A DNA stretch of 64,000 nucleotides from Brachycybe producta (lineage: Eukaryota > Arthropoda > Diplopoda > Playtdesmida > Andrognathidae), in assembly GCA_036925085.1 (NCBI GenBank), contig JAUPFP010000015.1, forward strand, positions 1,201,001 through 1,265,000. The letters are read 5' to 3'. Under the pieces are notes generated by a model, which had not been told where the DNA came from, did no database searches, and worked only from the letters and a program-made list of their open reading frames with translations. A program made the translations under genes and the position numbers. Position 1 is the stretch's first letter; the number at the start of each line of letters is the position of its first letter. Of the stretch, positions 1 through 64,000 are shown in pieces.

Positions 1-1086
1 GTTACGTTCGTGCGGCTAACTGCTGTATGCGTTGCTATTAACTACATGAACATAACGAGAGAATTAAATAAGACGAAAACAATACATAAGATGATGTAAG
101 TCACAAACACACAAGTGCCATAACGCACACATGGAGAGAATCAAACAAACAGAAATGTGACTAGTGTCAAAACGCCAGCGATTATAAAGCACGCACACAT
201 GCGTGCAAAAGATAGAAACATCAACTTAAGTGCGTGCGCGCATCTTATTAGCCATGCATGACCACGGTGGAGAACAACTACACCCCGTGGTCATGACTGC
301 CATCAACTCCTTACTGCACACATTCACACACCAACAATAGTTGTGCAACTATTGTTATTGCGGGGCACAAACCAAAGGAATCAAAATTTAAAATTTGTTT
401 AGGACAATTGACACCCATCCATCCACCTGTTTGATTTGGCAGAAAAACACATTTTTCATATTTTGTTGCCAAACTGAAAATAATTTTAAGACGCTTTTGT
501 TAAAGGATTCACTTTTTAAAACAATGCAAAAACGAAAATGAGAACACCAGGCTCTAAATTCAAAACAATCACTAACAACTACAAATAAGAATTTCTAAAG
601 TAGCCATTCCTCTTTTATCCATTATTTTCAAAAAGGAACGTGGTCTACATGTATTTTGTCAATTTTAGGTTAAATGATGTTAAGATCAGCAAAAGGAACT
701 ATTAATTATCTACAGTTAATTAAAATTATCATATCAAACAGATGGAAAAATGTTCAAGAATGCTTTTTAGGCACTGGACCACAGAGCCATTCATTTTTGG
801 CGTATTCTAATTTATAACTTTACTATTTACTTTTCTACTTAAAAAGCAAATATGCAACATGAACGTCCAAAATAGTATATAATTAAATTATAACAAAAAT
901 AAAAAGAAATTCCTAATTAAAATAAAAAAAACATCTGATTTATAAATTTACAGTAAATAAAAAAATAATCCAGTTTTCAAATATATTTGAAAGTAAAATG
1001 CATTATTTTTTCACATCCTGGTCAAAGAGATTACAAGAGGCGAAAAAAAAAACTTGCTGTAGTAGGTCTATGGAGAGTTTTTAAGT
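1..1086. other. 3' flank of the first gene, no further gene seen
   Basis: AT-rich DNA with no convincing exon on either strand. It contains two strong hairpins, at 257-295 (11-bp stem catgaccacgg) and 333-356 (11-bp stem aacaatagttg with a 2-nt loop). I saw no clear AATAAA for the minus-strand gene that ends at 1087. Confidence 0.5.
257..356. repeat. Two consecutive perfect-stem hairpins
   Basis: Left arm 257-267 (catgaccacgg) is the exact reverse complement of 285-295. Arm 333-343 (aacaatagttg) is the exact reverse complement of 346-356 with a 2-nt loop. Both are seen directly. They could be termini or cores of inverted-repeat elements, but no target-site duplication was recognised. Confidence 0.55.
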
Positions 1087-4000
1087 TTAGCTTTGTTTCA
1101 GTTTCACTTGGGCGTCAAGTAACATTTTAGAATACACAAATTCATCCACTAACTTTAGTTTAGAATGTTCCAAGACATACAATTTAGATGGCTCAACAGA
1201 AACCATCTAAAAGCATTTGTTTTTGTTAGATACAACTTTAAAAAAAAAACAGATATTACAAATACATACCTTGTTGACGACTGAGTACAACATTAACGTT
1301 GCAAAGACCAGAACCATTCCTCCAGTTCCCAGCCACCACACGATTAACTGCCACATAAACAGGCTCTCGGTTTCGAACACTTCCGGAAGAATGTCTTTCT
1401 TTGTCAAAACCAAACAAGAAACTAGACTCGACCATTTCAGATTTTCCTTTGCTAGGTGCCCATTGTAGTTTGCCTTTACCCAAAGTTAAACTAAATCTTG
1501 TGCGTCCTTTGTACAGTACTCCATCGGCAATACGAAACAAAGATCCTTCGCTAGTGGCTACACCACCTTTAACGTTACTATCGGCTTCGACTCTTAGTTG
1601 CCTGTTAAAAATAAGCAAGTCAGCTGAAGTTGAATGAGTGTCTTTAGAATCACTAGCTGGTAAAGAGTCGTGCCCATCGGCCGATGCAATATTGGAAACG
1701 TGAAATGTCCACAGTTTAGGACGGTCGTAGTCCAGAATGAAAGTTGCCACGTTGAATGGTCCAGATAGATCGAGTCGAAACAATGTCTGTCGAGCACAAT
1801 TGCCTAATTGCGAAGATGACAATGGCACAATGAAGGACACATACCGACTGTAACCCTTCACAATACCCGTTCTTAAATCAATGTTCACAGTATCATTCAC
1901 TGCTATTGTTTCAATGATACCTGAAAAAGAAAATGAATTAATGATGATTTATAATTAAAAAATAGTTAACAGCTGATTCAAACATTTTTTTCTTCGAAAC
2001 TTTGTTTATACTTTGTGAAAAGATTCGAATAACCACTTATTTATAAGTTTGAAATTTTTACATTTACAATTACAAAAAGTACTCTGCAAGCAGCCGGTTG
2101 GCCTACGGTAGAGAGACCTTAAGATCTAAGTGCTGCAAGATGAATTGTCAATATAATGTATAAAGTTTACAAAAAAATAACCTGCATTGCAAAAATATAA
2201 ATGCAGTCATGAAAATTTCATTCCACAATTTATTAACAACATCATAAATAGCTTGTTTAGGAAGAGCATTTTATTGTCATATAATTCTTGGGAAAAAAGA
2301 CCAGTAATAAGAATGTTTGGCAAAAATCTCTTAATTTTCCTTGAGTGGTCACCCTTAAAAACTTCAATGCTTTACATATATCACTAGACTGAGGTTTGGG
2401 ACATTGACCACGTACAATTTTCTTAAACATACTGTTACATACATGAACTAATTTCTGATCTAATATGAGCTAAAACTATCCCAATGAAGACCCACCAGCA
2501 TTTCAAGTCACACTATCGGTATTTTTTAAATAAACAATCGAATTTATTAAAAACAATTAATATTATGGTGCACATTAAAATTTAATTATTCAGTATAGAA
2601 TGTCCTCAGATAAACGTCTTAAAATTAAATATTATTGATAAAAGCTACTCTTATGTTATTTCGTTTTTAATTAAATATCAAAGTATTTCATTTTTTTGTT
2701 GTTAACTATTACTGTCAATACAGGCTCTCTTGTTGAATTTGTGCCTAAAATGATTCTATAAAAATACAGTATAATAAAAGGCCAGGCTGCAATGCTGCAT
2801 CAGATGCTCCCGGGGTTTACTCCCTGGGGGCGTAAACTTTTTACCCGTTCTCAACGTATTGCTACCGTGGCCACTTTTGACCCAAGTCAGCCCACTTTCG
2901 GGCACGGTTGGCCAAAGATGGGCTCGGGTTGCCGATGCACTCTGCCCGGTCATAACCGACCAGGCTCTGTCAGTGCTTTTCGACGGCAAAAATGCAGTCT
3001 GACTTTAAGTACTGTCTACACAGATTGCAACAAGTGAAAACATTTATGCTGCACTCTGTCTTATTAAAAATGCAAACAAAAAAAAATACATTAGAATCAA
3101 ATGAATGGTATTTTGCATTTTCAGTTTAAATCTTAAAAGTAACCAAACCCCACCTAATTATTTAATAAAATTTGGTTACAAAATTATTTGGAATTTCTGA
3201 CATTCTTTAAAGTTATCGCAGAACAAAACAAAAAAATACAAGTGATTAAAATAATTAACTATTAATCAAAATAAGATTTTACGATTGTTTTTATAGTTCT
3301 AAGAATTTTTTTAAAAGAAAAAAAAAAGTAAAATTAATAAAAGATAACTTTTTGAATGAGTGAAAAGAAAGAAAAAAATGGTAGAAATCGTGAAGAGTTT
3401 TTTTTTTTTTTTGTTCTTTGACCAAATGTGGCCACATGTTAATTTCACAATCAAAAAATCGCCGGCGCCTCCAGGTGTAACCAGGGTGGTCTTAAATAGG
3501 TCTGCACTACACAATGCACCTTGAATCTCTTTTTGTATATAGAGTTTTCTTATATGGACTTCCATATGTGATTTGTCTCACTTCCCAAAGAGTCATGACA
3601 CTTGCTCTACATATAACCTTGACAGCACTTAAAAATATAATAAAAGAAAAGATACCTTAAAATAGAAAATTCTTAAAAAGGTTTGAATTCCGTTCATCGG
3701 ATTAATATTTGAAACAAAAGTAATAAAAATGAACGAAATAAACATACAAAAATTATTAGCTATTTATTTTTATATATAAAAAACTAAAAAACCGATTCCT
3801 TAAAATGTCTTAAACGGTTTAAATTCCTAAATAATTATGTTTAATATTAGCAAAAGTCATAAAAAAATAAAAGGTTCTTCGAATTTAGTAAATAAATAAA
3901 AATTATATGGTATTTTTTTTTAAAAAATACCACAAATGTTAACAGCACTATTTTAGAAAAAAATCACATTTTTCTCGTCATATTTTACATTTTTTTAAAA

Positions 4001-4604
4001 AAAAATATTTTATAGATTTAAATAATAATTAGATAAAATGTTTTCAAAAAAAAATGTAGCATGTGGCAAGAAAAATGTAAAAATATTTTTTACTGTAGCA
4101 AATTACAAAAGTGGTTAAACACTTTTGTAAAGAAATAAAAAAATGGCCCAAATTGCAAATACTTGCAAACTTTAAAAGCGTTTAAGAAATTATAAATGTT
4201 TCAATTTTAAAACACTTGATAATAGGGAAAATGGCTAAAAATGAAACTATTAACTATAACTAGTAAATCGTTTAACTTTTTTAAAAAAAAAAAAGATACA
4301 GGTCATTTATAAAAAAAATTGCAGAAATTAAAAATTTAAATTTTGGATAAAAATTACGCATAATAATAAGAACAGAGATAAAATACTAACGGGTTTTAAA
4401 AAGCTAACACACGCACAATATTGAAGCATACAATTGGCAAAATACGAAGATACACCACAAAAACACACTTCGAAAATAACTTAACAATACACGTTATGTT
4501 CTTTGTATGAACACACGCACACTAACCACATACAAGACAGTGTGACGGTGGTCGTAATACTAACCTATTATTAGGACCAATGTGACAACTAGTTGTCCGC
4601 CCAT
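1087..4604 (-). CDS. Unrecognised secreted or single-pass membrane protein, three exons
   Basis: Exon 1 (4604-4565) starts with ATG and encodes the first part of a hydrophobic leader, MGGQLVVTLVLII. It ends at a GTTAGT donor. Exon 2 (1920-1270) follows a TTTTTCAG acceptor in matching phase, completes the signal peptide (about residues 1-20) and gives an ectodomain of roughly 210 residues with few cysteines. It ends at AAG|GTATGT. A third exon (1206-1087) after a TTTTAG acceptor encodes 39 residues and a stop. Near the end of exon 2 two frames compete. The frame continuous with the signal peptide runs through the donor but stops five codons into exon 3. The frame open through exon 3 gives a transmembrane-like segment around MWQLIVWWLGTGG followed by a basic tail. 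Joining the ectodomain to that segment needs a one-base shift near 1400, so an assembly indel or a wrong model is possible. I do not recognise the family. Intron 1 is 2.6 kb. Confidence 0.7.
1921..4564 (-). other. Intron 1 of the first gene
   Basis: GT-AG intron of about 2.6 kb, mostly very AT-rich. Apart from the GC-rich patch at about 2780-3010 no coding or RNA structure was recognised. Confidence 0.65.
2780..3010. repeat. GC-rich patch inside an AT-rich intron
   Basis: About 230 bases with much higher GC than the surrounding intron. The ends are weakly inverted: ccaggctgcaatgctgc on the left versus gtcagactgcatttttgcc as the reverse complement of the right end. Reading frames cross it on both strands without recognisable protein similarity. 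It may be an inserted short transposable element of unknown family. No target-site duplication was confirmed. Confidence 0.35.
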
Positions 4605-4721
4605 TATCTCATGAGGATGTATGTACACGTTGAAAAGGAAATTATTATAACTGACAAATCCAGTTCCAGAGAGCGTTGTTCCAAGAGAGTGTAAGACTGA
4701 GGCGGAAACTAGAGCAAACTA

Positions 4722-4729
4722 TATATATA
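4722..4729 (-). promoter_or_regulatory. TATA box of the first minus-strand gene
   Basis: Read on the minus strand, TATATATA follows CCCGGG and lies about 118 bases upstream of the ATG at 4604. That predicts a start of transcription near 4695 and a leader of about 90 nt. Position and sequence fit a core promoter but there is no transcript evidence. Confidence 0.5.
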
Positions 4730-5835
4730 CCCGGGTACTTTTGAGGTGTTGGTGGTGGTGGTTGTTTAGAGTGGCCACCACACAAACACACATCTACTCA
4801 CACAAGACACACTTTCACCAGCGTTCCTGCACTTGGTCACCGGGACAAAAACAACAATAAACGAAGTGTACTCCAGCACACACAACAACCAACAGCCTCC
4901 TGTACATGATTCATACACGACTGACAGTAATTGAACAAAAGACACACGCCACAGGCATACATTCAACCTATAAGAGTAACAAAAAAAAATACAGCAGATG
5001 AAAAAAAAATAACATACGACCACACTCTATAGTGAAAAGTGCATACCACCAACACCCAAAAAAAAGTTACCAACTTACAAACCACAAACCAATAAAAGAA
5101 TGTGACAACAGATGGTTCAATTTTTGAATGTCAATAAAACACCCAAAAAAAAAACAGATCCACTGCAAACGAAAACAAAAGTTATGAGAAAATCAACCAA
5201 AAATTAAGAGAGGAACGCCGGCATTGTCCACCAAATACAAAATGCATATGCACCTTCTTTAGCTTTTAAAATTAGAAAACTTAAGAATCTTTTGTGTACA
5301 AAGTACAGAGAGAAAATTAAAAACAAAGCAAACAAATTATTCTAGAAAACAAAAACGAAACGAGATGAGATTAGAAATTTAAAGAAGAAACTGCAGAGAA
5401 AAAAATATATCTTCTGCCTGAAGGCGCCATTCCTTCCTGCATCATTCTGAACCTTTCTTTTTACTTATGATGATAATGATGATACATCATGTGGAGTATT
5501 TTTTTTTAAAAAGATGTAGCATGTTTTCAAGTACACTATACAAACATTGCAAAACAGTAGGGTTTCCCCTCCTCATATGTTCAAGTATAACGAGAAAAAT
5601 GAAAAAAAAAGAAACTCAAGAAATGTTATTGAAGATCAATTGCTTTAGTGGAAATAATGAAGAAAATATCACATATTTATACGTCATGATAAATAAAATT
5701 TAAAATTCAATATTATATGTTGTCAAATGACTCGATTGTATTTGAAAAAACTATTTTGTGTAAAGAAATAGTGAGTGAAACAATAAAAGCAACAGCAAAA
5801 TTAATAACAGTATGTATGGTTGCGCCATTTGTGCG
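4730..5835. other. Upstream flank of the first gene, no gene seen
   Basis: A-rich, low-complexity sequence with CACA-rich patches between about 4770 and 5100. No supported gene on either strand. Confidence 0.5.
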
Positions 5836-6360
5836 TCGTTACTGCGGTTGTGTCACTTGTGTTGTGTGTAGTTGTGTCACTTGTGTTGTGTGTGGTTTTG
5901 TCCTTTATGTGTTACAGTGTGTGATAGTGTCAACTTGTACAATTGTTACTTGTCCACTGTATTGTTGCTGTTTCACTTATGTACATGAGTGGCTATATCA
6001 AAGATAAAATGTTGAAATGTGTGTAATTCGTTTTTGTGATTGTGTCACTTATAATAACTCTCTTGATTGTGTCGCATGTATTTGTGTGACTGTGTCTCTT
6101 CGTTTATGTTATTTGCATATTACATGTAGCTGTGCCACTAGTGCTTGAGTTGTTCATGGTTATTTTATATAATTATATGCATGGTTGTGTCGTTTGTATT
6201 GTATCACATTGTGTCATTATCATTTGTGATAGGTGTTTCACTTGTGGTTATAGTTGTGTCACTTGTATTTTTTTTATAAATGTAGGCCTATCATGTGTGT
6301 GACTGTGTCACTTATGATTGCGTTATCTGATGTTGTGTCCCTTGTGTGTGTGTGTTGTAC
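5836..6360. repeat. Degenerate TGTGTCACTTGTG repeat tract
   Basis: The motif tgtgtcacttgtg and near variants recur many times across about 500 bases, for example in the 5850-5890 block and again near 6245, 6305 and 6340. Copies are irregularly spaced and diverged, as in an old minisatellite. The frames through it look like valine- and cysteine-rich by-products of the repeat. Confidence 0.7.
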
Positions 6361-6361
6361 A

Positions 6362-7239
6362 TGTGACACCCTGTAGAAACAGAAGGTGAAACACTTAAGT
6401 CAAAAATTCAGTTTGACAGTAAGGCACCCCTTGGTGCACAGATGTTCGGACATGGGTGGCCCGAATTCTAGAGAATTCGTGGAACCAGGTCCGACCGTGA
6501 GAAAATTGGAAATAAGTTCCAAGAATATTTCTGATTATGATTTAATATCCCCGGCCCAGGGCAATGATTGGCCCAGTTGGTCAATCATTACGCCCTGAGG
6601 TGACAGTTGCCCCTCCCAGGAGACCGGACAAGTGAGCCTGAGACTTGTGTGTGAGGACAGTCAGAGTTTAGACACGGAGCAAGAAAGTCCGAATCTAGAG
6701 TTTAACCAGATAAGTTCTGGACTAGAGAGTCATTCTTGAGAGTTAAAAGAGTGAAGATCTGACTTAGAGAATATTATTATGTAAAAGCAATAATAATCAT
6801 GTAATCAAGAGCAAGTAAAGAGTTTTGTCCAGAATACATCAACCAGTGTCATATTGTGTATTTTGGATTGTATTGAGTTCCTGTACTCCTAAAATAGAGG
6901 AGTATCCAGCAGAAGGTACTCAGACACAGCCTGAGTCCCTCTGCCTGGAGCCTCCAGCAACTCAACCAAAGAGGACTAGAGTTTCTTCGGCATCGTCACG
7001 CCTATACCAAAAGATTCCTAGGAAAGACGGTCTTTTTGTGGGCCGTGCCAGGCAAGGCATAGTAAATGTCGCGCCCGGTGAACCCAACAGTAATAGAGGC
7101 TGGTCCACAGCAGTCGACAACAGAGTCGACCCCGGCACCACCGACTCAGCAGAGGGAACAACGTCGTCAACGAGGACGAAGTTCCTCCCGCGTCGTCGGC
7201 AATGGAGCTAAAGGTACGAGAGGTGGGCCAGTCGTGTCA
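6362..7239 (+). other. GC-rich island: possible LTR-type retroelement relic or gene 5' end
   Basis: About 0.9 kb with markedly higher GC and a sharp boundary to AT-rich flanks. It begins tgtgacaccctg and has gtgtca near its right end, so the ends resemble an LTR. Its AT-rich middle (about 6760-6890) is in the style of a retroelement LTR body. I could not find a target-site duplication or a second copy, and no reverse transcriptase is present. If it is an LTR-type element it is a short broken remnant of unknown, perhaps Ty3/Gypsy-like, family. The alternative is the promoter and first exon of a host gene (see 7066-7213). Confidence 0.3.
7066..7213 (+). CDS. Possible first coding exon of unknown gene
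   Basis: An ATG at 7066 opens a frame beginning MSRPVNPTVIEAG that runs in Pro/Thr/Gln- then Arg/Ser-rich sequence to a possible donor AAAG|GTACGA at 7213. The encoded part (about 49 residues) is basic and low-complexity with no signal peptide. No downstream partner exon was identified before the ZP gene at 25.8 kb. It lies inside the GC-rich island at 6362-7239, so it could equally be repeat-derived sequence. Treat as a weak candidate only. Confidence 0.2.
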
Positions 7240-7825
7240 TATACAGAATTTCTTTTCATTGCATGTTTGTTGCAGATCTCATTCATAAAAACGTGTATTG
7301 TATTTTTGTTTGCTTCCTTACTACTATAATTTAAATTCAACTTATATCAAGAATATTAATGAACAGCAATAAAAAAGCCAATTGTCTACAACAACCAAAC
7401 CGAAAAAAAACTATTTTTCACAAAAAATACCTCATTCTATTTGCAGAAAATGTGCTTATAATTGTTTTTATTTATTATTATTATGCAAATTTTCAATAAT
7501 AAAGAAATTAAGCCATTTATTATCAAGAGATTTAAATGAAATCCACACGGCATATTACAAAAATGCGTTGATGGGTGTTGTATTACACTTTGCAGCAAAA
7601 TGTTGTTATGTGGCCCCACATTCAGAGTGGATTTGGCCAGTAGGGTTGGGCAAAAATCAAAAGAAGGATTGGTTCATGCTTCATTCACTAGTTTTACCTG
7701 TTTAAAAAAAAATCCCATTTTATAGCATAGTCACGCGTTTGCAAGATAAAGATACAACAATGAAGGGGTTTTTTTTTAAAAAAAATTAATTCAGAAAGAA
7801 AACAACAGCAAAAAAAAAACGTTCA

Positions 7826-7872
7826 TCGTAATGATGATGATGATCATTATCATCATCATCGTCATAATGATG
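7826..7872. repeat. GAT/ATC trinucleotide palindrome
   Basis: A run of atgatgatgatgatc is followed directly by atcatcatcatc, so the microsatellite folds on itself. Simple sequence; no function implied. Confidence 0.6.
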
Positions 7873-8454
7873 TGTGCCTCTAAGTAAAAAAAAATGAAAA
7901 CTAGTAGGGAGGAGGAGAAAGTTCACCCCATAAACCACCCACGATGTCCAAGTTTTAAAGAGATAACGGATGACCACACACGCAGATAAACATTCCCTCC
8001 CCTCTTTACCACGCCACGCCACATCACCTCTACCCTACACTCTGCTCAGGGACCAGAGCTACTTGCTCACCAGTCACTCTTCAGAAAGTTTTTCCTTTCA
8101 AAGGTTTATGACTAGAAAACGCTAAGGTGGAAATGAAATATTTATACACATACATAAGATTAGATATCTTGTACACAAAAGGGTTGCTTTAAAAACTTTG
8201 TGGTCCAATGATGTTATTATTGCATCTAAATTCAACCCCCTTTCTTCTTAAAAATATCTAATGATACATATTTAATTAGGAAATAATTAAAGAATTATGG
8301 CATTCTAATAGCCAATATTAAAATTCTGTTACAGTTCAACACTTACCTGTTGGAATTTTAAAATTTTTTAAAAAAATTAAAAAGTGGAAAAGTCTAAATT
8401 TTAATTCAGAAAAGACTGTTTCTTAAAAAAAAAACTAAAGCCCCTTAGTATACA

Positions 8455-8640
8455 GATCACTTTTGGTGGTCAATTTTCGACTGCAAAATTCTGTCGTAGG
8501 TAACTTTGCTGTGGTTGCACAATGTAATGTTATGGGAAAAAAACCGGACCTTGGCACACAAGGGACAACTCGACTTCATTTTGCAGTTGAAATCGACCGT
8601 CAAAAGTGGTCTCTGTACGCAGGCCCTACCTTTTTTTTAA
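8455..8640. repeat. Dispersed repeat family III, copy 1
   Basis: Contains gctgtggttgca, acaactcgacttcatttt and cgtcaaaagtgg in the same order as the copy at 47380-47545. Three matching blocks in the same order and spacing support common origin. Related, more diverged copies lie at 18470-18760 and 42660-42880. Confidence 0.6.
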
Positions 8641-9189
8641 ATTAGTGTAAAATCATACATCAGAGCAGTTTTTTTTACGAACCTTGAGTGCCGAATGACA
8701 AATTTGACAATAATATTTCCACTTCTTGCTTCTTGCACCTAGTTAAAAAAAATATAAAATTAACTATGCGACACTGGTGCAAACTTTACTAAAAATACTT
8801 TTTGGCTCACCTTTTGTTACAGTTGATTAGAACGCTTATTTCAAACTGTTTTGGTCCGCAATCGAAACTCGATCCTGACATATTTTCAAAAAAGCTAATA
8901 GTGTACAAAAGGTCCTTTCAATAGGTCGATTACGTCCATACAAGGTAACCCACGTAAAAATTTAAGCGTTTTGTAAGCAGCAGGAGCTCCTTTGAACTTC
9001 TGAAGTTGAAGACCATAAAGACCAAATGTGACGATAATGGCCACTTGTAAATTTCAAACTGTCAAAAATGTAAAAAATAAGCTAATTTTAATACCTATTA
9101 AAAATAAAAATATTCGATTTGGCATGATTTAACGATGTACCATTTTTACGGTTGTTTGATTTAAGAAGAACACATTATCAGAATACATT

Positions 9190-9330
9190 CACTTTAAACT
9201 TGAAGCCTCTGACTAGGGTTCCAACATAAAAACAACCTGCTTTATGGAGTAGACTATCATTGAAAAGGCGTTTTCTGTGTATTGGAACACTACTCAGAAG
9301 GTTTAAGATTTTCGAACTCTTGATTATTCT
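9190..9330. repeat. Foldback family II, copy 1
   Basis: Left arm has cttgaagcctctgactaggg followed by ttccaac. The reverse complement of the right end reads cttctgagtagtgttccaat. It is immediately followed by a family I element. Confidence 0.5.
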
Positions 9331-9510
9331 ATCTTTCAGGAGTCCAACTAATGTACCAGAAACTAGAAAGGTAGCTCAATTTCATGTTGATATATCTTTC
9401 AAAATAAACTTTTCATAGACAAAAATTAAAAAAAAAATCATCGGCTTAAAGTTGGGTCTTTTTCAAACTCACATAAAAAGCTTATTTTGTCTTCAAAAAG
9501 GTACCTTTCG
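9314..9510. repeat. Foldback family I, copy 1
   Basis: Carries tgattattctatctttcagg, then gaaactagaaaggtagctca, then atgttgatatatctttcaaa. This is the same order as the arms of the best copy at 25365-25725. The right arm is decayed but keeps aaaaagcttattttg. Confidence 0.5.
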
Positions 9511-10460
9511 AAACTGAACAGTCAAAATAATTTATTTACATTTGCTTTGTGAAAGTATTTACAACATTTTCAAATTTGCGATTTGTATCATTGTATGCAC
9601 AAGCTTTTAAAATGCTGAAAAAGCTTTTGGCAATTTTTTGCAATACAACTGTAGGCCTAAATATTTATTGAAACTATTCGGTGATTAGTGCCAGCGTCAT
9701 AGTAAAAATAATTTTTAAAACAGCTTTTATTTTCTTCCTTCTACAGTAGAATAAAACTGGTTTTAAAATTTAATAAAAATTGCTTCAGTACAATACAGAG
9801 CTCACTCAAGTGGCTCTGACTTCATTCAGCTGAGAACGCTTGAAATGAGTACAGCTTCACTATAAAACTGCAATAGGCATTTGAAAACTTGACTAAAAAT
9901 GACTGCAGTGACTTTTGCTGTAAATGGCTACCTGTACATACAGTAAATGCTATTCTGCAAGTTTTTTTTAGGTGCGGATTGTCCATCCTAAAATGTTGTT
10001 TATTCACTACTACAAATTAGTGTTCAAATGAAGCCCAAGTTTTAAAAATAGCTCCTACTATAGGCCTGCTATAGTTAATAAAATTATGTTATTATACACT
10101 ACCTACAAATTGCATTTTTAGCCAAATTTAAGCACAGCATAAACATCCTATTAGCAATTTAGTACCACAATAAAACAAGAAGTTGTTTTGTATGACTCAT
10201 TTTGTGGAATTTGTTGTGGTCACATAATTTGCAAACAATCAACAAAAATTCACACAATTCATTAAAAATTAAACAAAAAATCCAACCAAGGACATTAATC
10301 TTAATAGATTAATTAAACCTTTCAATGTCAGTATCATTTTTAAGAACTAGTTTCTATCATTGTTATTGTTTTTCATATTTGGCTTGTTTTAAAATTAACC
10401 ATTGCAAAACATGCAATAATTAATAATTTAATAAAAATGGTTAATAAGGAAAAATTTTTT

Positions 10461-10709
10461 GAGTGTTTTAGAAACTAGAAAAGTAAAAATTTAAAATATT
10501 TTGTTGATAATTCGCCATCTAACGCATAAAATTTGCATATTTTTCCAACTGCCATGAAAAGTTTATTTTGCAAGACATTGTCATAAAATGCTACCAGTCA
10601 ATTCTCTTAGTATTTACCTTTTGAACACACAATGAATTTCTTTTAAAATACTTTTCTAAAAACTGTTCGATATTGTCTTCAAAAGACAGAGTAGTTAGTT
10701 TTCTAGTAA
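10461..10709. repeat. Foldback family I, copy 2
   Basis: Starts gagtgttttagaaactagaa and ends near agacagagtagttagttttc. Read in reverse, that end matches the ctctgtctttt of the family arm. Its middle is AT-rich and diverged. Confidence 0.45.
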
Positions 10710-10719
10710 TGTTTCAATG

Positions 10720-10850
10720 TGTAACGCCCTAATCTGGTTTAAAACCAGGGTTAAAATTTTATGTTGAAACCCTGTTAAGATTGTTCAAGTTGAAGTTCAT
10801 ATGCTAAATTTTCTTTTTGAAACTTGTCCCAAAGTCACTTGAAATGTCAA
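10720..10850. repeat. Foldback family II, copy 2 (partial)
   Basis: Contains accagggttaaaatt, then gttgaaaccctgttaag and ttcaagttgaagttcat. These match the right arm of the copy at 12040-12300. Confidence 0.4.
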
Positions 10851-12039
10851 GTTTTTCCAAAGATAAAATCCACATACACAATACACAATAATGTAGACAA
10901 AATCTCAATAATAATCTAATAAAATTTGACCATGATAAGGTACTCAAAAAATTCACCATTACAGCTAATCCAATAAATAATAATAAAAGTTGGCATTTCA
11001 GAAGTTATAAAAAAATAACTTGGTAAACTGATTTTTTGTTTTTAAAAAAGGTGAAAAGTCAACGTGAAGAACCGGAGATGGTACAAAACGTCAAGGATGA
11101 GTCCTTGGCATAAAATGACACCATCAGGACACCAAACTCTTTTATAAATTTCTATTTATGGCAACTGGACAAAACAGTGAAACTTTCAAAAAGAATGCAA
11201 GCAAATTTTGTTTCAGGAAGTTTCATCAATTTCCATTTTTATTTTCTAAATTTTCAAGAAAAAAAAAATTAAAATTATTACTCTATATTTTAGAAATTGT
11301 GCACTTTATGCAAATATTAAATAAAACCAGTAAACTGAAACATCGGCTAGAAACTTGTTCCTTTTGCACAAATAAAAATAAAACATTTACATAAGAATAA
11401 CACAATTAATTAAAATTCTGAAACAACTTAGCCACGATCATCAGAAGCACTACAAACGTAATACTGGCCACGCATCGTCGTGTGAAAGAGGGGTAACAAT
11501 ATCAATTAATTTGAAGTAATTAGAAATATTTTTCCAAAAAAACCTTCTAAATATTTACGTTCCTTGGGATTATGAGGTATGCCTTTAAGCCATTCGTACT
11601 AAAGGATTAACATCGACACAAGGCCAAATAAATCACGATACTGTTATAAAATAATGTACAGTATAATTGCTGTGTGAACAGGAAAGTTTTTTTGTATCTA
11701 GGTGAAAAAAAAACTAGGTAATAAAAAGACGTTTACAAAGTAGATAATGCAAAAATATGGGAATGAATAAGAACAGTTGAAGAGAAACTCTTCATTATTC
11801 TTCTTTTTCGAAAAAAATGGAAGTTTTGACATAATCTGTAATCCGTCTAAAATTTACGTTATAACAAAAAACCAGAAAGTGTTCAAATACCCTGAAAAGT
11901 TAATGAATGGTCCTCAAATGGTCCTAGAAACCCCAAACAGCTTAAACAGTTTGTTAATTGAACAACGTTTAAAAAAGTTGAAAAGATCTTATTTTTATGT
12001 AAATTCACTTAGTAAAATGTGGAGTTTGTCCAAAGGTCA

Positions 12040-12300
12040 CACCTGAAGTTCATATGAACTTCAACAAGAATTTCAAACACACCTAAGTTTTTCCCTTCAG
12101 AATTCATGGCTCTAATTCAAGAAACAAACTTAGCTCTTGAACTTTAAACTTGAACCCTCTGAGCAGGGTTCTAACATTGAAAAACTCTGTTCAAAAATAC
12201 TCAATAAAAAGTTTTTTTTCTTTGTTGAAACCCTTCTCTGAGGGTTGAAGTTGAAGTGCCAAGGTTTAATCTTAAACCTGAGCCTAAAACACTGGGCTCG
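12040..12300. repeat. Foldback family II, copy 3
   Basis: Left arm cttgaaccctctgagcaggg plus ttctaacattgaaaaa. The right arm in reverse complement reads acttcaaccctcagagaagg plus gtttcaacaaagaaaa. The arms face each other across about 40 bases, which is the defining feature of this family here. Confidence 0.6.
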
Positions 12301-12714
12301 AATATAAGTAGTTCTTTTTTAAAAAAAATTGTACATGTATGAATGCGGAATTTCATTTTTAAAGGAACTTAAAGGTCATGTAACATGATGTTAAAATATA
12401 AAATGTCAAAAATATAAAAAAAAATGAATAGTTGAAATTAAAGTGCCAACATGATTAATTTAAATGACCACCAAAAAATGAAACCAAAAGCTATTTCCTA
12501 AAAGCTTCCAATTTTAAAGAAATAGAAATTGTAATGCAAAATGCAATATTAGTAAACGACTCTTTTCTCACAGGCAATTCACGTAAAATGTATAGAAAAT
12601 AGAAGGTTGTGATGATTATGGCCTTGTTAAAAAAATTTAAGTCAGTCTCATCATTTGTGGAAAAACCGTTATGTACAATTTATGAGCAAATTATTCAACT
12701 CACGTCGGACCAAA

Positions 12715-12880
12715 TTCAAGAGGTTTACTTGGCACTTGAACTTCAAATTGAACATTCAGAACAGAGTTCCAATACTGAAAAATCGTGTTTTACTATTGAG
12801 TACCCTTAGATAGAGAATTTTTATACTGGAACCATGTTCAAAGGCTTCAAGTTGGAGCGCAAGTGTTAAGTTTCCTTATT
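12715..12880. repeat. Foldback family II, copy 4
   Basis: Left arm gcacttgaacttcaaattga and gagttccaatactgaaaaa. The right arm in reverse complement gives gcgctccaacttgaagcc and ggttccagtataaaaatt. The short open frame across the left arm is a by-product. Confidence 0.55.
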
Positions 12881-15489
12881 GTATTTGAACCTTAGTTATG
12901 TGCGTTGGTAGAGTTGCCAATAACCAAGTTTGTTTTTGGTAAAGTGTCTGTCAACCTACAGCTTAGAGAGATATCTGTGCCAACTATTTTTTTTTTTTTG
13001 CAGTTGGAGAGAAACTTCCTGAAATCAAATAATTTCAAAATGGCACCTTTAAGAAAACAAATAAATATTAACACTTAATTGTTTTTATGTTGTTAACATG
13101 TTTTACAAATAGCTATTGCACAAAATATACAAAGAATAAGAATAATCTACCGGTATATAAAACTTTAATTATTCTGCATTTCAGAAGCAATATTCAGAAA
13201 AAAAATTGAAAGTGCTTTCGAAACTAATACCTTGTACACTTATGAGTTAAATGAATTCAAATTAAATGTGTTCAGGTAAATTATATGGAATCCAGTTAAG
13301 GACATGAACCAAATAAAAATTGACTTTATTATTAATATTTTAAATTGAAATACTAAATCAATATTTTATCAATAGTTTATATATTATATTTAAGTATTAA
13401 CTCAATATTTTCAGATTATTAACTGAATAAATTGAATTCGACATATTGTTTGCTTGCCCTTCACAGAGGGCTCTGTAGAACACGTTTATTATTTAAATGC
13501 ATTTAAATTATCAGGTGTGTACTAGGTATAAGGTACTGTTTGCACATTAAAAACATTGAGTGAAATTCGTTTTAAAGCGAATTATGTAAAATTTAATTTT
13601 TTTTTAATTTAGACAAAATTAATACATGTATGCAGAAACCATTAATTGGTCTATCTGCTCACAATATAGCAATAGTTTTTGATTAGTAAAATCATAATTG
13701 CAGATGCTATAAAGATGCTGATTATTTCATAACTGGCACTTGAGCCACAACTTGAGAAACGTTTGCTTGATATTGCATAAAAATCCCAGCCCTATTGATT
13801 ATAAATGTATAAACTGATTTTTAAGCAGTCTGTTGAATTTTTGTGTGGTGATAAGACAATAACATACGAAAAAAAATTATGTCCAATGACAATTTACTAA
13901 TTATCATATTTAATGCATTTCACTGCTAATTTCAAGAAACAAATATAAAATGAAAAATTCAGCACACTTGCACGCCAATTATTCTAAAGTCAATAAAAAT
14001 TTGAATATGAAAATTAAAATGTTAAACAACAGTCACACTTGCAAATCCATTTATGTTATAGTTGGAAATAGAAATTAATTGTTAATTAGCGTGTCTATTA
14101 TAAATGGCTGCTGATGTAAGTTTATGTACTTCCTGAATGTCGATGGAGCAATGAACCCCCTTTAAGTTATCATGAAAAATATTTCATACACAAAACACTA
14201 AATTTCATTTCAGATTTTTCTAAGATTTTATATCTCCACTTCCACTTTTGTTCAAAATATTCTTGATAAAAAAAAAACTTAATTAAACTTTTCTTGTATG
14301 TTGAAGAAACATTTTTTTTTCTATAAAAATATTAAAAAAAAATAATAATCACTACTACTATCTTGTGTGGATGATTGTTTTAAATTTGAATACATTTTTT
14401 CTAACATATTTTTTTGCTACGTTACTTGTAACTTTTATGCAATTTTCAAATACAGCATGTGGCCTTGTTTTTTTAAACTAAAAAATAAAACATCTGTGGA
14501 CCACCCTCATGTGGTGTACAGTTGCACAATATGTAAAATTGTAGTTTTAATTAATATACAGCTTGAAACAACAATTGTAATTATGATAAATTTTCAAATG
14601 TTTCATTAAGTTCATTTGTTCTTTTGCATATTAATTTTCTACTTATGTCAATCTTCCAACTGTAAAGATTTTAGGTTAAATCTAAAAAATATATATTATA
14701 ACAATGAGGTCAAAGAATAAAAAATTAGTAATAACTTTCACCCTTAATGAAAAGTAAAAAGTTATATGATATACCGTAACAAAAGTGTGACCTTCCCTGT
14801 CACTTACTTAATAATACATCTTAAAATTGGTAAATAGTGTATATTGTTTTTTTGGTGTCTTGACGTAGCAATGGTTAAAGTGTCTAAAAGAAAAAATGTT
14901 ATGTTTCATGTAATAAAAACATACTTTTTCATCTAAAACTTCATTTGAAAAAAGTCTACCCATTGTTAAATTGGAAGTGACCAATGGTAGGAGGTTGCTT
15001 ACTCATAGAAGCAAAAGATTTTATAAAATACATGATGACATTTGTCAGAAGTAACTTCCAAACACGTTTGCATCGAACTCATACTCGTGGCAGGATTTTC
15101 CAAATAAAGCTGTATTTTTTATCAAATGATTTACTTAATTTGTTTGTATTTTGCGGAGAGATTGGTTTTCTTTTCAAAGAGGAAACAAAAAGTTTGCACG
15201 AAAAAAATAAACAAAATATTTAAGGAAGGCATTTGAAAGAGTTTGATGAATTTTCTCATTATTATCTGGTTTGTTCAGAAATGTTATATAAAAATTTACT
15301 ACTATCACAAAAATAAAAAAAACACTTTGAAATCTTGTTGATTAGAAAAATAAGGACATCCTGAACCTTGGTAGGAATTTTCACATTAAGCCTATTGTAT
15401 TTCTAGTTTTGTGGCCTTGTTTTTTTTTCCTTTTTTATCAAAAAAAAATGTGAGGCCTTCTTAATATATCACTGTTGATTGTTAAGTTA

Positions 15490-15720
15490 GATTAGTAGTT
15501 CAGAACCTTTCCTTTTCACATAAAATGTAAACCCTGAACTCAGTGTTATATTCTCACTTTATTTCTCACATGCAGAATACATGTATATATTTAGATTGAT
15601 ATTTACGTAGTACGATTATGAGTATTACAACTTTTTAATTCATGACAAATTTGTTATACCGTTTGAAAACAAACGTGGTACACAATAGTGCCCACAGTAC
15701 CCTGTTTGAGAACCACTGCA
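15490..15720. mobile_element. Short non-autonomous hAT-like element (231 bp)
   Basis: The left end reads gattagtagttcagaacctt. The right end in reverse complement reads tgcagtggttctcaaac, a terminal motif familiar from many animal hAT miniature elements. It is flanked by ttaagtta (15482-15489) and ttaagcta (15721-15728), an 8-bp duplication with one mismatch, as expected for hAT insertion. No transposase. Confidence 0.5.
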
Positions 15721-15900
15721 TTAAGCTAGAGACTTCTCAACATTGCTATTTTCAACAATCCTTTTATTTATGAGGTTTCTTTTAATGTTTGGACCTACAT
15801 TTTTTTTTACTATAAAATTGTTCAGTAAATGTTTTCACGTATAAATTTTAACCCTAATGTTACCAACAAAAGTGTGGTGATGTTAAAACACTGTTTTGTA

Positions 15901-16374
15901 CCATATTTTTATTCTAAAAGTTAACTGCAGTTAAAACAATAATCATCATTAATTTTCTAGTAGAAACAAATGTGGAGTAAGTAATGTGGTTATCATGTTG
16001 TATCATGGCATTTAAGTTAACTGCATCACTGGTAAATTTTACTACGTTTCTTTCCAAAAGAACATTGGTACCTCGTTTCCACTACAAAAACTAACTGCAG
16101 TTAAAAAGTTAACCACAGTTAATTGTCTAGTAGAAATAAATGTGGTTACAGTAACGATGGATAAATTTGTGACCAATGGAGTTAATTCAACTGCATTGAC
16201 ACAATGTGGTTAACCACTTTTATAGCTCGTCTGTAATTAACTATAACCTTGGTTATGCAGTTAATTTTTGTAGTTGAAACGAGGTATACATTAACTGTAG
16301 CTATTTTTATAACTAAAATTAACACTAACTTTAGTTAGTTAAATGCAGTTAACTTTTTAAAAATGAAAACAGGG
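15901..16374. mobile_element. TA-flanked inverted-repeat element interrupted by a relative
   Basis: Left end ccatatttttattctaaaag then ttaactgcagtt. Right end in reverse complement ccctgttttcatttttaaaa then gttaactgca. TA lies at both outer borders (15899-15900 and 16375-16376). A related smaller element occupies 16071-16284, so the original was about 260 bp. TA duplication suggests a Tc1/mariner-type miniature element. Confidence 0.55.
16071..16284. mobile_element. Inner TA-flanked inverted-repeat element (214 bp)
   Basis: Left end cctcgtttccactacaaaaa then ctaactgcag. Right end in reverse complement cctcgtttcaactacaaaaa then ttaactgca. The inverted repeats are well conserved, with TA on both sides. 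It sits inside the element at 15901-16374, giving a relative age: the inner copy is younger. Confidence 0.65.
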
Positions 16375-18469
16375 TATAAGTGTGTTTATAATTACACATT
16401 GGAAATCAAATAAAAACAGTAATGGCACTACCATTTTACAGTAGTAATGTTTTATTGCCAGTACATAGCTGCCACATAAAGTAACCTAACAATGACAATT
16501 TATTAATATGCTCTTGTATGCATAATAATAACAAAGTGACCAACCAACATGACAATTTATAAGTTTAATCATTTACTCATAAAACCCATCACATACTCAT
16601 ATGTAATAAATATCCTTGTGTATACCACATCTAATAGTAGTCTAGCAAACAAATATGTCACAAACAACATAACATTAATACATACTCCCAAATGAATAAA
16701 CAAACAAGGTTGAAATAGGCCACAGTCAGGTTTTAAATTTTAAAAAAATGGGCCAAAAAAAAAAACGATAAAGATGCCAAAAGAGACCATCAGAAAGATG
16801 AGAAATTTGGTTGGCATCAAACTTCTTTAAGATTTACATACAAAGAAAACTTTTTTTGAAAATATTTTTAACAGAAAACACATGCAGGTATTTTAGCAAT
16901 TAACAGTCTACAATCTAAATTGTGCATACATGTAAGTACAAAACCGGTTCAGAGTTTTATTTTAAAAAATGAAACCACCCTCACAAAACACATAATGTCT
17001 GTACATCATCATAATATATACATTGTATGTTATTTGTCATTGTCCTCAATAAACATAAAATTTACAACAGCCAATTCTTTACTTGTACATCATTAGTGTT
17101 TATTACTAGTAATTACTGTTAAGATATTCTAATGGTATTATCAAGACGATAAAATAAAATAAAATCTACTAGTCTAACCAATCACTCAATTCATAATTAT
17201 TATAAAAAGCTCACTACTTCATTATAGTAAATAGTAGATGGTTATAATTTTATTAATAATATTTTAATTTGAACATGCCTAATGCAATAATTGGTTGAAT
17301 ATTCAACTTTTTATTTACATTAAATTAAGTTTTTTATTTAATATTTTACACTGATATTAATATCACTAATATTTTAACATTGGTGACTAAAGAAATTGGT
17401 TTTGCTCCACAAATTTGTGCGTACAAATTGCATAATTTAATGGTAATGTTATAACTTTGTAATAAAGACCAACAGTAGCAACAAATTTTGGTCCCATCCT
17501 ACCATAATTTTAAAACCAACATCTATATGAAAGTAATTTAAGGAAATATCCAGCTCCCTTACCATTCTAGAATTATTTAAAAATACTCTATATGGCGGAG
17601 TATAGAACTTTAAAAGCTTGGTACCAAAATTTTTGTAAAAAACAATGATATTGTGTGTTTTATCATAAACACATATATGTTATTTTAGCACCCAGAAACA
17701 CACACGTTGATTTGAGTGCATTTTTGAATAAAATATAAACCAAATACATTGTAACGTAAAATAAAGTGTTGAAAAATAGTAAAGTAACACATGCTCTACT
17801 TAAAATTGAAGAAATTGACAATTTTTGCATAAAATGCATAAAAAACATGATATTAAAAAGTAGATTAACTAGAACTGGATATATCGCACATTGCAACACA
17901 AGTTCAATAGACTATTAATCTTGATTTCCCTAAATTCTTTTAATAAAAAGTTGATTAAAATTTTTTGTTTCATATACGTGTATTTTCTAGAGAAAAAAAA
18001 ACGTGGCCAGAAATATTACGTTCAAAATTAACTAACCACATAGTAGATAAAAGAAGAATTTTTAGACACTTAAATCCATAAAACATCTGTTGTGGTATCA
18101 ATGATGATGTCAGATATAAAAAAATGTATGATCATCACTATTGCTTATACATCAGATTATTTAATGTAATAAAAATGCAAGCATTTATTCAGAACTACTT
18201 CATCAAGGATGTTTTTTTTTTCTTAAAAATATATAAAAGGTAGATAATTTTCAATAATTCCTGTCTGTTACAGTGTTACTAGCCTTTTGATCTCCACGTA
18301 AAAGTATTTAAAACATAATTCAGAAAAAGAATAACAAGAAACAGATAAACATTAAACACGCATGAGAAAGTTGAAAGACAGAGTGTCTAAAAAATAAATA
18401 CAAAAAAATCTATTCAAAATCCGGGTTTAAATCACTATTTAACTATTACAGATGGACGACAACAGCAAC

Positions 18470-18760
18470 CTTCATCTATACACATTAGGTTCAACTACAA
18501 AATGTAGTCGGATTTTCGCCAAAATCGACCACCACTCGAGTTTACTTGTACTGTGGTGGTTGGAAAGTGGCCCAAGTCTTGTTGAGTGAGCTGCAAAAAA
18601 GCGTGGTAGGTTTTAGCGACAAGCCAACGACATGTTGCATTCGAACACGACCATCAAAAGTGGTTTACTTGGAAAGGCTCTAACTGTCTCCAAATAAAAG
18701 CGTTTTCCGTCCTGTGGAGGCCTTTGCACCTAATTGAAGCAGCCACACAACGAATGCAAG
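18470..18760. repeat. Dispersed repeat family III, copy 2
   Basis: Contains aaatgtagtcggattttcg, accaccactcgag, tgtggtggttgg and catcaaaagtggttt. The order resembles the 8.5 and 47.4 kb copies, with insertions. More GC-rich than its flanks. Confidence 0.4.
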
Positions 18761-21700
18761 TGGCGGATTATTTTTAATATATTTGTAAAAGTACAAAAAT
18801 TCAATTCATTTTATTTAAATCATGATTTATTTAAATTAGATTTTTTATTTAGATCATTATTATTTAGATAAGATTTGTAATTAAATCAGATTTTTTATTT
18901 AATCCAGTTAATTAATTGCACTATTTTTTTAATTAAAAAACAATTTTTGCATTTCAACAAAAGCCATAACTAAGATTGTAATACTATGAACATTAAAATT
19001 ATCAAAAAATTCGTTTCAGTTTTTTAAGAAAAACATTCTACAAAAAATAGTTGTGAAAAAGAATAAAAAAAACTCGAAGTAAAACATCGTATGATTTAAA
19101 TCGCAATTTAAATTAACGTAATTTAAATCAGCGCGATTCTGGCCATGACGACCCAATAAAAAATACAAAATTCATATAGACACCTAATCATAAAAACTAC
19201 TGCAACAGCTTTTTTTTATATAAAAACTGCATTTAATTTTTTTACAACGACTTTATGGCAGCAAGATTTTCTGAGTGAAAGTGATTTCATACCTAAATTG
19301 TAAAAAACAAATGAAGATGTAAAACCGAGCGGTAAAACACTCATAAAAAGGTTAAACTGTATAATTATTACCTCACCTTAAACGTAAAAATAAAATTCTA
19401 CCACAAGTGTAATAAAATATGGCAAAAAAGTGTTCCTGATGGATTTACCCCATAATTATTTTTACACCAAAAAACTTAAAGACCTGGATGACTGCATAAG
19501 GAGTGACTTTAGGCCTAATTATTATCAAATTAAAGATACGTGGCAATTGTGTCAAATTAATAAAATATGTCTTAGCAAACAACTTTTGCTTAAGACATTT
19601 TATTGATAAACACCTTTTCTTCTGTAGTTTTTTTTTTGTTAGAAAGTAACTAATAGTTATTTAAAAAAGTTGACCAATTATAATTATTTTTTAATATTAT
19701 GACCTTAAAATTGCTTATCTAAAAATGACTTCCTGATATTAGAATTTTTTTATTTTCATTTCTAGGACACACATATCTTTAAACAAGATTTAATTTTTGT
19801 TATATCAAAATTCGACCCTTTGAAAATTATTTATACGAGCGTATAAAACTATTTACAAAAAATGTGCCAATTAATAACAAGTAAATTAAATGAACTTAAG
19901 CTCGTATGTATTTTGATAAACTATAAACAATAGCATAAATTACATGAAATTGCATGGAATAATTATCCTAATTCCAATGCAATTATGGTGATTTATTATA
20001 TTATTCAAAATTTTGGCATCTTGTAAAAATCAATACGAGTTTAAAATTAAAATAATTAAATTAAAAATAATATATTTTTTTTTAAATGAAATAAAATGTC
20101 ATAAATAAAAATGATTTAAAATAAAATTTAGTAATATGAAGTTTGCATGTGTTTACTTGTCAGTGTCAGTTTTGTCTGTATGGCACAGTAAAGGTCATAA
20201 TAAGGTAGACTTGTGCACATTTACATATTTTATCATAAAGCACAATAAATTTGAACACTTCAATGACTTCCGGATTAATTTAAATGTTTTGCATACTTTC
20301 TTATTATACAAATATATATAAATATATATAAAAGCTGAATGGAAAAAAAACTAGTATGCTACAACAGGTTTCTGAAAGTGGAACTCGAGTGATATAATAA
20401 AAAGGCAAAAGAAAACATCATTTTGGGTGCCAAGAATGAATGTGTTTTATTTTTACCTACTACTGATATCAAACTTTTTATTTAGCTTTGTAAAACTTCA
20501 CTTAAATTAAAATCGAATTCAACGAACATAATAAATTAAACAATGTTGAACCTTAACAGAGTTTAGAAACAAACAAAAAAAATGTGTACCCAAATATGGC
20601 AGATGAGATAAAATAAATGGCACTCCTAGCCATTCAGTTTTTCTAATCTGTTATCAACTTATAACACATATTCATTCTGTTATTACAGAATGAGCTTTGA
20701 AAATCTATTCCAACCAACTTAAAAAAAATTAAAGAAATATTCACCTGACACATTTATTTCTGTTAAGATTTTGCGCAATTCGAAAGTATATTTAATTTAT
20801 GGAAATGCTATCAGACATTAGACCTAACCTAACCTGTCTCACACTTTGACTAAAATGCATCAACTAGAATGCACAACATCAAACAAGTTGATTTTGCTAT
20901 ATGTGAGTTGAGTTGTGTGGCCACTCAGTCAACCAATTAACTGACTTGCTTGCAAAAACTCAACTGATAAGTCTGACCAACAGTCAAACCGACCTTGTTG
21001 CAAGTACCAATTGTGCAGCAGTTGATGCTAATCACTGCATCAACTGGACTGCAATTGAAACCGCATCAACTCGTGATATAACTACACTACTACAGTTATG
21101 CACACAAGTTGACATATTTATTCACAGTGAGATCCAGGATTTTCTCTATTGGCACTAAATAGTGAACTCTTAGAAATATCATATCAAGTGCACTGCCACC
21201 TACACGTTCTCGTGAAAAAAAACTTGAAGATTTTTTATTCAAATCTTCAACCTCTTGAAACCACACAAATCAAATCATATTGAGCTACTTTTCTCTTCTG
21301 ATGAGATATTTGAAAAAAATAAATATATATATATATGCAGTGCACTTTCAAAATGTAATTCAGGTTGTTTAAAAAGTAGGCTATAGTAAAGATTGATACT
21401 CAAGATAAAAAAAAAGATCATGAGATGAACGTAAAGTAAAAAAAAATTACAATAATTACGCTAAACAACAAGATAGCTTGCTTACAACTTCATTGGATAT
21501 TATGATAACAGTTTTAACTTAAGAGCTAATCATGACATTCTAACAAATGACAAGATAAAAACACCAGTGGCATTATTTAAAAAAAAAAACGTAAATGAGA
21601 AAGTGAAATTCTATGTATATAAATTTAAAAATCTAACAATCTCAAAGTCATATTCAGGTTAATTAATTTACATCATGTAAAAATTATTACTTTTTTTTTC

Positions 21701-22754
21701 ATCTATAACAATGATGGTCAATTGACATTTGACTTCAATGGTACTGCTGGCACCAATTCACGTAAAATTCTACATCCTTCAAACCGCTCACTCACGATGT
21801 TACCCTCAGAGAGCCATGAAAACTAAATACTAATCTTAAAACTACATTTTTTTAAAAATATTAACAACTGTTCAAGTTGTATTCTTTTTTTTAAAAAAAG
21901 AGAGAAATAATCTTGTTTTAGAATTAAGGTTTTTTTTTATTCAGTTTGAACTTTAGCCAAAATAAAAAAAAATCTCATGCTGAGTAGTTTCAAAATGACA
22001 CAACAGTCGAAGAAAAACAATTGTGTGAATAGAATTTACAATTAAGCTTTATAGAAAAAAACTATACTTTTCTAGAGCAACAAGTGAAAAGATTTCAAAG
22101 TATTTTTTAAACAGTTACTAATAACCACTAATAACTAAAAGTATAAAAAGTAAAACAATTTCTTGATCTCAAGCAACAAAAAACATCAAAAGTAATTTTT
22201 TTTCATAAAGGTGGTCTTTAAGATGTAAAATAAAAAGTCAATTTATAAAAACCATTAACCACAAGTCCACAACATACTTCACATTTACTTTTAAAGTACT
22301 ATAAGTTACAAGAACTTCAGAAAATTAGCATATATCCACAATAATATTATTTTGTAAATTAAGATAAGTTTAAAATACTTACTAGTTCCTATACTAAATA
22401 GTTACTAAAAAGAATTTTTTTAAAAGAAATTTTTTTTAATTTTAAAGTTAATTTGAAACTAATAAAAGTATTATTTTTATGCTGATTTATTTGAATATTG
22501 TTTGAAAATGTCACTTTTTGGTTTTCACTGAAAAATGGAACTTTTTAAAACTTATTTCTAAAAAGTTGGGCTAATAAATTCCTCCCATCTGTTCTTCTAT
22601 GTCCAAGTACTGTAACATTTATTTTATTTTAATTATACAGTTACTTCAAAATAAGAAAATTAAATGCTGTCAAAAGTTCTTGGTAAGTAAACTTCAAATT
22701 AAGTAACCGAAGTCACACTTTTTGGCAAAAAATGATTGAATTTTATAGTATGGC

Positions 22755-23115
22755 CTGCCACCAACGTACCAACATTGCAAAGTTAAAGTAAGTACCAACC
22801 AAAGTCGGAATAATTGCCAGTAAAGTTTCCAAGTAGCAATAAGTACCAACCAAAATTTCAAAATTGCACTAAAAACCAACTGAAGTTGCATAGTTGCAGT
22901 AAGTACCAACCAAAACTTCAAATTTGCAATAAGTACTTCCAGTAACTACCAATGAAACTTGACAAGTTATATTAAATATTAACCATTGTAACTAAAGTTG
23001 CAAATTTGCAGAAAGTACCAACCAAAGTTGCATTAAATACTAAACAAAGTAACAAAGTTGCAGCAAACACCAACAAAAATTGCAATATTTTAGTAAGTCT
23101 CAACTAAAGTCACGA
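22755..23115. repeat. Degenerate minisatellite with taagtaccaaccaaagttgc units
   Basis: Units of about 35-45 bases built on taagtaccaaccaaa and gttgca recur roughly eight to ten times with much variation. Simple tandem-repeat decay explains it. Confidence 0.65.
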
Positions 23116-23931
23116 ACAACTAAACATGTTACTTTCATTATGCAGTTACTTCCATATAAATTAAAGTCACATCAATTTGCAAAGGTGATTGAATTTTAGT
23201 AAACCAAATTACCAGTATAGTAATAATACTTTTTATAAGAATTATAATTATTAGACATAATAAAAAGAAAAAAACAACGACGTAACAATTAAACGTTTAA
23301 TTAAGACCATTGTAGTGACAATGACAGGAAAATCTGAAGAAGAGTTAAGAAGTTTGCTGAAGAAAAAACAACAACAACCAAATCCAGTTATTCTTTGTTA
23401 GCAAAGTAATAATAATAAAATTAAAATAAAAAGAGTTGAGATTAAACATTAAGAGAGAAAAACATCAAAGCTAAAAACCAGTTTACTTTCAACAACTATA
23501 ACGGATTTAAAAGGTGGTATTAATAGGAGAAGGGGGAGAGTAACAAACCAAAAAAAAAATTGGGTCGGTATGTCTTTAAGATGTCTCAAGTCATAATGCT
23601 AACAATTGGTTGGTTGGTTATATTTAAAAACTTTAATATTCTGAAGAAAGAAAAAACTAAAAAAATGGGAGTTCCATCCATAGAAAACGTGGGACGATAC
23701 TACAAGAAGAACAACAAGTTGGAAGAAGACATAAGAAAAATAAGGTTTAACTTTCACACACACACACAAATACCGTTATATACAGAGTGTATGTGTGTAA
23801 TGTATAGAATACATTATATATCAGTAAAGATAAAAGTCTAGAATGATGTATAGAATTTATTAAGAATGTAATGGGGTTTTACATTGAACAATATGTAAAA
23901 TATTATACTGACACACTCTGTACCACGTGTT

Positions 23932-23968
23932 AGGAGGAGGAGGAGGAGGAGGAGAAGGAGGAGGGGGG
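23932..23968. repeat. GGA microsatellite
   Basis: A run of ggagga units with one interruption, ending in gggggg. Confidence 0.85.
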
Positions 23969-24217
23969 TCACTATATATATAAAGTCCAGAAACCATATT
24001 GACCGAACTATTCCTTTTTTGAAGGAAGATTTAATTTCACAATATATATATATTATTTTTTGTTGGACGTGTGGATGTGCACGGATTGTCATTGTAACAG
24101 GTGAGTCCCAATAACTTAATTTTTTGAACCTGATATTTCTAACCATCTTCATCAATTTTTTATTTAATCATCTTCATCACCCTTTGATTTTTTTGTTCCT
24201 TCAACCAAAAAAAAAAC

Positions 24218-24607
24218 AATTTCATTCAAATTGCATTTTGATAATCAATTCTATACTTAGGTCATAAAGTGGTTAAACATTAATTAATTTAATATCATGA
24301 CTACAATAACTTAGCTAATGTACTTTATTTATTAACTGTTTTAGTTAATAAATTAGTATTTAATAATTATTTTTTCATTTTAGTAATAAAGTTTTAAAAA
24401 AGTATATTAGGTTGCAACGATTTCATTCAATTTGCATTTTGATACTCAATAATATATCTACGTCATATTGGTTAAACATTAATTATTTAGCATAAAGAAT
24501 GCAATAACTTAGCTACGTTGTTTATTAACTGTTCATTAGTTTGTAAATTAGCATTACATAATTTATTTTTTTATTTACAAATTTTAGTAGTAAAGTAATA
24601 AAAAATA
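24218..24607. repeat. Local direct duplication of about 190 bp
   Basis: The block starting near 24218 (tttcattcaaattgcatttt) recurs from about 24420 (tttcattcaatttgcatttt). Both continue through gttaaacattaatta, acaataacttagct or gcaataacttagct, and attaactgtt. The two halves are diverged but collinear. Confidence 0.65.
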
Positions 24608-25364
24608 CAGGAACTTTCATTTTATTATCCATATTTTAGGTTGAAACTACCTAGATAAATTACTTTGACAAAGTTTGGCCTATTAATGTTAATAAATAAC
24701 CAATAACTTATTTTGGAAAAAATAAATTATAATTATAGTAAAAAGAAATTAAAAAGAAATGCGAAGATAAAACACGTCCAGTTTTTTTTTTTAAAAATCG
24801 TTATCTCAGAAAAGATTAAAGATCCACCACACATTATAAATTACAGTTAATTATTAACAATATAACGTTCATAAGTACAAAAACTGAAACACATTGGTAG
24901 AAAATGAAAAAAAAAGGTATTTAATTTTGAAAAGGATTTTTTTAAAATAAAAACATGTTTTACAGAAAATTAAGCAGCAATTAACATACAAATTAACTAT
25001 TCAAAACAACTATTTGAAACCTCGTTTTCTAAATTCAACAACAATTGTTTATTGTTGACCGATATGTTCCAATTTTTCTATGAATAAAATGTGTTATGGT
25101 GTTAACAATTAATTAATATTGAATATAGGTAGTTTTTAATATTTTTAAGATATTCAACTTTAAACTGAGCGAGGTTTTACCTGTGACAAATTGCAACCTT
25201 TTCACTAATAAATCATCATTAGAAACTTGTCATTTAAACCATTCATTGATCACTGGTCAATTTTGGTGAAATTGTCACTAATAAAATATTACTGGAAAAA
25301 AATGAAGCTATTTCCTTAAAATTGTTCACTTAAGATGGTTTATGAACAGCTGATTTACAGTATG

Positions 25365-25725
25365 AACTCTGATTATTCTGTCTTTCAGGCGCTAAATCAA
25401 GAGAAACTAGAAAGTGTTTTAGAAACTAGAAAGGTAGTTCAATCACTTAAAGATATTTTAATGTTGATATATTTCAAACTGAACATTCTATAGATAAAAA
25501 AATTTAAAAAAATATTGTCTGCTTAAAAATCAAACCATCTCAAAATCATATACATGTTAATTAATTTATAACATGCAAGAATTATTTTCAAGCTCACATA
25601 AAAAGCTTATTTTAAACGATATCAACATGAAAACACCCTTAAGTGATTGAGCTACCCTTCTAGTTTCTAAAACACATTTCAAGTTTCACTTCATTTTACA
25701 TCTGAAAGACAGAATAATGAGATTT
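25365..25725. repeat. Foldback family I, best copy
   Basis: The left arm reads in order gattattctgtctttcagg, gtgttttagaaactagaaag, gtagttcaatcacttaaaga and atgttgatat. The right arm in reverse complement gives attattctgtctttcag, gtgttttagaaactagaagg, gtagctcaatcacttaaggg and atgttgatat. So arms of about 110 bp face each other, and the element lies directly upstream of the first visible ZP exon. Confidence 0.7.
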
Positions 25726-25826
25726 TGAGAGGCATTTGCACTTTAAATTAATTTTGCTAAATTAATTTATAATTTGTTTTTATTTTATGTGTTCTGCAAA
25801 ACAGATCCGTGCCATAGTCCACAGAA

Positions 25827-28800
25827 ATGTGGCGTCCGATCCTCATTCTGCTGCTGATCACAGTGCAGGTCAGTATTAAATGTAGCAATAATGGATTTTT
25901 AAATTTAGAAATTTTGGATAATTATTCTATGATACAAGCTGTCTAATGGGTCAATTGACAGAGGAGCAACTTCTGTTATAAATTAGTTTAATTAGCAGTG
26001 TGTTAAACTCAAGTGATATTTGTTTTAAAAATACCTCTTGAAAACAATAAACAAATTAAAATAACACCTTTTTGTAAAACATCAACATAAAATTCAAAAG
26101 GCAAAAGGCTCCCTTGTAATGCGGCAAACAGGCATTACACACCATCTTTAAAAAAAAAATACTGAACTAAAAAAACAAAATTAGATCATTCAAAATGCAA
26201 CAGGTAAAAAAACACGGAAATATTGTTATATTATTGGGAATAAAATGACACCACACACATAAAAACATGCCATAAACACATTAAAATGACAATCAAAAAT
26301 GAAAATATTTAGATTAAAAAAACTTGTGTTTGTTGTGGTCTGTTTTTTTAAAAAAAATTTCCTTGTTTCAGTTATACAGAAATCAAACTTAGTTCTCAAA
26401 CTTTGATTGTTCTGTTTTCAAGTGCAAAACAAAGAACTTGGATGTGTTTTAGAAACTAGAAGGGTAGCTCGATCACTTAAGGATATTTCCATGTTAATAT
26501 CTTTCAAAATAAGCTTTTTATGTCAGTTTGAAAATGACCAAACTTTAAGCATGGGACGATTAGCAGACGATAATTTTTAATTTTTGTTTATAAAAAGTTC
26601 ATTTTGAAAGATATCAACATGAAAATACCCTTAATTAAGAGTGATCTTTAAAAAATTGAAAGCGGTTTTTTTTTAAAAAAAAACTAGAATAGTAAAAGCA
26701 TAAACTAAAAGTTTTTCACGCTGATATTTTTAATATAAACTTTTTATGCCCTTAATTATAAATTTTTTTTTAAAAAAAATCGCTTTTTCACGTCAAGTTG
26801 ACAAAAAAATGAAATATTCAATTTTTTTTTAAAAAAAAAAGTCATTAAAAGTAATTTTTTTTTAAATATCAACATAAACAAAAACATTCGTTTACTCTTC
26901 TAATTTTAATTTTTTCTTTAAAAAGATAATATATAAAATATAAAAAGCCGAGTTCAGGAAGTTCTAGACCCACTATGAAAAAAAGCCTCTTGGTCAAATT
27001 TAATGATAAAAATAATATTTCTATATAAAAACTTTTTTTTAAAATGACTGCCTTGAGATACAAAAAAATCCTTTTAGAGCATCAAATGTAAAAAAAAAAT
27101 TCACAAGACCGAATCATGACATACATTTCCAAAAATAAAAAGAAATCCTCTCTTCTTCATTATGGTCAATAACCTCCCTCCGTTATTCGTATAGTTTCTT
27201 TTTACAGTTTTATGGTATTTTTTAAGTTTTTAAAAACCACTTTTAATATCTACTAGATACCAAAGTCAATAAATCATAAAAAAGCAAGTATTTTATGTGA
27301 AATGTGGATAACCTGTAATTTATTCATGTTAAAACGCGTATTAACATGAAGATATTACACAGTTAATGATAACATCTTGAACTCTATTACAGGAAGATCA
27401 ACTTCCAAATAAGTTTCGTTCACATTTCTAATTTTCATTTCTACGAAAAATGTTTTTTTTTTTTAGAAATACGACAAACAATAATTAAATGCACATTTTA
27501 AAACTCCTTTTAAGTTTCAAAACTGTAATAAGAATTTTGTATTTTTTTTTTCAGTTTAAACTTATGTTTGGAGTTGAATAACTTTTACTGAACTCTATAA
27601 GAGAAATATTTGCAATTTAGTATTGAAATGTTTATTTTATTTAAATATATTTTCGAATTACACTACATTGTAATTTATAAAACGTATCTTTATTTACAAA
27701 ATGTATTTAATTATAACAAACAGCAGACGCCATAGTGACCGAGTGGTCGTCGTGGGGGTCCCGGGTTCGAATCCAGGTTGGAGCATGGTTGTTGTGTTTT
27801 TCTTTAAAAAATTTCTCTGGCTCTACGGAGTTGACGTCAGGCGGGGCAGCCGGGCATAAATGAAGGATTTAATTATTAGAAATGTTGTGTATTTTACTAT
27901 TTATACTTTCAAATAAGTTTGAATTTTAAAATATTTAACATAACCTAATATCAGCAATAGACCGAACCACAATACGCTTTTTACAATTGAAACGTACTAC
28001 AGTAGTTAGAAAAGGACGTTTTCTAGTCACTAACTAGATGGCAGTTTAAGAATTCTCTCTTTTTTATCGGATGAAACATAATTATGGTTTCTCTCATTAA
28101 ATCAATAAAATTTATTGTGAATAATTATATTTCAAAAACATTTAAAATAAAATGGCAAAAATTATGCATTTTGAATACTTCAAGAATAGCTTGAAAGTGT
28201 TTTAGAAACTAGAAGAGTAACTGAATCATGTAAAAAATATTCTCATTTGGATATCTTTTTTTTAAATAAACTTTATAAAGTACAGTTTTAAATTAACTAC
28301 ATTTTTAAGTTTTTAAAAATTATCACTGCAATATTTTAACACAACTTGATGTGAAAAATAAAATTCGAAAATCTAAAATTGCCATAAAAAGTTTATTTTT
28401 TTAAAAAAATGTAAACTATAAATTCCCCCTTAAAAATTCTTCAAATTACAAACACATATTCGGTAATGTTCATTTCCAAAAACACAGGAAATATAAAAAA
28501 AAACCTGCAGTAAATTACAACAACAAAAATGAATTTTTATGGAAATTTGGCAAAAAAAAAATTCTTTCTACTAGTTTAGATAAGTGTTGGTCACCTATAG
28601 CCCCCATTTCAAATAACCTTTAACCCAAAAATGAAAGCATCCAACTATCTCTCTCTCTTAAATACTAGAAACCCATAAACTTCAATAATGTGCAGACATA
28701 TCACACTGGAGGCCATCCAATCTTTTTTGATGCGGAACTTTCCTTGGCCTAAATAAAAAAAACTTAGCCGAAAAAATATAGCCACGAAAAAACGTGTATT

Positions 28801-31800
28801 GGTTTCTAAGAAGAAAGACCATTTAACATTAATTATTGGCCTAAAAGTCCACAAAAAAAAACACATACAGTAAAATGAGGATGACACCAAAGACAAGTGA
28901 TAGAAAAATCCCATTGACACTCCTTTTTAAGGAGAAAATTACAACATTTTAAATTTTTTTAATGGAGAAAAAAGTCAAAACAGGTCCTAAAAATAATATA
29001 AGGGTGGGTGGAAACAAAAAAAAAATAAAGAGGTGACCAAAATGAGGACTTTTTAAAAGTAAAAACTAAAAAAGATTTTTTTTATAAAAAAAAGTACATC
29101 GTGACTTGGTTTTTACAGATTTTTTTAGGGTCAAAGGGGTTATGTGCCAACCATTGAATACTAATGGTTTCTTCAAGAGTCATTTGTTCACAATCAATCC
29201 TATGTATTTTTAGAGGGTGGTGGTGAAGGGTGGGTGGGTTTAATAAGGTGGAAGGTGAATTTTATTTCAATACAAAAGGATTTCACTAGAAGGCTTTAAA
29301 AAACGACTAGCAATTATAAAATAGTATTTGTAAGTGATATATTGTCTATGAATTTTCAACCTATTTGAAAATCGCATAAAGAAAAAAAGGAAAGTGGACA
29401 AAAGACAGAATGAGGTCTTTAAAGAGTTATAGAAAGTGTTTTTTTTTAAATACAGTACTTAAAATGTGGGACACAATTTATGTTTTTCAACAAACTATTT
29501 TGCTTGCTCATTTTGTTGTAATCAAATAAGAATAGTTATAAATTAAGATTGTTTTGTCTTGGTTTTATTTGCTAATTTTATCTCACGTCAAAAACTAACT
29601 GACAAAAAGTGACTTCTAAGAACCCTGTGGCCTCAGTACAGAAAAAAATTATAAAAGTATGACAATCATATCTTATGGAGTCACTACTTATGATCTGTCA
29701 TTTTATGAAGTATTCTGCTGCATACTAGTCGATGGCATAAGATACATACTGTTTATGACAGTATTTGTAATATGTATGTTCTTTAAAACTGAATATCTCA
29801 AAAACATTATAAAAGTTACACATTTAAAACATACTAACAGCATATCAAAATAGTTATAAAAATAGACTAAATTGGCATTTACTTAAACAGTTCTTGTATT
29901 TTTAATCGTTGTCTCAAACAATCAAATGGAGTTTTAAATATCTTGCATTTATTATGATTTATAATTTCTAAAATATTTAATTTTAAACGATTTAGCTGCG
30001 CCACTCTTGTTGGTTCTGTAACATACTATAACTTACAACCGGATCAAAATGTAAAGAAAGTCTGTTCTAATATATTTAAATATAAAATGAAATATGAATT
30101 CTATTGAATTATCTTTAACAAATTTAATAATTAGTAAGCAGAAATGTCTTGCAAGCTAAAAATAACTAATAACTATTCAAACAAAATATATATTTAAATT
30201 TTAAGTTTCTTTAAAGAACTTCCACATTTGTTGGTCTATTTTGATAATTGTACATATAGTACTTGTGAAACCGTTTTGTATGACTATAATTGCAGAAAAA
30301 GTAATTTATTAATTACTTTTAAATACTAATAATTGTATGTAACTGGATCAGTGAAGTCATTTGTGCTGCACTTTTATTTCTATCTCAAAAGAAAATGAAT
30401 TCATAATTATCAACTCTCCATATAAAAGTATTTGTAAAATTATATTATAATAACGTGTTAACATTTTCAGATGATGAGTAGAGGGTTACCACCAAAAAAC
30501 CTGTCTTCAATAATTATTAATTACAACAACAACAAAAAAAACCGCCTAATTTAATGGTACTAATAAATAGGCTACTTGCTGTTTATTTTTTTCTGACTTC
30601 ACTGAATTACTATATATTTATTGTATAGACTTACAGCTAAGAAGCACGCAAACTTTCACAACATTACCCTTTATTATTAATCAAGATGCGTTATGTATGT
30701 GTGTGAACACAAATAACAAAACTACAAACAATTGGGGTCAGGTTAAATCTGAAAATAAAAATCTACAACCCCAGGTACATTTATTTATTTCTATATGTTG
30801 TTAGAGAATTTTTTTTTAATCTAAACAAATTTGTCTTATACTGTATAACTTATGTATGTCTTATATATTATATTGTCTGTGATGTATAATACTTTGTATA
30901 TGCAGTCAGCTAGTAGTTAGTATAGTAGCTTGCTGTGATTTCGGGTCATTGAACCTTATTATAATAAAGTACTTTCTACTCCTGTAGGAAGAAGCATAAA
31001 ATAAATTTAAGGTGGGTCATCAACTGTGTCTCATCATGTAAATCTGCTAACACAGTTCAGACAAGATATTTTCAAAATTGACGTCCCATTTTTTTATGTG
31101 AATATAAACAAAATCAAATTTTGTTATAGACTAGAATTTCTAAAATGAATTTTACTAAAATGTCTTTTCATGACAACTTTGAAAAAAATAATCCTAAAAA
31201 ACACTATATTATTTAATTACTTTTTTAATTTTAAAAAAAAAAAGTTATTTTCAAAAATGCTTTTAGCACTTTAAAACTAAAATGAAAGTTTTTTATTTGT
31301 TCTAAAAAAAAATTGCTGCTTCTAAAAAAGTTTCTATATATTTTTCGACTCCCAGAAGTTAGTATGGGGCTACTTTAGATGGCAATGTGCAAATTATTCC
31401 GCAAGCAGCCATGGACGAGAAGTGTTCATGGGCAGCATACAAAAATGTATTATCAAAACCAAAAAAAATATACCAAACTCAAATTGTCCACCAACTCAAT
31501 TTGAATTAATAATTTTATGTAGGACCATTTAAAACAATATAGAACTAAACAAAGGCATCACAATAACCTCAAATGTCAAAAATGCATAGAATAGAATCTG
31601 TTTCTCAGAAAACTGAACTTCCTTATTGGAAAGAAAACGCAGTTGAGTGTTTGTTATACAAGAGTTTTTACAATGAAAGGAGTGAGCAGTTAACCTACAA
31701 CCCGTTGCACAGTATTTCACCTGTGTATAATATCAACAGGTGTTCCTTAAACACCAAAAAAAAAATACACATACTGTACAAGAAAGAGTACATACTTATG

Positions 31801-34800
31801 AGCAATATAAATCAGGTCTTTGTGTCAGTCAGGCACAGGGGCAATAACTTCTGATAATTCAAACTGTACACACAAATAGTAGCTTCAAGAAGACGCGAAT
31901 TTTTGTTTTTCCTTCAAGTTTTTTTTTAAACAATTTTATTACATGCCGTGCCATACGCAAACAAGCTTCAAATTGAAAAATCATACACTTTATACGATAA
32001 GTGCATTATGTATTTTAATCAGGATATTTTAATTAAAAAAACATTCAAGCTTAATATATTATAGGGCCTTATAGGAAAGACTTGCTTGAATGTAAAAACA
32101 TATTTAAATACTTCTGCAGTTAGTTATATCTGAAATACAACATCCAAATATTTAAAAGTTTAAACGTTACAACGTTATCAGTATAAATCCAAGATTTTGT
32201 GCCCATTTTAGTTCATTCTCGAATCCTTATTAAATTAGAAAATATGAAGAAGTCAGTAAATGTTTAGAAATGTTGAAAGTATTTGAATCTATTTTTTTTA
32301 AATCGAAGATTAGAAAAATTTGTTTGAATACTTATCAATACTTTTCAAGAATTCTCATTTTTTGAACAATTTTCACATTTTTTACTTTGAACGTTTTAGG
32401 CAAATCTTACACTTTTTAATCAACTCTTCAAATTCTGCATATGTACATTGTGAATAGGTGTCATAAGGGCTACCTTTACACTATCAAGTAAAGCAAAAGC
32501 ATTGCAAGTGCACTTTCTTCTGCACATGTGCACAATTCAGCAACCAAAGTAGATTTCTGCTGTTTTACATCATAGTGTGAACTATTCCATAAACTGTGAC
32601 AGTCATTACACGTTACAACGTTGCAAACACCTATGTAGCATATTGTGGCATGTACTCGTGTACAAACTTAAAAATCTAAAAAAAAAATTTCACTCAATTT
32701 CTTTAGTTGACTGCAGCTCAACAACTATGCACTGGTTGCAGTGGAAATGGACCAAGTCATCAAGGACTTTTACCGCCACAGCTCCCACCAGGAGCATTGC
32801 ACATGCCATTTCTGACTGGTCTCAATGTCAGTTGCCAACATAGTGGCATGACAGTTCACTTGGATTTTGACAAACCATTCAATGGCATTGTATACTCCAA
32901 AGGACATTATGATAATCCTCAATGCAGGTGATTAAAAGATTTAAAATCATTGTAAAAAATATGAACTATTTCACGTGATTTCTAAAAAAAATAATTTGAA
33001 ACTAACTGAGCTAATTCATCAAATATTATGACATTGTAGATATGTTCAGGAAAACAGCGGCAAGCAATCTTATACATTCGTTATTCAGAATGGAGCATGT
33101 GGCACTGTCTCGGAAACAGACCTTGTTGATCCCAGCCAGATGGCCAACTTAGAAAACGTTCTGGTTATTCAGAATGATGTGCAATACCAAGAGATATGGG
33201 ATATATCAAGAAAAATAAGCTGTGTATGGTCAGACACTATAGAAAAGCTTGTCGTATTTCGACCGTTTGTTGTTGACATGTTGGATGTCATTAGTGTACC
33301 ATTTCACAACAACAAAGTGGAATGTTGGATGGACATTCAAAGAGGAACCTTTCCACATTCAACAGCAGTCGATAGCATAGTTAAAATAGGAGAACCTCTA
33401 ACCATTCTCATTTATGTGAAGGATGATCAGAAAGCATTTGACATTCGCGTTAAAGATTGCTTTGCATACGATGGTCCGGATTACAATGGTCCTGATACTT
33501 TCAAATTACAACTAACAGATAAAGAAGGTTGTCCTCGAAAATTAAAATTAATCGACTACTGGAAAAGAACCTATCAAACAGGAAATACAGGAGCAAGCAT
33601 TATTGCATTTAATAACTTCACAGCATTTAAATTTCCAGACAGAATGCATGTCTACGTAACGTGCAACATTGAAATATGTGCTGGTCGCTGTGCTAATAGG
33701 TGCAAAGGAGAACCACTTGAGCCTGTAACACTTACTGGTGTGCCTACGGCCACACCTCCAACTACATACAGACCACAGCCACCAGTAACTTTACCAACAT
33801 TAAGACCAGTACCACTACAACCCGTAATTCCAAGTGTGGATAGAACTAGACCACCATTTCACGTCATACCTTCACTTCAACCAATAACTAGTGGTGTGGA
33901 TATAACTAGACCACCGTTTCACGTCATACATTCGCCTCAACCAGAAGTAACATTACCACCACAAACATTACTGCCAGAATTCGCGAGACGACTACCATCT
34001 CAGGGAGTAAACTTAAACCTCGGACAACTAGAACCAGCAATCCCACGACAACCACAAATTCCATATTACGAAAGTATACCACCTTGTTCATGCCCTCCTC
34101 CACCACCGTTTACAACAACCACAACAACTCCACGACCATGCCCTTGTCCAACATACCCTACGCCGCCACCACCTCCTACATACCCACCAACAAGACCACC
34201 TACGAGGCCACCATTGCCTCCACCAACAAGACCACCGCCACCCCCACCAACTAGACCACCGCCACCTCAACCGACTAGACCACCGCCTCCTCCACCAACT
34301 AGACCACCGCCACCTCCACCAACACGACCACCTCCACCTCCAACTAGACCACCCCCACCCCCACCAACGCTACCACCACCACCTCCACCAACTAGGCCCC
34401 CTCCACCACCACCAACATACCCACCACCCCCTCCGCCCACGCGTCCACCAGTACCTCCTCCAACTAGACCCCCACCGCCACCTCCAACATGGCCTCCTCC
34501 ACCGCCACCACCAACTAGACCTCCACCACCACCACAAACTAGACCTCCACCACCACCACCAACTAGGCCCCCTCCACCACCACCAACATACCCACCACCC
34601 CCACCGCCCACGCGTCCACCAGTACCTCCTCCAACAAGACCACCATACCCTCCACCCACACGACCACCGCCACCACCGACAGTTCCCGAAATAACTCCCT
34701 GCACTTGCCCTCCCCCACCCCCACTCACTACAACCACAACAACACCAAAACCATGCCCTTGCCCTACTTACCCACCTCCAACAAGACCCCCACCACCTCC

Positions 34801-37800
34801 ACCAACGAGACCCCCTCCACCGCCTCCAACTAGGCCACCTCCACCACCACCAACATTACCACCATTACCCCCACCAACTAGACCACCACCACCCCCACCA
34901 ACTAGACCACCACCACCCCCACCAACTAGGCCCCCGCCACCCCCACCGACTAGACCCCCGCCACCTCCTCCAACTAGACCACCACCACCAACTAGACCTC
35001 CACCCCCACCCCCAACAAGACCTCCACCACCGCCACCAACTAGGCCCCCTCCACCGCCACCAACATACCCACCACCCCCTCCGCCCACGCGTCCACCAGT
35101 ACCTCCTCCAACAAGACCACCATACCCTCCACCCACACGACCACCGCCACCACCGACAGTTCCCGAAATAACTCCATGTACTTGCCCTCCCCCACCCCCA
35201 TTTACTACAACCACAACAACACCAAGACCATGCCCTTGCCCTACTTACCCACCTCCAACAAGACCCCCACCACCTCCACCAACGAGACCCCCTCCACCGC
35301 CTCCAACTATGCCACCTCCACCACCACCAACATTACCGCCATTACCTCCACCAACTAGACCACCACCACCCCCACCAACTAGGCCCCCACCACCTCCTCC
35401 AACTAGACCCCCACCGCCACCTCCAACCTGGCCTCCTCCACCACCACCACCAACTAGACCTCCACCCCCACCCCCAACAAGACCTCCACCACCACCACCA
35501 ACTAGGCCCCCTCCACCGCCACCAACATTCCCACCACCCCCTCCGCCCACGCGTCCACCAGTACCTCCTCCAACAAGACCACCATACCCTCCACCCACAC
35601 GACCACCGCCACCACCGACAGTTCCCGAAATAACTCCATGCACTTGCCCTCCCCCACCCCCATTCACTACAACCACAACAACACCAAGACCATGCCCTTG
35701 CCCTACTTACCCACCTCCAACAAGACCCCCACCACCTCCACCAACGAGACCCCCTCCACCGCCTCCAACTAGGCCACCTCCACCACCACCAACATTACCG
35801 CCATTACCCCCACCGACTAGGCCCCCACCACCCCCACCAACTAGGCCCCCACCACCACCTCCAACTAGACCCCCACCACCTCCTCCAACTAGACCCCCAC
35901 CCCCACCTCCAACATGGCCTCCTCCACCACCACCACCAACTAGACCTCCACCCCCACCCCCAACAAGACCTCCGCCACCACCACCAACTAGGCCCCCTCC
36001 ACCGCCACCAACATTCCCACCACCCCCTCCGCCCACGCGTCCGCCAGTACCTCCTCCAACAAGACCACCATACCCTCCACCCACACGACCACCACCACCA
36101 CCGACAGTTCCCGAAATAACTCCATGCACTTGCCCTCCCCCACCCCCATTCACTACAACCACAACAACACCAAGACCATGCCCTTGCCCTACTTACCCAC
36201 CTCCAACAAGACCCCCACCACCTCCACCAACGAGACCCCCTCCACCGCCTCCAACTAGGCCACCTCCACCACCACCAACATTACCGCCATTACCTCCACC
36301 AACTAGACCACCACCACCCCCACCGACTAGGCCCCCACCACCTCCTCCAACTAGACCCCCACCGCCACCTCCAACATGGCCTCCTCCACCACCACCACCA
36401 ACTAGACCTCCACCCCCACCCCCAACAAGACCTCCACCACCACCACCAACATACCCACCACCCCCTCCGCCCACGCGTCCACCAGTACCTCCTCCAACAA
36501 GACCGCCATACCCTCCACCCACACGACCACCGCCACCACCGACAGTTCCCGAAATAACTCCATGCACTTGCCCTCCACCACCCCCATTCACTACAACCAC
36601 AACAACACCAAGACCATGCCCTTGCCCTACTTACCCACCTCCAACAAGACCCCCACCACCTCCACCAACGAGACCCCCTCCACCGCCTCCAACTAGGCCA
36701 CCTCCACCACCTCCAACTAGACCCCCACCGCCACCTCCAACATGGCCTCCTCCACCACCACCACCAACTAGACCTCCACCCCCACCCCCAACAAGACCTC
36801 CACCACCACCACCAACTAGGCCCCCTCCACCGCCACCAACATTCCCACCACCCCCTCCGCCCACGCGTCCACCAGTACCTCCTCCAACAAGACCACCATA
36901 CCCTCCACCCACACGACCACCGCCACCACCGACAGTTCCCGAAATAACTCCATGCACTTGCCCTCCCCCACCCCCATTCACTACAACCACAACAACACCA
37001 AGACCATGCCCTTGTCCTACTTACCCACCTCCAACAAGACCCCCACCACCTCCACCAACAAGACCCCCTCCACCGCCTCCAACTAGGCCACCTCCACCAC
37101 CACCAACATTACCGCCATTACCCCCACCACCCCCACCAACTAGGCCCCCGCCACCCCCACCAACTAGGCCCCCACCACCACCTCCAACTAGACCCCCACC
37201 GCCTCCTCCAACTAGACCCCCACCGCCACCTCCAACATGGCCTCCTCCACCACCACCACCAACTAGACCTCCACCCCCACCCCCAACAAGACCTCCACCA
37301 CCACCACCAACTAGGCCCCCTCCACCGCCACCAACATTCCCACCACCCCCTCCGCCCACACGTCCACCAGTACCTCCTCCAACAAGACCACCATACCCTC
37401 CACCCACACGACCACCGCCACCACCGACAGTTCCCGAAATAACTCCATGCACTTGCCCTCCACCACCCCCCTTCACTACAACCACAACAACACCAAGACC
37501 ATGTCCTTGTCCTACTTACCCACCTCCAACATGGCCCCCGCCACCTCCACCAACGAGACCCCCTCCACCGCCTCCAACTAGGCCACCTCCACCACCACCA
37601 ACATTACCGCCATTACCCCCACCAACTAGGCCCCCACCACCACCTCCAACTAGACCCCCACCGCCACCTCCAACATGGCCTCCTCCACCACCACCAACTA
37701 GACCTCCACCCCCACCCCCAACAAGACCTCCACCACCACCACCAACTAGGCCCCCTCCACCGCCACCAACATTCCCACCACCCCCTCCGCCCACGCGTCC

Positions 37801-40800
37801 ACCAGTACCTCCTCCAACAAGACCACCATACCCTCCACCCACACGACCACCGCCACCACCGACAGTTCCCGAAATAACTCCATGCACTTGCCCTCCCCCA
37901 CCCCCCATTCACTACAACCACAACAACACCAAGACCATGCCCTTGTCCTACTTACCCACCTCCAACAAGACCCCCACCACCTCCACCAACGAGACCCCCT
38001 CCACCGCCTCCAACTAGGCCACCTCCACCACCACCAACATTACCGCCATTACCCCCCACCAACTAGACCACCACCACCCCCACCAACTAGGCCCCCGCCA
38101 CCCCCACCAACTAGGCCCCCACCACCACCTCCAACTAGACCCCCACCACCTCCTCCAACTAGACCCCCACCGCCACCTCCAACATGGCCTCCTCCACCAC
38201 CACCACCAACTAGACCTCCACCCCCACCCCCAACAAGACCTCCACCACCACCACCAACTAGGCCCCCTCCACCGCCACCAACATTCCCACCACCCCCTCC
38301 GCCCACGCGTCCACCAGTACCTCCTCCAACAAGACCACCATACCCTCCACCCACACGACCACCGCCACCACCGACAGTTCCCGAAATAACTCCATGCACT
38401 TGCCCTCCCCCACCCCCATTCACTACAACCACAACAACACCAAGACCATGCCCTTGCCCTACTTACCCACCTCCAACAAGACCCCCACCACCTCCACCAA
38501 CGAGACCCCCCTCCACCGCCTCCAACTAGGCCACCTCCACCACCTCCAACTAGACCCCCACCGCCACCTCCAACATGGCCTCCTCCACCACCACCACCAA
38601 CTAGACCTCCACCCCCACCCCCAACAAGACCTCCACCACCACCACCAACTAGGCCCCCTCCACCGCCACCAACATACCCACCACCCCCTCCGCCCACGCG
38701 TCCACCAGTACCTCCTCCAACAAGACCACCATACCCTCCACCCACACGACCACCGCCACCACCGACAGTTCCCGAAATAACTCCATGCACTTGCCCTCCC
38801 CCACCCCCATTCACTACAACCACAACAACACCAAGACCATGCCCTTGTCCTACTTACCCACCTCCAACATGGCCCCCACCACCTCCAACTAGGCCCACCT
38901 CCACCACCACCAACATTACCACCATTACCCCCACCAACTAGACCACCACCACCCCCCACCAACTAGGCCCCCGCCACCCCCACCAACTAGGCCCCCACCA
39001 CCACCTCCAACTAGACCCCCACCACCTCCTCCAACTAGACCCCCACCGCCACCTCCAACATGGCCTCCTCCACCACCACCACCAACTAGACCTCCACTGC
39101 CACCCCCTACTAGGCCTCCTCCACCTCCACCTACACTTCCACCGTGGTCACCTCCAACTAGGCCACCAACTCAACCTTACACCCCCCACACAACACACAC
39201 TCCACTATGTCCATGCATTACAACTCCATATCCATTAACACCAAGACCACCACCGCCCCCACCCCCCACCAACAAGACCACCACCTCCACCTCCAACTAG
39301 ACCCCCACCACCGCCACCAACAAGACCACCTACTAGACCCCCACCACCACCTCCAACAAGGCCTCCTACTCCACCACCAACCAGACCCCCACCACCACCT
39401 CCAACAAGGCCCCCTACTCCACCACCAACAAGACCACCACCACCACCTCCAACAAGGCCTCCTACTCCACCACCAACCAGACCCCCACCACCACCTCCAA
39501 CAAGGCCCCCTACTCCACCCCCAACTAGACCACCACCACCACCACCACCGCCAACAAGGCCTCCTACTCCACCACCAACCAGACCCCCACCACCGCCACC
39601 AACAAGGCCCCCTACTCCACCCCCAACTAGACCACCACCACCACCGCCAACAAGGCCTCCTACTCCACCACCAACCAGACCCCCACCACCGCCTCCAACA
39701 AGGCCCCCTACTCCACCACCAACTAGACCCCCACCACCACCTCCAACAAGGCCCCCTACTCCACCCCCAACTATACCACTTATAACACCATGTTCATGTC
39801 CCCCTCCACCACCATTCACTACTACAACTACACAACCATGTCCTTGTCTTACATATACGCCACCACCACCCCCAACAAGACCTCCTCCACCCCCACCAAC
39901 TAGACCACCACCGCCGCCGCCGACAAGGCCCCCAACTCCACCACCGACTAGACCTCCTCCGCCACCTCCAACAAGGCCACCACCACCACCGCCAACAAGG
40001 CCTCCTACTCCACCACCAACTAGACCTCCACCACCACCACCGACAAGGCCCCCAACTCCACCACCGACAAGGCCCCCAACTCCACCACCGACTAGACCTC
40101 CACCACCACCGCCAACAAGGCCCCCAACTCCACCACCGACTAGACCTCCACCACCACCGCCGACAAGGCCCCCAACTCCACCACCTACTAGACCTCCACC
40201 ACCACCGCCGACAAGGCCCCCAACTCCACCACCTACTAGACCTCCACCACCACCGCCGACAAGGCCCCCAACTCCACCACCTACTAGACCTCCACCACCA
40301 CCGCCAACAAGGCCCCCAACTCCACCACCGACTAGACCTCCACCACCACCGCCGACAAGGCCCCCAACTCCACCACCTACTAGACCTCCACCACCACCGC
40401 CAACAAGGCCGCCAACTCCACCACCTACAAGACCGCCTCCACCACCGCCAACAAGGCCCCCAACTCCACCACCGACAAGACCTCCTCCACCACCTCCAAC
40501 AAGACCCCCACCCCCACCACCGACTAGACCCCCGACAAGACCACCACCACCACCAGTGACATCTCTATGTCCATGCCTAATTACAACAACTACAACAACA
40601 ACCGTAGCTCCGCCTTTGATTTGTCCATGTGTAACAGCAACTGCTCAACCATATCAACCAACTGAAACAATATACCCTCAACCACCGTACAGAACACCAT
40701 CGCCTCCAACAATCAGAACACCATCTCGGTACCATGTTCTTCCCGATGTGGATACAACGCCCACTACACCGAGAATACCGGTACAACAAACAGTGGATGA

Positions 40801-41200
40801 CCCTCACTCAACACATGATTCTAGGTACCACGCTTTCCATCAGTTCCTATACGAACCAATTGACCCAAACCGAAGACGACGGAATAGGAATCGCAACAAC
40901 GTTAATCGGCAACGCTTCGGTCAACGAGTGAAACGTGATCTTGCCAATGACAATAACATCCGACAAGAAACAATAACTAGCAACACCAATTTTATAACAT
41001 CTCAGAATGTTGCAAGAAACGTTGTTGCAAATGAAATTGGACAAGAGACATTTACTGAAGAAAGGCATGTCTGTTTCACGTGTATGAACTTTATCGTTGG
41101 ATCCATGATCTCTCTGACAGTGTTAATATCATTATTAATGACAACATACATTTATGTCAGAGGAAGGCATAAACAAAATAACACTCGGGTGATTACATGA
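25827..41200 (+). CDS. Giant ZP-domain membrane protein with proline-rich repeat array
   Basis: Exon 1 (25827-25868) encodes the start of a signal peptide (MWRPILILLLITVQ). Exon 2 (32707-32927) and exon 3 (33040-41200) follow in consistent phase. Residues about 55-303 form a ZP domain. The four ZP-N cysteines lie in NVSCQ, NPQCR, NGACG and ISCVW. ZP-C includes VECW, VKDCFAYD, EGCPRK and VTCNIEICAGRC. Then come a Pro/Thr linker, about 2,100 residues of TRPPPPPP-type repeats, a polybasic stretch with a furin-type RVKR site (40925-40936), a transmembrane helix (about 41084-41155) and a 13-residue tail. ZP proteins polymerise at the apical surface; this build suggests a matrix protein of cuticle or a coat. 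The length would be about 2,805 residues. The repeat frame is interrupted between 37.9 and 39.27 kb by six one-base gains in C runs that sum to zero net shift, so the 5' and 3' parts share one frame. Confidence 0.92.
26400..26655. repeat. Foldback family I, copy in ZP intron
   Basis: Left arm gatgtgttttagaaactaga, gggtagctcgatcacttaag and atgttaatatctttcaaaat. The right arm has atttt-gaaagatatcaacat-gaaaatacccttaa, which pairs with it. Same order as the 25.4 kb copy. Confidence 0.6.
27715..27866 (+). mobile_element. tRNA-derived SINE
   Basis: An A-box-like gtgaccgagtgg and an exact B-box ggttcgaatcc lie about 30 bases apart, as in the head of a tRNA-derived SINE. They are followed by a T-rich linker and a GC-rich body containing ggctctacggagttgacg. 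The direct repeat atttaattat occurs at 27705-27714 and 27867-27876 and fits a target-site duplication. The tRNA part is too degenerate to be a working tRNA. Which LINE mobilised it is unknown. Confidence 0.7.
28190..28425. repeat. Foldback family I, diverged copy in ZP intron
   Basis: Left arm gaaagtgttttagaaactag then aagagtaactgaatcatg. The right end has gccataaaaagtttatttt, matching the inner part of the family's right arm. Confidence 0.45.
34120..40550 (+). repeat. Coding higher-order repeat array of the ZP protein
   Basis: The basic unit is TRPPPPPP (24 bases) with T(L/W/F/Y/M)PP variants. Groups of these are punctuated by a module VPEITPCTCPPPPPFTTTTT followed by PRPCPCPTYPPP. The marker gttcccgaaataactcc occurs ten times, near 34680, 35159, 35620, 36106, 36544, 36933, 37428, 37864, 38376 and 38766. 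Higher-order units are therefore about 390-510 bases. From 39.3 to 40.5 kb the pattern changes to alternating TRPPTPPP and TRPPPPPP. The plus strand is nearly G-free, the minus strand correspondingly G-rich. Confidence 0.92.
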
Positions 41201-41316
41201 AGTAAGCGTCCAAAATGACAAAAACAACATTCCCAGGAACTGATGATATCTTATTTGTAATGCTGAGTTGTTTTCATACATTTTTTGTTGTTTGAAGACA
41301 CTCTTAAACTTCTTTA

Positions 41317-41570
41317 GCTGGGTACAAACTTCAGTATTTTCTCGCTAACATAACCATGTCACGTAATACAATCGCATACAACATACCGAAGTTGCACAGC
41401 ATCAACATGTAAACATGCTTGTTACGCTTGTCACCGCGCTCGATCGCAAGTCGTTTTTTTTTTGTTGACGAAATATAAAAAACGCTGTTACACAGGGTTG
41501 CTCCACAATGCGGTTGTGCACACATGCACAAGAGAAAAATTACGAGAAAATGTACAAGTCTGTACCCAGC
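41317..41570. mobile_element. TA-flanked inverted-repeat element (254 bp)
   Basis: Left end gctgggtacaaacttcagta then ttttctcg. Right end in reverse complement gctgggtacagacttgtaca then ttttctcg. TA borders at 41315-41316 and 41571-41572. This Tc1/mariner-style miniature element accounts for the 90-codon minus-strand frame across it. Confidence 0.65.
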
Positions 41571-42659
41571 TATATATTTTTTTGTTGTTGTCATGCCACT
41601 AACCATACCCCAAAGTATATTTAAACCATAATTCAGTTAATTTAAATCAAAATCAATCACACCATATAAACATATGTTATAGAAGTGTCATTGGTGACGC
41701 TTCATTTGGAAACTACTAATGTGGTAGTAAAATTCAACAAATTTGAGACAATTATTACAATAATATTCTGTGCCAATATTTTAAACAGAATGATTGCAAA
41801 AGGTCTTAATGATACCAACAGAAGAAAACAAAAAGGGAACTAACCCAAAACAGAATACAGCAACACTGTGAAATCAATCATCATGAAGTAATTGGAATGG
41901 CAATGCAAGTTTGCTTTTTACAGCACATAAGCATTGTCCAAATGTTAAAACTAAAGTTAACTATACTTATGTGACTGCATTCTGCACATCCGCAGTAAAG
42001 AACAAACTTGCACTACTTCATGATGTGAACCAGGTGTTACCTTTTTTTAATACAAAAAAAAAGATTGGGAGCTTAGAGAAGGGATGGGGGGGCTAAGGTG
42101 CAAAAAATAGTTTACAAATCTAAGCTAAAAAAATATTTCGTCAAATTAAAGCTTTTGTCATTTGTGGTTTTACACTACAAATGCAAAATCATTTTTATGC
42201 GAATGAATGTACAGTTTTTTTTAATAAACTTGTTGAGGCAATTTTGTAATATGTCGTTGTGTTATTTATTTTTCATTAGAAACAAGTAAATATAAAAAAT
42301 ACGTTTTTCGGTACAAGCTTCTATTTCTACGAAGACATGTTTTTGAAACTACAGGAATGTCATTTTTTTATTTTGTTGAAAAGTACGTTATTTAAGGTAC
42401 CTGGCCTCTTATAACGGATCCTGGACAGGTCATTGAAGGATCCGTCAAAATTTGATAGATTAACAAGCCGCACTAGTAGAGGATTTTGTGTACAACATTT
42501 CAGCTCTCTAGGTTATGGGGAAGTTGGTTAAAATAGGAGAGATTGACGTCCAAGCAAACGGACAACGGTCATGTCAACTTAAATAAAAGCTTGTACAAAT
42601 AAATTCGTTCGAGTAACAGCGTTGCTGAAATTGTTGATATAGAGTATACTGTATATCCT

Positions 42660-42880
42660 TTTGGGGATTGGCATAGAACCGCTTTATAGTGGTCGAATTC
42701 GACGTCACAATTAAGTCGACGTGTGGCTCAAGTGCACAGGTCCGGCGAATTTTTCATAGCAATACATTGCAACCAAAGCCCCACCACTGGTGGTCGTATC
42801 TGACTTCAGAAGCCACTCATGTGCAAAGGTCCGGTGACTTTTCATAGAAATACAATGTCAACCACAGTCCAATCACTTAT
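42660..42880. repeat. Dispersed repeat family III, copy 3, with internal duplication
   Basis: Two related blocks of about 60 bases lie in direct order. One runs from gcacaggtccggcgaa to ttgcaaccaaagccccacca. The other runs from tgcaaaggtccggtga to tcaaccacagtccaatca. The second and the family share the tgcaaccacagcccaacca type core. Confidence 0.45.
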
Positions 42881-43904
42881 AATCATTATAAGAACAATAT
42901 TTACACAGTGACGTCTGATTCACTTTTCATAATGCAAACAACACTCCAATAAGAAGGCTCGTTATTTCCAAATTTTCAAGCACCTTGCGTCCTTTTTAGT
43001 AGTCAATGGCCTTACTACGAGATTGACTGGAATCGTTTTCGAACAAAAGGCCCGATATTATCAAACATCTTTTTTTTTTACAATCTAGATACAATCGTAC
43101 GTTCTTGAATGAACCCTCATTTATGTATAATTAGATAATGTTGACAATATATTTCATATGCAGTTTCTTGGCTAAATTGTCCCTCTTCCATAATCCACTT
43201 GGTATACTTCAAAATTAGAACAATCGTCACGATCATCGTCAAAGTGGCTCATACCATAATATTTCGTCTGTCAAAAAAAACCAGTGGCGTCCGCTGCTTG
43301 TCGATATATGTGCCAGTCATCGCTTTACCTGCATTCCCTTACACACAAATAAAACTGTCGCTAAAGTGGAAAAAACTTGAGAAAAGCTGTATTTATTAGC
43401 CTTGAAATAGTACCTTCACTTCAATCAAGTTAATGACAAAAAAACACATAAAACTATTACTCGTATTAATGTAACATCAAATAAAATTAAAATTTCAATC
43501 CAATTCCATCACCATTATACAATACAGCGAGAGTTCACTAATTATTAGAACATTCCAAGCTCTTTAAAAAATAATACCCACTATAAAACGTGGTCGTCAT
43601 TTTTCTATGTTGCTAAATCGGAAGATCTATCATTATTTTTTAAATGGTTTTCAAACGTTATACTAGTTACAAATGAACTTAAAAATGAACAGTAATAAAA
43701 ACTAATTAACAAATGTATTTTAGTCATTTCTAATTTGCTGCATTGCAATTTAATGTATGCAAAAGCCAAACAATGTTGAAATTGAACGGATTATGGATAT
43801 GGCAAATTTATATAATCAACCACAGCAAAATAGGCAAATGAAAGAAACCAATGTGAATAAAACTCTGGTTATGGCTTGTTTCGAAAGCCACATTAAGAAG
43901 AAAT

Positions 43905-44140
43905 TAAAATGATTTCAAAACTAAAACAGTAAATGAATTACTGAAGCGTATTTTCATGATGACACCTTTTAAAATTAAAACTGTTTATTGTAACTTCAAA
44001 TTATCCATTTTCGCTTTTCCCAAAACATTTCATCAAAAATTGAAAATGTCTTCCGTTAAAATGTTTATTTTTTAAAGATGTAAACATAAAATTCCCTCAT
44101 GTGATTCAGTAACACTTCCAGTTTCAAAATAAAGACTTAA
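43905..44140. repeat. Foldback family I, diverged copy
   Basis: Left arm gatttcaaaactaaaacagt then gcgtattttcatgatga. The right arm ccctcatgtgattcagtaac then ttccagtttcaaaat is its diverged reverse complement. Confidence 0.45.
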
Positions 44141-45710
44141 TTTTTTTTTGTTAAGTTGTTTTCATGCACAAAGTACCCAGAGTTGCTGGGTCAAAGTTAA
44201 AATAACTTTGAAAAAACATTTGGGAAGTCCAACAATTTAATGATCAAAGTAATAATTATCCAAAATATCAATACTAAAGAACGTCTTTACTTTAGTTATT
44301 TTCAATCAAAAATAGAACCCACAAAAGTTTATATAAAAAGACCAACAAGATATTCTAAATTCAAGACAGAATCCAAACTAACTCAAGTAAATTAAGATTA
44401 CGACTTAATTGACTTTTATCATGGCTTACATATACAGTATGTTAACTATTGTTATTAAAAACAGTCATTGCTTTCGAAATTTTGTGGGGATCCCGTACTA
44501 CTTTTAAAGTGGGCCTACTAAACGTTTCACAGTTGTAATCGATGTTTCTGGTAGCTATTTTCCTTAAATATTTGCAGCATTCAAAGTACTTTAGTTTCAA
44601 ATCAAATTGAACCAAAAACACTCACAAAAAGACCTTACAAAATCCGATGTTAAGAAGAGTTTCTTATCCGCACTGCTTTTTCTTCTACTGAGGAAAGATC
44701 AAAGAACTTGTTGGACGTTTCTATTCGATTGACCATGTTCCTCAAACACTTAGAAATTTGTAACGAATTAATTACTTGACGGATTAATTTGGTTTTATGG
44801 CAGGAGCAAGATATAGTCATAATAAATCACACAAAAAAAACCCGTGTGTTTTAATTTTTCTCCATTCTGGAGTTCCACCTACAACCAACCATCTATCCAT
44901 TCATTCATTCATTCCGCCACTTCTGCTCACACCCCATCAAATCAACAAAGGTCTAAAAACTACAGCTACATAGTACTGTATATTAAATAAATCACGTAAC
45001 TCATATAGTTATTTAAGAAAATAATTCTGAGAACATTATTATTGTAATTTGTAACAGAAAAAGCCGTAGATCCCGCTAAAGAAAGTAAGTTACTAAAAAA
45101 ACAATGTCAAAAATTATAATAAAAAGTTATTCAATGAATTTTCTAAAGCAATAAGTAAATCAAGACTAACTCATATTAAAAGTTGTGAAGTTTGCATGAA
45201 AAACGCGCAAAAAAGAGCCACAAGTCAAGTCGAATAAGCTCGTAAGTCATAAAATATGTCAACCGTCGACTCCTGAGTCACAATGAAATTATTCGAAAAA
45301 TAACTATAACAATAACGTCGGGTAATCATACAAAAAAGTTTAAAACTTTTCACCAAAAAAACAAACAAACAAAAAACAATAAATACACGATAAAAATAAT
45401 TGTACTCGTGCCTGTAATAGTTACTTACATTACTCTTTAACTAGTTAGCAAAAGCATTTGCTATATTAACGTAAAACGTCGACTCTTATATCATGGAGAA
45501 AATTTCTCAGCTTATCCAAAATACTAATAACTATTTACTATTGGTTTAAACTCGGTATTTTCTATGTCAATAATCAAACAAAAATTATTCCATCTCTCAT
45601 ATCACAGGAGATGATCAAATTAAAATTTTCTTCCAAACTTTGAAAACAAAAACTTTTTTTTTTACAAAATGTACAGAAACTACAAATGAGAAGAAAAAAG
45701 AATTTGAAAG

Positions 45711-45742
45711 CCCCCCCCCCCCCCCCCCCAAAAAAAAAAAAA
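45711..45742. repeat. C19 followed by A13 homopolymer
   Basis: Nineteen C then thirteen A, just downstream of the phosphotransferase stop codon. The length is likely imprecise in any assembly. Confidence 0.85.
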
Positions 45743-45819
45743 GAAAGGAAAAATAAGAAATATATAAATTTGTGCACAATGCCTATTTATCGCATCTGTT
45801 ATTTGTTAAGAACTTACAA

Positions 45820-47165
45820 CTAACTCCTTTTAGTACCTGTACCATTTTTACTGGGCATCCTGGCTCCTCCGACTGCCGACCTCTTTGATGGAATAACGAA
45901 AAGACCAATGTCAAGATGTCGACAAATTTGGTTGCAGACAGTCGTGGAATATCGTAGAAGATCAAACATTACCCAGACCTAAATTTTTTTTTTTTTTTTT
46001 TAAATGTAACTTCTGCATTATATGAGCTAGGGTCACAACATTACTAAACAAATTGTTACAATGTATAAGTGAATGCAGCAATAATAAATTACTATTGTTG
46101 TGCATAGTTTGTTACGTGGAAGTTTCTTGAAAAAAGCAAAGCAAATAGAATTTTAACAAATCGTGAATACTGGTAACGTTTTTTGGCTTATTGAGAATAG
46201 TGGAACCAGTTCGGCACAACTGAAGCCTTTTTCAAGGCTTTGGCCATTTCTTGGACAAAAGCAAAGTGAAGACTTGATGTTCTTTCATTTCATCAAATTT
46301 TAGAAATTGTAGTTTTTTACTGTTTTATCCCAAGATTCCATAGAGTAACAGATTGGCTCATAACCAAGTTATTTTACTCCCTAATTGCTAGAAATAGGCA
46401 TACAAGGGGACGTAGGCAATAGGGCCGGTGATATGTACCTACGTCACCAAGCATCCTTATTCAATAGCAACGGCTTTGGGGGGGGGAGAGAATTCCTTGG
46501 TTACTGGCCAACCTGTTAATGCACGGAGCTTGGTTTTATCCACACCGAGTAGTGTATCCATTTTTTTCAAGGTTGTGCAGCATTTTACTACAATTTATTG
46601 AGTGTTGTGACCGCGGCTCAAAATATAGTAATCACAAGAAAATACGATATCTTATTCAAGAAACTCACAAAACATATCCAAAGTAAGATGTATTCGTTAA
46701 ACGTTGTGTTAAAATACTGATTTAGAAACAGTATTCCAGGTCCAACGAGAACTGAATCCAAGTAATCCATTTCACTCTTTGTCATATGTGCAACCTGAGG
46801 CAATTTTAAGAAGAAAAAAAATACCTGTACATAAGAGTAAACTTTCAACTTCCATATGACATATTCCCCTTCTCTTAATAAAGTTTACTAATATAATATC
46901 GCTTAAATTGATAGTTTAGCACTAAAGTAATCGTTAAACATATAGCTAGAAAAAAAAAATACGTACCACTAAACGGTTCGTAACCTTCGCAGCAACAAGA
47001 CCAAAAGCCAAGATGTATAAACAGGGATGATCTTCATATAAATGTGTTATTGATTTTTGATAAATAATGAAAGCTGGAACAACAACGAGGCTAAAAGGAA
47101 TACAAGGTGACAGCACGCTAGTGCCCTACAAAAGATAAAACTCAAGTGTTACCAAAACCGTAACT

Positions 47166-47197
<32 letters not shown>

Positions 47198-49916
47198 TGT
47201 AATGCCATATTTATAGTAGTTTTTAAGATTAGGTCTTCTCGAAGTAAGTTGTGCGTATGTGCGTAATGCATAACTATGCATTTATGTGACAATACATCAC
47301 AGCGTCATCAGTGACAAACACTTCATGGTATTTATAGCTGCTTTTCACATCCTGATTATCAAACCTGCCTCCATGTTGATTGGCAATTCAACATTTTGGG
47401 TTGAAATACACAGACCACTTTTTTGTAAAACGAAGTCGAAGGTGGTTGGGCTGTGGTTGCAATGTCATTTCGGCGACAACCCGACTTCATTTTACAGCCG
47501 ACTCGTCAAAAAGTGGCTCGTGTACCAAAGGCCTTTGTGAACATAACAGCATGATATCGAACAGGTGACATAACACTACTATAAAATGAGATTTCATTAA
47601 ACCGATTATGACATTTCATTATGTCAACCATCTAAATCGGATCTGATGATAAACTATAAATATAGCATACAAGTTTATTAATTGCAAGAAGAAGAAAATA
47701 CTATATTTGGTGACTATTGGAACACAGTATAATTAAATAAAAATGTAAAGAAAAAACAATAGGCAGACACGACATACTCAAACACAGACACACTTGTGAG
47801 TTAGTAAAGATTCTCATTCATAATTTACGGACACACAATACTATCTAAAGAGATTTAAGAAGAAGAAGAAGAAGCACGATTAGGAAAGACAACTTACGGC
47901 GACAGTGGAACCGTTCTTGCCCACACCGCCCGTAAAAATAACAGTAGCGTTAGAATAGCAGAGAAAAGTGGCCGAGAGAATCGCTAGGCCGACAGGTATC
48001 GATTTCATATCCACGTGCAAGATGGGAATCTGAACGATGAACGATAGAAAAAAAAGGCAGGCACATAAAGTCACACGAAAGACAAAGCTAATAGGGAATT
48101 AAGCTAACGAGACACAAATCAAACATAAAAGAAAAACATTTTATTAATCGAAGAATCAGGCAGAGATAAGAAGATTTAAGCAACAGCGCAAGTCGGCTCG
48201 CATTTAAACTGCAGCGAATCAACATCGGTACAGGAACAGCCGTAGAAATTAAAACAGGGACACCAGAGTCAAAACGATAATACTCTTCCAATAGCCAACT
48301 CTAGTTTTTTTTTTCTTTTTTGGCAGAATGAAACTTACGGCGACTGTGGACCCGTTTTTACCGACACCTCCTGTGAATATAACACGAAAGTTGAACATAA
48401 AAGAAAACGCTTGACCCGCAAGAACAATGGCAGAAGGAAAATATTTTACGGCCAAATTAATGTAAGGTATCTGTCGAATAAGAGAACGATTTTACGATTA
48501 TCAATTCATAAAAAAAACAGAACAATTCGTAGGTGAATAACAAAAGATCGCTCGTTATGACACTAGTCCACGAAAATATGGATCGATTTTCAAAAAAAAA
48601 AAACATTCATGAATATTGTAAACTCTCCGTTTTTTTAAAAAAATATTTGTATGTGCGTACAATTATACGAATATCAGATAATTGTCAGTCATAAAGTGGC
48701 AACCGCAAATCGCAAGTAGAGAGGTTTCACAGTATTGAATACGGACACCTCGGATAATAAATTTTACTATCCGCGGATAACGAATCTTCTTTTCCTGAAC
48801 CACGGCCCGCACTCATAGAACGGGGTCGGTAGAATGATGATGAATAACGAAAGATGCTACATACGAGTCGCATTTGGCGAAATGTGGTCTACGACCGGCT
48901 GCCCAGCACCACAAGAGGAAGCTATCTCCACTGTGCTACTATAACATCGACATCCGCAAATAACGAATATCTGATTTTATTTTTCGGTCGGATAATGGAT
49001 GTCCGTTCGGATAATAAACTTAAAAATAAATTTGTGGCATATATTTCGCATATTGACGTGACGTTTCTTTATCAATTTAACACATTTAACAAAATGTGAG
49101 CGTGTTACACGTGTTGATTCGCAGCCTGAACGTTCGCAAATCACTTAGTGAACTATTTTGTTGTATTTATTACAATTTAACCAAACAAGTATTAAAGTTT
49201 ACAAGCTGAAGCAGTGATCCTTTTGAGTTTTTCTTAGAAAAACTGATTTAAATCCAAAGACTCTTCAACTCACTGGTGTTCAATGTTTTTGTGTAAACGC
49301 AAGATGTTTTTCTACTACGATATTTTACTACAACAGGGGTTAAAGTTCAACTATCAGTGACGAGTTTTGTTTATTACCTTTGTTTCCCACATGTCAGCAC
49401 CAAACAATCCAGTCAATATAAACACAACCATTACTCCAAACTGAGCTTCTGTCACATCAAATCTAAAAATAAATCAAATTAATAAAAATCTAGAAATTGT
49501 AAAAAAAAAACTACGAAAAATCTTTAGAACAACTGAAAAAAAAAAATGAAGACACTCACCTGCCAAACCTTAACGTTCCAGAAACGTAAGTCTGCCAATG
49601 GGCGCTGTAAAACAATGATATAGCTGTAAAACATTGAAGAAATAACCAGCCTGGATTAGAACCCAATTTCACAGCAATGCAGGCTGCCAATGATACAAAA
49701 GCTAAAAACAAAAACAACAAAATAAATAAATTACGTCTTCAAAGTGAACCAACAACAACAACACTCACCTGTTGAAATGGAATCACAACCATGATCAAAT
49801 AACTCTCCTAAAGGAGAACTCGTGTTCGTCCTCCTTGCTTGTTTTCCATCTACCGCATCCAACGATTGGTAGACGAACAGACCAAGAGCACACAAAAAAT
49901 AAGCCCACCTTGGAAC
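45820..49916 (-). CDS. CEPT1: Choline/ethanolamine phosphotransferase, CDP-alcohol type (5' exons not found)
   Basis: Catalyses transfer of phosphocholine or phosphoethanolamine from the CDP-alcohol to diacylglycerol, the last Kennedy-pathway step, in ER or Golgi membranes. Exons in order: 49916-49769, 49701-49560, 49462-49378, then 48470-48339 or 48029-47898 (alternatives), 47125-46967, 46794-46669 and 45978-45820, all with GT-AG borders and matching phase. The first carries the catalytic CDP-alcohol motif: DGKQAR, then G eight residues later and GELFDHGCD. Later blocks [55 protein letters not shown] and FLNQYFN match the CEPT1/CHPT1 family rather than SELENOI. About 300 C-terminal residues are covered. 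The N-terminal exon(s), normally about 130 residues including the APN motif region, were not recognised and may lie beyond a large intron or outside the window. The terminus [12 protein letters not shown] is short and basic. Confidence 0.93.
47168..47196. repeat. AAT microsatellite
   Basis: About nine aat units in the intron upstream of the 47125-46967 exon of the phosphotransferase gene. Confidence 0.85.
47380..47545. repeat. Dispersed repeat family III, best copy, palindromic
   Basis: The left half has agaccacttttttgtaaaac then gaagtcgaaggtgg. The right half in reverse complement gives gagccactttttgacgag then tgtaaaatgaagtcgggt. So the copy is itself an imperfect inverted repeat. It sits in a phosphotransferase intron. 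Confidence 0.6.
47898..48029 (-). other. Alternative exon B of the phosphotransferase (132 nt)
   Basis: Encodes 44 residues beginning [18 protein letters not shown] and ending [15 protein letters not shown], with acceptor GTTCAG and donor GCC|GTAAGT. It is the same length and phase (0-0) as exon A at 48339-48470 and ends in the same 13 residues, but differs through the first two thirds, a membrane segment. Confidence 0.85.
48339..48470 (-). other. Alternative exon A of the phosphotransferase (132 nt)
   Basis: Encodes 44 residues beginning [19 protein letters not shown] and ending [13 protein letters not shown], with acceptor CGACAG and donor GCC|GTAAGT. The pairing with exon B at 47898-48029, 309 bases away, suggests mutually exclusive use. 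Confidence 0.85.
48700..49060. repeat. Intronic repeat with cggataat motifs
   Basis: The motifs cggataataaa, atccgcggataacgaat, atccgcaaataacgaat and gtcggataatgg recur at both sides of a GC-richer core (about 48880-48950). It looks like a short inserted element in the phosphotransferase intron; the exact ends are not resolved. Confidence 0.4.
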
Positions 49917-50395
49917 CTATGAGTAACAAAAAAAAAAGTTGCAAATCAACGTTGCAAATCTTGCTTTAAAAATATGAGTTTTGGATATTATCGAGAAAAA
50001 AATCCGATCACTTCTTAAAAGAATCATCTTTTTCTTAAAAATGCAAAAAAACTTGCAGCTAAATTTCTAGAGTTCTGTTTCCATGAGATTCTCCTATTTT
50101 GACTTAATGGATACAGGGCTTAAAAGAGCAAAACAGAAAATGCGTTTCAAACTCGAAAAAGCACAAATAATCGTCAAAAGCAAAATTAAATTATTTCAGC
50201 TTTTTAACCAGTTAAAATATTGTTTTAAACCACTGAGGATGAACTTGGTCTACATTTTTCGTTTCTTTTAGGTTTTAGTGAGTTTTTTTTTTTTTCTAGC
50301 TATTTATTTCTCCAATTATTCGTCATTTCAGGTAATATAATACATTTTAATTAGACATATACATTATCCAAATATTAGAATTACATTAAATGTTT

Positions 50396-50566
50396 CCCAC
50401 ACTAGAGCGGCCCGAATCAGCTGAGCCGGATGCATGCCCGTTCGCTGTCATCACACCGAGCCGATTCCGTCCGGGCCTAGTGTGGGTTTATTCTATTCGG
50501 TTCTGTGGTTTTTATTCCATCCAGAATTTTCCTTTCCGATTCGAGCCTCGAGTGTCTAGTGTGGGG
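50396..50566. mobile_element. Inverted-repeat element with cccacactaga ends
   Basis: Left end cccacactagagcggcccga. Right end in reverse complement ccccacactagacactcgag, with gctcgaatcgg inside. GC-rich against its flanks. An internal cctagtgtggg is a further copy of the terminal motif. No clear target-site duplication. Confidence 0.5.
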
Positions 50567-50975
50567 TAGCAACCTTAACACCATTGTAAACTGCCCTTTT
50601 TAACCAGTTGAAATTTTCACAGTTTAATAACTTTCGCTCAGTGGAAACAAGGTCTTAGTGTCATTTTATGTTTCAGCCAATAGGGTTCAAACCAAATAAA
50701 AACTTTCCTTTTCCTCCCAAGTTAACACACGGAAATTCATTCCAGCTGTGCGGTTCAGGATCTTTTTAACGTTATATGTATGCGTTTCCCCTTTTTTTAA
50801 AAAAAAAACATAAAAGTTGTCTTTTTCTTATAAACACAGCCATAAGAAACAACAGCATTTTGTAATATCTCTCATAAGTTTCCACAGGGGCTTTTTATAA
50901 TACTTTAATTTCTTTTAAAAATTTAAAAATGATATATTAAAATCAGAAATTTGGCTCTGGAAAGGTGAGGAAAAT

Positions 50976-51194
50976 AAGACGGGCTAATCGTTGGTCACTA
51001 GGAGACCTACACTTTTAGATAACTATTTGGAGAAAAACTGTGAGTCACTCAGTGCCCTACACTTTTTCCAGTCTGGGGGTTGTGGCCCAGGACCCCCTGC
51101 AACAAACTTAATTTAACGTAACCCCACCTAATCACTGATATAAAAAAAAGTTCTAAAGTGTAGGTCACCTAGTGACCTACGATTAGTCTGTTCC
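50976..51194. mobile_element. Inverted-repeat element with 9-bp target duplication (219 bp)
   Basis: The left end contains gggctaatcgttggtcacta then ggagacctacacttttaga. The right end in reverse complement contains agactaatcgtaggtcacta then ggtgacctacactttaga. The arms therefore match over about 40 bases. Perfect 9-bp direct repeats gaggaaaat flank it at 50967-50975 and 51195-51203. A 9-bp duplication is the Mutator-like signature, but the family assignment is inference. Confidence 0.75.
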
Positions 51195-51519
51195 GAGGAA
51201 AATTGTCCCCTTGTTCTTATGTGGGGAGGTACCAATGCTAATGAACACATAAGTAAAGTTAATGTTATAATTTATTAATTCAGGCCGTAGGTAATGAATG
51301 AATTCATTTCTGTGGCCAATTGGGTAGCACACAAAATATAGTCATTATTACTTGAGCCCATTCTGACTTTCAAGTTCAACATATGTTCAAATACGTCACT
51401 GCGTTACCGGATTATCATAAAAATAATAATATTCAAGACAACGGTTGGGATGAATAGTTTGATTGACATTTTTGCTTCAGTTTCCTTGTACGAAATGTTT
51501 CCTTAACTACCACGGTTAT

Positions 51520-51527
51520 TATAAAAG
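51520..51527 (+). promoter_or_regulatory. TATA box of Pro/Gly gene A
   Basis: TATAAAAGGCT on the plus strand, the same core as at the two minus-strand paralogs. A noncoding first exon should start near 51550 and end at 51581 before the donor gtaagtat. The intron then runs to a TTTGTTACAG acceptor at 52120, 18 bases before the ATG. Confidence 0.8.
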
Positions 51528-52138
51528 GCTAATAAACTGCGTGCGTGGTAAAATATACCTGGTTTCATACACCCTGAAGTTGTAAGTATATTAGCTTAAG
51601 AGTTATTCTTACAATTACTAACATATTGAAGTTGGTTTTAGTAAAATTAATATTAATAATAAATCCATCGTGTAGACTACACACAAATAAAACGACTAAA
51701 CATGTTAATAATATACTGTATATTGCCATCTACCCGCGAGGCTGTCTTTCGTGCACGCTGCTAGGATTTCTAATTTTTAGCCTCTAGTTTAGTTTGCCCT
51801 TCATTAACTAGCATTAATTTATTATTTCTGCAATAAAATTTTGTTGGCATATGCTCCTTATTGTCCGTAAATGCCATTTTGCAATTATAACTAGCAAACT
51901 CGATGTTGAAAATCCTAATTAGTGAACAGTGAGCAGTCAAAGCGACCGCACAAAAATTGAGTGTCAAAGATATGCTCCGTATTTTAAATAACCAAAAGAG
52001 TAATCTTGACTTGTAATAAAAAGAAATGAACAATTAGTAAAGTTATTTAAATATTTTTTTCAAGAAATCTTTATTAGGCTAAATAAAATATAACGATAAT
52101 GGTGTTTCAATTTGTTACAGTTTGGTTAAATTCTAAAT

Positions 52139-52739
52139 ATGGAGAGGAAAATCACATTTATTATCACTTCCTTGGGAATTTGTGCATTGGTACTTTGTGA
52201 AAGCTCAATTGACGAACAAAATGAAAGACTCCCGCAACGCCCAAGGAAAGGTAGATTTCGCCATCCTCCTGGACCACCTCCATTTGGACCGCCACCATTT
52301 GGACCACCTCCATTTGGTTTTCCGCCTGGCCCACCTCCATTTGGCTTTCCACCTGGCCCACCTCCATTTGGCTTTCCTCGTGGCCCACCTCCATTTGGCT
52401 ATCCACCTGGCCCACCTCCTTCACATATATCAGGAAGCTCAGGAGGAGGAGGAGGAGGCAGAAGAAGAAAACAACCTGGATTTCAAAGTGGAAGTCCACA
52501 TTCACAGCATCGACCAGAATGGCCACATACTCATAACTCTGAAGATGAAGACGATGAAGATGAAGAAGAAGACGAAGAAGCTAAAGATGAAGCAATTGCA
52601 CAACTATTGGAAACTGCGTTGCAAGGTTTACACGGAATGATAGGTAATGACGAATTGTTAACATATTATTGAAAATAAAACATAAAACAGTTTTATAATT
52701 AATTCTTATTCCTATTCTTTTACAGGAAATCTACCATGA
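52139..52739 (+). CDS. Secreted Pro/Gly-rich protein A
   Basis: Coding exons 52139-52643 and 52726-52739, 172 residues. Signal peptide MERKITFIITSLGICALVLC, then a short charged segment, about six GPPPFGFPP-type repeats (residues about 43-95), a glycine run with RRRK, a His/Pro stretch, an acidic block EDEDDEDEEEDEE and a C-terminal amphipathic segment EAIAQLLETALQGLHGMIG. The last exon adds only NLP and the stop. The signal peptide, C-terminal segment, donor GTAATG and tiny last exon match the genes at 58.2-59.1 and 61.6-62.1 kb, defining a family. I know of no named family; composition suggests a structural or silk- or matrix-like secreted product. A noncoding first exon lies upstream. Confidence 0.88.
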
Positions 52740-54246
52740 TTGGCTAACTGTGAGTTTAAAAGTTCTGTATCTAATGCATTTCAAATAAGGTTCTTATCTC
52801 ATCTGAAGACCTCGATTTCGTTTAAATTAAATTTGGATACTCGACCCCTCCAATGAACAGTGAAAATATATTTAAAATTCTTACAAAGATTAATTTCATT
52901 CAGAGCATATCAATATTTTCGCTTTAACTACAGTCACTGTTACCGATCGATCGTTACAGTCAGAACTGCATCCAGAGGACACCCGACAATAGCTTCTCAT
53001 ACCCATTGTCATAAACTAGTTAAGTTTGTTCATGCAAATCATTGATTTTTTTTTCATTCACAATATTTCATTATTGCATATTAAACTGAATCGTTAAATG
53101 AAATTTATTTTCTCATAAATTTGTTTTAATTCTTTCATGTGTATTTTGCTTTTTAAAACGAAGCAACCTATGTGCAACTTTCACACTTGCAAAAAAAAAT
53201 TAACTTGTAGTTGATTTCTATGATTGACTGTATAGTGCATGATAACATCACCTGAAAATCACGTCAAATCATGGATTGTTTCATAATTATTATTACCCAT
53301 ACTATGCGTACAACATAATGCATAGTATCAATTACCACTTTGACCATTTGTAAAGATGGAACTACATGTAGATGCTTTTGCTAAAGTTTGTGAAAGATTG
53401 AAAGCAAGCTAGCATGTTTGGCATATGTCATATACATATGCATTCAACATGTAAACGTCATGCTTTTATTGTATTTTATTGGCAACTGGTATTTCTGTTC
53501 AGCTTTTGTTTTATTTCGTAATATCAGCCACATTTTGCTCGATTTTCAGTGTTTTTCACTACCCTTTATTTATTCCTGCTATATGTGTTTTAAGAGCCTA
53601 GACCAGTCATTGCCAAAATTTATTTGCTTATGGCACAGTATTTTCTGCATGGAGAAATCGCGGCACACCTAGCAGTATTCATGGCACACTAATCAGTAGT
53701 GTTTCACAGTACACCATTTGGTAACCAAGAATTTATTTCGTACGTGAAATAGGGCCATTTTTACTTATATAATGTTTTTAGAATAAAGTTATAATTTATA
53801 TAAAATATTCATTCAACATAACATCCAAAATTTCGCAACACATCTCTTTGGAAAACACTTGCCACGACACTTCAGCTTGTACGTGCTGCATGATGTCATA
53901 TGTTAAGTGAAATTCGATTTGTCTGTAAACATGGCTTCAATTCTAGCTACCTTAACTGCCTTTAAACAGTATTTTGAACGATAATTTTTGATCACTTCTT
54001 GAATGTTGTGGTCAGGTATTAAAGTTGTTTGGTTACAATATTCAAAGGTTTTTTTTTATTTTACACCCTTTTGAATTACACAAATTTGCAAGACATATGT
54101 TAAAAAGCACTGACTTTAAATAAGGTCCATTTTGCTGACCATTTTTTCAGTTCTTTAGAAAACAGTAAATTTCAATGTACAATTTCATTTTTGCCGACAC
54201 TGTTAAGTTTATAAATAAATGAACAAAACAGGTTAGTTACATAATA
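52740..54246. other. Downstream flank with dispersed repeats
   Basis: No gene supported. A hAT-like end (ccagtcattgccaaa, then cgcggcacacctag) lies near 53600-53670. The segment at about 53880-54050 resembles 63040-63190 upstream of gene C, sharing aacatgg, tctagct, gaacaataatt- and atcacttctt-type blocks in order. Confidence 0.5.
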
Positions 54247-54252
54247 TTTATT
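54247..54252 (-). terminator. Polyadenylation signal AATAAA of the Gln/Arg-rich gene
   Basis: AATAAA on the minus strand, about 100 bases past the stop codon at 54353. Confidence 0.6.
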
Positions 54253-54352
54253 CTATAGAGAGTATATTTGTGTTTTGTGCACATTTTTTTCAATTACCAT
54301 GTAATAATGCAACGTAAATGTCAATGTTGTTATATATACAATGTTGGTGTTG

Positions 54353-54892
54353 TCAGTCAAAACGAAAATTATCGTAGTCATTTCTGTATTGTTGAGGACG
54401 AAACCAGTTAGGTTGTCGTTGTGCGTACTGTTGAGAACGCGATCTGTCAGGTTGTTGTTGTCGTTGTTCGTTCTGTTGAGAACGTGACCTGGCAGGTGGT
54501 TGTCGTCTGTTCTGTTCAGAACGTGCTCTGCCAGGTTGTTGCTTTTGTTCTTGTTGTTGTCCAACTTGTCCATAATCGTCGTAATCATCTTCCGCAGGAT
54601 TTGTGTTTTTGTTTGTTTGATTTTTTGGATTCTGGCGCTTCTTTTTTTTCTGATTTGAGCGTTGTTGGTTACGCGCTCGTTTTTGATTACCATTCTGTAT
54701 TGGATATTGCTGGAATCCTGGCTGTTGGTACACTTGCTGAAATGGCATGCCAACCCCGTAACCATTCCAAATTGGCGGAGGAAATCCCAAAAATGGGAAT
54801 ATTCTCTCACTGCCTTCGTTTTCAACTGTTTTCAGTCCCGATACATCGATTACCACCAGTAAGGAAATAAACAACAAAAGCTTAATTGCCAT
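54353..54892 (-). CDS. Secreted Gln/Arg-rich low-complexity protein
   Basis: Single coding exon, 179 residues. Signal peptide MAIKLLLFISLLVVIDVSG. A Pro/Gly/Phe segment with FPFLGFPPPIWNG and QQPGFQQYP follows, then a strongly basic stretch (NQKKKKRQNPKN) and an acidic DDYDDYG. Next come imperfect repeats of the RSRSQQN..RQQP type (about residues 120-165) and the end QYRNDYDNFRFD. A CAG acceptor 10 bases before the ATG suggests a noncoding first exon, as in the neighbouring Pro/Gly genes, but the signal peptide is unrelated to theirs. No known family recognised. Likely an extracellular matrix or secretion component by composition (inference). Confidence 0.75.
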   Translation of the reverse strand: MAIKLLLFISLLVVIDVSGLKTVENEGSERIFPFLGFPPPIWNGYGVGMPFQQVYQQPGFQQYPIQNGNQKRARNQQRSNQKKKKRQNPKNQTNKNTNPAEDDYDDYGQVGQQQEQKQQPGRARSEQNRRQPPARSRSQQNEQRQQQPDRSRSQQYAQRQPNWFRPQQYRNDYDNFRFD

Positions 54893-54989
54893 TGGTGGAA
54901 ATCTGTGAATTTAGGTTTTTTTAAAATAAATATATAAATTAGTAAAATGCAATAGAATCCCGGTTACTTTGTCTTTTAGACGCAACTTT

Positions 54990-55285
54990 AAGAAACAGTA
55001 TGGTGTTTTCGAAACTAGAAAAGTAAATTAATCAATTAAGAGTATTTTCATGTTGTAGGTTCTTTATGGTAATTTCAAAATTATTGATTTGTCTATTCAC
55101 TTCAAGTTTAACGAAAAATCTAAAACAAAATCATCTTGTAAGATCTAAAAATATAAAATTCAATCAATTTCATAAAGGATATTTAAATTTTGAAAAACAT
55201 CTACATGAAATGTTTATTCAATTTCATTATAAATTTAGTCTTGAAGTTTCAAGAATATTTTCAGGTGTTTCTTAAAGACATAGTT
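54990..55285. repeat. Foldback family I, diverged copy
   Basis: Left arm gtgttttcgaaactagaaaa then agagtattttcatgttg. The right half is decayed but has ggatatttaaatttt and catctacatgaaa. It lies just upstream of the Gln/Arg-rich gene. Confidence 0.45.
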
Positions 55286-55506
55286 TTTTTTTAAGATAAC
55301 GAGAGTTCTAATTTAAATTAAGTTAAAAACGTTTTTTACAAGTAAAATTTCTAGACATATATTGTTCTTACTTTTGGTTCCCTCAGTTTTCCATAAAGAC
55401 AATAATTGACATATTTTTATCCTTTTTATAGGTTTAGTTTTAACTGTTTTTTTCATTAAATAACCTATAGATAAATGAATAAAATATCCTCTACATATGT
55501 AGGAAA

Positions 55507-55776
55507 TTAATTCAATTGGTTTGCTTTCGAAGTTATTACAGTTGTCGAATTATCATTGGGTGTTTCGTCATTGAAAATTGTAGAAGAAAAATAAAATTTT
55601 CCTGCAACATGTACTGCGACAGGAGCACATGGAATACATGTGATACTTTTATTAAGTATCACATCATTCAAGCTTGGGTATACAACGCGTTGTACACCAC
55701 GTGTAAAATCATAAACCAATACCAGGCAAGCACATGTACTGGCAAAGAAAACAAGGATGCACGTACCATGATGCAT
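55507..55776 (-). CDS. Possible small secreted or membrane protein
   Basis: ATG at 55776 gives 89 residues with a hydrophobic cysteine-containing leader (MHHGTCILVFFASTCACLV). A hydrophilic part with a CIPC motif follows and ends in Asn/Thr-rich sequence. The frame stays open for 31 codons upstream of this ATG. No promoter, acceptor or paralog was found, so it may be chance. Confidence 0.35.
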   Translation of the reverse strand: MHHGTCILVFFASTCACLVLVYDFTRGVQRVVYPSLNDVILNKSITCIPCAPVAVHVAGKFYFSSTIFNDETPNDNSTTVITSKANQLN

Positions 55777-55871
55777 GGTCAATTTTGTGGTTCCAAAGTG
55801 TGGAGATCCCAATTTTTTAAAAAACAAAAAACCGGGAAACTTATTAAAATTTGGAGAAGAGAAAGGGAGCA

Positions 55872-56045
55872 TTAGAAAAAATGGTGGTATAATCGTAGTA
55901 TACTCGGGTTTCTCGCCAATTTCAATAAACTATAGATCGCTGGAAAGAACTTGTCGAGCTGAGTGCGAATAACCGGTAAAACCGAGACTAATGAGAACAA
56001 TACTCCAATGGCTCTAGCAACCAAACTTCGAATTTGAAACATCAT
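55872..56045 (-). CDS. Possible 57-residue micro-ORF
   Basis: Starts with a double ATG (MMFQIRSLVARAIGVLFSL). It has a basic-hydrophobic N-terminus resembling a mitochondrial or membrane-targeting sequence and ends LYHHFF. No recognised family. Listed because it is clean and sits in an otherwise unexplained stretch with balanced base composition. Confidence 0.22.
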   Translation of the reverse strand: MMFQIRSLVARAIGVLFSLVSVLPVIRTQLDKFFPAIYSLLKLARNPSILRLYHHFF

Positions 56046-56752
56046 GAAAACAATTTAATACATGACATACACCCATTTTTTTCTTAAAGCTGAAAGATGT
56101 TTCCGAATAAGCGCAATTCAAAAAGGTATCAAATAAAAACCTCTTTGAATATTCCAATCAAACGACTACCATGGCCACAACAGTTATTGAAAGTTCACTC
56201 ATTGCTCAAAACTCTGTTTTAAGAGAGAAAAGTGGTAAGCTAGAATTGACATCAGGTTTTTGAGCACATTAAATTTCACTTAACATTACTTCTATAGAGG
56301 CATTGCAGCACGTGCGTGCCAAAGTGTCTCTAGGCTGGTTCTTAATGACACGGTCAATCACATTCCTAAGCACTTTCAAGCGTCACGTCGACGTTTAATG
56401 CTCTAGCCAACTACACCCTGCATACGGTTACAGAAAAGAGTGACGTGACAGCGCCATTCTAAACTCATTCATTCAAGGCTTTTTAATGTCATTTTAAAAT
56501 CACTAGTCGGGTCTAGCAAATAAGTTGCGAGCAACAGATTTGACCAGTAATGTAAATCCCGAATTACATGCGAAGAAGGAAAAATCAATATAAATATCGA
56601 TTTCCAAAAAAAAATTACAATAACATGAATGTGAATTTGAAAAATTAATCCCCGAGCAGCGAAAGAGGTCTCTTGCAGAGGTGCAAAGACAAAGTTTTTT
56701 TTTTATCAAAAATGATCTAACCTCTAAAGATAATAATTAATTTGTAATATAT
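56046..56752. other. Spacer left of the hAT element
   Basis: No gene, RNA or repeat unit could be supported here. Confidence 0.5.
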
Positions 56753-56760
56753 GTAATGAG

Positions 56761-57734
56761 TAGGGTTGGCAAATATTTGTGATCACAACTATTTTATTTT
56801 TCAATTATTCAGCTTACTTTTAGCAGATCTTTACAAAACTATGCAAAGCTTAATAAACACTAATTGAAATCACACAAATCACACAATTCGGCAAAAATTT
56901 GGAGAAATCACACAAAGTGCAATAAATGCACAAAAATCACAATCCACAAACACAAACAGTCCACAAAAAGTTAAAAATAGATACAAAAAATTACAAAATT
57001 TAATTTTGAAAAAAGCTGTCCCACACCCACATCCTGCTTATAATGCATCATTGACTCTTGAAAAAAGAGGTCCAACCAATTACATCACCTCGCCCTTGAT
57101 TGAGAAATTCCTTAATGACTTGACAGAGAATACCAAAGCCATTGCTGCTGCTAAAGATGTTCTGCATAACCAAGAGATTCAGTGCAAACTTCTTCAGATC
57201 ACCACCTATAAGTTTTTGCCAGAAGCAATCACAAAATTGGAAACTGCTGGCCTTACAGTACAGAAGCAACTCACTATTCTCAATAGTGTTCAATCACATC
57301 TTAAAGATGAGCCACTTTCTAAGCTGCAGAAATCTCTGAAAAAGAATCCTGATTTGATAAAATTTACAGATTCTAAAAATGGCTTTAGTCATAAACAGAA
57401 AGTATTGTATGATCCACTTGTATCTGTAGATGTTGAGCGTTCATTTTCCATCTATAAGGCCATTCTGAGAGAGAATCGCACAAAGTTAACCACAGAAAAC
57501 CTTGAAATGTATAATGTTGTGCATTTCAATGCTTTTCTTAAATGAATAAGTATGATATTGTTAATTAAATATGCTAATGTAATTATATCATTCATGTGAT
57601 AGCCCGTTTATTTTTACTTAAAAAATAAATTCGTGAAAGAAAAAAATCACAATTTTTTCACACAAATGATCCCTTTTTTCACACAAATCACAACACAAAT
57701 GAAGGTCTAAAAATCACACAAATTGCCAACCCTA
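56761..57734 (+). mobile_element. Non-autonomous hAT transposon with perfect 8-bp TSD (974 bp)
   Basis: Terminal inverted repeats begin tagggttggcaa at both ends. Perfect 8-bp target duplications gtaatgag lie at 56753-56760 and 57735-57742, the hAT hallmark. Subterminal regions are dense in aaatcacacaaa motifs, as hAT ends often are. The inside keeps the C-terminal part of a transposase (57006-57543). Much of the autonomous element, including the N-terminal transposase and zinc finger, is missing, so this is an internally deleted copy. Confidence 0.93.
57006..57545 (+). pseudogene. hAT transposase C-terminal remnant
   Basis: About 179 codons open to a stop at 57543-57545. The end SVDVERSFSIYKAILREN followed by NLEMYNVVHFN matches the hAT dimerisation region. 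A full hAT transposase is typically more than 500 residues and the catalytic N-terminal half is absent. The apparent start is not an ATG, and the frame simply enters from the deletion junction. The intact frame suggests a young element. Confidence 0.88.
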
Positions 57735-57742
57735 GTAATGAG

Positions 57743-57940
57743 CAATATTAGAAAATAATCCTTTGTATTGTGTATATAAATCCTGAATTATCCCTAGGTT
57801 AGGACCAGTAAGTTGTCTGGTCAATTCCATTCAGAGGAATAATTATTTTTACACAGTATAAACCACGCAATCTTAACAACAGATTTAGTTTCCTTACAAA
57901 CCACAAACTGACACAGTATGATACAGTTTCAAATGCTTGC
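57743..57940. other. Spacer right of the hAT element
   Basis: Short AT-rich spacer before the polyadenylation signal of gene B. Nothing else seen. Confidence 0.5.
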
Positions 57941-57946
57941 TTTATT
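57941..57946 (-). terminator. Polyadenylation signal AATAAA of Pro/Gly gene B
   Basis: Minus-strand AATAAA 226 bases past the gene B stop. Spacing is compatible with a short 3' UTR. Confidence 0.5.
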
Positions 57947-58171
57947 TTTAAAGAGAAAAAAATACATGTAATAATTTTTAACAAATTTCAGAGGAAAAAA
58001 AACACAGTTTAATAATTTAGTGTAAGATCATCAAAACGTTGCTAATTAACAAAAAAATTAAACCGAAAAAGACTTGATTCAAAAAGATTTGCGAATAACA
58101 AAAAGAGCAGTTCAGGGAGAATGAATGCATTTGAAATGCATGAGACGGTTTCAACTACTAGTTAGCCTCAA

Positions 58172-59112
58172 TCACGGTTGATTTCCTGTAAAATAATAAA
58201 AATTAATTATAAAAGTGTTTTTTTACTACTAATAAGTAGTAATAATTCACCTTTAGCTGCCATTGCCTTGAAACCTTCCAGAGCAGCAGCAATTATTTGA
58301 GCAAATGCATCAGCTTCAGCTTGAGCGTTGTTAGCCTGTGGTGATACAGGCTGGATAGTTGGAAGTCCAGCTAAGGCAAAACGGATGTTATGCCTAAAAT
58401 TATTTGGCTTATATAATAATAATTAAACATTACCTGGCATTCCGCCTACACCTTGAAGAGCAGCCGCCAATAACTCAGCAAATGATTGAGCTTCAGCTGG
58501 AGAGATGGGTGTTTGCGTTCCTGATCCAAACGGGGAAGGTGAATTACTAAAAGGAGAGCTAGGTGATACTCCTCCGCTTCCAAAACCACTTCCTTGACCA
58601 AAGCCACTTCCTTGCCCAGAGCCACTTCCTTGCCCAGAGCCACTTCCTTGCCCAGAGCCACTTCCTTGCCCAGAGCCACTTCCTTGCCAAGAGCCACTTC
58701 CTTGCCCAGAGCCACTTCCTTGCCCAGAGCCACTTCCTTGCTCAGAGCCACATGTTTTCCTACAGCCACGTCTTTGACCAAATATGCAACATGGAGGAGG
58801 CATGCCGAATGGAGGAGGTAGGCCAAATGGAGGAGGTGGTAGGTCAAAAGGAGGAGGAGGAGGAGGAAAGCCGAATGGAGGTCGGCCGAATGGAGGTGGG
58901 CCAAATCCAGGCGGGCCAAATCCAGGTGGTGGACCAAATCCAGGTGGTGGACCAAATCCAGGTGGTGGACCAAATCCAGGCAGAGGAGGGACAAATCCAG
59001 GCGGAGGAGGACCAAATGTGAATCTTTCGTCCTGGTCTTCATTATGGCTTTCACACAGTGCCAATGCACAGATCCCCAAGAAAACGACACTAAAGGTGAT
59101 TTTGCTCTCCAT
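58172..59112 (-). CDS. Secreted Pro/Gly-rich protein B with SGQG repeats
   Basis: Exons 59112-58434, 58370-58251 and 58185-58172, 270 residues. Signal peptide MESKITFSVVFLGICALALC. Next are GFGPPPGFGPPP repeats and PPFGLPPPFGMPP, a short cysteine cluster (CCIFGQRRGCRKTCG), about eight GSGQGS hexapeptides, and the family C-terminal segment AEAQSFAELLAAALQGVGG. The middle exon (120 nt, symmetric phase) encodes a second version of that segment, AEADAFAQIIAAALEGFKAM. The last exon encodes NQP and the stop. Skipping the middle exon keeps the frame and gives 230 residues with the architecture of paralog A. A noncoding first exon and TATA box lie upstream. Confidence 0.88.
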
Positions 59113-59127
59113 ATCTAAATTCTGTTC

Positions 59128-59738
59128 TGAACAGTAACAAACGAAGACACCATTTCTTATAACATTTTAGATTAATAAAGATTTTTTTTCTCCAATTAAT
59201 TATTCTAATTGGTTATTTAAAGCGCGGAGAAATCACCAACTCGTTTGCCTCCTCCTTTTTTGTGCAACACATGCCACACATTATGCTAAGTTTGATAACC
59301 ATCCAGTAATCTTCACTTGATATTTTGGTATGTTTGATATGGCAATATAAATTAACATTTGCGGACGTTATACTCAGAAAAAATATTGCAAAAGAAATTC
59401 GTCTAACGCAACACAAACCAACTTTAACCATTGGTTATGAATGTCATAAATTTAATCTTAAAGTTATATTACCTCGTAAATAGGTACTTCTGTACTGATT
59501 TCACATAAATATGTATAAATGATGGGCTAATGTTGCTTGCACTCAAATGGAAAAAGTTAAACTATATTCCTTTTATCTGGCACTGATTAAAAATGTTGCC
59601 CCAAATATTGTTGGCAATCAGGCCGACAATAAAATTAACCGTTCCCACAAGCCAACAATTATTATCCCATTGTATCACAAACTACAGTTGGCAAGTGGCA
59701 ATACAAACTTAATGATAACTTCAATATGGAATACTTAC
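59128..59738 (-). other. 5' UTR intron of Pro/Gly gene B
   Basis: Runs from the donor gtaagtatt at 59738 to the acceptor just upstream of the ATG. The exact acceptor is either the CAG ending at 59127 or the one ending at 59122. No coding content recognised. Confidence 0.65.
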
Positions 59739-59800
59739 CAAGTTCAGAGAATGCAAACGTCGAAACAAGACGTCTCATATCATTTTGTCGAATTATCAGC

Positions 59801-59808
59801 CTTTTATA
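59801..59808 (-). promoter_or_regulatory. TATA box of Pro/Gly gene B
   Basis: Minus-strand TATAAAAGGCT, followed by a leader exon ending at 59739 before a GTAAGTATT donor. Same arrangement as at genes A and C. Confidence 0.8.
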
Positions 59809-61101
59809 AGAGATGTTGAAGGAAAAAAGTCTCGTACAAGGAAACGGATGCAAAATATTATTCAAGCTGTATCTTTACTGTACCAGAACATTAATCTTTT
59901 ATCGAAAATGTGGTAAACGTCGACAGCTGTACATTTTCTATAAGACAGTGACGCCCTAGAGTACGTACCAACTCAACTCAACCAATAGCCGTATTCCTAG
60001 TATTCACATAGAGACGGCACTCTCGAGTGCAACCGTTATTCATCGGGCACATCATGTGGTTAACGAATGGCACGTTCAAACAGCTTCCTTGTCTCCGCTT
60101 TTCAGAAGCAACTTTTACGTTTTCAGAAAAGAATAGAGTCAAAGAAAAATGGAAGGGATTTTCACGTTGTTATCTTTAAGACAATAGTATAACTCAATAG
60201 TATCTATCACTAACCGAATTATCATAATTTTAATAACATGAAAAACAATATGAGCAACAGTAAAGCACGTAATTATCACGGTAGGTTATTGTAAAAGTGC
60301 AAGTTTAATCACGTGATGAGAACGTTACCGCGACATGAGAGGCATTCGAGAATACCCAGCTTTTCTAGCAACCATAGAAGCATTGCAGTTACTTGTCAGT
60401 TTTTAATAATAATAAAAAAACTCTTACAAAATGAAAATTTAAGTAAGGTTACTCGCTCACGATGCTATAGCAACCCATAAAGTAGACAGAAACCATAGTA
60501 TGCAATTTCAATCACTCCTAGCAATCGTTTGTTAATCCAAGTAAACATTTTACGCATTTCAACAGGAGTGATTTCGAGTTGATTTCAAACAAACTGCACA
60601 ATTTCTAACAAACAGTAAACAACCTATTAAAGCAGTCGGTCATTCAGTAGGTTTTATACCGTATTTTCAAATAAACCCAATTTGAAACTCGATTCGATTC
60701 AGTTTAATCGATCAGTACACCTGCAATCAGCTCGAGAGACAAGTGTATTAATGCCAAAAACCTGCAAGGTTCTCGAGCATATTACTAGTATTCTAGTTAA
60801 ATAAAAATTTCTCATAAAGAACGTTTGTCTGAAAATATGTTAGCCAGTGATGCAGCTAGTTAATTCTCTTTAATTACATGTAGGAACTTTTATGAAACAG
60901 AATCGTAACCATATCTTAAAAGTTAATGAAAAGAACTCGAATATTACAATTTCACAATTGGTCACAGATTAATAATGGATCCTTTACTAAAAAAAACAGC
61001 TTAATTTGTAACGAGAAATGTTTATCCAATGCTAAAACTGGTGTGATTCCACAAAATCTATAAACAATTTTTATCAATTCTTTATTTTTTACATTTTAGA
61101 G
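59809..61101. other. Upstream flank of gene B
   Basis: About 59530-60080 is collinear with about 62600-63080 upstream of gene C, a duplicated promoter region. Beyond that I see no gene; the sequence is of mixed composition with no repeats resolved. Confidence 0.55.
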
Positions 61102-61320
61102 TTAAATGTCAACAAAGTGGTTTTTATTTCGTTTGCGTTCTGTCTTGATCAAAGTTAGTGGCAAATATATCTGTCTTATCAAACAACACAGACTTCGAAC
61201 AACCACAGCTTGGCATTCTGTTTTTGCAATACAACTTGGTAATTCTGGTTGTTTATTTTCACAACATTCTTCACAGTTAATACGTACGGTTAAGTTTAGT
61301 ATAAAAACAAGAGTGAGCAC
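61102..61320 (-). CDS. Possible last exon of a small cysteine-rich secreted protein
   Basis: Follows an acceptor TTTTCTCAAG at 61321 and encodes a hydrophobic leader-like LTLVFILNLTV. A cysteine-rich part follows: NCEECCENKQPELPSC, AKTEC and RSLCCL, eight cysteines in all. A basic tail RKRNK follows. No ATG starts this exon, so an upstream exon would have to supply the start, and none was recognised. Length and spacing resemble small secreted cysteine-knot or inhibitor-like peptides, but I cannot name a family. It lies downstream of gene C on the same strand. Confidence 0.35.
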   Translation of the reverse strand: MLTLVFILNLTVRINCEECCENKQPELPSCIAKTECQAVVVRSLCCLIRQIYLPLTLIKTERKRNKNHFVDI

Positions 61321-61439
61321 CTTGAGAAAATAGTTATTTTCACTTCACTTTACTTCACATCGTGTAGAAATTCACCACACATCAACTTCCTTTGCAAATA
61401 TCTAATTCTGCACAATTAAAGTTGTTTTAAAATGTAGCC

Positions 61440-61445
61440 TTTATT
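61440..61445 (-). terminator. Polyadenylation signal AATAAA of Pro/Gly gene C
   Basis: Minus-strand AATAAA about 170 bases beyond the predicted stop of gene C. Confidence 0.55.
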
Positions 61446-61611
61446 TTTTAAATGTGAAATACATGAAGTAATTTTGACAAACGTAATTTAATTTAAGAAA
61501 ACAAAAAATTGTGAATCAACAAGAAAAAAAGTGTTTGTAAACAAAAAGAAAAAAGTAGTCCAGAGGAGACTCGAGATTTGAAATCTGTCGACGACAATTC
61601 TGAACCGCTAG

Positions 61612-62067
61612 TTAACCAGCCATCTGTAGATTTCCTATAAAAAAAAATACGTAACAAAATCACAAAACTATTTTGAAGGTATTTTTAGTAACAAAAATAT
61701 GTCATTACCTCCCAATCCTCTATCGATTTCCACCAAAAAATCCAGGTTGGAGTCCTCCACCTCCTCCTACTCCTCTCATGAACGGAGGTGGTGCATTAAA
61801 CATACCTTGTCCGAAACCAACTCCTGGGCCAAAAGCACCAGGTGGACCGAACATCGCGCCCGGACCAAAGGGTCCGCCAGGTGGAGGCGGTCCACCGAAT
61901 GGAAGAGGTCCGCCGAATGAAGGAGGTCCGCCAAATGGTGGTGGGCCGAATCTACCTCCCATTGGACGTGGCATGAATCTCTCAGTCTCATCAACATTGA
62001 GGCTTTTACAAAATGCCAACGCACAGATTCCCAAGAAAATGACACTAAATGTCATTCGGCTCTCCAT
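61612..62067 (-). CDS. Secreted Pro/Gly-rich protein C
   Basis: Signal peptide MESRMTFSVIFLGICALAFC, near-identical to gene B. RFMPRPMGGRFGPPPFGG follows, then GGPPPFGG, GAMFGPPGAFGPGVGFGQ and GGVGG repeats. Two endings are possible. A weak donor G|GTGGAA at 61734 joins in frame to the last exon (61634-61612), giving NLQMAG and a 118-residue protein. The donor GGGAG|GTAATG at 61709 matches the paralogs' donors, but using it needs a one-base shift in a T6 run. The AEA..LLAAALQG segment of A and B is absent in either case. The smallest paralog; a noncoding first exon and TATA box lie upstream. Confidence 0.82.
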
Positions 62068-62080
62068 ATTTCAAAATTAT

Positions 62081-62700
62081 CTGTTAAGAAAATAATTCAA
62101 AAGACTGACCGGATATTGATTGTATATTTAAAAGAGCCTCATCAGTGTCTTTTCTTTTTTGAATTTGTACTCATTGGTTATGGGAGACGAAATGAGACAA
62201 GAGCTCTTCGTGAGGCATTCCATTTTTCACTTGCCTGGCCCTTTTCAGTTACCAACATGTTCACTAGGAAATGGGCTACTCGTGTAAATAACCTAACCAG
62301 TAATTCTTAAGTTGCAATTGAGTTGCATCAATAAAATATATTGCCATAGAATAAAGTTACTTAAACAAAACCAACTTTTAATTATTGTTTATGAATTCCA
62401 TCCATAATATAAAAATTTAATAAATTTGAATGCTGAAATTTATTTTGAAAAGAAGCCAGCACATCCATCAGGTTTCCACTTAAAACTACAAATATTGGGC
62501 CAAAAAAAAGCATTGTTTTCTGCATTTCATGAAAAAATGAGCCAACCATCCATAACGAGCACCCTGAAATTTGACATGGCTTAATAATGCATTGATGGCA
62601 TGCACGCCAATATTTATTGGACCAACATTGTTGTTTGTCAACAAGTTGCCGGCAAATTGAAACGCAATTTATCTAAACTAGCTCTAACATGAAATACTTA
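62081..62700 (-). other. 5' UTR intron of Pro/Gly gene C
   Basis: From the donor gtaagtattt at 62701-62700 to the acceptor TTCTTAACAG before the ATG. No coding content recognised. Confidence 0.7.
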
Positions 62701-62745
62701 CAAATTCTGCAAGATGTGTTTTAACTTATAATTGAATTTACAAGC

Positions 62746-62753
62746 CTTTTATA
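62746..62753 (-). promoter_or_regulatory. TATA box of Pro/Gly gene C
   Basis: Minus-strand CTTATAAAAGGCT, identical in core to genes A and B. The leader exon ends at 62702 before the donor gtaagtattt. Confidence 0.8.
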
Positions 62754-63705
62754 AGCGGTAATGAAAAGCCTCCCCCCTGTGGGTGAGGGGGAAAGTACTG
62801 TATCAGGAAAAACGAAATAAAATTGCATGAAAACAATATCGAAACTGTGCCAGAACAGTTATCTCCATACAAAAATGGTAAATGTCAACAGCTGCATCAT
62901 TTTCTATAATGAAATGACGCATTTGAGCATCTGTTCAACTTAACTTAAATAGACGCAACGAACGGCCATATTCGTAGGAAACTTTCCTTAAAACACTCCA
63001 GCGTGCACGTACTTGCACGACCCCCATAGACACGATGTTCAGTGAAATACGACGCGTCCAAAAACATGGTCTCGAGTCTAGCTGCTTACCCTTTGACGCC
63101 ATTAAACTGAGGCTTGAACAATAATTCAATTTGCAAATTGCAATCACTTCTTAAATATTGTGGCTTTGTTTTAAGGTCTTTTGGTCGCTCAACATGACCG
63201 ATAATCCTTTTAAACTCTTGGTTACAAAACTCAAGTCTAAGGTCGGCACGAACAGCAATACCAAATTAGTCACGTCAAAATGATGTAGCAGCCAACGCTG
63301 TTTATATCTATGCATTTCCTTTCTGCAACATATTGTCTGACGTCCTTATTCTCTTATTGCTGTTAGTGTCTACCTTAGATGTAAGTTCGTAACAAGAGCA
63401 TAATTTAGCTTGAAGTGCATGTTTTGCCCATATGTTTAGTGAGTTCCTCAAAGAACTTCCTATTCCAAACATTTCATGATGAAGTTCAGCTAGACATTTA
63501 ATGTTTCAGAAACTAATAAGAGTATAAGAAAAATAAACTGACAAAAAATAAACATTTTATGGACAATTTACTTCATTTATCAAATTATCATTCAACCAAA
63601 AAACCTTTCTAGTCTTAAGAATTAAAATGAACCCTCAGGTAACTTACTAAACAAAAATGTTATAAAAGACATCCAGTTTTATTATGTGGGGAGAACTGAT
63701 CGAAC
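62754..63705. other. Upstream flank of gene C
   Basis: Contains a small hairpin (tcccccctgtgggtgaggggg) at about 62770 and the block duplicated upstream of gene B. Also contains a block resembling 53880-54050. No gene supported. Confidence 0.5.
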
Positions 63706-64000
63706 CAGAGATGGGTAAATGTCACAAAATTGATGTTTTATACGTATAAAACGTATAAAACCTGTATAAAACATAAAAACTATTTAAAATCACAAATTTA
63801 ATGCCTATAAAAATATTAAACCCCACTCGTCCCAATCATTGTATCAAATTTGTTTTCATTTATAACTTGATTCAAGGTGGAAAAAGTACTACGTAGTCCA
63901 GGCTTTCAGCATCCACAGCTATCGTGGAAAGCCTGTTTTCGAAATGTTCTTATGTTCCTTCTTCAATAAGTGTAAGATAAACAACATTCTAATGAGCATT
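63706..64000 (+). mobile_element. hAT transposon remnant cut by the window edge
   Basis: Starts with cagagatgggtaaat, a hAT-type terminus, followed by gtataaaac repeats (63740-63775). A short plus-strand frame at 63906-63980 reads SASTAIVESLFSKCSYV then SISVR and a stop, the conserved hAT C-terminal core (ESLFS). A stop codon lies just upstream in the same frame, and the transposase is mostly missing. The right end lies outside the window. Confidence 0.65.

Follow-up and report, generated by a model that had tools for sequence, protein, structure and literature searches.

Two neighbouring exons of equal length in a single phosphotransferase gene encode different versions of the same membrane segment, and the locus raises two questions: whether a transcript takes one exon or the other, and what the choice would change in the enzyme. 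The gene, of the CEPT1/CHPT1 (choline/ethanolamine phosphotransferase) type, whose enzymes complete the synthesis of common membrane lipids, lies on the minus strand of the window—the whole 64-kb stretch of DNA analysed. Its resolved coding exons, all on that strand, comprise seven that are constant and two that are alternative. Coding exon 1 (C15:1286374-1286138, contig coordinates) is constant and falls beyond the window, about 35 kb upstream of exon 2. Within the window, this is followed by three constant exons: exon 2 (49769-49916; 148 nt), which carries the CDP-alcohol phosphotransferase signature, exon 3 (49560-49701; 142 nt), and exon 4 (49378-49462; 85 nt), which covers the TM5 region and ends in phase 0 with the residues MWETK. 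Next come alternative exon A (48339-48470), a separating intron of 309 nt (48030-48338), and alternative exon B (47898-48029). The remaining constant exons are exon 6 (46967-47125; 159 nt), which starts with GTSVLSP and covers the TM7 region, exon 7 (46669-46794; 126 nt), and the last coding exon (45820-45978; 159 nt including the TAG stop). All introns are GT...AG and the frame is kept at every join, giving an enzyme of 395 aa, 316 of which come from exons within the window. An initial annotation of this DNA had already placed A and B correctly, along with their lengths, phases, and splice sites, and had named the right flanking exons (49462-49378 and the one starting at 47125).

The 316 residues encoded within the window are closely similar to the chain 8gyw, which we take to be human CEPT1 (E = 4.3e-119 with exon A and 1.8e-116 with exon B), and are also similar to the CHPT1 chains 8ero and 9uet, presumably the frog and human proteins, respectively. 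The likeness to human CEPT1 and vertebrate CHPT1 extends over 292-298 aligned residues and takes in the four metal aspartates, the arginine, the His/Glu pair, and TM6 with its GGVGKNGST(V/I)A loop. The residue letters of the three chains fit the numbering used in the relevant sections of PMC10182977 and PMC10156783. The encoded protein scores above the cut-off for the Pfam family CDP-OH_P_transf and contains the class II CDP-alcohol phosphotransferase signature, DxxDGxxAR...GxxxDxxxD, the second part of which reads GELFDHGCD. In frog numbering, positions D111, D114, D132, D136, and R119 are kept, as are E129 and H133 (the catalytic Glu/His pair), Y34, W50, N64, S124, and F186; the changed positions are E43, conservatively replaced by D, and Q175, replaced by H. 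By its predicted product, the gene is a CEPT1/CHPT1-type class II CDP-alcohol phosphotransferase with putative activity on CDP-choline or CDP-ethanolamine.

Exons A and B are neighbours, each of 132 nt (44 codons) and phase 0-0, with acceptors ending in ttcgacag (A) and tcgttcag (B) and with a donor, gtaagt after GCC, that is common to both. They are identical at 72 of 132 nucleotides and 21 of 44 amino acids, and this identity is unevenly spread along the exon—6 of the first 29 residues match, as do all of the last 15. The invariant end described in the initial annotation is thus present, though it had been quoted two residues short. Across the last 15 codons, the copies differ by nine synonymous and no non-synonymous changes; given that 28% of sites in this stretch are synonymous, the probability that nine changes made at random would leave the protein untouched is about 1e-5. 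For the whole exon, the Nei-Gojobori method gave a pS of 0.73 and a pN of 0.36, and synonymous divergence between A and B is near-saturated. Nine synonymous differences with no replacement imply that both copies are old and under protein constraint; judged from the sequence, the pair is an old duplication of which both copies have been kept under selection.

These patterns bear directly on the idea that one of the copies is a dying duplicate that is no longer spliced in, in favour of which B is slightly further from CEPT1 (22 of 44 residues identical, compared with 26 of 44 for A). However, both frames are open, splice sites stand at the same borders, and the 15 terminal residues have survived the nine silent changes; an unused exon would be expected to lose all of these, and we regard this idea as extremely improbable. 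Nor is the resemblance a chance one: when the minus-strand open frames of 22 aa or more from 45800-50000 were compared with one another by blastp, A/B was the only repeated pair (E = 8.4e-13). Similarity of length, phase, splice sites, and sequence between neighbouring internal exons is found here in full, and the layout of mutually exclusive exons that the initial annotation had proposed is, at the level of sequence, well supported by length, phase, donor, homology, and constraint. We consider it likely that the tandem duplicates A and B make up a mutually exclusive cluster of two in this CEPT1/CHPT1-type gene. Each mature mRNA would then take A or B, yielding two full-length enzymes of 395 aa that would be identical but for the TM5-6 loop and TM6.

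Strict exclusivity has to be weighed against a looser arrangement, in which A and B are alternative exons with one as the default and the other as an optional cassette, and in which the two are sometimes included together. Because 132 nt is divisible by three, double inclusion would cause no frameshift, and the products with A, with B, with A+B, and with neither all translate through; in addition, the 309-nt intron permits splicing from A to B, and the acceptors are of unequal quality, with 78% pyrimidine in the 37 nt before B versus 54% before A. The predicted proteins argue in the other direction. With A+B, TM6 would be followed by an extra membrane segment and another GGVGKNGST loop ahead of TM7, an insertion expected to flip TM7-10 and break the C-terminal topology; skipping both exons would remove TM6, and each copy alone aligns to CEPT1 (8gyw) without gaps. 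On balance, we find the looser arrangement unlikely, and hold that A and B probably replace each other in RNA.

Since an in-frame A+B product would add a membrane segment, exclusivity would need an active mechanism, and several candidates for it could be set aside. The separating intron, at 309 nt, is too long for simple steric exclusion, unless a branch point lies far upstream. Incompatibility between U2- and U12-type splicing does not fit introns that are GT...AG throughout, and none of the donors of the exons inside the window resembles what we take to be the U12-type consensus. Likewise, frameshift followed by decay of the double-inclusion mRNA fails for exons that, at 132 nt each, stay in frame whether both or neither are included. 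As for how one exon might be chosen, the more pyrimidine-rich acceptor of B suggests that B could be the default exon and A the regulated choice. Directly downstream of exon B (47760-47897), we also observed a TTC-repeat run followed by several TGTG/GTGT stretches, presumably the type of sequence that splicing regulators of the PTB and CELF classes recognise.

One candidate for enforcing exclusivity is a competition between intronic pairings around a central site. Among the 21 pairs listed in an inverted-repeat search, and before any testing, we noticed a candidate docking site on the minus strand within the A-B intron (48200-48242, core 48211-48234) that is complementary to sites on both flanks, also on the minus strand: a candidate selector upstream of A (49098-49133, core 49112-49125), which would loop out A when paired with the docking site, and a candidate selector downstream of B (47351-47392, core 47364-47384), which would loop out B in the same way. 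Duplex energies were -24.3 kcal/mol for the upstream and -23.1 kcal/mol for the downstream pairing under 24-nt scanning, and -27.9 and -27.0 kcal/mol for the extended sites. As the test statistic we took, at the best site, whichever of the two pairings was less stable; the observed value was equalled in 2/231 dinucleotide shuffles and 4/231 real stretches from the window, and a repeat run that scanned more coarsely found no equal among 163 shuffles. The summed energy of both pairings was equalled in 1/231 shuffles and 10/231 real stretches. Taken singly, neither pairing is unusual: the upstream one was equalled in 15/231 shuffles and 27/231 real stretches, and the downstream one in 14/231 and 36/231, respectively. 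We also tried a common docking site in the upstream or the downstream intron and rejected both placements, which score less well than the central one (8/163 and 7/163 shuffles as good, versus 0/163). Together, these values are at most suggestive of a central site that pairs with alternative partners on either side of the exon pair.

What, then, would the swap change in the protein? The swapped exon starts right after TM5 and codes for the TM5-6 loop, TM6, and the TM6-7 loop; in our alignments, its first residue corresponds to I239 of human CEPT1 and its span to residues 217-260 of frog CHPT1, so that the differing membrane segment of the initial annotation is TM6 with its two loops. For frog CHPT1, the structural sections of PMC10182977 propose a diacylglycerol entry slit between TM5 and a loosely packed TM6, and describe TM6 as contributing to the enclosure where the reaction happens. 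For human CEPT1, the corresponding sections of PMC10156783 give C253 and T254 of TM6 as acyl contacts and name four TM6 chamber residues (253, 254, 261, and 265), all of which map inside the swapped exon. At these four positions exon A encodes I, V, S, and N and exon B encodes L, A, L, and N—that is, clear differences at 254 (V/A) and 261 (S/L), I versus L at 253, and N in both at 265. Position 261, a serine in human CEPT1, corresponds to residue 227 of the encoded protein. Mapped onto the published structures, TM6 would line one side of a proposed cleft that admits diacylglycerol and releases the product, and the most likely differences between the isoforms would therefore lie in how lipid enters, how acyl chains fit, or how fast the enzyme turns over. 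Such differences might be deployed by tissue or condition, with the head-group chemistry the same in both.

The initial annotation had mainly proposed that the swap tunes choline versus ethanolamine preference, with lipid fit as its other suggestion. An indirect effect on the head group is conceivable, TM6 being part of the reaction enclosure as PMC10182977 describes it, but the 14 residues that we mapped from that source for the metal, cytidine (CDP-choline), head-group, and catalytic sites of frog CHPT1 lie without exception in constant exons, as do the head-group contacts (frog W50, E43, and F186; human E65). We consider head-group tuning quite unlikely, and it is the weaker half of the earlier proposal: with the mapped head-group and catalytic residues constant, lipid entry, acyl fit, or rate is favoured over head-group choice. 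Lipid fit, the better half, is favoured in that the four named TM6 residues lie in the swapped exon, but the acyl-tail contacts listed for human CEPT1 in PMC10156783 fall mostly outside it (11 of 13 in constant exons, with the other 2 in the swapped exon), which counts against a strong claim of acyl selectivity.

The swap might instead tune localisation or partner binding and leave substrate use unchanged. A and B have different residues at 23 of their first 29 positions, a stretch that includes the lumenal loop; yet the TM6 contacts recorded in the structural sections of both papers are with the lipid chamber, and the five reported dimer contacts that we mapped are all in constant exons and all kept. 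We regard this alternative as rather unlikely, and judge an effect on lipid entry, acyl fit, or turnover, rather than on head-group choice, to be the best-supported consequence of the position of the swapped segment. A far-reaching form of the same reading—in which the exclusive pair would amount to two diacylglycerol gates in one Kennedy-pathway enzyme, splicing alone would set the acyl make-up of new phosphatidylcholine and phosphatidylethanolamine, and the central site would loop out A or B—is distinctly improbable. If exclusive use is true, the locus would be a natural experiment on one helix of CEPT1, with two sequences for TM6 and the rest of the enzyme identical. A comparison of A with B would then be a direct test of the role of TM6 in acyl-chain selectivity or turnover, which the structure papers raise as a question.

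The tandem exclusive exon arrangement is, as such, already well known. We take Drosophila bbc (CG6016) to be the fly homologue of this CEPT1/CHPT1-type gene, and we know of no tandem exon at the place of A/B in vertebrate CEPT1 or CHPT1. In the gene listing of PMC3303723, bbc is among the genes with EST-defined mutually exclusive exons, defined there as cassette exons never found together in EST graphs; the listing does not give their position within bbc, and the A/B pair is perhaps the same event. Apart from this listing, no description of exclusive exons in this enzyme was found among the matches listed for the main texts of open-licence PMC articles, and the main texts of two surveys covering human tandem or exclusive exons (PMC5740500, PMC9741552) do not mention CEPT1/CHPT1. 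Exclusive exons that are tandem and homologous are a standard kind in the sections consulted (PMC3228551, PMC6071210, PMC3923563, PMC9741552, PMC5740500). A method based on the same features recovered 26 of 28 annotated exclusive exons in fly, and such features are shared by 90 of 16,180 exons on the fly X chromosome that are not mutually exclusive; of the 65 internal exons predicted in that study, 39 were unannotated, and its authors allow that some may be constitutive or differentially included (results as given in the excerpted text of PMC3228551). The locus resembles 14-3-3 zeta, srp, MRP1, and Dscam1, whose exclusive clusters are under intronic RNA pairing, in its equal-length homologous tandem exons and its candidate competing pairings. 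According to the part of PMC6071210 that compares such clusters, the common site lies downstream of the cluster in 14-3-3 zeta, Mhc, and MRP1, in contrast to Dscam exon 6, and srp has two separate pairings; the candidate common site described here differs from both designs in lying between the exons.

Within the genome (295 Mb, 442 contigs), the 66-aa exon-B segment matched only A and B among the scored best candidates at E values up to 10, a search in which weak copies may escape, and the 573-bp stretch that holds both exons (47898-48470) has a single DNA match. We observed a diverged copy of the enzyme on the plus strand at C15:1148998-1153000, about 95 kb from the CEPT1/CHPT1-type gene, with a degraded signature (DALDGKQCSKVQETHLEEIADHGSDS; motif A, R, and G replaced) and, as judged by eye, a single segment that can be recognised as TM6-like; this copy may be a pseudoenzyme or a pseudogene. 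An EPT1-like (ethanolamine-phosphotransferase-like) gene, so labelled by eye, lies on the plus strand at C123:217329-218700 and has an intact signature. Open-frame self-comparison of partial, by-eye models of these two loci detected no tandem duplication of an A/B-type exon; the EPT1-like region gave one weak pair (E = 0.001, 22 aa), which is different from the A/B-type exon. One scan each of viral contigs (1 pattern match) and prokaryotic contigs (17) found no relative of the 395-aa protein.

Several further features of the window and the genome were recorded. Intron 1 of the CEPT1/CHPT1-type gene, about 35 kb long (window 49917-64000 and on to about 85137), holds several secreted-looking Pro/Gly-rich frames with alike starts, among them one on the plus strand at 52139-52672 (start MERKITFIITSLGICALVLCES) and two on the minus strand at 59112-58426 (start MESKITFSVVFLGICALALCES) and 62067-61723 (start MESRMTFSVIFLGICALAFCKS). 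These look like a small local gene family occupying both strands; the two frames scanned matched no Pfam family above cut-off, and an Rfam scan of the window gave no match. A 6.3-kb tandem array at window 34220-40530 is built from a 24-nt unit, CCACCAACTAGACCTCCACCACCA, reading PPTRPPPP, and shows higher-order units near 390-460 nt, GC of up to 62%, and a strong strand skew. Elsewhere, cox1 matches on two nuclear-sized contigs (C1:12697416-12698753 and C17:4027703-4029047) resemble the mitochondrial cox1 of contig C442, the C1 copy having one extra TAA, and are possible mitochondrial insertions or assembly joins. C442 itself, 15,359 bases long and with its genes named by eye, suggests what we take to be an arthropod with a rearranged mitochondrial genome: TGA reads as Trp, cox2 directly follows cox1, and nad4, nad4L, and nad5 lie on the cox1 strand.
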